Source of the DNA: Dictyobacter arantiisoli | GTDB taxonomy: Bacteria > Chloroflexota > Ktedonobacteria > Ktedonobacterales > Ktedonobacteraceae | DNA: 41,410 nucleotides | Reading direction: 5' to 3' | Assembly: GCF_008326305.1 (NCBI RefSeq) | Contig: NZ_BIXY01000063.1 | Location: forward strand, 1 to 41,410 | Shown here: one piece after another, positions 1-41,410 of the stretch | How positions within the stretch are numbered: position 1 is the stretch's first letter | How the letters are laid out: each line of letters starts with the position of its first letter | Program-made: the position numbers and the translations under genes | The notes under the pieces: model-generated | What the model was told of the DNA's origin: nothing | The model's database searches: none | What the model saw: only the letters and a program-made list of their open reading frames with translations

Positions 1-38
1 AATTGGTCACTGACTTCCCACGGTTTGGTTCGGGCCAT
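1..38 (-). mobile_element. IS transposase, N-terminal fragment (IS5-type)
   Basis: Read on the minus strand, positions 38 to 1 encode MARTKPWEVSDQ, a start typical of IS5-type DDE transposases. An AGGAG ribosome-binding site lies 8 bases upstream of the ATG (plus-strand positions 47-51), so this is a true gene start running off the left edge. The IS end must lie between about 39 and 115, because cmr6 coding sequence is recognisable to its right. The terminal inverted repeat cannot be placed without the other end. The family assignment rests on twelve residues and is moderate. Confidence 0.6.
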
Positions 39-88
39 CTTGGTTTCTCCTTTGCTTGGGGGATTCGTGTTCCTTTCCTTGTTCTTGA

Positions 89-949
89 TTCTATCATCTC
101 CTTCCACGTTTTCGGATAAGTTCAAAAGGGCTTACCAGAGCTTACGCAGCCCGTGAAGAAAAAGACTATTTTGTCTCGCAAAATCCAGCGGGAGAGAAAA
201 GTCCCAGTCTCAATGTTGAAACTGATCATCCAGAAATCCAGTGCATCTTTGGTTCACAGCAAAAAGCTGGCACAGTCTGTTTTTTCGATGCCATGCCAGT
301 CATCCCGGCGGGCCAGAAAACACTTCCATTACAATGCGATATTATGACGCCCCATTATCAAAAATATTATGGCTCACTGGCGAGCAACGCTATCAAGTCA
401 CCAACCAACGAAGAGAATCCGATCCCGATCCCTTTTCTAACGGTTGCAAAAACTACTTTCGCCTTTGCGCTGGCTCCCAGAGATGCCGATAATAAAAAAC
501 ACCTGGCAGATGTACAGCGCGTACGTGGATGGTTGTTACAGGCGCTCCAGAACGACGGTATTGGTGGCAAGACCAATGCAGGTTATGGATACTTTAAGGA
601 GGAGCCTATCCAGGTCGTGCCGAAAAAGCCCGCAATAGTATGGTCCCGACCCAACCTTCCTTCTTATCAGGAAGGCCAGCAGCTACCGCAAAATTGCACA
701 GTCATCCAACCAGATGTATGGGCTAAACAAAAATACCCAGGCGCAACTGCTTTTCTGAGATATGAGGAGAACTCAACGCAAACGCTATTGCTTGTCATTG
801 AAGACAGCTTCCCTGAAGCACAGGAATGGGCTCCGGGCAACCGCAAAGGATGCACCTTCCTGCGTGAAGAACGCGCTGAAGACCGCCTTATCTGGATCTG
901 TAAGCCAGCGCCAGTGAAAAACAAGAACAAAGGAAAACAGAAAAAGTAG
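89..949 (+). pseudogene. cmr6: cmr6 remnant, 5' end removed by an IS
   Basis: The frame is open from 89 (in-frame TGA at 86-88) to the stop at 949, with no ATG, GTG or TTG before the ATG at 293. Codons upstream of 293 already encode RAMP-like sequence: SSKGLTRAYAA resembles the SSLKGL-x-R-x-YA motif of Cmr6, followed by a GTVCFFDAMPV strand. Downstream are CDIMTPHYQKYYG, NPIPIPFLTV and the glycine-rich loop GIGGKTNAGYG. The same motifs occur in order in the intact Cmr6 at 32690-33769, but the sequences are clearly diverged, so this belongs to a different type III-B locus. The N-terminal half is missing, replaced by the IS at the left edge. A shorter product from 293 (218 residues) could be made but would lack half the fold. 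Confidence 0.8.
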
Positions 950-1173
950 TCGCACTAAATATCCCATCTCCGCGAGAGGCCCTGAGGCGATCATGTTGTT
1001 CTGAGCCTCTCGCACAGCCTTTTCAGGCCCAACCAACCTTTCACAGCTTGATCCGCCGAATGAAAATCTCCTTATCGGATGCATGCATCCCTGAATCGCA
1101 AGCAACCATAAGCAGCCTTTCATCTAAACCAGCCAGGTAAAGGATGATGATATGTAACCCACAGAGCATCCTC
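950..1173. other. Gene-free spacer with one inverted repeat
   Basis: No convincing gene is seen between the cmr6 remnant and the first CRISPR leader. A 9-base inverted repeat, GCGAGAGGC (972-980) with GCCTCTCGC (1005-1013), brackets 24 bases. It is not followed by a T-run, so a terminator role for the plus strand is unsupported. Confidence 0.4.
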
Positions 1174-1351
1174 GCGGGAGGTAGGTGTACCGACGCCTCT
1201 GAGCTCAGCCTCCCGCGCCGCCTGAGAAGCGCGTCGAGGGCATAGCATTGTTCAAAATGGCCTTATGAAAGACAAAATATCGCCATCAAAAAAGAGCCTC
1301 CCGCAAAAGCTACCCTTAACCCGCTTCTTATGCTATACTATAAGCACAGGA
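1174..1351 (+). promoter_or_regulatory. CRISPR leader 1 with extended -10 promoter
   Basis: First of five related leaders of about 178 bases. It starts with GCGGGAGGTAGGTGTACCG, then has GAGCTCAGCCTCCCGC, which can pair back to the opening GCGGGAGG, and a further CCTCCCGC near the 3' end. It finishes with CTTCTTATGCTATACT, an extended -10 element (TGC + TATACT at 1334-1339) without an obvious -35. The first repeat begins 13 bases after the -10, so transcription should start a few bases before it. The orientation is rightward. Confidence 0.8.
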
Positions 1352-2417
1352 GTCAGAAAGCAGGAAAGCCCGAAAGCGGGATTACAACGCGGCATTTGTG
1401 TAAATGTTGTGGCCTGGACTGTCGGTCAGAAAGCAGGAAAGCCCGAAAGCGGGATTACAACCTGGCCATCTCCGCCTTTCTCAATCCTTCTTGCGAAAGG
1501 TCAGAAAGCAGGAAAGCCCGAAAGCGGGATTACAACAGTCAGAGACTCCGGCAATGACAAAAACACCTGTGGTCAGAAAGCAGGAAAGCCCGAAAGCGGG
1601 ATTACAACAAGAGAAGAATAAACACGATCAATTTTGTGACCAAACGTCGTCAGAAAGCAGGAAAGCCCGAAAGCGGGATTACAACGTGACGCCTTTTACC
1701 CAATATTTTGCGGTAGGAAAGTCAGAAAGCAGGAAAGCCCGAAAGCGGGATTACAACTTGCGGCAAATAAACCCGTGGCAAAAGTCGCAATTTGTCAGAA
1801 AGCAGGAAAGCCCGAAAGCGGGATTACAACGAATATCGTTTTTAATTTCACCCGCAACCTCATGAGTCAGAAAGCAGGAAAGCCCGAAAGCGGGATTACA
1901 ACACTCGGCTGTCATATGCTGAGAGATTTTGGTTAATGTCAGAAAGCAGGAAAGCCCGAAAGCGGGATTACAACATTAATGATGTGATATCAGGCCCATA
2001 TGGTTGTAGGCGTCAGAAAGCAGGAAAGCCCGAAAGCGGGATTACAACTTTCCCTAGTGCAACAATTGGATGGAGGTTCTCAATGTCAGAAAGCAGGAAA
2101 GCCCGAAAGCGGGATTACAACACCCCGCAAAGGGGACAATACATTGACCAGTCTTCCGTCAGAAAGCAGGAAAGCCCGAAAGCGGGATTACAACACCCCG
2201 CAAAGGGGACAATACATTGACCAGTCTTCCGTCAGAAAGCAGGAAAGCCCGAAAGCGGGATTACAACAAGCTGAAGTAGCCATAACAGATGTCCTTTCTT
2301 TTTCGTCAGAAAGCAGGAAAGCCCGAAAGCGGGATTACAACTTCGGCGGCCTGGTCGTTGAACCAATCGTCGCCAAGCTAGTCAGAAAGCAAGAAAGCCC
2401 GAAAGGAGGATTATAAT
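1352..2417 (+). CRISPR. CRISPR array 1, 15 repeats (type I-D repeat, variant D)
   Basis: Fifteen 37-base repeats and 14 spacers of about 34-39 bases. The repeat begins GTCAGAAAGCAGGAAAG, contains a short hairpin CCCG-AAAG-CGGG, and ends GGGATTACAAC. The last repeat (2381-2417) is degenerate: it has AAGAAAG for AGGAAAG, the hairpin arm is changed to AAAGGAGG, and it ends ATTATAAT, which marks the leader-distal end. Spacers 2122-2157 and 2195-2230 are identical. The array lies upstream of the I-D operon, and the crRNA 5' tag would be ATTACAAC if Cas6 cuts below the hairpin as usual. Peptide-like open frames across this region are repeat artefacts. Confidence 0.97.
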
Positions 2418-2430
2418 GTTTACCTACATG

Positions 2431-2448
2431 TTGGTTACCGGTAACCAA
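2431..2448. repeat. 18-base perfect palindrome between arrays 1 and 2
   Basis: TTGGTTACCGGTAACCAA is fully self-complementary and is followed by AAAA. It lies 14 bases after the last repeat of array 1 and 42 bases before leader 2. It could be a regulator-binding site or a weak loop-less stem that ends array 1 transcripts. No second copy was noticed in the window. Confidence 0.5.
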
Positions 2449-2490
2449 AAAAGAAGTCAGAGAATGACAATCATCACCTCACGGTATGCT

Positions 2491-2668
2491 GCGGGAGGTA
2501 GGTGTACCGACGCCTCTGAGCTCAGCCTCCCGCGCCGCCTGGGAAGCGCGTCGAGGGCATATGGTCGCTCAAAATGGCCTTATGAAAGACAAAATAATGC
2601 CATCAAAAAAGAGCCTCCCGCAAAAGCTACCCTTAACCCGCTTCTTATGCTATACTATAAGCACAGGA
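2491..2668 (+). promoter_or_regulatory. CRISPR leader 2 with extended -10 promoter
   Basis: Near-identical to leader 1, with a few substitutions and changes mainly in the middle around GGGCATATGGTCGCTC. It has the same GCGGGAGG and two CCTCCCGC elements, and the extended -10 TATGC-TATACT (TATACT at 2651-2656) 12 bases before the first repeat of array 2. The close match to leader 1 and identical repeat variant point to a recent duplication of a leader-array unit. Confidence 0.8.
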
Positions 2669-3642
2669 GTCAGAAAGCAGGAAAGCCCGAAAGCGGGATT
2701 ACAACTATTATGTCTCAATTTAAACAGCCCGCTGGATCAGTCAGAAAGCAGGAAAGCCCGAAAGCGGGATTACAACAGTGTGCTGTTTCACGCTCATGAC
2801 CAACTCTTCCTCGTCAGAAAGCAGGAAAGCCCGAAAGCGGGATTACAACATGAAGAATGAAACCGAAGAATGAATATACAATTAGTCAGAAAGCAGGAAA
2901 GCCCGAAAGCGGGATTACAACAACCTGCTTTTAATAGCATATCATGCATGTTATCAGGATCAGAAAGCAGGAAAGCCCGAAAGCGGGATTACAACCCCAG
3001 AAATTATTCCAGGCAAACCATACCGTAGCGTCAGAAAGCAGGAAAGCCCGAAAGCGGGATTACAACAATACGCTTTGTCTTTGTGACGGAAGCGCTTATT
3101 TGTCAGAAAGCAGGAAAGCCCGAAAGCGGGATTACAACACGGAGGGGGTGGACGAATGGCTCCAATAACACCTGCGTCAGAAAGCAGGAAAGCCCGAAAG
3201 CGGGATTACAACTCTATTTTTCCTTTATAGAGATGATAAAAAATTTAGGTCAGAAAGCAGGAAAGCCCGAAAGCGGGATTACAACCGGCAACGGTTCCGA
3301 TGCCGGGCACATACGTCCCGTCAGAAAGCAGGAAAGCCCGAAAGCGGGATTACAACCGGCAACGGTTCCGATGCCGGGCACATACGTCCCGTCAGAAAGC
3401 AGGAAAGCCCGAAAGCGGGATTACAACGCTCAATCCGTTGATAACGTACATTTGTGCTACTCCGTCAGAAAGCAGGAAAGCCCGAAAGCGGGATTAAAAC
3501 GGCATGACACAGGCCACACCCAGCACCGATCATCGTCAGAAAGCAGGAAAGCCCGAAAGCGGGATTAAAACGGCATGACACAGGCCACACCCAGCACCGA
3601 TCATCGTCAGAAAGCAGGAAAGCCCGAAAGCGGGATTATTAT
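2669..3642 (+). CRISPR. CRISPR array 2, 14 repeats (variant D)
   Basis: Fourteen 37-base repeats and 13 spacers with the same repeat variant as array 1. The repeat at 2959 begins ATCAG instead of GTCAG. Repeats at 3464 and 3535 end ATTAAAAC instead of ATTACAAC. The final repeat (3606-3642) ends ATTATTAT and runs into the promoter of the WYL gene. Two spacers are duplicated in tandem: 3286-3319 equals 3357-3390, and 3501-3534 equals 3572-3605. The second duplication carries the ATTAAAAC repeat variant with it, showing copying of a whole repeat-spacer unit. Confidence 0.97.
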
Positions 3643-3650
3643 GTTATAAT
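3642..3650 (+). promoter_or_regulatory. Extended -10 promoter of the WYL gene, abutting the last repeat
   Basis: TGT-TATAAT at 3642-3650 is an extended -10 element that starts at the final base of the last, degenerate repeat of array 2. It has the same TGN-TATAAT form as the leader promoters. No good -35 is visible 17 bases upstream, where the repeat hairpin lies. The WYL start codon is 39 bases downstream. Confidence 0.55.
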
Positions 3651-3688
3651 GGCATTTGTTGGATGAGGATTTTAGGGGGAGTGTAGCT

Positions 3689-4807
3689 ATGGCTGTTGAT
3701 GACTATTCCGGGCGTGAGTCTTTTCCTACTCATGGCAATGTTGAGCGTATCTTTCGTCTTTTGCAATTTCTTTTGGCGAATGAGTGTACACGGTACGATG
3801 TCTTTGATCATCTTGCTTCTTACTACAAAACAAATTCTCCGGCCTCACAACAATCCTCATCCTCCTCTCGCAGTGCAGATAAGCTGTTCGAGCGCGATCT
3901 TCATTTTTTGAAGGAGCAGGGATTTGAAATTCAGAAGGTGCGCAAGCGAAATCAGCCTGTTCGTTATCATATTGAAAGAGGTTCTGGGCCAGGAACGACC
4001 TTTCTTTTCACGGAGCAGGAAGTAGATAGTCTGGCCCTGCTGTATAATATGTTTGCCGATCCTGCACGCTTTTCTAAGGACGATCCTTCTCTTCCGCCTC
4101 TTCCGTTTCCATCCGCCTCACAAGAACATCCCTTTACACAGGATATTCTGACGCTCATTGAAAAGTTTGTCTCGACACTACCTCCCGAACAGCGTCAGCA
4201 TTTTGAACGTTGGGTACAGAAGCCGTATCTGTACTTTCATCTCTCTACAGTGGTTGATTATCTTCCTCATCGCGTCACCATCGACAGCATTATTCAAGCA
4301 ATTTCGCATCGCCAACAAATCGCGTTTGATTATATGCCAGCCCAGGGCCAGCAGGATGTGGTGCCACATGCACAGATTGATCCTTATTACATCATCTATA
4401 TGGAGGGTCATTTTTATCTTATTGCTTACAACCATAAAGTGAGTTCGTTTCTCGAATATCGGATTGATCGCATTGAAGGAAAGACGCTCAAAGAGCAGCC
4501 GACTATGATTGATAGTCAGCGTCGCCGCCATCCACTGGAATTCCGTTTCTGGCTGGATGCCAGTCTTTCTAAACAAGGCTTGAGCCAACGTTGGTTAACA
4601 CAAACGATTGAGGAAGAACAGACCTATCAAGATCCACGCGGGCAGGAGCGCAAGCGGGTCTTAGTGCATGCCACTGCTTATAGCGAGTGGCGTGTTCTTC
4701 AGCAAATCCTCAAATATGGCGAAAAAGCAGAAATCATAGATCCCCCTCACTTACGCGCTCGTATGAAACGTGTGATACAGCAAATGTCTTCTCTCTATGC
4801 CGAGTAA
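3689..4807 (+). CDS. WYL-domain transcriptional regulator of the I-D locus
   Basis: A 372-residue protein. The N-terminal part (about 15-100) looks like a winged helix-turn-helix domain: IFRLLQFLLANECTRYDVFDH resembles a DeoR/HTH_11-type motif but contains 21 residues in total with some loop. A WYL domain follows at about 195-265, with HFYLIAY matching the W-Y-L strand (F replaces W) and EYRIDRIEG as its exit strand. A C-terminal extension with VLQQILKYGEKAEI is typical of the family. The ATG at 3689 is preferred over an in-frame ATG at 3656 because GGGGGAG lies just upstream of it. In Synechocystis a WYL protein (Sll7009) represses a I-D locus, so a similar role here is likely. The WYL pocket may bind a nucleic-acid or nucleotide ligand. 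It stands 262 bases upstream of cas10d, so a separate operon promoter may exist in that gap. Confidence 0.85.
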   Translation: MAVDDYSGRESFPTHGNVERIFRLLQFLLANECTRYDVFDHLASYYKTNSPASQQSSSSSRSADKLFERDLHFLKEQGFEIQKVRKRNQPVRYHIERGSGPGTTFLFTEQEVDSLALLYNMFADPARFSKDDPSLPPLPFPSASQEHPFTQDILTLIEKFVSTLPPEQRQHFERWVQKPYLYFHLSTVVDYLPHRVTIDSIIQAISHRQQIAFDYMPAQGQQDVVPHAQIDPYYIIYMEGHFYLIAYNHKVSSFLEYRIDRIEGKTLKEQPTMIDSQRRRHPLEFRFWLDASLSKQGLSQRWLTQTIEEEQTYQDPRGQERKRVLVHATAYSEWRVLQQILKYGEKAEIIDPPHLRARMKRVIQQMSSLYAE

Positions 4808-5069
4808 AGGACATCTAACCCTCCTCTTCTTTCTGGATTTTTCAATTACCATGTCTACTCCATGTAAACAACGAGTTTTTGATAACCCGGAAAATTCGTC
4901 TGATGTTTTGCTTGAAACGACACCACATGTCGCATGCCTGGTATATACTGGTTTTAGATGAAGTTGAGGTTGGACGTTTTCTATCATGGAGGAGTATGGA
5001 TGCATAGCTTTTTGGGTGGTTGGTTCTACTGGATAAATATATCAGTACAGAAGAGGTTGGTGGTTCATT

Positions 5070-7718
5070 ATGGATGATGTGTCCATTTTCGGTTTTACGT
5101 ATGAGAGTGATGATGCTTCCCGGGTGCTTGGCTTGTATATGCAGCATATTGCCAGTAAAAAATTGTGTGCCTATAAGAGCTTTATTCATACCGGCGGAAA
5201 GATGGGGGAGAGCCTCTGGAGCCATGTGATTAATTTAGTCACCATTGTTGAGAAATTACGGCGCCTGTTTGAACTCACGGAACGAGAAATGTCGTGTCTC
5301 TGTCTGGCTATCACGCTGCATGATATTAATAAACTGTCCGCTTATGGTAAGCAGTCCAATGGGCGTGCGGTAAGCTATGCCAATGCTGCTGTACTGGAAC
5401 ATGTGCGCTCAGAACTACTTGCTCTTCAGGTCGAGCCTTTCTTTCCTGAGTGGGAGCAGTATCTTTTTGACATCAAATACCTGATGGATGCACACCAGGA
5501 GCAGTCGCCGCAGCAATCTCAACACGATGATGCGTTTCTTGATCGCTGCTTGCTTGATCATGATCGCCTGGAAGGGCCTTTGCGCTATCTGATGAAGGTG
5601 GCGGATGTTTCAGATAATGCCCATTCTGGTGATCACCTGCTGACCCATGAGAAGCATATCCGCGATAAGTTCGCTTTCCATTTGAATGCGGGATTGTATG
5701 CCAGCGGTCATCCTGATCACTATCGTTTTATTGGCTATCGTCTCGCTGAACTGCGTGGTCTGCTGACCAATTGTATTCATAACCAGATGGTTGCCTACCT
5801 GCAAGAGCTGTATGGCAAAGATGTTTGTATTGATGTGCTCTATTATCCTGAAGGAGTTGATCTCCTTTTACCCATTACCTTTCCTTTTACTTGGACGGCG
5901 GAGCATCGGGCGGTACTGGCTCAACGTGTGGAGCAGAAAATCGCTAGCATGCAGTTGAAGCAAATTTCACAATTTGTCAAAGCGCGGCCTCATGGGATCA
6001 GCGTGGATACGGCAGCGTTAGAGAGTGGTGCTTCACTGGAAAAGATTTTCTCGCTCATGTATGGCATTGCTGAGGGCAAGATCTATCGCCTGGAATGGCG
6101 AGAACAGCGTGAGGCCCTGGTGCGCAGTGATCTTGAGCTTGCTTTGACCCGTCCAGATCTTTCACCTTTCCTGCAAGAGCGTATTACGGATGCTTTGAGG
6201 AAGCCGCATATTCTCTCTCTGGAAGATGACGTGTTGAAGCGAGGCGAGTTTTTACTGGCATACCGCAATTTCCTGAAAGATCATCAGAGCGCGCAACTGA
6301 GAGCCATAAAGCAGGATGCGTGGGATCGCGCACTGCGACTGTTCGCTGTCCCGGTGGAGTTGGACCCATTGTATGTGGTGATTGATCCCTATCGGCGTGC
6401 GTATTTTCTCGCCGATGATTTGCCACAGATGTCACTGGATGAGATGGAAACAGAAATGCTCGCGGATTTGCACGCGCTTGAGGAGCAATTTCAGGATGTG
6501 ATGACCGTTCGCCAGGGGAAGAAAGCACAGCAAAAGCAGCCTCATGCTGCTCAATCACTTTCTACCAAAGGCGAGGAGAGCGTGTTCACATCGTCCTCTC
6601 TGCGTGACTATCTGGAGCGCAATCTTCGTATCTGGGATAGTGATCCTGATGCGGTGCGCGCAGTTCCGCTTCAGGTAAACAGTTTTCGTGATAATTTACG
6701 GCGCTATGTGGATGCGAAAAGACCGGATGCTCAGTGTTGCTACTGCGGAAGCTCTCTGCGAGCGGAAGAGTGGATGGCTATGCAGGTTCCAGCGAATATC
6801 GGGGTACAAAGTTTTTCTAATCGTTTGGAAGGTGGCAGTTCGCGGGAGCCCAAACGGAATGTCTGTGCGGTGTGTCGGATGCAATTTCTCCTGGAGAAAC
6901 TCTCCTGGCAATCACATAAGGATAAGCATGGCAAAGAATACCTTACTTTCTATCTCCATCTTTTTCCCTATGCCCACTTTACGCAACCATTACTGCTTTC
7001 CTGGTGGCAAAGCGTTCAACATCTCAAACAAGGCAATGAAACTGCTTTATTGATAAATTCACGCGACTACTTATTGCAATGGTATGACCATAAGGCGTAT
7101 TTCGCAGCATGGCAACAGAGTTATCAGCAGTTTCAGGAAGAGATTAAGGTCCTGCCACGGAGCGTAGAAGGCCTGGGTACGCCTCTCTATTCAGAATTGT
7201 TGAGCAATACGCCTGTTTTGCCGCTGACCGTGAAAGAAACTCACTATGGGCGTGGTTTTTTGTCCGCCCTCGCAAAAACGGCGGTACTGACACGGTGGTT
7301 TGGCTGCCGCATCATCCTGTCACGTTTGCCGACACCGTTGCTCAATTTAGCTGATCAATATCATGGTCAGGAGCCGGTGGCGCTGCTGGCAGAGACAATC
7401 CCGCAATCGATGAGTTGGCTACTCCCGAGCAATGCGTTAACACAGCATGAGGTGCATCGTTTGTGTGAGCGGTTGGCTGCGCTCCATGCTCTGGCTCGGC
7501 TCCTCGCGACCGATGATCAGCAGTTTGATGTTATCATCTCTACCTTCGTTGCGGCGGCGTCTCGTGATCCACTCTCAGCCTACCATGAAGTCGATAGGAT
7601 GATCGAACAGAAAGTAGCACAACGCCGAGGAGGGAAGCCTGAATATCAGGCGATCCAGTTGGCCCGTCTGATCGAACCTGTTTTAGAGAGCTTGCATCCA
7701 GGAGAAGAAATAGCATGA
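5070..7718 (+). CDS. cas10d: Cas10d (Csc3), large subunit of the type I-D effector
   Basis: An 882-residue protein. The N-terminal HD nuclease domain is intact: H52 in SLWSHVIN, H84-D85 in TLHDINKLS, H142 in DAHQE and D169 in KVADVSD. A zinc finger follows with CCYC near residue 555 and CAVC near 600. No GGDD-type catalytic palm motif is visible, as expected for Cas10d, which does not make cyclic oligoadenylate. In type I-D systems Cas10d cleaves DNA with its HD domain while Cas3d acts as helicase. The C-terminus ends (ARLIEPVLESLHPGEE) before the small-subunit-like region that other Cas10d proteins carry; that region seems to be the next gene. The start has a weak ribosome-binding site (GAGG about 15 bases upstream). 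The 4807-5070 gap holds no other gene. Confidence 0.9.
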   Translation: MDDVSIFGFTYESDDASRVLGLYMQHIASKKLCAYKSFIHTGGKMGESLWSHVINLVTIVEKLRRLFELTEREMSCLCLAITLHDINKLSAYGKQSNGRAVSYANAAVLEHVRSELLALQVEPFFPEWEQYLFDIKYLMDAHQEQSPQQSQHDDAFLDRCLLDHDRLEGPLRYLMKVADVSDNAHSGDHLLTHEKHIRDKFAFHLNAGLYASGHPDHYRFIGYRLAELRGLLTNCIHNQMVAYLQELYGKDVCIDVLYYPEGVDLLLPITFPFTWTAEHRAVLAQRVEQKIASMQLKQISQFVKARPHGISVDTAALESGASLEKIFSLMYGIAEGKIYRLEWREQREALVRSDLELALTRPDLSPFLQERITDALRKPHILSLEDDVLKRGEFLLAYRNFLKDHQSAQLRAIKQDAWDRALRLFAVPVELDPLYVVIDPYRRAYFLADDLPQMSLDEMETEMLADLHALEEQFQDVMTVRQGKKAQQKQPHAAQSLSTKGEESVFTSSSLRDYLERNLRIWDSDPDAVRAVPLQVNSFRDNLRRYVDAKRPDAQCCYCGSSLRAEEWMAMQVPANIGVQSFSNRLEGGSSREPKRNVCAVCRMQFLLEKLSWQSHKDKHGKEYLTFYLHLFPYAHFTQPLLLSWWQSVQHLKQGNETALLINSRDYLLQWYDHKAYFAAWQQSYQQFQEEIKVLPRSVEGLGTPLYSELLSNTPVLPLTVKETHYGRGFLSALAKTAVLTRWFGCRIILSRLPTPLLNLADQYHGQEPVALLAETIPQSMSWLLPSNALTQHEVHRLCERLAALHALARLLATDDQQFDVIISTFVAAASRDPLSAYHEVDRMIEQKVAQRRGGKPEYQAIQLARLIEPVLESLHPGEEIA

Positions 7719-8179
7719 GAGAGTTAAAAAATTTGGCGACATACGCCGCACAGCATCGTATTCGTGGTCGGTCGTATAAGCGGAACTCATTGCTCAAGCC
7801 GTTGAACATTATTCTCGATGAATTGGATCGTTGCCCGGATACACGGGATGAGAACGAGATCGAGTTTGTAAAGACGAGCAGTAAAGGTTTGATTACCGAT
7901 CATGTCAAGCGCATTGCTCGTGGTGTCCATACTGAGGATATCTATCAGTATGTCGATGCCTTTTTTGATGAGGTTCTTGAACAAGCTCATGCTGGGAATG
8001 CAAATTTCTTGTTACAGCGTGAACGCTCTATCCGCAGCGCGTATGTCGTCTATATGCGCCAGGCTCTGGCTGAGATTTTTGTTGCCAGAGGCCAGGCGAA
8101 GGATGCCGATGAAGCCCAACAAGCATTGGATCGTCCCGAAGCGGATGCTGCGGATGGCGTAGAGGATGAAAGCGCCTAG
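7715..8179 (+). CDS. Probable stand-alone Cas11d small subunit
   Basis: A 154-residue, mainly helical, charged protein with no recognised catalytic motif. Its ATG overlaps the cas10d stop (ATGA at 7715-7718) and has its own AGGAGAAG ribosome-binding site at about 7700, so it is a real, translationally coupled gene. In characterised type I-D systems the small subunit Cas11d is translated from an internal start inside the 3' end of cas10d. This protein sits exactly at that point, has a matching size, and LLQRERSIRSAYVVYMRQAL resembles a helix of that C-terminal region. I infer a Cas11d encoded separately from a shortened Cas10d. An unrelated accessory protein cannot be excluded. The acidic tail (ADAADGVEDESA) is low complexity. 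Confidence 0.6.
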   Translation: MRELKNLATYAAQHRIRGRSYKRNSLLKPLNIILDELDRCPDTRDENEIEFVKTSSKGLITDHVKRIARGVHTEDIYQYVDAFFDEVLEQAHAGNANFLLQRERSIRSAYVVYMRQALAEIFVARGQAKDADEAQQALDRPEADAADGVEDESA

Positions 8180-8283
8180 ATCTTTTTTCTGCCTGCCCTG
8201 ATTGCATGCATGGGTATGCACTCCATCATGGGCATGTGTTTGATGATTGAATTGTGAAAAGAAAAGAAAAGAAGGAATGACCT

Positions 8284-9300
8284 GTGAATATTACTGAACA
8301 ATTACCTGCACTCAACGCGTATCGTCAGTATCTTCAGCCACATTATCAGCGCTTCCCGAGTGGTCGCTATGCCAACCTGTTAGTTGTGCGTAAAACGCTA
8401 TCGGAGACCATTTTTCGTACTGAAGGCAGTGGGGAAGGGCTTTCCAAAGAGTTGGTGACCGCCGGAATGCAAGCGTCAAATCGCCATGCCATCCGTCGCG
8501 TGGTGATCAGTAAGCGCAAACAGACTGCGGTCGAACGGCGCGTTGGGCGTGAACTATTGCGGGAGCATGAACTCCTCAAGACGGTCATGGTAAATAAAAC
8601 ACCACAGTTATGTGCTCTGAATACCAATGCTCCCTGTGGAAAATGTATCGATTGTATGTTGTATGGTTATGCAGTTGGTGGTGGTGGAGCACAGAAAAGT
8701 CGTGTGATGACTGATGATGCCTATTCTATTGGTCCGGTGGCCCAGATAACCTCTAAGCGAACATTTAATGCCACCTTCGATAATGGTACGATGCGCAATC
8801 CATTGACCAATGAAGCCTCTACCTCGATCAATGAAGATGAGTATGTGCTGCCCGAGACACATTTTCTCGATATTGAGACGCTCAAAGATGTAACGCTGGG
8901 TGAGTTGCAATATGTCATCGGGAACATTGCTCGCAGTAGCCGTTATGGAGCGATCAGCAGCCGCCTCGGTCGTGTACGCAATACGCTTGCGGCGATTATC
9001 TTCAGTGACACAGAGATCTTCTCGAATCTGGAATTGACCCAGTCTGTATATGATACATTGAAAGGCGAGCGCAAAGAGCTCGATTTTCCTTTATCAGATG
9101 CTGATTTGGAGCAGGCGGTGCGAGACTCCACTTCTGCCTTACTGGCTCGTGTGGTGGGTCGTGAACCCATCGTGGTTGATGGGGAGCCACTTCAGCGTAT
9201 CCTGAATGAAACGATTGCTCTCTATCGGAAACCTGAGGATGTGAAGGGGTTCTTACAAGAGATTGAACAGTCATACAGTAGTGGTATGGAAGCAAAATAA
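8284..9300 (+). CDS. csc2: Csc2 (Cas7d), backbone subunit of type I-D
   Basis: A 338-residue protein that forms the crRNA-binding filament of the I-D effector. A zinc-binding cluster is visible at C110 and C118-C121-C124 (APCGKCIDCMLYG), characteristic of Csc2, followed by the glycine stretch YAVGGGGAQKSRV and FNATFDNGTMRNPLTNEA, where the thumb and crRNA contacts lie in the family. The start is GTG at 8284, preceded by AAGAAGGAATG. The length is normal for the family. A 104-base gap separates it from the small-subunit gene, the largest in the effector part of the operon, and the csc1 start follows 14 bases after the stop. Confidence 0.93.
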   Translation: MNITEQLPALNAYRQYLQPHYQRFPSGRYANLLVVRKTLSETIFRTEGSGEGLSKELVTAGMQASNRHAIRRVVISKRKQTAVERRVGRELLREHELLKTVMVNKTPQLCALNTNAPCGKCIDCMLYGYAVGGGGAQKSRVMTDDAYSIGPVAQITSKRTFNATFDNGTMRNPLTNEASTSINEDEYVLPETHFLDIETLKDVTLGELQYVIGNIARSSRYGAISSRLGRVRNTLAAIIFSDTEIFSNLELTQSVYDTLKGERKELDFPLSDADLEQAVRDSTSALLARVVGREPIVVDGEPLQRILNETIALYRKPEDVKGFLQEIEQSYSSGMEAK

Positions 9301-9314
9301 CCAGAGGAAGAGCA

Positions 9315-10058
9315 GTGACTGCCATGACGATACAGATCTATCGCGCTCATCTCACGCTGATGGAGTCCGTGTACTTTGCCAGCCGTGAAGTTGGTATCTT
9401 GTACGAGAGTGAACCGCTCATTGGCAATTATGCGCTGACGTATGCTTTAGGTTTTTGTGCTTCTCCGTATGATTGGAGTGGCCCGCCGCGTTATCAACAG
9501 GATCTAGGGCCACTCAATGCGCGTGGCATTTATGTGACGCCCGCCACGTTTTTGCCTGGAATGTTACGGTATACGTTTAGCCAGTTTAATGCGCAATCAG
9601 ATAGTTATTACTCTCGTTTTGATCAGAATGCGATCGCAACTGAACGGGACAAAAAAGCCCGGGCTGCGAATTTTCCGCAAGCAGGGAAGCTTCGGATGCT
9701 GGGTGCTGAGAGCCTCGCCACTTTTTACGTGATCACACGAGAAGAGGAATGCCCCTTTCTTCCTTCCTATATCCGTCTTGGGAAATTCATGAGTAAAGCT
9801 CGTGTGGAATGGCAACCATTGCCGCTTGTCTCCCAACAGCCTGAAGCTGCCGACAAAGACATAGGATTTATGCTCAATGCGGCCGATTTATCACCGGCGC
9901 TTGTGTCTACGCTGAGAGCCTTTTCCATTTATAATATTCATCCTGCACCTTTGTTAAGTCATTGTCGCCTGTCAGGATTGTTCTGGCAAGCTCGCGATGC
10001 TGATGGTGCGTCAGTGTATTTGCCTGCGGATATGTCTTATGGTGTGGTCGATTTGTAG
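9315..10058 (+). CDS. csc1: Csc1 (Cas5d), crRNA 5'-handle binding subunit
   Basis: A 247-residue RAMP-type protein. It matches Csc1 by the N-terminal strand IQIYRAHLTLMESVYFASRE followed by a helix with YALTYALGFC, the segment GIYVTPATFLPGMLRYT, and its position between csc2 and cas3. In type I-D it binds the crRNA 5' tag and takes part in PAM recognition together with Cas10d. The start is either GTG at 9315, with AGAGGAAGAG just upstream, or ATG at 9324; the spacing favours 9315. It ends 18 bases before cas3d. Confidence 0.9.
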   Translation: MTAMTIQIYRAHLTLMESVYFASREVGILYESEPLIGNYALTYALGFCASPYDWSGPPRYQQDLGPLNARGIYVTPATFLPGMLRYTFSQFNAQSDSYYSRFDQNAIATERDKKARAANFPQAGKLRMLGAESLATFYVITREEECPFLPSYIRLGKFMSKARVEWQPLPLVSQQPEAADKDIGFMLNAADLSPALVSTLRAFSIYNIHPAPLLSHCRLSGLFWQARDADGASVYLPADMSYGVVDL

Positions 10059-10076
10059 CACATGGAGGAGTAGACC

Positions 10077-12599
10077 ATGTTTACTGTAGAGCTTTTGCCC
10101 CAGGCTGAATATCGCTGGTTGGGAGATAACCCCTCGGAGAAGACCTTCCCTCGTGAGGAGGGTCTTTTCCCTTTGTATCATCAATGGCGCACATATTGTT
10201 CTGAAGCAGCAATTATTGTCAATACGCATACGACCGGCACAGGAAAGACGAAGGCCGCTTTGTTGCGTCTCCTCAAGCGTGTTCAGGGCAAAAAAATGCT
10301 CAGTCCGCAACAGGATGATGTGCTGCTGATTGCCCCTACTAACGAATTGTTACAGCAGCATGCTGATGATGCTCGAGAGTTTTGTCGGATCAATGATCTT
10401 CCGTATCGTGTCGTCCCGATTACAAAAGATCGGCTGCGAGAATACAAAAATCAGCCGGGATTTAGTGAAGCATCGGTACGAACCAGTGCGGCTTTTCACT
10501 ATCTTTTGAACAACCCGAGCATGCTCAAACATGATCGAGAGAATCGCGCCACGATTTATGTCGTGAATCCTGACATTTTCTACTATGCCATCTATTACTG
10601 TTACAATCCCTTTGATAGCGCAGCCCTGGCGAATGACGTTCTGAACCGTTTCAATTATGTTATTGTGGATGAGTTTCATTACTATGATGCCAAGCAGTTA
10701 GCCTCGTTCCTTTTCTACATGAAGCTCTCCCACCACTATCACTATATCGAGAGTGCGAGGAAGAAACGGCAGTTCTGTATTTTGACTGCGACACCGCAAG
10801 CGCAAGTTGAACAATACCTCAACAATCTTGGCGTCCCCATTGAATGGATCAGGCCAGGTGAAATTGCGCCTGACGATCAGGCACTGGTCGAGCCACTCCA
10901 GGCGCTGGCACCGGTACATTTGCATATCTCTAATACAGAGGAGTTGCAAGAGAAGCATGGGATTGGTGGCTTGCTGAATTTGATTCGGCAGCAACAAGCA
11001 ACCATAAAACGCTGGCTTTTACAGGAACCAGTACAAGACGGTGCGATTATCTCCAGCTCATTAGGTCTTATCAGTAACATTCATGCTGCATTATGTAAGG
11101 AGATTCCGACCGACTTGATTGGACGTGTCACAGGCTCACAATCCAAGACGGATCGGGATGTCGCCAGATTTAAGCGCCTGATCCTGGCCAGTCCCACCGT
11201 CGATATTGGCTATAACTTTGTGCGTGCGGAGAAAAAGAAGCGCCAGAACATCGACTTCTTGTTCTTTGATGCTGCATGTGATGATGAATTTATTCAACGG
11301 CTTGGACGTGCTGCTCGTGTTTTAGCTGCAGAGCAGAAAGACTATCCGAGCACGGTCTGGGCAGTTATTGATCCTACCAGTTATCGGGGCTTGCAAGAAA
11401 TCGCAGGCATGACGGTGAGTCGAGAGCACCTGGGAGAACTGGTTCGCTGTATGCCGCGCAAACATGATCTCTATGCCTACCTCAAAACGGGGGCTATCCT
11501 TGAGCTTTTTCGTCCCGTGCTTGGTTTTCGGAAAGGACTCTCGCTTGAGGAACAATCCACCATGGATATGTTTCTCGAAGATATGCATCAGCTTTTTACT
11601 TCTCCCGTTGAGCCGGCGCTGAAGCCCTGGCAGTATTCTCAGATGAAACGCTTGCTTGATGCCTTCAGTCAAAGCCAAAAGCACTATGGGAGGCAACGCA
11701 TTTTTCCAGCGGAAATCTTTGAGTATTTGCCGCAGGTACTGCAAGGGAGGTTGCAGCAAGCACAGATCCCGTGGCAGCATCCTGAAGCAGAACAGGGTAT
11801 GGCGCTGATCTGTCAGCGTTGGATGGATGCCCGCTCAAAAGTGAGTGCTGAAGTGCGAGGCAGTGTGCAAGTAGCGTGCCGCTGGCTGCAAGATGACCTG
11901 CGAAATTACTTTAAAGAACAGGCTCGTTTCAGTTTTCGTGATGGCTTTCAGCCCCCTCTGGCCCTGATTGCTGATCCCCAGAAGCTTCACTCGGATCAGC
12001 GTGTGAGTACCTATAATGCATTGCATATTATCCGCTACTATCATGCTCGTTATTATGAGACACTGCAGGAGTGGAAACAAGCGACTGGTGAAAGCAGATC
12101 CAATGGTACATCCATGGCTGATAGCGATCAAGAGATTGTGGCAGGAACTGATGTTCAGGTTTATTGTCATCTTAGCAAACTTCGTCCGCAACCTTTGCGG
12201 CTCCATTTGTTATTAGATGCACGAGATGAGACGCAAGACTCCTGGGAAGAACGCTGTGCTTATCGCGTCACCGCTCTCCATGGATTGAACGTGACGACTG
12301 ACGACGATCATGGTCTGGATGAGAGTATGCGTACCCTCTTTCAAGCGCAATTTGTTCCTGCCTTTGTGACGAGTGCTGACGCAAGCAGCCACACCATGCG
12401 CGCCCTGCACCGCTTGCATCAAAAGGCACGCATTTTGACATTGCCGCTTACAATTATGTTTGGCGATGGTCGCGAAGTTAATTATCAAGCTGTCCTCGGG
12501 ACAATGGCTTTTCATGTCTATGCAGGGATACCTGCCTGGGCGATGCGCAAAGATCGACGAAAAACGCAGCAGGATGACGATGAGTTATTGCTCTGCTAA
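10077..12599 (+). CDS. cas3d: Cas3d, type I-D helicase without HD domain
   Basis: An 840-residue superfamily 2 helicase. Walker A is HTTGTGKT at residues 51-58, the DExH box is VIVDEFHYYD near 195-204, motif III is LTATPQ near 237, and motif VI is QRLGRAAR near 407. No HD nuclease domain precedes the helicase core, which fits subtype I-D, where the HD activity is on Cas10d. It should unwind target DNA recruited by the Csc1/Csc2/Cas10d complex. The C-terminal third (from about 480) has no recognised motif and probably holds the accessory domain of Cas3. A ribosome-binding site, TGGAGGAG, lies just before the ATG. It is 14 bases from cas6. Confidence 0.92.
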   Translation: MFTVELLPQAEYRWLGDNPSEKTFPREEGLFPLYHQWRTYCSEAAIIVNTHTTGTGKTKAALLRLLKRVQGKKMLSPQQDDVLLIAPTNELLQQHADDAREFCRINDLPYRVVPITKDRLREYKNQPGFSEASVRTSAAFHYLLNNPSMLKHDRENRATIYVVNPDIFYYAIYYCYNPFDSAALANDVLNRFNYVIVDEFHYYDAKQLASFLFYMKLSHHYHYIESARKKRQFCILTATPQAQVEQYLNNLGVPIEWIRPGEIAPDDQALVEPLQALAPVHLHISNTEELQEKHGIGGLLNLIRQQQATIKRWLLQEPVQDGAIISSSLGLISNIHAALCKEIPTDLIGRVTGSQSKTDRDVARFKRLILASPTVDIGYNFVRAEKKKRQNIDFLFFDAACDDEFIQRLGRAARVLAAEQKDYPSTVWAVIDPTSYRGLQEIAGMTVSREHLGELVRCMPRKHDLYAYLKTGAILELFRPVLGFRKGLSLEEQSTMDMFLEDMHQLFTSPVEPALKPWQYSQMKRLLDAFSQSQKHYGRQRIFPAEIFEYLPQVLQGRLQQAQIPWQHPEAEQGMALICQRWMDARSKVSAEVRGSVQVACRWLQDDLRNYFKEQARFSFRDGFQPPLALIADPQKLHSDQRVSTYNALHIIRYYHARYYETLQEWKQATGESRSNGTSMADSDQEIVAGTDVQVYCHLSKLRPQPLRLHLLLDARDETQDSWEERCAYRVTALHGLNVTTDDDHGLDESMRTLFQAQFVPAFVTSADASSHTMRALHRLHQKARILTLPLTIMFGDGREVNYQAVLGTMAFHVYAGIPAWAMRKDRRKTQQDDDELLLC

Positions 12600-12613
12600 T
12601 AAAGGAAATAATA

Positions 12614-13627
12614 ATGTCACAAGATTCTTTTCTCCCTGTACAGACAGACGGAGTACCTGCGCGAGAAGGTGAGCTTTTCTCCTTGCTCCTACGTTTACAT
12701 GCATTAGATGCAGGGGAAGTGGCCGCAAACTCGGGACCACACATACAAGCAGCCTTTCTGGATATTGTTCGACAGAGTAATCCGACGCTGTCCGAGTGGC
12801 TGCATACACCAAATCAGCGCCGCCCCTACACGGTCAGCCTGCTCAATGGACTTCATCCTTCGTCCTCCGCGCCGTTGGCTGACGTGGATATGGCAGCATC
12901 GCATGGAAAGATACCGGTGAAAGCAGGACAGATTTTTTGGTTGCGCATAACCCTGCTTGATGCTACCATTTTTTCTTCATTTTTCCAGTATCTCTTACTC
13001 AAAGCACAAACGCTCACCATACGCATCGGTGCGGTGCAGTTTTCGATTGGTCGTCTGATCACAGCCCCAGAGCCCGGCAATACTTCATCATCCTGGGCAG
13101 CGTATTCCTCGTTCAGCCAATTGCGATCAGTACAGTCAGCCGGAAAACACTACACCTTCGAATTCAGGACACCAACGGCCTTTAGTAAAGGACAAAAAAT
13201 GTGGGGAAAGCAACTCTTTCTTTTTCCTACCCCCGGTATGGTCTTTGAAAACCTTGCTCGGCAATGGGACTCCTTCGCACCGGTCTCAGCACGCCTGGCG
13301 AGCGCGGACCTGACGCCGAAATCGATTGAATTGTGGTGTGATGAACAAATGGTTGTGACGCACTATGCCCTTTCTACCAGCTATCTTTCGGCAAGTCGTT
13401 TTGGACAGATTGGCTTTCACGGGCAGATTACCTATGAAGTGAAAGGCAATCCAGTTGCACCGATTGCGACCTGGCTTCCTTCGCTTGCCCGCTTCGCCTT
13501 TTTCTCTGGCATTGGCTACAAAACAACTATGGGAATGGGCCAGGCGCGGTGGGTATCCCGCGTGAATGGTGAGCCTGCTGTGAGAGGAGAGGAGCCGAAA
13601 ATGGTAGAAGGGCAACCGAATACATGA
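12614..13627 (+). CDS. cas6: Cas6 CRISPR RNA endonuclease
   Basis: A 337-residue RAMP protein with the C-terminal glycine-rich signature GIGYKTTMGMGQARWV at about residues 297-312, preceded by LARFAFFSG, typical of Cas6. It is expected to cut the repeat 3' of the CCCG/CGGG hairpin, leaving an 8-base tag ATTACAAC or ATTATAAC. It is the only Cas6 in the window, so it should serve all five related arrays, and possibly supply crRNAs to the Cmr complex. Catalytic residues vary in this family and cannot be named from sequence alone. AAAGGAAATAAT provides a ribosome-binding site. The gene overlaps the next one by four bases (ATGA). Confidence 0.9.
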   Translation: MSQDSFLPVQTDGVPAREGELFSLLLRLHALDAGEVAANSGPHIQAAFLDIVRQSNPTLSEWLHTPNQRRPYTVSLLNGLHPSSSAPLADVDMAASHGKIPVKAGQIFWLRITLLDATIFSSFFQYLLLKAQTLTIRIGAVQFSIGRLITAPEPGNTSSSWAAYSSFSQLRSVQSAGKHYTFEFRTPTAFSKGQKMWGKQLFLFPTPGMVFENLARQWDSFAPVSARLASADLTPKSIELWCDEQMVVTHYALSTSYLSASRFGQIGFHGQITYEVKGNPVAPIATWLPSLARFAFFSGIGYKTTMGMGQARWVSRVNGEPAVRGEEPKMVEGQPNT

Positions 13628-14205
13628 GGCAACCACCCGATACCATTGCACTATCCTATCTCAACGCCCTGGAATACTGCCCACGCCGTTTCTATTATGA
13701 GTTCGTCGAGGGAGAGATGCTGGCAAACGAGTTTGTCCTGGAAGGCACGCTTCAGCATCAGCATGCCGACGAAGCAGGGCAGAAGCAGGAAGATGGCGAG
13801 ATACGTATCAGCCGACTGTATCTGTGCAGTGAGAACCTCCACATCGCTGGCTTTGATCCCTACATTGGCTATCTCCACAGTTCCGCGTATGGGCGTCCTG
13901 CACTCGCTCTGGACCTGATGGAAGAGTTTCGTCCCCTGATTGTCGACTCAGTGGTCATTGCCCTGCTCAATAATCGGATGCTCTCTCCAGACGATTTCCA
14001 ACAAGAAATGGGAGCGTATCGATTGAAGAAGGAGCCGAGAAAGATTTTTCTGACAAATTTGGAAGAAAGATTCAATGAGGAAGTTACGCATCCAGTCTTT
14101 GCCTATAAAACAAAATACAAACATTGTATAGAATTGCAGGCCAGACTGGTTGCAAAATACCTGACAGGAGAAATTCCTGCCTATATACCATTCGTCATGA
14201 GATAA
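13624..14205 (+). pseudogene. Cas4/Cas1 deletion chimera
   Basis: The 193-residue frame is a fusion of two incomplete proteins. Residues 1-77 are the N-terminus of Cas4 (IALSYLNALEYCPRRFYYE, with the first iron-sulfur cysteine at 19, then GTLQHQHADE and LYLCSENLHIAGF). From about residue 77 it is the C-terminus of Cas1 (GFDPYIGYLHSSAYGRPAL, DLMEEFRPLIVD, IELQARLVAKYLTGE). H85 and D97/E100 match the Cas1 metal-site histidine and acidic residue, but the first Cas1 glutamate is absent, as are the RecB-type catalytic motif and the three C-terminal cysteines of Cas4. About 1 kb has been lost in frame. The junction lies near GGCTTTGAT (13849-13857), a plausible microhomology. Gene order cas6-cas4-cas1-cas2 is normal for I-D. 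The product should lack integrase and nuclease activity. Confidence 0.88.
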
Positions 14206-14224
14206 TGAAAGGGTATGTGTAACG

Positions 14225-14515
14225 ATGCCTCTCGGCCAGACAACCTGTTATATTATCGCGTATGATATCCCAAATGATCGCAGACGGACGAAGGTGCATA
14301 AAATTCTCTGTGGATTTGGAGCATGGACGCAATTTTCACTGTTCGAGTGCTTTCTCTCCAAAAAGGAGTTAGTCCAACTAAAAGCAAAACTAGCGCAACA
14401 CCTCGACGAGCAACAAGATCATGTGCGTTTTTATCCTTTATGTACCACCTGTCTGAGTAAAGTTGAAACCGTAGGTGGAAAATTGCCAGAAGAAGATACT
14501 GTCTTCATCATCTAA
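14225..14515 (+). CDS. cas2: Cas2 adaptation protein
   Basis: A 96-residue ferredoxin-like protein of normal length. The first strand CYIIAYDIPNDRRRTKVHKI carries the conserved aspartate D14; FSLFECFLSKKEL and HVRFYPLCTTC are the other family strands. Cas2 dimers bridge two Cas1 dimers during spacer integration. It appears intact although its partner Cas1 is truncated in the gene just upstream (19-base gap), so it may be unused or may work with a Cas1 encoded elsewhere. Leader 3 begins only 15 bases after the stop. Confidence 0.93.
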   Translation: MPLGQTTCYIIAYDIPNDRRRTKVHKILCGFGAWTQFSLFECFLSKKELVQLKAKLAQHLDEQQDHVRFYPLCTTCLSKVETVGGKLPEEDTVFII

Positions 14516-14530
14516 GAAACACGCATTTTC

Positions 14531-14708
14531 GCGGGAGGTAGGTGTACCGTTGGTCTTGAGCTGAGCCTCCCGCGTGGCTTCAGAGGCTGGCTCAAGGCAC
14601 TATATCCCTAAAAAGCCCTCAAAAGAAAGACAAATTTAGCCACCAAAACAGGACCTCCCGCAAAATACCCCCTCAACCCGCTTCTTATGCTATAATATAA
14701 GAGCAGGG
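14531..14708 (+). promoter_or_regulatory. CRISPR leader 3 with extended -10 promoter
   Basis: Contains GCGGGAGG (14531-14538), CCTCCCGC (14566-14573) and CCTCCCGC (14654-14661), then TGC-TATAAT (TATAAT at 14691-14696) 12 bases before the first repeat. It is diverged from leaders 1 and 2 in the middle (CTTCAGAGGCTGG, AAAAGCCCTCAAAAG) but almost identical to leader 4. The first 20 and last 50 bases are the most conserved parts across all five leaders. Confidence 0.82.
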
Positions 14709-17700
14709 GTCAGAAAGAGGAAGAGCCCGAAAGCGGGATTACAACATTTGATATCAATATCTTTGGTGGCCTCTCGATTTTTGTCAGAAAGAGGAAGAGC
14801 CCGAAAGCGGGATTACAACTATTATCCATTTTGGCTATGGGACGGCAGAAGGTTGTCAGAAAGAGGAAGAGCCCGAAAGCGGGATTACAACACGATAGTT
14901 GCGTGCCTCGCGGAATTGGATATCTAGTCAGAAAGAGGAAGAGCCCGAAAGCGGGATTACAACTCGCGTATAACGCATCATATTGAGCTTGAGTCACAGT
15001 GTGTCAGAAAGAGGAAGAGCCCGAAAGCGGGATTACAACACAGAAGAAGGCACGATGGCTGGCAAGGTGATAGAGTCAGAAAGAGGAAGAGCCCGAAAGC
15101 GGGATTACAACGGTTCGATTAAGCCCATTTTGATGAATCTCCTTAAAGTCAGAAAGAGGAAGAGCCCGAAAGCGGGATTACAACACCAGATTTTTCTGCA
15201 TGCATCTTCCCTATCGCTTGAAGTCAGAAAGAGGAAGAGCCCGAAAGCGGGATTACAACGTGCGATCTACTTTCTTTGCCAGGGTGCAATTGGGTCAGAA
15301 TGAGAGAAAGCCCGAACGCGGGATTACAACCACCTATGATCCGGGCACGCATAAAGTGGAAACAAAGTCAGAATGAGAGAAAGCCCGAACGCGGGATTAC
15401 AACGTGCTATTCTCAGGCACCGCCGTTGAAGAATGGAGTCAGAATGAGAGAAAGCCCGAACGCGGGATTATAACCATCAAAGAGACCTTCTATGCCTTGA
15501 CTGGCTTCTTTTGTCAGAATGAGAGAAAGCCCGAACGCGGGATTATAACCATGTTAGCCAGGCGGGAGGCAAGCCAATCGAGCTCGTCAGAATGAGAGAA
15601 AGCCCGAACGCGGGATTATAACATAACCAAAGCCTACAAGACTTCCTCGTCGCTACACAGTCAGAATGAGAGAAAGCCCGAACGCGGGATTATAACGGGT
15701 AGTTCTTTACCTGCCGCCTGGCGGTATCTTTGTCAGAATGAGAGAAAGCCCGAACGCGGGATTATAACAATGAAAATTGAGATCGCTCTTCCGGGGTCCG
15801 TAACGTCAGAATGAGAGAAAGCCCGAACGCGGGATTACAACGTGTATCTGTATCTCCCAACACCTACATCTCCAGAGTCAGAATGAGAGAAAGCCCGAAC
15901 GCGGGATTACAACGAGTCGGATGAGGCGGATGGAGCGTCTGACTCCCAGATCAGAATGAGAGAAAGCCCGAACGCGGGATTACAACTTATTCTACTCATA
16001 CTTTCATTTACCGCCGCTTCGTCAGAATGAGAGAAAGCCCGAACGCGGGATTATAACCCAGATCCGGTTGTGGTATCAAAGGTGGTATCAGCGCGTCAGA
16101 ATGAGAGAAAGCCCGAACGCGGGATTATAACGATCAGATACAACCATGACGTACTGAGTCACAGCGAGGTCAGAATGAGAGAAAGCCCGAACGCGGGATT
16201 ATAACATGCCAATCAGCAAGGCATCTCTATTTTTCATCAGGTCAGAATGAGAGAAAGCCCGAACGCGGGATTATAACATGCCAATCAGCAAGGCATCTCT
16301 ATTTTTCATCAGGTCAGAATGAGAGAAAGCCCGAACGCGGGATTATAACAAAAGAGGATGGTAGACATTCTTATTGACATAGTAGTCAGAATGAGAGAAA
16401 GCCCGAACGCGGGATTATAACAACTTACCACGGTACACCTGACCTGCCAGGACATTGGTCAGAATGAGAGAAAGCCCGAACGCGGGATTATAACACCCAT
16501 GGCACACATCCTTGCTCTCAGGCAGAAACAGTCAGAATGAGAGAAAGCCCGAACGCGGGATTATAACATTCCATCCACAGAAGATGCTCTCATCAGGTTA
16601 GTTGTCAGAATGAGAGAAAGCCCGAACGCGGGATTATAACTATTCTTTTTCCGTCAGTACACTTCTTAGTGACAGGTCAGAATGAGAGAAAGCCCGAACG
16701 CGGGATTATAACGGCCCAGCGATACCGTCGAGGATGTAGCGCAACACGTCAGAATGAGAGAAAGCCCGAACGCGGGATTATAACACCGTACCGGCGCTTT
16801 CAATGCCTAGTGCCTGGCTCGTCAGAATGAGAGAAAGCCCGAACGCGGGATTATAACACGGGAGTGCCAACGCCGAACTGTTCGCTCACCGCGTCAGAAT
16901 GAGAGAAAGCCCGAACGCGGGATTACAACAATTCTCTTGAATCGCCTGTAGAATCTCCTCTGGTAAAGTCAGAATGAGAGAAAGCCCGAACGCGGGATTA
17001 CAACGTCCAGCAGGTATGTATTCCCGCCGGGTTGCAATGCGTCAGAAAGAGAGAAAGCTCGAACGCGGGATTACAACATCTGGCCGCTGTAATGATGTGA
17101 GACGCTGCTTGAGCGTCAGAAAGAGAGAAAGCCCGAACGCGGGATTACAACTCCTACACAGTGCGAGATCTATGCATTTGTTCTTTCCGTCAGAAAGAGA
17201 GAAAGCCCGAACGCGGGATTACAACAAACCCCGCGACATAGTTGATATCGTAATTACGCTCGTCAGAAAGAGAGAAAGCCCGAACGCGGGATTACAACGA
17301 GTCGTGTCTGGGAGACGCATGCCTCTTTGGATGGTCAGAAAGAGAGAAAGCCCGAAAGCGGGATTACAACATTCGGAATGGAAATTGATCCTGATGCTGC
17401 ATCTTTGAGTCAGAAAGAGAGAAAGCCCGAACGCGGGATTACAACTGGAGTGGAGACGCCGGCAGCAACCGGCGTCTCTTGGTCAGAAAGAGAGAAAGCC
17501 CGAAAGCGGGATTACAACTCTTGTGTCTGTTTACCGCTGGAAAAGCAGCCAGAGTCAGAAAGAGGAAGAGCCCGAAAGCGGGATTACAACATCTATAGAT
17601 ATCACCTTCTGTTGCAGGGCGAGGGAGTCAGAAAGAGGAAGAGCCCGAAAGCGGGATTACAACTGCCGGGTTGCGTATCCGCAATACATTGGCAACAGCG

Positions 17701-18010
17701 GTCAGAAAGAGGAAGAGCCCGAAAGCGGGATTACAACATTCTCGATAATATGACGCTTGATGGCCTGTTGTGTCAGAAAGAGGAAGAGCCCGAAAGCGGG
17801 ATTACAACATTCTCGATAATATGACGCTTGATGGCCTGTTGTGTCAGAAAGAGGAAGAGCCCGAAAGCGGGATTACAACACATACATGAGTCGCTCATAA
17901 TCTTTATCCGTAACGTCATAAAGAGGAAGAGCCCGAAAGCGGGATTACAACAGCGCGTTTATTTTACCAGTAACGGCAAGGGAAAAGTCAGAAAGAGGAA
18001 CAGCCCGAGC
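14709..18010 (+). CRISPR. CRISPR array 3, 46 repeats, mosaic of repeat variants
   Basis: Forty-five full 37-base repeats plus a truncated last one (17987 to about 18010), with 45 spacers. Repeats 1-8 are variant A (GTCAGAAAGAGGAAGAG..., loop AAAG). Repeats 9-32 are variant B (GTCAGAATGAGAGAAAG..., loop AACG), alternating in blocks between ATTACAAC and ATTATAAC ends. Repeats 33-39 are variant C (GTCAGAAAGAGAGAAAG...), with loop AACG except AAAG at 17334 and 17482. Repeats 40-46 are variant A again. Tandem duplicate spacers are 16206-16240/16278-16312 and 17738-17771/17809-17842. The spacer at 17446-17481 has a 10-base inverted repeat. The repeat at 17041 has CTCG in the stem (a wobble pair), and that at 17915 begins GTCATAAAG. 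Confidence 0.97.
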
Positions 18011-18158
18011 TCATGTTGCTCTAGCTGAATGCACTTCACTAATTTTGCTTCTTTATACCCCCTACAAATAGCAATTCACATAAGATATCATGCGGTTTTA
18101 TGGCTTCAGTATATCAATAGTTTATATATGCTTGTATGCTGTGCATATGTTGGTCGGG

Positions 18159-18164
18159 TATAAT
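18159..18164 (+). promoter_or_regulatory. -10 element upstream of the zinc-ribbon gene
   Basis: TATAAT at 18159-18164 in GGTCGGGTATAATGATAG, 49 bases before the ATG at 18214. No convincing -35 is seen at the usual spacing. The preceding stretch from 18011 holds no other feature. Confidence 0.4.
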
Positions 18165-18213
18165 GATAGTTATAGGGTGCGTTGATTTTGATGAGAAGCA
18201 AGGAGTGACGGCT

Positions 18214-18393
18214 ATGAAATGTCCTGTGTGCCAACAAGAGATGTCCGTGTGGAAGGTTGATACGAGTCATAACTCGAAGACTGGAAAGCAGTATGATCGC
18301 ATGCTATATCATTGTGCACAGGATGATACCTGGGCTAAAACGGAAATTCCGAAAAGTAGTAAGACGATTCCCAATGTCGTTGCCGCTCAATAA
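18214..18393 (+). CDS. Small zinc-ribbon-like protein
   Basis: A 59-residue protein starting MKCPVCQQEMSVWKV, with a CPVC knuckle and a single downstream cysteine-histidine area in YHCAQDDTW, suggesting a small metal-binding ribbon. The ATG at 18214 is chosen over an upstream ATG at 18136 because AAGGAG lies 9 bases before it. I do not recognise a specific family. It lies between array 3 and another small gene, with about 115 bases to the next start, and has no obvious functional partner. Confidence 0.6.
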   Translation: MKCPVCQQEMSVWKVDTSHNSKTGKQYDRMLYHCAQDDTWAKTEIPKSSKTIPNVVAAQ

Positions 18394-18508
18394 GTGGATA
18401 GATCCGAGCTTTGTCTGTTGTGATCCGTTTGGTTAGAGCATAATAAAATGGTTTGACTCCCTCTTGATGTGTGTTGTGGCTTATCTGGTACTGTGAGAAG
18501 GTGAATGG

Positions 18509-19156
18509 ATGCTGCAAAAGGATGTGTTACAACAGCGATGGAACGAACTGGGCGAACTGTTTGCTCATAAGACCGATGGGCTTGGTATGCCGATTGACGA
18601 ACCGATTATGGAAACGGTGCTCGCTCTCAATGCACTCGATATCCCAACGACGATGTCGTGTGGCGGCCATATTGTCGAAGGAGAGCGTTTTGCCATTCCA
18701 TGGGTTGATGTAGAAGTGCAAAGTTCTGAACATCTTGAACTTCTGAAGACTGCCCAGCAAAAGTTTCAAGAGGCCGAAAAGTTGCAGGAAGAATCAGCTC
18801 ATCTACAAAAAGATCCATCTGCCAAGGAACAAGCTCAGATATTGAAAGAGCTCCGCAATAGCAAATATGTGGAGATGCATAAATTGCGTTATCAGGCCAG
18901 ATTGTTACAATGTCCAGTGCGTCATAAACTCATTCAGTATCTGGAGCAATTTTATCGTGATCGCGTGACTTCTTTTGATTGCAGACTCATACTTTCTGGC
19001 AGAGTAAGTGGGCGAACACGACTTTCCATCCAGGGAGGGGAAGATTTTTATTTGGATGCTCCACTGGAGATACAACAACAGAAACTGGCAGAGTATCGAG
19101 AAGAGATGGGAGCATTTACCGCATTTTTGAAAGCAGCCTATTTTTCTGCATCGTAA
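18509..19156 (+). CDS. Conserved hypothetical protein with a SCGGH motif
   Basis: A 215-residue soluble protein without signal peptide or membrane segment. Residues 20-65 contain TDGLGMPIDEPIMETVLALN, then PTTMSCGGHIVEG and PWVDVEV, a pattern of a widely scattered uncharacterised family in which Cys and His near the glycines could bind a metal. A helical, charged linker (about 80-130) is probably coiled coil. The C-terminal half has SFDCRLILSGRVSGRTRLS, likely a small beta sheet. An AAGG-type ribosome-binding site precedes the ATG. Sandwiched between CRISPR arrays, it may be cargo of the island or an unrelated gene; the sequence does not show which. Confidence 0.55.
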   Translation: MLQKDVLQQRWNELGELFAHKTDGLGMPIDEPIMETVLALNALDIPTTMSCGGHIVEGERFAIPWVDVEVQSSEHLELLKTAQQKFQEAEKLQEESAHLQKDPSAKEQAQILKELRNSKYVEMHKLRYQARLLQCPVRHKLIQYLEQFYRDRVTSFDCRLILSGRVSGRTRLSIQGGEDFYLDAPLEIQQQKLAEYREEMGAFTAFLKAAYFSAS

Positions 19157-19392
19157 ACTTACTATGATTGAGGTTGACTTTGTCTGAGCTAGCTTGAGAA
19201 GATACTCCAGATTATATATTTTGATGATTACTTTCGAGCTATAAATTTTTGCTTCTCTTTTCCTTGTGAAAATTTGCTCGTTGTGTATCTGATCACGTAG
19301 TAGCGTATTTCGAGCTGGCGTTTATCACCTGATAGGGTCAAACAAAGAACTGGCTTTGGATGAACACCATTGTATTACATTATAGTATTTTC

Positions 19393-19570
19393 GCGGGAGG
19401 TAGGTGTACCGTTAGTCTTGAGCTGAGCCTCCCGCGTGGCTTCAGAGGCTGGTCCAGCACATCAAACCCTTGAAAAGCCCTCAAAAAAGAGATAAATCTA
19501 GCCACCAAAACAGGACCTCCCGCAAAATACCCCCTCAACCCGCTTCTTATGCTATAATATAAGAGCAAGG
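19393..19570 (+). promoter_or_regulatory. CRISPR leader 4 with extended -10 promoter
   Basis: Nearly identical to leader 3, with the same GCGGGAGG and two CCTCCCGC elements and TGC-TATAAT (TATAAT at 19553-19558) 12 bases before repeat 1. The 236 bases between the preceding gene and this leader are AT-rich and hold no recognisable feature. Confidence 0.82.
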
Positions 19571-21148
19571 GTCAGAATGAGAGAAAGCCCGAACGCGGGA
19601 TTATAACTTTCATGTCTCGAAGACGTTGGACAAAACCTTTGGGGGTCAGAATGAGAGAAAGCCCGAACGCGGGATTATAACTTTCTGTATCTATCTTGAG
19701 ATCGAATGTTTTGTTGGTCAGAATGAGAGAAAGCCCGAACGCGGGATTATAACAATGCAGATTCATAACCTTTATCTCTTGCGTTCATTTTGTCAGAATG
19801 AGAGAAAGCCCGAACGCGGGATTATAACGTGTCACCACATAATCTTTTGTATTTTTCCGTATGACTGTCAGAATGAGAGAAAGCCCGAACGCGGGATTAT
19901 AACTTTTGACAAACAATACGAACGGTTATGATTCAAAATGCGTCAGAATGAGAGAAAGCCCGAACGCGGGATTATAACGTTTGCAATCCTCACCTTGCCA
20001 CTGACCAGGCTGGTGTCAGAATGAGAGAAAGCCCGAAAGCGGGATTATAACAATACCAACACACAACTTTAATTTTGGATCGTACTGAGTCAGAATGAGA
20101 GAAAGCCCGAACGCGGGATTATAACCGGCAGCCTATCCTATCCAACGCGAGGGGAAAACGGTCAGAATGAGAGAAAGCCCGAACGCGGGATTATAACAAT
20201 CAAGCGATCATGCTCAGGAAACAGAGCACTCAGTGTCAGAATGAGAGAAAGCCCGAACGCGGGATTATAACAACATAGATTGCTACGGATTCTGTTGTGT
20301 ACTTGAGTCAGAATGAGAGAAAGCCCGAACGCGGGATTATAACCTCGTTTCTCCGCATACGTTACATCGAATAATCCACGTCAGAATGAGAGAAAGCCCG
20401 AACGCGGGATTATAACAGACAGAAGGGGATGCTGTACTGCCAGTTCTCTCGTGTCGTCAGAATGAGAGAAAGCCCGAACGCGGGATTATAACTATCAAAT
20501 TAGTGGGGACAAAAAAGGCAATATTGAGTCAGAATGAGAGAAAGCCCGAACGCGGGATTATAACTTTTAAATCTATCCGATATTCTCCAGGAGACAATAG
20601 TCAGAATGAGAGAAAGCCCGAACGCGGGATTATAACATGACCAGAGCACGCTCAGGGTGCAGTAACTCCACATCGGTCAGAATGAGAGAAAGCCCGAAAG
20701 CGGGATTATAACTGGTCTGTTTGGTGTGTATTTTATACAAAATGCATGTCAGAATGAGAGAAAGCCCGAAAGCGGGATTATAACAGCATAGTGTGACGGG
20801 AGTTGCTCAATAGCACGCGGTCAGAATGAGAGAAAGCCTGAAAGCGGGATTACAACCTCTGCCTAGCAACCACGAAAAAAGGAGATCGAGAAGTCAGAAA
20901 GAGGAAGAGCCCGAAAGCGGGATTATAACGACCGCTGTGCGAGCGTCCACCTCTTGCTCTCTAAGTCAGAAAGAGGAAGAGCCCGAAAGCGGGATTATAA
21001 CAGCTGGTTGAGTAGCGCCTGGTCCCGTTGTGTGCTTGTGTCAGAAAGAGGAAGAGCCCGAAAGCGGGATTACAACGCCGCATCACCTGATGGCACCAGC
21101 TGATCTGTTGTGTCAGAATAAGGGAAAGTCTGAAAGCGGGATTATAAC
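19571..21148 (+). CRISPR. CRISPR array 4, 22 repeats
   Basis: Twenty-two 37-base repeats and 21 spacers. Repeats 1-15 are variant B with ATTATAAC ends (repeat 7 has the AAAG loop). Repeats 16-18 keep the variant B start but carry AAAG loops. Repeats 19-21 are variant A (GTCAGAAAGAGGAAGAG). The last repeat (21112-21148) is degenerate (GTCAGAATAAGGGAAAGTCTG), marking the leader-distal end. The order B then A from the leader matches part of array 3, so both arrays share history. Array 4 ends 51 bases before the 3' end of the convergent TIR-TPR gene. Confidence 0.97.
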
Positions 21149-21199
21149 TTTTTGTTTATTGTGTTCGTGAATATCTTCTTTGCTTCATGGCTTGCTTGC

Positions 21200-24106
21200 T
21201 TATTTGATTCGCTGTCTATTAAACAATTTCCCAAGCCATTTAGGCTGTTGGTGATGTGACGTTGATGTAATATCATTTCTTTGCTTTTGAGTAACCAACG
21301 TTTCAGAATTGTTATTTAGTTTGTTTGTATTTTGGTATTCTGCATATTGTTTGGATACGCTATCACGTTTGTGGATGACATCTGCCAATTGAGCATCAAG
21401 AAGTCTTCCGCTTTGCATTGCTTTTGTATACATGTTGAATGCTTCTTCATACTGTTTGAGGACAGTCAAAATATCTCCTTTTTGTCTATAAGCTACCCAA
21501 TCGGAGGGATTATTGCGTATACGCACTTCAATCGAAGTCATAATGCTATCAAGTGGGCGAGCATAATATTGATATTTAAATATATAAGGATCAAAATTGT
21601 TTGCCTTCACAAAGGCTTGGATCGCGTCTTCTTCATCGTCTAAATAATACAGAGCAATACCTATACCACCATAAGCATAGGCAATTTCAGTCTTATGCTT
21701 ATTTTCAGCTACGTCAGTAGAGATATTCTGTTTGGCCTTCGTAATCACGCCTTCGAATTTTTCTTTTGCTTCCAGGTATCGCCCTCTTTTTAGGAGTGCA
21801 TTTCCCCACGCGATCCTCACAAATATAATATCGTAACCAACTTCAATTGCTTTTGAAAAAAGCTCACATGCCTTCGTGTACTGTTTTAAATATGCATAGC
21901 ACTCTCCTTGCAGGAAATAGCATGCGATAAGTTCGCTATCTTCTTCTAATGCATTGCTAAAAGCATCAATTGCTTCTTCATATCGGTTAATTTCTCTGTA
22001 TGCTTCACCTAAATTGACATGGGTTATAGCACGTCTAAACGCATGAGTATAAAGAGCAATTGCTTTTTCGTAGTAAGTACATGCCCCTTCCCATGATCTG
22101 ACGTATGCCTCCGATTTTGTTTGACCTGCAAAGCGTTCATGATATCGACCAAAAGCCTTATAATAATCGGCTTTAATTTTTGATTCAGCATCAGCCAGCA
22201 ATTGATAAGTAGATCGAAAATATTTATCCGCATTCGCCTGATCGCCCATTTCAGTATAAATCTTTGCTGCGCCTAAATAGTTACTCGCCTTGTGTCCGGT
22301 AGTGTCAATTGCATCCGCATAATAGATGAGGCTGGGAATAATTTTATTTTGAGCAAAATAGATCCGTCCTATATTGCAAAAAATATCTGCTTGCTGTTCT
22401 TTGTTGACCTGGGTCAAAAGCCGCTGACATATATTCAATGCTTCCTTAAAAGCAGTAAACCCTTCAGCGGAGTGACCATATGCGTATTCTTCTTCAACTA
22501 TTTCCACAAGGACACTGACTCTACGGGCAATAAGGTCAAGTGAACTATTGCCATAATTTAGTGCCAGGTCATATGCCTGCAATGCATCTTTATATCGATT
22601 CAGCATTGCCAGAGCCTGTCCTTTGCCCGCATGATATTGGGCATTCTCTGCTTCTAGTTGCAGCGCAGTTTCGAAGGAAAGCAAAGCTTCTTGTGCTTTC
22701 TTTTGCGTTAGAAATATGTGGCCCATTTTCGCAAATAATGGTGCTTGTTGAGGTGGATTACAGTGTAAAGCCTCGTTGTATGCAGTCAGTGCCTCATCAT
22801 AACGTTGCAAATGAAAAAGGACATCGCCACATCCCATATAGGCTGGTGCATTCTCACCAGATTTAACGGTTGCATCTGTATAATGAATAAGAGCTTGCGT
22901 GTACCATTGCTCATCCTGGCACAAATTACCTAATGTGACACATGTTTTACCCATATTCAACAAATATAAGGGAGTGTCTGATTGCATAGTATGAGCAGAA
23001 ACATATAAATTATATGCGTGATTGTAGTAATCAACGTGATGATTTCTGTGCCCGAGCAATGTGTATACATCTCCTTCACTGCAATAAGCCATGGCACAAA
23101 CCTCTTGTAGATTTTTTTTGATGGGCAAGGTCTTCTGCTCAAGAAGAATCGCACAATATTGATACACTTGCTGAAATATTTGTGTTGTTTTCGTGAAATA
23201 TGTTTGCCAACTTTCTATTTGTGATATCTCTACTAGCCCTCCCAACTCCATAAGAGCGCAACCATAGCTGTAGTCATTCATGACCATGATAAGTTCTGAA
23301 CTTATAGGTGTTAAAGCAGGTATCTTACGTCCCTGAGACTTTGCAAGTGTTTGAATAATTGATGAATATGAATTTATTGCTTTAAAGCAATCTTTGGCTT
23401 CTTCAAATTTTCCTTGTTGGCGAAAGATGCGTCCTTTTCTAAGTAAAATGGGAGCATACTCTTGAACATAAACAAATTTATAGTTGTATATATTGAGAGC
23501 TTGTGAGAATTGTAACTGTTTAACATAGACATCCCCTATTTGAGAATATCGATCCAAGAGCATGTACTCTATTTCATGAGCTATCTTTCGAAATATCTTG
23601 AGGTACATCTCATCTTGATTTGCAGCTACTTTCTTATCTGTTTCTGCTGAAAAGAAAATATTATAATCTTTACAAATATCTGACATTTCATATCCATAGA
23701 AATTTGTTGCGATGGGCCAAATACGCTTACCATTTTCTGCACACTTTTTGATATGTCTATGTATTTTAGAATCGTTCCACACCGGATCACAATCAAAATT
23801 TACGCTAAGTAAAATAATAATCACATCAGCATTATCCATCTGCGACAGTATATTTTCTATTACCAATGAACCTGCAGATAGCTCTTGATATATGTGAGCA
23901 TATTTATTTTTGATCAAAGGATTTAAATATTTTTTGAGCTGCTGGTTTAAAGTACTATCATCGTCACAAAATAGAATGGCGATCTTTATGGGTTCAACCG
24001 GATCAGGAAGCCGGGAAAAAGTATCCATCGTTTCATTAGATATTTCCTCAGAAGTAGTACTGGCCTGAAATGGAAGTGGTCCTGTTGAATTTGAATGAAT
24101 TGCCAA
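21200..24106 (-). CDS. TIR-like domain and TPR-repeat protein
   Basis: About 968 residues. An N-terminal TIR-like domain spans about 40-190 (IKIAILFCDDDSTLNQQLKK, ADVIIILLSVNFDCD), followed by at least a dozen tetratricopeptide repeats to about residue 930 (for example AYMGCGDVLFHLQRYDEALT and NLGEAYREINRYEEAIDAF). The position where catalytic TIR domains carry glutamate reads VWNDSKIHRHIKK here, so the glutamate looks lost. TTG at 24106 is preferred because AAAGGAG lies 6 bases upstream; a GTG at 24124 would also be possible. It follows the small TIR gene by less than 100 bases and is probably cotranscribed with it. The TPR array could be a protein-sensing platform. No transmembrane segment is seen. 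Confidence 0.75.
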   Translation of the reverse strand: MAIHSNSTGPLPFQASTTSEEISNETMDTFSRLPDPVEPIKIAILFCDDDSTLNQQLKKYLNPLIKNKYAHIYQELSAGSLVIENILSQMDNADVIIILLSVNFDCDPVWNDSKIHRHIKKCAENGKRIWPIATNFYGYEMSDICKDYNIFFSAETDKKVAANQDEMYLKIFRKIAHEIEYMLLDRYSQIGDVYVKQLQFSQALNIYNYKFVYVQEYAPILLRKGRIFRQQGKFEEAKDCFKAINSYSSIIQTLAKSQGRKIPALTPISSELIMVMNDYSYGCALMELGGLVEISQIESWQTYFTKTTQIFQQVYQYCAILLEQKTLPIKKNLQEVCAMAYCSEGDVYTLLGHRNHHVDYYNHAYNLYVSAHTMQSDTPLYLLNMGKTCVTLGNLCQDEQWYTQALIHYTDATVKSGENAPAYMGCGDVLFHLQRYDEALTAYNEALHCNPPQQAPLFAKMGHIFLTQKKAQEALLSFETALQLEAENAQYHAGKGQALAMLNRYKDALQAYDLALNYGNSSLDLIARRVSVLVEIVEEEYAYGHSAEGFTAFKEALNICQRLLTQVNKEQQADIFCNIGRIYFAQNKIIPSLIYYADAIDTTGHKASNYLGAAKIYTEMGDQANADKYFRSTYQLLADAESKIKADYYKAFGRYHERFAGQTKSEAYVRSWEGACTYYEKAIALYTHAFRRAITHVNLGEAYREINRYEEAIDAFSNALEEDSELIACYFLQGECYAYLKQYTKACELFSKAIEVGYDIIFVRIAWGNALLKRGRYLEAKEKFEGVITKAKQNISTDVAENKHKTEIAYAYGGIGIALYYLDDEEDAIQAFVKANNFDPYIFKYQYYARPLDSIMTSIEVRIRNNPSDWVAYRQKGDILTVLKQYEEAFNMYTKAMQSGRLLDAQLADVIHKRDSVSKQYAEYQNTNKLNNNSETLVTQKQRNDITSTSHHQQPKWLGKLFNRQRIK

Positions 24107-24184
24107 GATATACTCCTTTACCACAATGAGTGCATCAATCGTACGTTATCAATACTACAAAAGGATTTTCTGGCGCAAGTATTT

Positions 24185-24679
24185 TTACAAAATGTGCACA
24201 AAAGGATGACCATGACGAACCTCTTCCACTACTCTTTTGATCTCTCTGGCCACTTCAGTAAATGCACGGTCCCTAAAACGATCTTCTGCGATTGGTTTTT
24301 TATTTCTTGGAATTACTGTTAAAGAACCAAATATTGTATCTTCCCACTGAACTGATTTTAATAAAATTGGGATAACTTTTACCTCACCTGACGCCTGTTT
24401 ATCTAAAGCAGATTGAGTTTCTATCCAATTGTGATAGTCAGAACCAATGAAATCAGGGCTGATCAGACAGAGGATGATATCTGCCTCATTAAAATTTTTG
24501 ATCAGTTCCTCTTGCTGTACTTTACCAGCCATGATTTGTCGATCATCCCACGGGCAAATAAGCTTCTGTCGAATCATAGGATTCAAATGCTTAAAGAGTA
24601 TATGTTCAAGCTTTGCATCTTGATGCGCGTAAGCTATAAATATATTGACAAAGCCTGAAGCTTCTAATTCTGTCAACAT
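24185..24679 (-). CDS. Small TIR-domain protein, putative NADase effector
   Basis: A 164-residue protein made up almost wholly of one TIR domain: FVNIFIAYAHQDAKLEHIL (first strand and box 1), CPWDDRQIMAGK (BB loop), ADIILCLISPDFIGSDY, then WIETQSALDK with a glutamate at the usual catalytic position, and VKVIPILLKSVQWEDTIFG. Bacterial TIR effectors often hydrolyse NAD+ in anti-phage defence; activity here is inferred. It resembles the TIR-like N-terminus of its downstream neighbour (shared KYLNPLI/KHLNPMI helix), suggesting a duplication. CGGAG lies 9 bases before the ATG. A sigma70-type promoter is visible upstream. Confidence 0.78.
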   Translation of the reverse strand: MLTELEASGFVNIFIAYAHQDAKLEHILFKHLNPMIRQKLICPWDDRQIMAGKVQQEELIKNFNEADIILCLISPDFIGSDYHNWIETQSALDKQASGEVKVIPILLKSVQWEDTIFGSLTVIPRNKKPIAEDRFRDRAFTEVAREIKRVVEEVRHGHPFVHIL

Positions 24680-24745
24680 GCAGTTATCTCCGTAAATGGA
24701 AAAAGAATGGTATTTGCAAATACCACTAAGCCGATTTATGTTAAT

Positions 24746-24774
24746 AGTATAGTATAAGCGGTGTTACTTGACAA
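24746..24774 (-). promoter_or_regulatory. Sigma70-type promoter of the TIR gene pair
   Basis: On the minus strand TTGTCA (24774-24769), 17 bases, then TATACT (24751-24746), giving a near-consensus promoter. Predicted initiation is about 60 bases before the small TIR start. A second overlapping TATACT at 24756-24751 has a poorer spacing. Confidence 0.6.
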
Positions 24775-25261
24775 TCTTGAGAATTAAAGTTCCTACAGTG
24801 ATATGCTATATTGAGTTAAACGCATCAGAATGGTGATTTTAAAATACGTATTGATTAATTTTCTATTAAATAGTTTACATATCGACCAAGCGGTAATAAG
24901 ATATCAGGATTTATAGATAAATAATAGTATACAGAAAAATGACATTTATGAATGGCGGTAACGTTTTAGAAGTGACGAGCATTTATTATCCTGCTATTTT
25001 GTTTCATCTATGTAATGATTGGACTGTGGGAGTAAGCCGTTGCTCTATCTCTGCTAGCATTTTTCTTAACTTGTTCTGCTTAAGTATGAGCATTTACAAG
25101 TTGATGAGAAGTCCTATTTATGCTGGTATCTTTTCAATGTACTGTGGTTGATAATGAGCCTTTCGAAAGAGAGAAATTGCTGCCCCATCTTTCTTGGCAT
25201 GGTAGAGCAGTTATTGGAATCACTATGGATGAAACAGGACTGGTACAATACAAGCCTTATC
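24775..25261. other. AT-rich gene-free stretch before leader 5
   Basis: No convincing gene is seen. Open frames here (for example 24939-25151) lack a ribosome-binding site and recognisable composition. The stretch separates the leftward TIR promoter from rightward leader 5. Confidence 0.4.
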
Positions 25262-25438
25262 GCGGGAGGTAGGTGCACCGACACATCTGAGCTGAGCCTC
25301 CCGCTCCGCTTGAGAAGCGCGTCGAGCTTATTTTTTTCAAAAAAAGCCTCAAAGAACGGCAAAATTTTCTCGTTAAAATAGAGCCTCCCGCAAAACACAC
25401 CCTCAACCCGCTTTTTATGCTATAGTATAAGCACCGGA
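25262..25438 (+). promoter_or_regulatory. CRISPR leader 5 with extended -10 promoter
   Basis: Fifth, most diverged leader copy. It keeps GCGGGAGGTAGGTG at its start, GAGCTGAGCCTCCCGC, a second CCTCCCGC, and CCCTCAACCCG-CTTTTTATGC before TATAGT (25421-25426). The spacing of all elements is conserved although the middle differs (TTATTTTTTTCAAAAAAAGCC). Confidence 0.78.
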
Positions 25439-25547
25439 GTCAGAATGAGGGAAAGCCCGACCACGGGATTAGAACTCTTCAGTTCTTCCGTCAACTTGAT
25501 AAGCGCGGTCGTCAGAATGAGGGAAAGCCCGACCACGGGATTAGAAC
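25439..25547 (+). CRISPR. CRISPR array 5, two repeats and one spacer (variant E)
   Basis: Two identical 37-base repeats at 25439-25475 and 25511-25547 around one 35-base spacer. The repeat starts GTCAGAATGAGGGAAAG, keeps the CCCG/CGGG stem but has loop ACCA, and ends ATTAGAAC, a variant not seen in the other arrays. A full leader directly precedes it, so it is a genuine minimal array, either newborn or shrunken. Confidence 0.85.
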
Positions 25548-25684
25548 GCTACGGCTGAATAAAACAGGTCTCCTATTACGTACGTACGTCAATGCCATAT
25601 TTCTCATTTTTCAGGTATTTTCACTGCCCTAATTTTTACGTTTGGGTCCCCTCCAAAAACGGGTCAATTCCATGAGGAAAATTG

Positions 25685-26266
25685 CTAAGGATAAAGCTTC
25701 TCTCCTCTTGCGAGCATTTCCACAAACTTCTGGATACGGGTCGCGCGAGTCTCGGCTTTTCTGGCGGTCTGGACTCGAAATAGGATGGCGTAGCGGTTCA
25801 CACTGTTCAGGGTGAGAAAGAAGTCGCGCGCCTGGGGACTTTTGTCTAGTGCTTCTTGCAAATCGTCTGGCACTGTCGCCTTGCTCTGACTTGCGTAAGC
25901 GGCCTCCCAGCGACCATCTTCCTTTGCTCGTTCGACCTGGTGCAGGCCCGCTGGATGGATTCTTCCAGCCTTGATCAATGCATCGACTTTGTCGCAGTTG
26001 ATCTGCGACCAGATACTCTTTGCACGGCGTGGAGTGAACTTCTGGAGCCAGTACTGCTCGTTAAACGCAGCCTTCTGCCCATCGATCCAACCATAGCAGA
26101 GTGCACCCTCCAGCGCTTCCGCGTACGAGATCGAGAGAATACCAGTGCCCTTTTTGGCAATTTTGAGCCAGATGCCTGTTGGATCGGCGTAATGCTCTGC
26201 AAGCCATGTTTCCCAGTCTTGCTGGGTCGTAAACTCTTTGATTGCTAATTCCTCGTGATTTTTCAT
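25685..26266 (-). CDS. YdeI/OmpD-associated family protein
   Basis: A 193-residue soluble protein. The N-terminal half shows the family pattern GIWLKIAKKGTGILSISYAE, then EALCYGWIDGQ (as GALCYGWIDGQ), FTPRRAKSIWSQIN and VDALIKAGRIHPAGL. The C-terminal helical part with PDDLQEALDKSPQARDFF is the YdeI/OmpD-associated segment. The family is common in soil bacteria and the function is uncertain (some members link to bacteriocin tolerance). It is transcribed leftward, with 88 bases to the UvrA-like gene, and may be cotranscribed with it. Confidence 0.85.
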   Translation of the reverse strand: MKNHEELAIKEFTTQQDWETWLAEHYADPTGIWLKIAKKGTGILSISYAEALEGALCYGWIDGQKAAFNEQYWLQKFTPRRAKSIWSQINCDKVDALIKAGRIHPAGLHQVERAKEDGRWEAAYASQSKATVPDDLQEALDKSPQARDFFLTLNSVNRYAILFRVQTARKAETRATRIQKFVEMLARGEKLYP

Positions 26267-26354
26267 ATCTCAAGTATACAATAGAATTGGATAGAACAAA
26301 AGATCTATGCTGCAAAATAGAAGGCGTTGTGTTCCTCTGCCTCAAGTGGATCTA

Positions 26355-28577
26355 TTACAGATACTGACTGGTTAATGAATGCTTTGCGTTGAGCAGTTCT
26401 CGCGGCGTGCCCTCAAAGATCACCATGCCACCCTTATTGCCGCCTTCCGGTCCCATATCAATGACCCAATCGGCGTTGCGAATGATATCCAGATGGTGCT
26501 CAATTACGATCACTGTATTTCCACCATCTACCAGTCGGTTCATGATGGTCAGCAGCCGACCAATATCCGAGAGGTGCAGCCCGGTCGTTGGCTCATCCAT
26601 GACATAGATACTGCCCCGCTTGTGGAGTTCGCTAGCCAGTTTAAGACGTTGACATTCGCCGCCTGAGAGGGTGCTCAGGGGTTGACCAAGGGTCAGGTAG
26701 TCCAGTCCCACATCGCTCAAAGCCTGGAGCTTTGGCTGTACTTCTTTGATCTTCAAAAACTCCAGCGCCTGATGAATGGTCATGTTCAACACATCTACAA
26801 TCGATTTTCCGTTTAATGTGTAGGCCAATACCTCATCCTTAAAGCGCTTGCCGCCGCACACTTCGCACGGAAGCTTGACTCCCTCAAGGAAGCCAAGGTC
26901 GGTGTAGGTGACGCCGAGTCCCTGACAATTGGAACAGGCCCCCTTTGAGTTAAAGCTAAACAGACCGGCCTCGGCATGGTTGGCCGTCGCGAAAGCCTTG
27001 CGTACATCATCCATAATGCCGGTATAGGTGGCGGGATTGGAGCGACTGGATGTGCTTAGAGACGATTGGTCAATCACCACCGCTCCCCGATGCTGGCTCA
27101 GAAAAGCTTCATTGATTAACGAGCTTTTGCCTGAACCAGCCACGCCAGTGATGACTGTCAGCACGCCAGTGGGAATATCCACGCTAACATCCTGCAAATT
27201 ATTCACTGTAGCATGGACGATTGGCAGTGTCCCGGTCGCCTGGCGAAAGTTCTCCTTAAGCGGCCTTTTACGCAACAAATGGTTGCCGGTCAGCGTATCG
27301 GCCTGGAGCAGGCCGGTGAAATCGCCCTCATAGACAATCTTGCCTCCTTCGCTCCCGGCATGTGGTCCCATATCGATGATATAATCGGCCCTCTGAATTA
27401 CATCAGGATCGTGCTCGACAACAATGACGGTATTCCCTTTATCGCGCAATTGCTCCAGAAGTTCGTTCAGGCGATGGACATCGCGCGGATGCAGTCCGAT
27501 GCTTGGCTCATCAAAGATGTACATGACATCTACCAGACTGCCGTTAAGATGCTTGACCATTTTGACCCGCTGCGACTCACCCCCCGATAGAGTATCGGTG
27601 AGTCGATTCAGGCTGAGATACTCCAGGCCAATCTCTACCAGATGTTGCAGCCGTTCGATCAATGTCCGAACGATTGGTGCCGCCGCCGGTTCTGTGATAC
27701 CCTTGACAACCTCTAAAAGCTCATCAATCTCCATCATTGCCAGTTCGGCAATATTGTATCCTTCGATCTTACAGCTTAATGCGGCCTGATTGAGCCTGCT
27801 ACCCTTGCAGAGCGGGCAGGGGCCAAGCTTCAAAAATGGCTCAACCTTTTGCCGTATGCGAGCTGAGAGCGTCTGGATGTCCCGCGCAACGAACTTGCGA
27901 TTGAACTTGGACACCAGACCCTCATAGGTGTTGTACGGCAGACCCTCATGTTTACGGGCTTCGGTGTAGAGAAGCAGATCCAGTTCCTCTGGTGTATAAT
28001 CGGCTATCTTCTTGTCGTTGTCGAAGAAGCCCGCATGCGCATAAAGTTCACATTCCCAACCGGCCAATCCCGGAGCGATGACCGCTCCCTCATTCAGCGA
28101 TTTCGTTGTATCAATCAGTACCTCAAGTTCAATGCCGATCTTGCGGCCAAGCCCATTACATTCCAGACACATGCCCTGGGGATCGTTGAAGGAAAACGCA
28201 TTGGCATAGCCCACGTAGGGTTTACCGATGCGCGAAAAGAGCAGGCGCAACACAGACGCGATATCAGTAACGGTGCCCACCGTCGATTGCGATCCCCCGC
28301 CCAGGCGTTTCTGATCAACAATCACTGCCATGCTCAGGTTCTCAATCGCATCGGCGTCTGGTTGGGGATAGCGTGGCAGGAAGTTGCGAATGAACATGCT
28401 AAAATTCTCGAATAACAGCCGTTGTGCTTCGTTGGCTATCGTATCAAAGACCACCGATGACTTCCCAGAGCCAGACACGCCGGTAAAAATGGTGATTTTG
28501 CGCTTGGGCAGCCTTAGCGAGACATCCTTGAGATTATTCTCGCGGGCACCACGAATTTCGATATATTCTTGCACCAT
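26355..28577 (-). CDS. UvrA-like ABC ATPase
   Basis: A 740-residue protein with two UvrA-type ABC ATPase halves: Walker A GVSGSGKSS near residue 35 and GVAGSGKSS in the second half, signatures LSGGESQRV and LSGGECQRL, and D-loop/Walker B VMYIFDEPSIGLHP and IYVMDEPTTGLHL. Zinc modules are visible as CLECNGLG, CPLCKGSR, CSNCQGLG and CEVCGGKRF. At 740 residues it is shorter than housekeeping UvrA (about 940) and lacks the usual UvrB-binding insertion region, matching the UvrA2/DrrC-like group linked to drug or DNA-lesion tolerance. It should bind DNA in the cytoplasm. It is probably not part of the CRISPR machinery. Confidence 0.88.
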   Translation of the reverse strand: MVQEYIEIRGARENNLKDVSLRLPKRKITIFTGVSGSGKSSVVFDTIANEAQRLLFENFSMFIRNFLPRYPQPDADAIENLSMAVIVDQKRLGGGSQSTVGTVTDIASVLRLLFSRIGKPYVGYANAFSFNDPQGMCLECNGLGRKIGIELEVLIDTTKSLNEGAVIAPGLAGWECELYAHAGFFDNDKKIADYTPEELDLLLYTEARKHEGLPYNTYEGLVSKFNRKFVARDIQTLSARIRQKVEPFLKLGPCPLCKGSRLNQAALSCKIEGYNIAELAMMEIDELLEVVKGITEPAAAPIVRTLIERLQHLVEIGLEYLSLNRLTDTLSGGESQRVKMVKHLNGSLVDVMYIFDEPSIGLHPRDVHRLNELLEQLRDKGNTVIVVEHDPDVIQRADYIIDMGPHAGSEGGKIVYEGDFTGLLQADTLTGNHLLRKRPLKENFRQATGTLPIVHATVNNLQDVSVDIPTGVLTVITGVAGSGKSSLINEAFLSQHRGAVVIDQSSLSTSSRSNPATYTGIMDDVRKAFATANHAEAGLFSFNSKGACSNCQGLGVTYTDLGFLEGVKLPCEVCGGKRFKDEVLAYTLNGKSIVDVLNMTIHQALEFLKIKEVQPKLQALSDVGLDYLTLGQPLSTLSGGECQRLKLASELHKRGSIYVMDEPTTGLHLSDIGRLLTIMNRLVDGGNTVIVIEHHLDIIRNADWVIDMGPEGGNKGGMVIFEGTPRELLNAKHSLTSQYL

Positions 28578-28855
28578 GCTGATCTATGCTTCCTCTCACA
28601 TCGCTAGAATAGTGACCACTGAATCTTTCAAGCAGGCTTCCAATGATGAGATGCCTTTGTTCTGACGCCTTCGCCTCTCCGCTTGAGCTTGTACAAAGGA
28701 ACAGTATAACACAGAAGGATGGGCAAATCTTCTCCAATTTTCTCCTCTGGTGCGACTCCATACATAGGCGATCTCTGCTGTTTGCTAATGCTCTGACAGG
28801 TTGTTCAGTTGAAGTGATAAAATGAAGTGGATAAATTTATATATTGGAGATGCTT

Positions 28856-29956
28856 ATGTTGGATTCATTTCCACAACGCACATATTGGCCAACGATAAAC
28901 TGGCAAACACGTGCGCCACAAGCCGTGGGCTTTCAGCCAGATCGGTTTGTTAGCATGCAAGCATATATAGACGAGTATTTACCAGGGCTGCATGCTCTCT
29001 TGATTGTTCGTAATGGATATCTGGCTTTTGAACACTATTATCAAGGATTCCATCAAAACAGTCTTAACTCAATTAGCTCAGTAACGAAGAGTGTTATCTC
29101 GGCGCTCATAGGTATCGCATTAGCGCAAGGGCAACTCCATAGCCTGGATCAGCACATGTTAGACTTCTTTCCAGAGATCGCTGAACAAGAGCAAGATCCA
29201 CGGAAACAGGCTATCACCTTACGCCATCTCTTGAGCTTCCAAACGGGCTTTACAGAAACGTATCCTCACGAATTCTGGCGCGACATCGTACATTCCTCAC
29301 TGCGACGCCCGATGGTTGAGCAACCAGGTGAGCGTTTCTTTTATGATAATCGCAGTGTCGATATTCTTTCAGGCATCTTAACTCAGGTGACGGGGATGAA
29401 GGCCGCCGCCTTTGCTGACCAGACGCTCTTTGAAATCCTGGGGATCTGGCGCAACGAAGATACCCGCTTCTCCTGGAAACATGAAGAAACAGGACCACAT
29501 ATGTGGCATGCAGATGCCTTATGGGACGAACAGGATGGCTATCCCTGGAAAGTTTCCCCACAGGGCACGAGCACTGGCAGCTTTGGAGCGCATTTTACAG
29601 CACGAGACATGGCAAAACTTGGCTTTCTTTATCTCAACCATGGTCAATGGGATGGAACACAGATAATTCCTCAGGATTACAGCGCCGCCTCCACGCACAA
29701 GCAGAGCAATGGAGGTCCGCCCGTCAACGCGAACTATGGATACCTCTGGTGGATAGAGCAGGTGCAGGGCTTCCAGGCATTCTTTGCATCAGGCTTCGGG
29801 GGCAAATATATCTATGTTATTCCAGAACTCGACCTCATTGTGGTCACGGCGGCATCAACCGAGCAAGCACAAAAGGATCGAGAACAACACAACAAGATTC
29901 GAGCACTGATACCAGACTTTATCCTTCCTGCATTATCTTCTAGCACACTGGGATAA
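28856..29956 (+). CDS. Serine beta-lactamase-like hydrolase
   Basis: A 366-residue class C beta-lactamase/penicillin-binding-protein-fold hydrolase. SVTK (nucleophile serine at about residue 75, lysine at 78) sits in NSISSVTKSVISALIG, and the YxN motif appears as FFYDNRSVDILSG. The third region is probably FASGFGGKYIYV. There is no signal peptide, so it is likely cytoplasmic and an esterase or peptidase rather than a true beta-lactamase. ATG at 28856 is chosen because TTGGAG lies 6 bases upstream; TTG at 28844 and ATG at 28850 are less likely. Confidence 0.85.
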   Translation: MLDSFPQRTYWPTINWQTRAPQAVGFQPDRFVSMQAYIDEYLPGLHALLIVRNGYLAFEHYYQGFHQNSLNSISSVTKSVISALIGIALAQGQLHSLDQHMLDFFPEIAEQEQDPRKQAITLRHLLSFQTGFTETYPHEFWRDIVHSSLRRPMVEQPGERFFYDNRSVDILSGILTQVTGMKAAAFADQTLFEILGIWRNEDTRFSWKHEETGPHMWHADALWDEQDGYPWKVSPQGTSTGSFGAHFTARDMAKLGFLYLNHGQWDGTQIIPQDYSAASTHKQSNGGPPVNANYGYLWWIEQVQGFQAFFASGFGGKYIYVIPELDLIVVTAASTEQAQKDREQHNKIRALIPDFILPALSSSTLG

Positions 29957-29990
29957 CTTAACCTGTAAAGGACAATCTCGCTCAAATACG

Positions 29991-30014
29991 AAGTGTCTGT
30001 AGCTACAGACACTT
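29991..30014. repeat. 24-base perfect palindrome after the hydrolase gene
   Basis: AAGTGTCTGTAG followed directly by its reverse complement, centred on AGCT, 34 bases after the stop codon. It may act as a transcript-end hairpin for the hydrolase gene, but no long T-run follows (TTTGAGG). Confidence 0.5.
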
Positions 30015-30390
30015 TGAGGAACAGGCCTATACGAGTCACAGATCCCGACCACAAGAGTCAATACCCCTTCATAAAATGAATGTAGGGGAAAACCACCAAT
30101 GATGGAAGCTGTATGTAGGCACGGCACGAAGCGCAGCGCAGGCCCGTGCTCTCTTCATCGTACCGCAATCATGCCCATAGAACACAGACAACCCTCTAAA
30201 AACAGGCTTCACAGAGCACCACTTCGAAAACCGCCAGCCACCATCAAAGCATCCCTCATAATGAGGACAGAAATCCGCCCTAATTGGCCGCCTGGTACCA
30301 TGTATCAGGCATGATGAATAGATTGAACGTGCAAAAGTGCATCCGAAAATCCTACCGTGATAGTGCACAAAAATCGATTTTCGAAAAAGC
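30015..30390. other. Gene-free stretch upstream of array 6
   Basis: No recognisable gene on either strand. Open frames such as the minus-strand one at 30069-30506 have no ribosome-binding site or family resemblance. The stretch may contain decayed mobile sequence; I see nothing specific. Confidence 0.35.
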
Positions 30391-30419
30391 TTGACCACAG
30401 CCCCAAAATCGCGTATAAC
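30391..30419 (+). promoter_or_regulatory. Sigma70-type promoter for array 6
   Basis: TTGACC (30391-30396), a 17-base spacer and TATAAC (30414-30419) on the plus strand. Predicted initiation at about 30426 is 86 bases before the first repeat of array 6, supporting rightward transcription and a leader on the left. Confidence 0.6.
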
Positions 30420-30511
30420 AAGAGAGAACATGTAGCTCTCAGAAGCCAAAACAAGGGCCTTGTTCAAACCGCAGGTCATATGTGCCAAAAAAAACGCGCA
30501 CGCCACCCGCG

Positions 30512-30773
30512 GTTGCAGAGCTATCGATCCGTAGGAGGATCCTGTAAGAGGGAATTAGGCTATTTCCAGCTACGGAAGCGGCGGGTTGCAGAGCTATCGA
30601 TCCGTAGGAGGATCCTGTAAGCTGGAAGTTGGTCGCTGGCAGGGGCTTTCTTTATGCTTGAGTTGCAGAGCTATCGATCCGTAGGAGGATCCTGTAAGTT
30701 TTCCGTGAGCTCTGGCTTTTGCTCTAAATACACCCGGTTGCAGAGCGATCGATCCGTAGGAGGATCCTGTAAG
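30512..30773 (+). CRISPR. CRISPR array 6, four repeats of an unrelated type
   Basis: Four 37-base repeats at 30512, 30585, 30662 and 30737 with spacers of 36, 40 and 38 bases. The repeat begins GTTGCAGAGCTATCGATCCG and ends GGATCCTGTAAG, and GATCC-GTAGGA-GGATC can form a hairpin. The last repeat has GCGATCG for GCTATCG, which suggests that it is leader-distal and that the array runs rightward. It has none of the GCGGGAGG leader seen in the other five arrays. It lies next to the type III-B operon and may serve it, possibly with a Cas6 from elsewhere. Confidence 0.92.
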
Positions 30774-30973
30774 TTTAGCTACGCGTCAACGTAGCCTGTC
30801 CCATCACAAGGGGCAATACTGCTTCAAGAGCGGGAATGGATGGCGAAAATTGGGGGTATTTGTTCCTCAATAATGGTGCCAGGGCAGGGGAGAGAGCGTT
30901 GGGCCGCGATGGAGGTGCGCTTTGCCGTTCATCGTACGATCCTCTCGGTCTCAGGTTGTGGTGTAGAATGATG

Positions 30974-31026
30974 AGAGCGAAATGATCAGCGCAGATAGGT
31001 AGTGATCATTTCGCTCTGGATTTTTT
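30974..31026 (+). terminator. Rho-independent terminator downstream of array 6
   Basis: A perfect 15-base stem (AGAGCGAAATGATCA at 30974-30988 and its complement at 31003-31017), a 14-base loop, then GGA and a six-T run (31021-31026). It is oriented to stop rightward transcripts from array 6. The stem may also slow convergent leftward transcripts from the cmr operon, whose last stop codon is at 31033. Confidence 0.8.
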
Positions 31027-31032
31027 GGTCAG

Positions 31033-31410
31033 TTACCGCTGCTGGCGGGCTTGTTCACGGATATGTTGTAGATTCAGTATCTCGGCGACTTCAAAGGTGG
31101 TAATGGGATCGTGTTTGGGGCGCATCCTGATGAGCGCCGGGAAGTGTCCTATGCGCCCATGCAGCATTGCGAGCAAGACGAATGCCGCAGGCGCATATCC
31201 TGGCGGGTTGATGAGCAAAGGGAGCGATTGCCATTCTTGTGAGCTGAGTTGCGCTGCGTCAATGATGGCAATAAGCTGTGTTTCCAATGGCTCATCCTGG
31301 TTGATCTGGACTGCGATCGTCTTTACTTCCTCAATGGCTTTGCCCGCGAGTGTTTGAATCTGGGATTTTTGTGCTTCTGTCAAAGGATGAGAGAAATTGA
31401 GCACTAACAT
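31033..31410 (-). CDS. csx15: Csx15-like protein, probable ring nuclease
   Basis: A 125-residue protein starting MLVLNFSHPLTEAQKSQIQ, a pattern I associate with the CRISPR accessory family Csx15, proposed to degrade cyclic oligoadenylate. It also has LPLLINPPGYAPAAFVLLAML, a Rossmann-like helix-strand pattern compatible with a small CARF-type fold. It is last in the type III-B operon, 5 bases after the stop of the frame-restored card1 gene, so the two are cotranslated. A ring nuclease after a signal-activated nuclease is a sensible off-switch. The family call is from memory of the N-terminal motif; activity is inferred. Confidence 0.7.
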   Translation of the reverse strand: MLVLNFSHPLTEAQKSQIQTLAGKAIEEVKTIAVQINQDEPLETQLIAIIDAAQLSSQEWQSLPLLINPPGYAPAAFVLLAMLHGRIGHFPALIRMRPKHDPITTFEVAEILNLQHIREQARQQR

Positions 31411-31415
31411 AACTA

Positions 31416-32647
31416 TTACATCCTCGTATGTTCAGGTTGTTTGATTTGTTGACCTATAATCTGACCAACTTGAGTCAATGTGTCTCTTGTGATGATAACT
31501 ATTTTTCTGACCTCGGCTAGTTCTAAAAAATGTTGGTTCTGTGGTCATCACTTTTGGCAGCAAGGCTTGTTACCAAAATTTTTGTAACAAAATTTCCTCC
31601 TAATGTATTGGCGACGGAATCAAATGTACTTAATGTCTTGGCTGAGAAAGCATCCTTCCCTGCTTTGCATTCTACAAAAAACATTTGAGCTTTGTGGATC
31701 ATAGAAACATCTAGCTCATTAAGATTTGCCGGGGAAGGTGCTTCATGTAAAGGATAAAGCTCTTGATTCCATTGGCAATCAGTAAATCGATTTAATTTTT
31801 TTACTTCATGCCATACATATACTTCTAACCAGGTGCCATTCAGAAAATTAAACTGCTGAGGAGTAATATCGATAGTAATGGAAGATCCTTTGCTGCTTAA
31901 TTTGTTCAATATGCCTACATTATAAGCAGCTTCTAGAAGTGAGTAAGCCTCTCTGGTTTGCACATTATAAACTTGCGGATTGATGATCATTGGTGGTTCT
32001 TTGGTGATCTCGCGTTTCTTTTGCTCCTTTTTCCTACGACTGTTTTCATCCTGTATTTCCTGTATAACTTGCTTTAGCAAATCAATATTTTCGTGATGCT
32101 GAACCAGTTCTAGTGCAAAAGGGAGCCATTTTTCTTCGGCCAGTTTGCGTAAATTCCCAAGGTTGCCTGGTTCTAAGCGACAATTATACGTAGCAATATA
32201 TTGTTCAACACTGATATCAAACATCGCAGTATCTGGTTTCTCCTGGTCAAGAAGCGAAACAACATTTGTATTACCTGTGTCTATGTACCAACATTTTATA
32301 GAATGGCCATTATGCTGCAATATTTTGGCTGCCTCATAGGCGCCAATACTCATGATTGCAGTACCTGAGGTAATGTTAAATATCCATTCGTAACCTGGAT
32401 GTGCGTCAACAGCATTTTTGCATTGGCTACTTATTTCTTCAACATTGAAAGCATTAACCACAAAAGATGTGTCTACAAGGGGCTTTTTTTCGACAGAAAG
32501 CGTATCCACCAATTTATGAAAATTAGGCAACCCTTTAGTTACACTTTCTGATACTATAGCAACAAGAAGATCTGGCTTCTCATGAATCATGGTGAGGACA
32601 TTAGGAATTAAGCGACCTCCAAAGAGGACCAATAAGGCTTTAGGCAT
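31416..32647 (-). CDS. card1: Card1/Can2-type CARF nuclease, frameshifted near its end
   Basis: An N-terminal CARF domain (residues 1-150, ITSGTAIMSIGAYEA at 92-106) is followed by a PD-(D/E)xK nuclease domain (DUF1887 type): E275 in WLEVYVWHEV, D313 in NELDV, and E326-x-K328 in FVECKAG. Such proteins cut DNA and/or RNA when cyclic tetra-adenylate binds. The strict frame ends at 31523 after TNIF (374 residues), at TAG following six T. Shifting back one base gives LELAEVRKIVIITRDTL and ends at TAA 31416, for about 410 residues, 5 bases before csx15. That continuation looks like the genuine C-terminus. The cause may be a one-base deletion, a sequencing error or ribosomal slippage. All recognised catalytic residues lie before the shift. 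Confidence 0.85.
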
Positions 32648-32689
32648 AGATTCCCTCTATTTCTTCTATTGACACATCTAAATCTATTC

Positions 32690-33769
32690 TTAATCAATAA
32701 CTGCCAGAAGTTCCTTATACCAGGGTTTCTCTCGAAGGTCCTTTTCGCAGTTGGCCAGGCGTATTTTTTCAACGATAGCTCGTGCAAAATTTGTGCCCAG
32801 GGGATGATCCTTAATTCTTTCCCAGTGTTGGTAATGGTTATTTATCTGATTTTTGATTGAATTGTTTGACAGCGCTTTGAGTTCTTTGTGATAACCTTCG
32901 ATCTGGCGTACAACTGGATCTATGGGTGGTTCCTTAATGGTCATGCGTCCGTAGCCACTGGATGTTTTGGCTCCAATGCCCCAGTCGAGTAGTGCCTGGG
33001 CGAGCAGGTCGAAGGTGAAGTCGATCCAGGCTTGTTTTTGTTCCAGGTCGGGGGCGGCGAGGGCGATCAGGTAGTGACCAGTGGCACTTAAGAATGGGAT
33101 GGGGACGGGACTTTGTTTGTCGTTAGGTGCCTGTGATCCCTGATAGTATTTAGGATGATGGACGGTCATGACATCTGAGTGTAGTGGCTGTTCTCGCCCC
33201 TGATAAATCGCTGATTCAGGGCGATAGTGGGCGTCGAAGAAGATGATATAGCCAGCTTCATCTTGATCTCCGAACAGTATTTTGTAGTCTGTCGCAAGCT
33301 TTTTGTAATCCTCGCTGGTTTCTCCTTTTTCTTTGACTAGGAGGCGGAGTTTTTGGCTCAGGTAACTGGCGGCTAATCCTTTGAGTGAGCTACCGGGTAT
33401 ATAGGGAGTGCCATAGGTATGGTGTAGCGCGATCGATGTTTCAATCACGCTTTCAGCACCAAGGTGGACGATCATGCGCCCTTTGGTGCTGGCGATTTTG
33501 GTGCGAGCTTCGTAATTCTTGAGCGTTTGTTCCCATTGTTTGTAGTAGTCGGGATAGCTTTTAGGAATGGGCAGGTTAGCTACTTCGTCGATCAGTTGTG
33601 GACGCGGCTGTATGGTTTCTTCTCCAGAATTTGATAGCGGTTCGTCGCGCACATATTTGTCGAGCCAGAGTCCTGCATGTGTCTGGAATTGCTGGCGTAT
33701 GGATTCCTCGAAGATTGGATGTATTTCTTTGGCATCTTGAAGCAAGGTCCATTGGCGTTGGTTTTTCAT
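32690..33769 (-). CDS. cmr6: Cmr6, type III-B backbone cap subunit
   Basis: A 359-residue RAMP protein with TPYIPGSSLKGLAASYLSQK (residues about 122-141), FFDAHYRPE, a SDVMTVHHPKYYQG strand and WGIGAKTSSGYGRM as glycine-rich loop. Complete length. In the Cmr complex it sits with Cmr1 at the 3' end of the crRNA. The start overlaps the cmr5 stop by four bases (ATGA). It is 42 bases from card1. The remnant at 89-949 is its diverged homologue. Confidence 0.92.
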   Translation of the reverse strand: MKNQRQWTLLQDAKEIHPIFEESIRQQFQTHAGLWLDKYVRDEPLSNSGEETIQPRPQLIDEVANLPIPKSYPDYYKQWEQTLKNYEARTKIASTKGRMIVHLGAESVIETSIALHHTYGTPYIPGSSLKGLAASYLSQKLRLLVKEKGETSEDYKKLATDYKILFGDQDEAGYIIFFDAHYRPESAIYQGREQPLHSDVMTVHHPKYYQGSQAPNDKQSPVPIPFLSATGHYLIALAAPDLEQKQAWIDFTFDLLAQALLDWGIGAKTSSGYGRMTIKEPPIDPVVRQIEGYHKELKALSNNSIKNQINNHYQHWERIKDHPLGTNFARAIVEKIRLANCEKDLREKPWYKELLAVID

Positions 33770-34161
33770 TCGGCTTGCTCTCCCTCGTTTATACTATCGC
33801 TGGTATCAACATCCAGCAGGGATTGTGCGAAGCGTTTGTACCAGAGCAAAGCGTCTAGAACGCGCTGGGTGAGATAGATATATTCGATTAGATCGGCCTT
33901 CTGAGCGGCTATTAAGAGTTGCTCACCATCTTTCTGCCCAACGGCCGTGGCCAGGTCTTTCAGAAATTGATCGAGCATTGTTTTGTTTTCTTTGCGTGAC
34001 GCGACAAAAAAGAGCGCCTGTACCAATCCGGCGGAATGTATCAGGATCGGCAGTTTATGAGCGATCACGCCATAGCTTTTCGCGTTGTCGTCACCCTTTT
34101 GGCTGATCTCAAGCACCTGCTGATAGATATGTGCCGCATCGCGTTGATCTCGTGTTTGCAT
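33766..34161 (-). CDS. cmr5: Cmr5, type III-B small subunit
   Basis: A 131-residue all-helical protein beginning MQTRDQRDAAHIYQQVLEI, with AKSYGVIAHKLPILIHSAGL typical of Cmr5 and a following helix ALFFVASRK. It forms the belly filament of the Cmr complex together with Cmr2. Three bases separate it from the cmr4 stop. Length is usual for the family. Confidence 0.92.
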   Translation of the reverse strand: MQTRDQRDAAHIYQQVLEISQKGDDNAKSYGVIAHKLPILIHSAGLVQALFFVASRKENKTMLDQFLKDLATAVGQKDGEQLLIAAQKADLIEYIYLTQRVLDALLWYKRFAQSLLDVDTSDSINEGEQAE

Positions 34162-34164
34162 GAT

Positions 34165-35064
34165 TTATTGATCCTTCCCAGGCATCATTACGCGGCAGAG
34201 CCCATGACCTACGGTGGCTTTTCCGCCTAGTTGTAGCGGGGTCTTGATCAGCTTTTCGACTTCCTGCATGATCTCGTCCTGTGTGAGCGACTGCCTTTGC
34301 AAAGGGGTAGCCATCACAACACCGGAGAGAATGCTTTCCGCGGGCAGCGTCTCCTCGTACCAGAGACCTCCTTTGACGACTGTTTTGGTCCCTTCTTGTA
34401 ATCTGATGCGCGCGGTGATTTCAGTGCCTGTTGTCAGTAAGAAGCTGAAGAGATCATCATGAACCAGGCACAGGTGCGCGGTGAGCATATCTTGCCAGCG
34501 CGTGTTTTGATGGAAGATACACTGACCTAACCAGTGCGCCCAGCGTTCAAGCTCAGGATCTGGCTTTGCCTGTAAATCGAGATCCTCTAAGTAGACCATG
34601 GTATCTTTATCTGGAACCTGGAGCTTGAGTGCGCTTGTCTCATTGGGAAGCAGGCAGCTATTAAGAGACTCCACCACTGGAATAGTATTTGCTGGTCCCG
34701 GCATTTGCAGGTGCTCGGTATCACGCTGTAAGCGAGAGAGGATAAATGGGGAGGTGACCCAGGCAAAGGTACCTGCCAGGCTACGGATCGGGAGGAGTAG
34801 GAGTCTTTGATCCGAAAACTGGACCAGGCTGGCCGTTGTATTCTCGCCCTGAACCTCATCAGCACCAAAGAGGCGCAACGTTTTTTGCTCTCCATTTTCG
34901 TTCAGGTAGCGTGTGCGAATAGAGCCTTTGAGCGAAGAACCTGGAAGATACGGGATGCTCGTTGCTTTCTCACGCGCAATCGGTAGATCAATCACGCCTG
35001 CGCCCTGGCCAACCCCTGCATGCAGGGATGAAAGAGTATGGATAAATGTTAGCTGTGCTTTCAT
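34165..35064 (-). CDS. cmr4: Cmr4, target-RNA-cleaving backbone subunit
   Basis: A 299-residue RAMP. LHAGVGQGAGVIDLPIARE carries the aspartate at position 26 that is the RNA-cleaving residue in characterised Cmr4 proteins, and YLPGSSLKGSIRTRYL (about 39-54) is the RAMP motif. It repeats along the crRNA and cuts bound RNA every six bases. TAATG overlap with cmr1 indicates translational coupling. Nothing in the sequence suggests loss of activity. Confidence 0.93.
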   Translation of the reverse strand: MKAQLTFIHTLSSLHAGVGQGAGVIDLPIAREKATSIPYLPGSSLKGSIRTRYLNENGEQKTLRLFGADEVQGENTTASLVQFSDQRLLLLPIRSLAGTFAWVTSPFILSRLQRDTEHLQMPGPANTIPVVESLNSCLLPNETSALKLQVPDKDTMVYLEDLDLQAKPDPELERWAHWLGQCIFHQNTRWQDMLTAHLCLVHDDLFSFLLTTGTEITARIRLQEGTKTVVKGGLWYEETLPAESILSGVVMATPLQRQSLTQDEIMQEVEKLIKTPLQLGGKATVGHGLCRVMMPGKDQ

Positions 35065-36446
35065 TATCTGTTTTCTCCAAGATAGTTCATAAATGCTTTT
35101 AAGATATCCGTTTGACCTTGCAATTTAAGCTCTGGTAACTGTTTCAAATCGGCAGCCGTTAACTGGGCTTCTACTGGATATGTATTGTCTTTGTTATCTT
35201 TTTCTACCAGAATGATTCCTTCTGCTGGTAAATTTGATCCTTCAAGAATGAATGCTATGCCTACTGATTGATTGTTCTTACACGTAAGTGGTTTGAGGAT
35301 AAGAGGGCTCGCAAAACGACCTCCCTGTTCTATCTTTTCTTCATCTTTTGTGCCTTTGGGTTGCAAAATTGTTTCTTGTGGATCAGGATTTTTACTTGTT
35401 GTCTTTTCATCATCTTTAAAATGAAATATAATTGGAAGCCCAAATGCTGCCCGTGGAAATTTCTTCGGATGATTTTTTTCCCCGTAATGTCTTTTCTTTG
35501 TGAGATGTCTAATTGTTTCAGCTTCGGGCCAACAACTACGCCCCGAACGCCCAAAGGGTGTCTGGCGAAAAGCAAAAAGCTTTTTGATGAGGTTATACCA
35601 GGCAAATTTAGCATCTTTTGCTTTTGTCGCTGCTTGAAGCGCCATGCCTTTTTCCAGGTGAGGCACTTCCTCAGGCCATTGCGCGTTTTCGGGAATATAC
35701 TTTCCAAGCTTTTCAGTCATCCATTTGTGTACATCAATATTTTTTTCTGATATTGGAAAGTCATTGTGTACTTTGCTGTCAACTGTAAGTAAACGTAAGG
35801 CACCGAAGCCTCTCCTGGTGCGAGCACCAACCCCGCCAATGGTTTCCCAGGCCCAAAGTGCTGCTTCAATTTCGGATACGATATGTCGAGGAAAAGAAAT
35901 GGTCAGCCGAAACTTAATATCCTCCTGCACTTTTTTCAGTGGAGGTTTTTCGGAGCCTGATAAATCTTTATCTTGTGGCTGAATGGGAAATGCTGCGTAG
36001 GAATGAATCTTATTTTCTGAATGTTCCCTGGATTTGAATTTACCAGATTGAGTTTTCTCTTCAGGAATTTCAAATGGCTCTTTGGCGCTGCCGCCATGAA
36101 TTATTTCAACACGGATCTGGATGACATCCGCTATTTTTTGCGGGCTTTGATCTTTGGTGAGCGTGGCGGTGCCCCAGATGTGGCCTTCGGCCTCTTTCAT
36201 TTTTTTGAGATTTCCCTCAAATTCGGGTTTGCCACCCCGCGTGGCGCGCCACCAGTAGCGGAGTTGGCCGCGAATGGCGGTCCCACGAATGGGTGTGAGG
36301 CTGTCATTTTCGCCAGCTTTGACGCCTCCTCCGAAGAGAGGGGTGATCAGTTGATATTCACGTATCTGGGTGATGATGTTTGGATCTTCGATCTTTGTTA
36401 GCTGGACATCTGGTGGTGTGGCCTCTCGATGTGTTCTACCCATCAT
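35064..36446 (-). CDS. cmr1: Cmr1, type III-B subunit
   Basis: A 460-residue RAMP starting with a strand YQLITPLFGGGVKAGENDSL and RGTAIRGQLRYWWRATRGG (residues about 52-70), the Cmr1 signature. A second half carries GGVGARTRRGFGALRLL, the glycine-rich loop, and later FPRAAFGLPIIFHFKDD. It binds the 3' end of crRNA and target. One-base overlaps with both cmr3 and cmr4 (TAATG). Confidence 0.92.
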   Translation of the reverse strand: MMGRTHREATPPDVQLTKIEDPNIITQIREYQLITPLFGGGVKAGENDSLTPIRGTAIRGQLRYWWRATRGGKPEFEGNLKKMKEAEGHIWGTATLTKDQSPQKIADVIQIRVEIIHGGSAKEPFEIPEEKTQSGKFKSREHSENKIHSYAAFPIQPQDKDLSGSEKPPLKKVQEDIKFRLTISFPRHIVSEIEAALWAWETIGGVGARTRRGFGALRLLTVDSKVHNDFPISEKNIDVHKWMTEKLGKYIPENAQWPEEVPHLEKGMALQAATKAKDAKFAWYNLIKKLFAFRQTPFGRSGRSCWPEAETIRHLTKKRHYGEKNHPKKFPRAAFGLPIIFHFKDDEKTTSKNPDPQETILQPKGTKDEEKIEQGGRFASPLILKPLTCKNNQSVGIAFILEGSNLPAEGIILVEKDNKDNTYPVEAQLTAADLKQLPELKLQGQTDILKAFMNYLGENR

Positions 36447-37759
36447 TATTGTTTCCCCTTCGGATCAGAATCAATGCGCAATGGAAGTGTTTTATCTATC
36501 CAGGTGCCCAGGGCCGCCAGACCAAATCCATCGAGCCTATATTGATCAGGTGTAGGGCCATTATCATCATCACTGATACAGTGCAGCCAGATCTCGTCAA
36601 TCCATTCCTCAATAGCTGGCTCGTCTCCTTGTAGTTCCAGGAAGAGGATGGTACCTGCGGGGGCAAGTCGATGTGATTGTTTGCGTTCTTTCTTGACAAT
36701 ATCCCATCCCGAGACTACCTGTGGACGCTTGTTCACCATGGCTTTGAGCTGAGGCTTGATAGCCTGTGGCCGATTCAATATCCATTGAGGAAGATATCCT
36801 TGAGCAAAATAGGCGGGTGTTAGCAGTACGAGGCGACAGGCGCTATTAGCAATAATGGATTGTTTGATAGTATCCGGGCAGCAAGGAATATTCTCCTGGC
36901 TTGGAGACCAGTTGACGAGGCGGCGTTCGCTGCCCAGGCAACCCAGGCCATACTGTGGCTGTAAAAGAGCTTCATCATTGATATCTTTTTTCTCATCAAC
37001 TATTACCGCTAATCCAAGCTGACGTGCTTGTGCCAGGGAGGGAGGTTGTTGTTCTTCTTCCTGTTGCTCTGTTTTTTCGTTGGCTGTAAACTCCAGGCTG
37101 GATGTGGCAAAGAGAAATCCATCGCGTCCCGTGTGCGTCTGGTGATCCATTGCCACATGGACACGCTCTTCGGTGGCAGGTCCTTTGATGCCAAGCGCCG
37201 GGGCTGTGATAGTTTTCCAGCAATCCGTTTTTGGATTCTCTAACCAGGCCAAAAATCGCTCCCAATACCAGTATGCAGGAGTATTGGTACTGGGCTTCTC
37301 GGACCGGTGATTGGGCAAGCCTACTAGCCAGAGAGATTGCTGTGTCTGCTCGCCCGTATCTAGATCGGTCATGACCTCTGCTAATGGGGTCAATGGAACA
37401 AGCTGCTCAATCGTAAATCGTGTTGGCTGCTTTTCTTCTGCCTCTCCCTTCTTGATCTCAAAAGGGAGCGCATCCAGGGGAGCAGGTACCAGCCACCGTG
37501 CCTTTTCCTGGGCTTTTTGCGGGAGCTGAACAAGGATAGGGCCACGAACACCAACCTTCTTGAGGTGCTCTAGTTCTTCTTTCTCGGTGAACCGGAAACG
37601 TCCCTGATCGTCCAGTCCCATTTGCGAACGTAGACCGCCCGCAATAGTTGAAGGGAAAGGGAAAGGGAGTGACCTGGCAATTGCTCCCGGCGAGGCCCCA
37701 AATGGGCGTCCATCCCGAAAGAGCAGGGGATCATGTGGCTCAATAATCCAGATACTCAT
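36446..37759 (-). CDS. cmr3: Cmr3, crRNA 5'-handle binding subunit
   Basis: A 437-residue Cas5-like RAMP. The start MSIWIIEPHDPLLFRDGRPF followed by PFPFPSTIAGGLRSQMG is the recognised Cmr3 N-terminus, and LLTPAYFAQGYLPQW and VVSGWDIVKKERKQ are later family strands. It binds the 5' tag of crRNA next to Cmr2. The ATG overlaps the cmr2 stop by four bases. Confidence 0.93.
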   Translation of the reverse strand: MSIWIIEPHDPLLFRDGRPFGASPGAIARSLPFPFPSTIAGGLRSQMGLDDQGRFRFTEKEELEHLKKVGVRGPILVQLPQKAQEKARWLVPAPLDALPFEIKKGEAEEKQPTRFTIEQLVPLTPLAEVMTDLDTGEQTQQSLWLVGLPNHRSEKPSTNTPAYWYWERFLAWLENPKTDCWKTITAPALGIKGPATEERVHVAMDHQTHTGRDGFLFATSSLEFTANEKTEQQEEEQQPPSLAQARQLGLAVIVDEKKDINDEALLQPQYGLGCLGSERRLVNWSPSQENIPCCPDTIKQSIIANSACRLVLLTPAYFAQGYLPQWILNRPQAIKPQLKAMVNKRPQVVSGWDIVKKERKQSHRLAPAGTILFLELQGDEPAIEEWIDEIWLHCISDDDNGPTPDQYRLDGFGLAALGTWIDKTLPLRIDSDPKGKQ

Positions 37760-39747
37760 GCATCTATTCCTTTTGTTGCTTGTGGCTCTATCACTATCTT
37801 TGCTAGCTGCATAGCTTCCGCCAGTTCGCGGGCAATGAGGAGCTCATTGATAAATTCTGGCAATGGAACAGGTTTGTCTTTTTTGTCGACTACCATATTC
37901 TCAAAAAGGTGGTCGTGTTCCGGTCGTCCCTCGATAGGTTTCAAAAGAGTCAGCAGAATCTGTTTGGCCTGTGAATCCTGTGCCTTTTTTTCTTCATCGG
38001 TCTTTGGCTGCGATGAAGATGTCTGCCTGACCTTACTTCCTGGCAGATCCAGCTTACGTTTAAGGATACGTTTTGTATTACTCCAGATAATCTCTTTTAG
38101 TTCATCGGACAGCTTTTGCTCGATTGGCAAGAGGAGTTGATACATCGTACGTAGTTCATAAGCCAGACCATAAGGGATCACGCCCTCGCGATAATATTTG
38201 ATGTATTGCTCAAGCGCCGCTGTAACCTGCACGCGTGGTCCTTTGATAATCGATTGCTCGCCGCTGCGCTTACTGATCAGGATTGCCAGCGCATTCTTTT
38301 TGTCAACACCCTTCGCCAGCCGTTCAGCCCTACGAGCCAGCCCCAATGATTCCTGTAACAGCGAAAGGTGATGGACAATCGCCACCCCCATCGAAAGTGT
38401 TGGCGGGTCGATGTCATTCAGTGCTGGAGCCAGTGTCTTCTGGAATGTTTCGGCAAGTTGTTTTGTGCACTCTAGCAGTTTATGCAGTGGTACAAGGGCC
38501 AGCACATCATCGCCACCAGTATAGATAGGTGTTCCTTGATATTTTCTGACGATCTGTTTGGCTTCCCCTGCGAATAAGGCCAGCTTCTGCGAAAAACGTT
38601 GATGATTGTGATATCCTCCAGCTTGTTTCGCGAGCGTATCGATGATCTCGCCTATCCGGTCACCATCTGCAACCACAATCGCATAATATGGATCAATGAC
38701 TAGCTTTTGCCCACAGGCTATATCGACTTCAGATTTGAATGTATGGAGATAATCAGTGGCTTTTTGCAAAACATCAGCATTTTTATTCGCGTGCTCAGTA
38801 AGATGCTCCTCGAAGAGTAGTGCCCCATCTGCAAAGCCAATGATGGAATGTTCGAGTGTCTTATTCTGATTGGGAACATTTTCATGTCTTAGTGTTGGCA
38901 ATTTGTTTTTGAGATGGTTATGATATGTGATCCAGGCATTCTTTACCTTTTGCATAGCTACTTTTGGATCTTGTTCCAGAAGTTCTAAACGCTCAAGATA
39001 TGGTTGAGCGGCGATATGAGATGTGCTTAAAAAATATGCTTGTGCATCCTCTCTATCCGAAAATTTTCCTCGGCGCTTTAGCAAATCAATGCCTGAAAGA
39101 TGCTCAGCGGGTCCCGCACGGAAAATTTCAAAGAGTTTTGAGATGCGTTGTTGTTCTGGTTGCGTATAAATTCCCTGAGGAATGACACTCTCAAGCGTGC
39201 CGGTAATCGATGATTTATGCTGTGTGCTGCCCCAACTGACGGGTTGATAGGTATAGGTTGCCTTGCGAGCAGCCATCAGGGCTTCCAGCCGTTTTCGCAC
39301 CTCTGAGTAGTCGCTATTGCCCTGATAAGGAAAAGGTAGTGCCACCCAGAAGAACTCTAGACAATCCTCCAACTGTTTATCCATGACCTTGTCATGAAAA
39401 GACACATCCCCGAGTTCCTGATACAGTTGTTTTTTGATTTTATCCAGGCGTTGAATAGTTGCTTGTTTTACCTCCTGTGCAAATTTTGCTCCATCTTCCT
39501 TTGGTTCCAGGAGAGCGACAATCTTATTCGATACGTTGCGTTCAGCTTCTAGCGAACGTAGCTCTTCAGGCTTTTCAAAAGAAGGGAAAATCAGTGCCTC
39601 ATGAGTATATGTGTCGGCAATATATGCCGCCGCTGTCCAGGAGAGATCGCTTAATAGCTGAGAGCCGAACCAGAGATCGCGCGTTCGCCGCGCACTTGCA
39701 ATAAAACTCTGTACTGGCCCGATATGGAAAAGAAACAGATATGGCAT
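37756..39747 (-). CDS. cmr2: Cmr2 (Cas10), cyclase-type large subunit without HD domain
   Basis: A 663-residue protein beginning directly with PYLFLFHIGPVQSFIASARR, the start of the first palm domain, so the N-terminal HD DNase domain of longer Cmr2 proteins (about 850 or more residues) is absent. VVADGDRIGEII near residue 350 and YTGGDDVLALVPL (GGDD near 410) show that the metal-binding palm is intact. It should synthesise cyclic oligoadenylates on target RNA binding, feeding the Card1-like nuclease and the CARF-LuxR regulator. First of the tightly overlapped operon cmr2-3-1-4-5-6, with a GAGGG ribosome-binding site before the ATG. Confidence 0.93.
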   Translation of the reverse strand: MPYLFLFHIGPVQSFIASARRTRDLWFGSQLLSDLSWTAAAYIADTYTHEALIFPSFEKPEELRSLEAERNVSNKIVALLEPKEDGAKFAQEVKQATIQRLDKIKKQLYQELGDVSFHDKVMDKQLEDCLEFFWVALPFPYQGNSDYSEVRKRLEALMAARKATYTYQPVSWGSTQHKSSITGTLESVIPQGIYTQPEQQRISKLFEIFRAGPAEHLSGIDLLKRRGKFSDREDAQAYFLSTSHIAAQPYLERLELLEQDPKVAMQKVKNAWITYHNHLKNKLPTLRHENVPNQNKTLEHSIIGFADGALLFEEHLTEHANKNADVLQKATDYLHTFKSEVDIACGQKLVIDPYYAIVVADGDRIGEIIDTLAKQAGGYHNHQRFSQKLALFAGEAKQIVRKYQGTPIYTGGDDVLALVPLHKLLECTKQLAETFQKTLAPALNDIDPPTLSMGVAIVHHLSLLQESLGLARRAERLAKGVDKKNALAILISKRSGEQSIIKGPRVQVTAALEQYIKYYREGVIPYGLAYELRTMYQLLLPIEQKLSDELKEIIWSNTKRILKRKLDLPGSKVRQTSSSQPKTDEEKKAQDSQAKQILLTLLKPIEGRPEHDHLFENMVVDKKDKPVPLPEFINELLIARELAEAMQLAKIVIEPQATKGIDA

Positions 39748-40197
39748 GAACCCTCACTACCTGTTCAAACACTATTGTGGTAACAACGATAACCCGTAAT
39801 GCATGATGTGCTTGACCATCTTACTACGAAAATTTGTATATGTCTATTAAATGCAAAATATAGCTACCATAAGTAACTATTCATGTAATTGGCTATGCAG
39901 TAGTCGCCTGCACATTCGTAACTTTGATTCATTATCTCTATCTCAAACATAAGTAGTATAAGTCTTTGTATGGCTAAGAGCATCATAGATACTAATGAAA
40001 AATCTCATAGATATTTATGAATCGTGAAGATCAATGAATTTTTTTCACAATTCGTTTTCCTATAAAGCAAGAGCGCGTCACGTGATAGGGAGAACTATTA
40101 GATCCTGCTTATAAGTGCTATGGATGACTCATTAGCCTTATGAGCAGAATCAATAGAAGTAATGATGTGTTTTAGCGTCCGATTAGTTATACTTGCT
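39748..40197. other. AT-rich intergenic region upstream of the cmr operon
   Basis: 450 bases without a gene, between the CARF-LuxR stop and the cmr2 start. It is more AT-rich than its surroundings and should hold the leftward cmr promoter and any site bound by the CARF-LuxR protein. I could not place a convincing -35/-10 pair. Open frames entering it from the right overlap the CARF-LuxR gene and are shadows. Confidence 0.4.
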
Positions 40198-41085
40198 TTA
40201 GTCGTCGCTTCCAAAGTAACTGCCAAATTTCTGGTAGATGAAGTGGTAGTCCAGTGGCTCAGCAACCGGGATATTCCAGGCGTTGCGGCAGTGTTGGAGC
40301 AGGATGGTTTTGTGACTGTGGATGGTGGGTTCGCTGAGTGTGAGTTCGTTGGCGACTTGCTGGGTGCGCAGTCCTCGTGCGAAGGCTTTGAGGATTTTGA
40401 GCTGAGCAGGTGTGGCCATTTCGATGACACGCTGGCAGCGCTGGCGTTCTTGTTGATCAAGTAGATCTTGCTGTTCCTGTTCGGCGGTTTTAAATGAGGT
40501 GTTGCCTGGCGTGATGTAAGCTCCCAGGGTGATGAAGGGACCGCGAATCAGTTTGACGCCAGCCTCTTCTGCTACATGCATGCGTGCTCCGTTTTTGACC
40601 TGCGCAACGGTAGTTTCGGGTGTATGGATATGCCAGATGTGATCGTGACGATCAAAATTGAGGGCCGCGACGGATATGGCAAGCAAGGACATGAGCCGCC
40701 GACCACCAGTTATGGATAGATGGATGTGATGGCCCTGGCGTTTGAGATCGACGATTAGTTGATGGATTGTTTCCAGGGTGGCGTCGGCGTGCTGGTCGTC
40801 AACGATATCGTCGATAGGATCACCATCCATGCGCAGGATGTGCGATCGAAAGTGGATAACGCGCCCGGCTGCTTGATAGTAATCGTCTACGAACTCGGCT
40901 TGCAATTGTTTAAGGGAGCGTTGCAGTTTTTCAGTGGTCGCTTTGGGATGCAGAACAATTACATGGCTGATGGGAAAATTTTTGAGCAGGAGATCAAGCG
41001 TAAAAGTGACAACCTGGGGCTGACCACCCAGCGTTGCGAGGAGAATATGAGGACGATCTGGCACGAGTCTCTTCCTATCTTCCAT
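40198..41085 (-). CDS. CARF (NE0113/Csx14-like) and LuxR-type HTH fusion protein
   Basis: A 295-residue protein. Residues 10-200 form a CARF-type Rossmann fold: HILLATLGGQPQVVTFTLDL at the start, ISHVIVLHPKAT, and the ligand motif HLSITGGRRLMSLLAISVAA near 130-150. Residues about 230-290 are a LuxR/GerE helix-turn-helix (TPAQLKILKAFARGLRTQQV, ANELTLSEPTIHSHK). The CARF part resembles the NE0113 (Csx14) family; the DNA-binding tail makes it a likely cyclic-oligoadenylate-responsive regulator of this locus. It is transcribed toward cmr2 and is divergent from csx3-AAA with only 34 bases between starts, so one operator could serve both. Ligand and targets are inferred. Confidence 0.8.
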   Translation of the reverse strand: MEDRKRLVPDRPHILLATLGGQPQVVTFTLDLLLKNFPISHVIVLHPKATTEKLQRSLKQLQAEFVDDYYQAAGRVIHFRSHILRMDGDPIDDIVDDQHADATLETIHQLIVDLKRQGHHIHLSITGGRRLMSLLAISVAALNFDRHDHIWHIHTPETTVAQVKNGARMHVAEEAGVKLIRGPFITLGAYITPGNTSFKTAEQEQQDLLDQQERQRCQRVIEMATPAQLKILKAFARGLRTQQVANELTLSEPTIHSHKTILLQHCRNAWNIPVAEPLDYHFIYQKFGSYFGSDD

Positions 41086-41119
41086 GTTGACTAGTGATAC
41101 AAAAGGAGTTGTTGAAAGA

Positions 41120-41233
41120 ATGAATCCATTACCCGCAATTTTGATTGGTGGTCCACCACATGCTGGAAAATCAGTACTTTTCTATAGTTTAACACATGCA
41201 CTCCGGGAGCGTAATATACCTCATCACGTCATT
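41120..41233 (+). pseudogene. csx3: csx3-AAA 5' remnant, cut by an IS
   Basis: ATG at 41120 with AAAAGGAG 11 bases upstream starts a protein reading NPLPAILIGGPPHAGKSVLF, the start I associate with the P-loop (GGPPHAGKS) domain fused to Csx3 ring nuclease in Chloroflexota and Cyanobacteria type III loci. Homology stops after 38 residues (RNIPHHVI); the frame then runs through IS sequence to a stop at 41329. The Csx3 domain and most of the ATPase are therefore missing here. The order of Csx3 and the ATPase domain in the intact protein cannot be told from this piece. Confidence 0.7.
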
Positions 41234-41410
41234 CCAGGGCTTTTTGGTGTACCCATTTTACCGCGAAAGCTTCCCAAGAAGCAATTGAATTGCTTCTTGG
41301 GGGTGAGCACAAAAATGCCGCATTTGTGAAGCAACGTTACGAACAGCAAGCCAATCCATGAGAGCTAAGATCCCTCCGTTCAGAGCTGCAAGTGCTTGTG
41401 GTGCATTCTT
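41234..41410 (-). mobile_element. IS element end with transposase C-terminus
   Basis: On the minus strand a frame enters from the right edge and reads ALAALNGGILALMDWLAVRN, then ASQMRHFCAHPQEAIQLLLG, ending at TAA 41258. This is the C-terminal pattern of DDE transposases of the ISAs1/IS4 kind. The IS probably ends at CCAGGGCTTTTTGG (from 41234), which abuts the interrupted csx3-AAA gene. The long palindrome at 41273-41301 lies inside the coding part. Family assignment is moderate. Confidence 0.65.

What the first reader, a model, noticed from the sequence alone, without database searches (positions are those of the whole stretch)
13624..14205. In-frame deletion has fused cas4 to cas1, disabling both
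The protein switches at residue 77-78 from Cas4 N-terminus (YCPRRFYYE, HIAGF) to Cas1 C-terminus (DPYIGYLH, DLMEEFRPLIVD). It keeps the Cas1 histidine and acidic residues but lacks the Cas1 glutamate, the Cas4 RecB motif and the last three Cas4 cysteines. The reading frame survived and cas2 is intact. Unlike known full-length Cas4-Cas1 fusions, 193 residues cannot hold either enzyme. Five arrays thus sit beside a probably dead integrase, so spacers must be old or supplied by another Cas1. A retained role as structural or regulatory protein is also conceivable, because the frame has not decayed.
Basis: partly seen in the sequence, partly recalled or inferred. Interest (0 to 1): 0.8.

Follow-up and report, generated by a model that had tools for sequence, protein, structure and literature searches.

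The report
Recent deletion fused cas4 to cas1
In this bacterium of the Chloroflexota, a deletion of about 1.1 kilobases joined the front of one CRISPR gene (cas4) to the back of the next (cas1), very probably ending the cell's ability to record new viruses while the defence genes and about 88 stored virus memories remain; it is a clean but ordinary kind of gene loss.

Summary
ORF 13624-14205 (193 aa) is a Cas4 N-terminus (residues 1-77) joined in frame to a Cas1 C-terminus (about residue 76 onward) inside an otherwise intact type I-D locus. It lacks the Cas4 nuclease motifs, three of four Cas4 cysteines, and about 246 N-terminal Cas1 residues including the catalytic Glu. Relatives in the same family carry separate full-length cas4 and cas1, with 1.07-1.24 kb between the two breakpoint positions. 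Both breakpoints sit at a Gly-Phe/Leu/Tyr codon pair, where intact relatives share 2-7 nt (up to GGCTTTG), so a microhomology deletion is likely. The missing middle and any other Cas1 are absent from the 7.2-Mb assembly. No other genome in the order (47) or a phylum sample (400) has this architecture, so it is lineage-specific, not a conserved mini-protein. The fragments show no accelerated evolution, the repeats are nearly perfect and five leaders are conserved, so the loss is probably recent. I infer that new spacer acquisition is dead while I-D and III-B interference could still use old spacers. An assembly error cannot be excluded without reads but is unlikely. Broken adaptation modules are known; interest is modest.

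The parts
13624..14205 (+). Chimeric ORF, Cas4 N-terminal fragment fused in frame to Cas1 C-terminal fragment, 193 aa
13624..13854 (+). Cas4-derived part (residues 1-77); keeps Cys19 and a His in the LEGxLxH motif, loses the RecB Asp, the ExK motif and the last three Cys
13849..13855 (+). Junction GGCTTTG, ambiguous because both parents probably carried it; the microhomology shared at the homologous spots in intact relatives is 2-7 nt
13849..14205 (+). Cas1-derived part (residues 76-193); keeps His85, Asp97 and Glu100/101, lacks the N-terminal domain and catalytic Glu
14225..14515 (+). cas2, intact, 96 aa
12614..13627 (+). cas6; its stop overlaps the chimera's ATG (ATGA)
5070..12599 (+). type I-D interference genes cas10d, separate cas11d-like ORF, csc2, csc1, cas3'
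3656..4807 (+). WYL-domain regulator upstream of the I-D operon
1352..2417 (+). CRISPR array 1, 15 repeats, 14 of them identical
2669..3642 (+). CRISPR array 2, 14 repeats
14709..17951 (+). CRISPR array 3, 45 repeats in blocks of repeat variants
19571..21148 (+). CRISPR array 4, 22 repeats
25439..25547 (+). CRISPR array 5, 2 repeats, with leader
14531..14708 (+). Leader of array 3; homologous leaders precede arrays 1, 2, 4 and 5
31523..39747 (-). type III-B Cmr operon with a Card1-like nuclease; no cas1, cas2 or cas6 of its own, so probably a co-user of the I-D arrays (inferred)

Best explanation
A single recent deletion of roughly 1.1-1.2 kb, probably by slippage or end joining at a short repeat (GGCTTTG or part of it) shared by cas4 and cas1, removed the 3' part of cas4 and the 5' two thirds of cas1 and left one in-frame ORF. 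Shown: the chimera, the intact order in relatives, the absence of another Cas1 or of the missing piece in the assembly, and the absence of decay. Inferred: the 193-aa product has neither Cas4 nor Cas1 activity, so the locus cannot take up new spacers. The I-D (and probably III-B) effectors still process and use the spacers collected before the deletion.
For: Family, structural and relative alignments place both halves and the gap. Ten intact cas4-cas1 pairs in relatives have 1065-1237 nt between the homologous points, with 2-7 nt of sequence shared there; in the best case (G009, 7 nt) a random join would reach this in 0.06% of trials. There is no second Cas1, no other intact Cas4 and no orphan middle fragment in the 7.2-Mb, 97%-complete assembly. 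The architecture is absent from 46 other genomes of the order and from a 400-genome phylum sample. Private amino-acid changes are 13 in the chimera versus 16 in G014, against 227 versus 226 in the other cas genes. Differences from G014 concentrate at third codon positions in both halves (64-65%). Repeats are near perfect and all five leaders are conserved. In type I-G Cas4/1, the single changes E101A and E375A abolish the Cas4 and Cas1 nuclease activities (PMC10504553); the equivalents fall in the missing block (inferred from the alignment).
Against: No strain of the same species with intact genes could be compared; the closest homologues are about 75% identical, so the parental junction and the date are inferred. 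Three of the ten relatives share only 2-3 nt at the homologous points. The genome is a draft and no reads are held. A few residues that are invariant in relatives have changed in the Cas1 part (3 of 64) and in cas2 (4 of 46), slightly more than in most other taxa. That may be early relaxation or just a longer branch.
Confidence: 0.85

Rival explanations
1. Assembly or mixed-population artefact: the cell has intact cas4 and cas1 and the contig collapsed or chose a minority deletion variant.
For: Draft assembly of 256 contigs; the window is one whole contig next to highly repetitive arrays; no read data available.
Against: The shared sequence at the junction is probably no more than about 7-8 nt, far below usual assembly word sizes (general knowledge). 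The missing middle is on no other contig. The junction lies in unique coding sequence, more than 800 nt from the nearest array.
Confidence: 0.08
2. The chimera is a retained functional protein, for example a dominant-negative or regulatory partner of Cas2, or of Cas4/Cas1 supplied in trans, that limits adaptation.
For: The frame is intact, the start overlaps cas6 (ATGA), and residues are conserved. The Cas1 C-terminal half contains helices used in Cas1 assembly (general knowledge).
Against: Found in one genome only. Conservation is explained by a recent origin. There is no partner Cas1 in the genome. Structure prediction gave only pLDDT 41, although the intact-Cas1 control was also poor (60 overall and low in the same C-terminal region), so this test is inconclusive.
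Confidence: 0.05
3. The chimera still supports some spacer integration on its own with Cas2.
For: His85, Asp97 and Glu100 of the Cas1 active-site region remain.
Against: The Cas1 Glu, the N-terminal domain and about two thirds of the enzyme are missing. No increase in spacer length at the leader end, as reported for Cas4 loss (PMC10212523), is detectable (lowest p 0.13).
Confidence: 0.01

Closest known systems
Full-length Cas4-Cas1 fusions (Cas4g/Cas1g, NF049935; Geobacter GsCas4/1, PDB 7mi4; Methanosarcina MbCas4/1)
   Same: Same order of parts, Cas4 N-terminus then Cas1 C-terminus in one chain; best scoring family model (212 bits)
   Different: Those are about 550 aa with both active sites. 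Here the block corresponding to GsCas4/1 residues 84-438 is absent, and the join arose independently by deletion
Separate Cas4d and Cas1d of type I-D systems in the same family of Chloroflexota (e.g. G014, G009, G024)
   Same: Neighbouring cas6, cas4, cas1 and cas2 genes; 54-75% identity in each half
   Different: Relatives have full-length genes
Natural loci with truncated Cas1, e.g. Streptococcus mutans UA159 type I-C (PMC9522601)
   Same: A CRISPR locus thought non-functional because of a truncated Cas1
   Different: Different subtype; there a truncated Cas1, here a cas4-cas1 chimera
CRISPR-Cas systems without an adaptation module (type VII, III-G and III-H; PMC12669027)
   Same: Effectors without working Cas1-Cas2
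   Different: Those subtypes lack the module as a rule and type VII arrays have degenerate repeats; here the loss is lineage-specific and repeats are near perfect

Membership tests
[quoted passage not shown]
   TIGR03174, TIGR03158, TIGR03159 and TIGR03157 above cut-off
[quoted passage not shown]
   cas6 and cas2 present; cas4 and cas1 only as fragments in one ORF. This complement is typical, not defining: some studied I-D loci lack one or two of these genes (PMC10212523), so the locus stays type I-D
functional Cas4-Cas1 fusion (Cas4g/Cas1g) | both domains complete, score above NF049935 cut-off of 560 bits | tested here: not met
   212 bits, best stretch at profile positions 423-546 of 546 plus one other stretch
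active Cas1 integrase | catalytic Glu-His-Asp set and N-terminal beta domain | tested here: not met
   His and acidic residues present, Glu and N-terminal domain absent
active Cas4 nuclease | RecB Asp, Glu-x-Lys and four Fe-S cysteines | tested here: not met
   only the first cysteine remains
conserved protein family of its own | same architecture in several species | tested here: not met
   no other full-length match in 47 order and 400 phylum genomes
loss-of-function deletion | no spacer acquisition | not testable with these tools
   needs culture or in vitro assay

The most novel reading that the evidence does not exclude
The 193-aa chimera is expressed and has been kept as a dominant-negative or structural cap that binds Cas2, freezing the arrays while interference goes on.
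Probability: 0.04. Interest if true: 0.65.

Novelty: new member of a known kind. Interest (0 to 1): 0.25.

Why it matters
It is an unusually clean natural case of a type I-D locus that lost only adaptation, with a traceable one-step mutation, conserved leaders and 88 spacers kept. It could be used to ask how long effectors and arrays persist once no new spacers can be added, and whether losing adaptation (autoimmunity cost) precedes losing interference. It does not reveal a new type of system.

Tried and rejected
A search for relatives of the whole chimera in genome contigs returned nothing. A 202-aa frame in G331 that looked like another mini-chimera is a frameshifted full-length Cas4-Cas1 fusion. 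A Cas4-like hit on contig C135 is a different protein with apparent membrane segments, matching only the later part of Cas4, not an adaptation Cas4. Spacer length near the leader was tested as a sign of Cas4 loss, with no significant trend. Arrays 3 and 4 matched no record in the phage collection. Structure prediction was inconclusive: chimera pLDDT 41, intact Cas1 control 60 with the same region poorly predicted, both from shallow alignments. No fold search was run on these models because of their low confidence.

Full report
What is there. The ORF at 13624-14205 lies between cas6 and cas2 of a type I-D operon. Its first 77 residues are the beginning of Cas4 (TIGR00372 positions 1-70; PADLOC Cas4d 1e-20). 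From residue 70 or so to the end it is the end of Cas1d (TIGR04093 positions 212-334 of 334, 3e-60). Against the solved Geobacter Cas4/Cas1 fusion the alignment stops at residue 83 and resumes at 439.

How it arose. In relatives of the same family (the phylum is Chloroflexota, because genome G299 of the same phylum carries the same match coordinates as the plasmid of Candidatus Chlorohelix), cas4 and cas1 are separate, adjacent full-length genes. The two points that meet in the window are Cas4 '...(S/A)GF|ADV(V/I)E' and Cas1 '...(V/A)GF|DPYIGYLH'. In ten intact relatives they lie 1065-1237 nt apart and share 2-7 nt, the best being GGCTTTG in G009; the window junction reads GCTGGCTTTGATCCC. As both GF codons are in the same phase, the join keeps the frame automatically. 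A microhomology-mediated deletion is therefore the simplest origin. This is inferred, since the parental sequence is gone.

What is lost. Cas4 loses its catalytic core and three of four cysteines. Cas1 loses its N-terminal domain, the central helices and the invariant Glu (Glu189 in the G014 protein), and keeps His, Asp and Glu of the last motif. In MbCas4/1 the single changes E101A and E375A abolish the Cas4 and Cas1 nuclease activities (PMC10504553). Type I-D adaptation needs Cas1 and Cas2, with Cas4 improving PAM choice (PMC10212523). Spacer integration by this locus is therefore very unlikely.

No rescue in the assembly. Only one Cas1 match exists in the 7.2-Mb draft genome, the fragment itself. 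Searches with the full Cas1 and Cas4 of G014 find no orphan middle piece. An intact cas2 occurs once. Two further small arrays with the same repeat family lie on contig C132, without a Cas1.

Recent, not conserved. The whole architecture appears in no other genome of the order (47 searched) or of a phylum sample (400). Private amino-acid changes in the chimera versus G014 are 13:16, against 227:226 for the other cas genes (Fisher p 0.70). Third codon positions carry 64-65% of the differences in both halves, as many as in csc1 and csc2. Thus nearly all divergence happened while cas4 and cas1 worked. The arrays hold 98 repeats, nearly identical within each block, with five homologous leaders, unlike the degenerate repeats reported for type VII loci that lack adaptation (PMC12669027). 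The intact frame therefore does not require a retained role.

Remaining doubt. An assembly error is unlikely but not excluded. A residual role cannot be excluded by sequence alone, and structure prediction was uninformative because the intact control was also poorly predicted.

Known background. Loci with truncated Cas1 are known (S. mutans UA159, PMC9522601), as are loci lacking adaptation modules (PMC12669027). A cas4-cas1 micro-chimera like this was not found in my paper searches, but those cover only open-licence papers.

Noticed in passing
window 5070-8179: Cas10d (882 aa) ends before its C-terminal domain; the next ORF (154 aa, ATGA overlap) matches the C-terminal part of the Cas10d profile (positions 738-850 of 859), i.e. 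a separately encoded Cas11d-like small subunit. The same split occurs in G014 (L043) and G024 (L044). In type I-D, Cas11d is described as translated from inside cas10d (PMC10212523), so this may be a natural genetic separation worth its own study.
   Followed up: partly
window 14709-17951 and 19571-21148: Arrays 3 and 4 are mosaics of blocks of different repeat variants; the variant at the leader end of array 3 reappears at its trailer end and near the end of array 4, suggesting recombination between arrays.
   Followed up: no
window 1352-3642 and 14709-17951: Five spacers occur as adjacent perfect repeat-spacer duplications.
   Followed up: no
window 30511-30784: Four copies of a different repeat, about 38 nt, 73-77 nt apart, next to the type III-B operon; a second CRISPR-like repeat type or another repeat element.
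   Followed up: no
window 31523-41085 (-): Type III-B Cmr operon with a Card1-like CARF nuclease and a Cas_NE0113 protein carrying a LuxR-type DNA-binding domain.
   Followed up: no
L058 1215-2994: In G331 a full-length Cas4-Cas1 fusion gene is split by a frameshift, another possibly broken adaptation gene in the same phylum.
   Followed up: no
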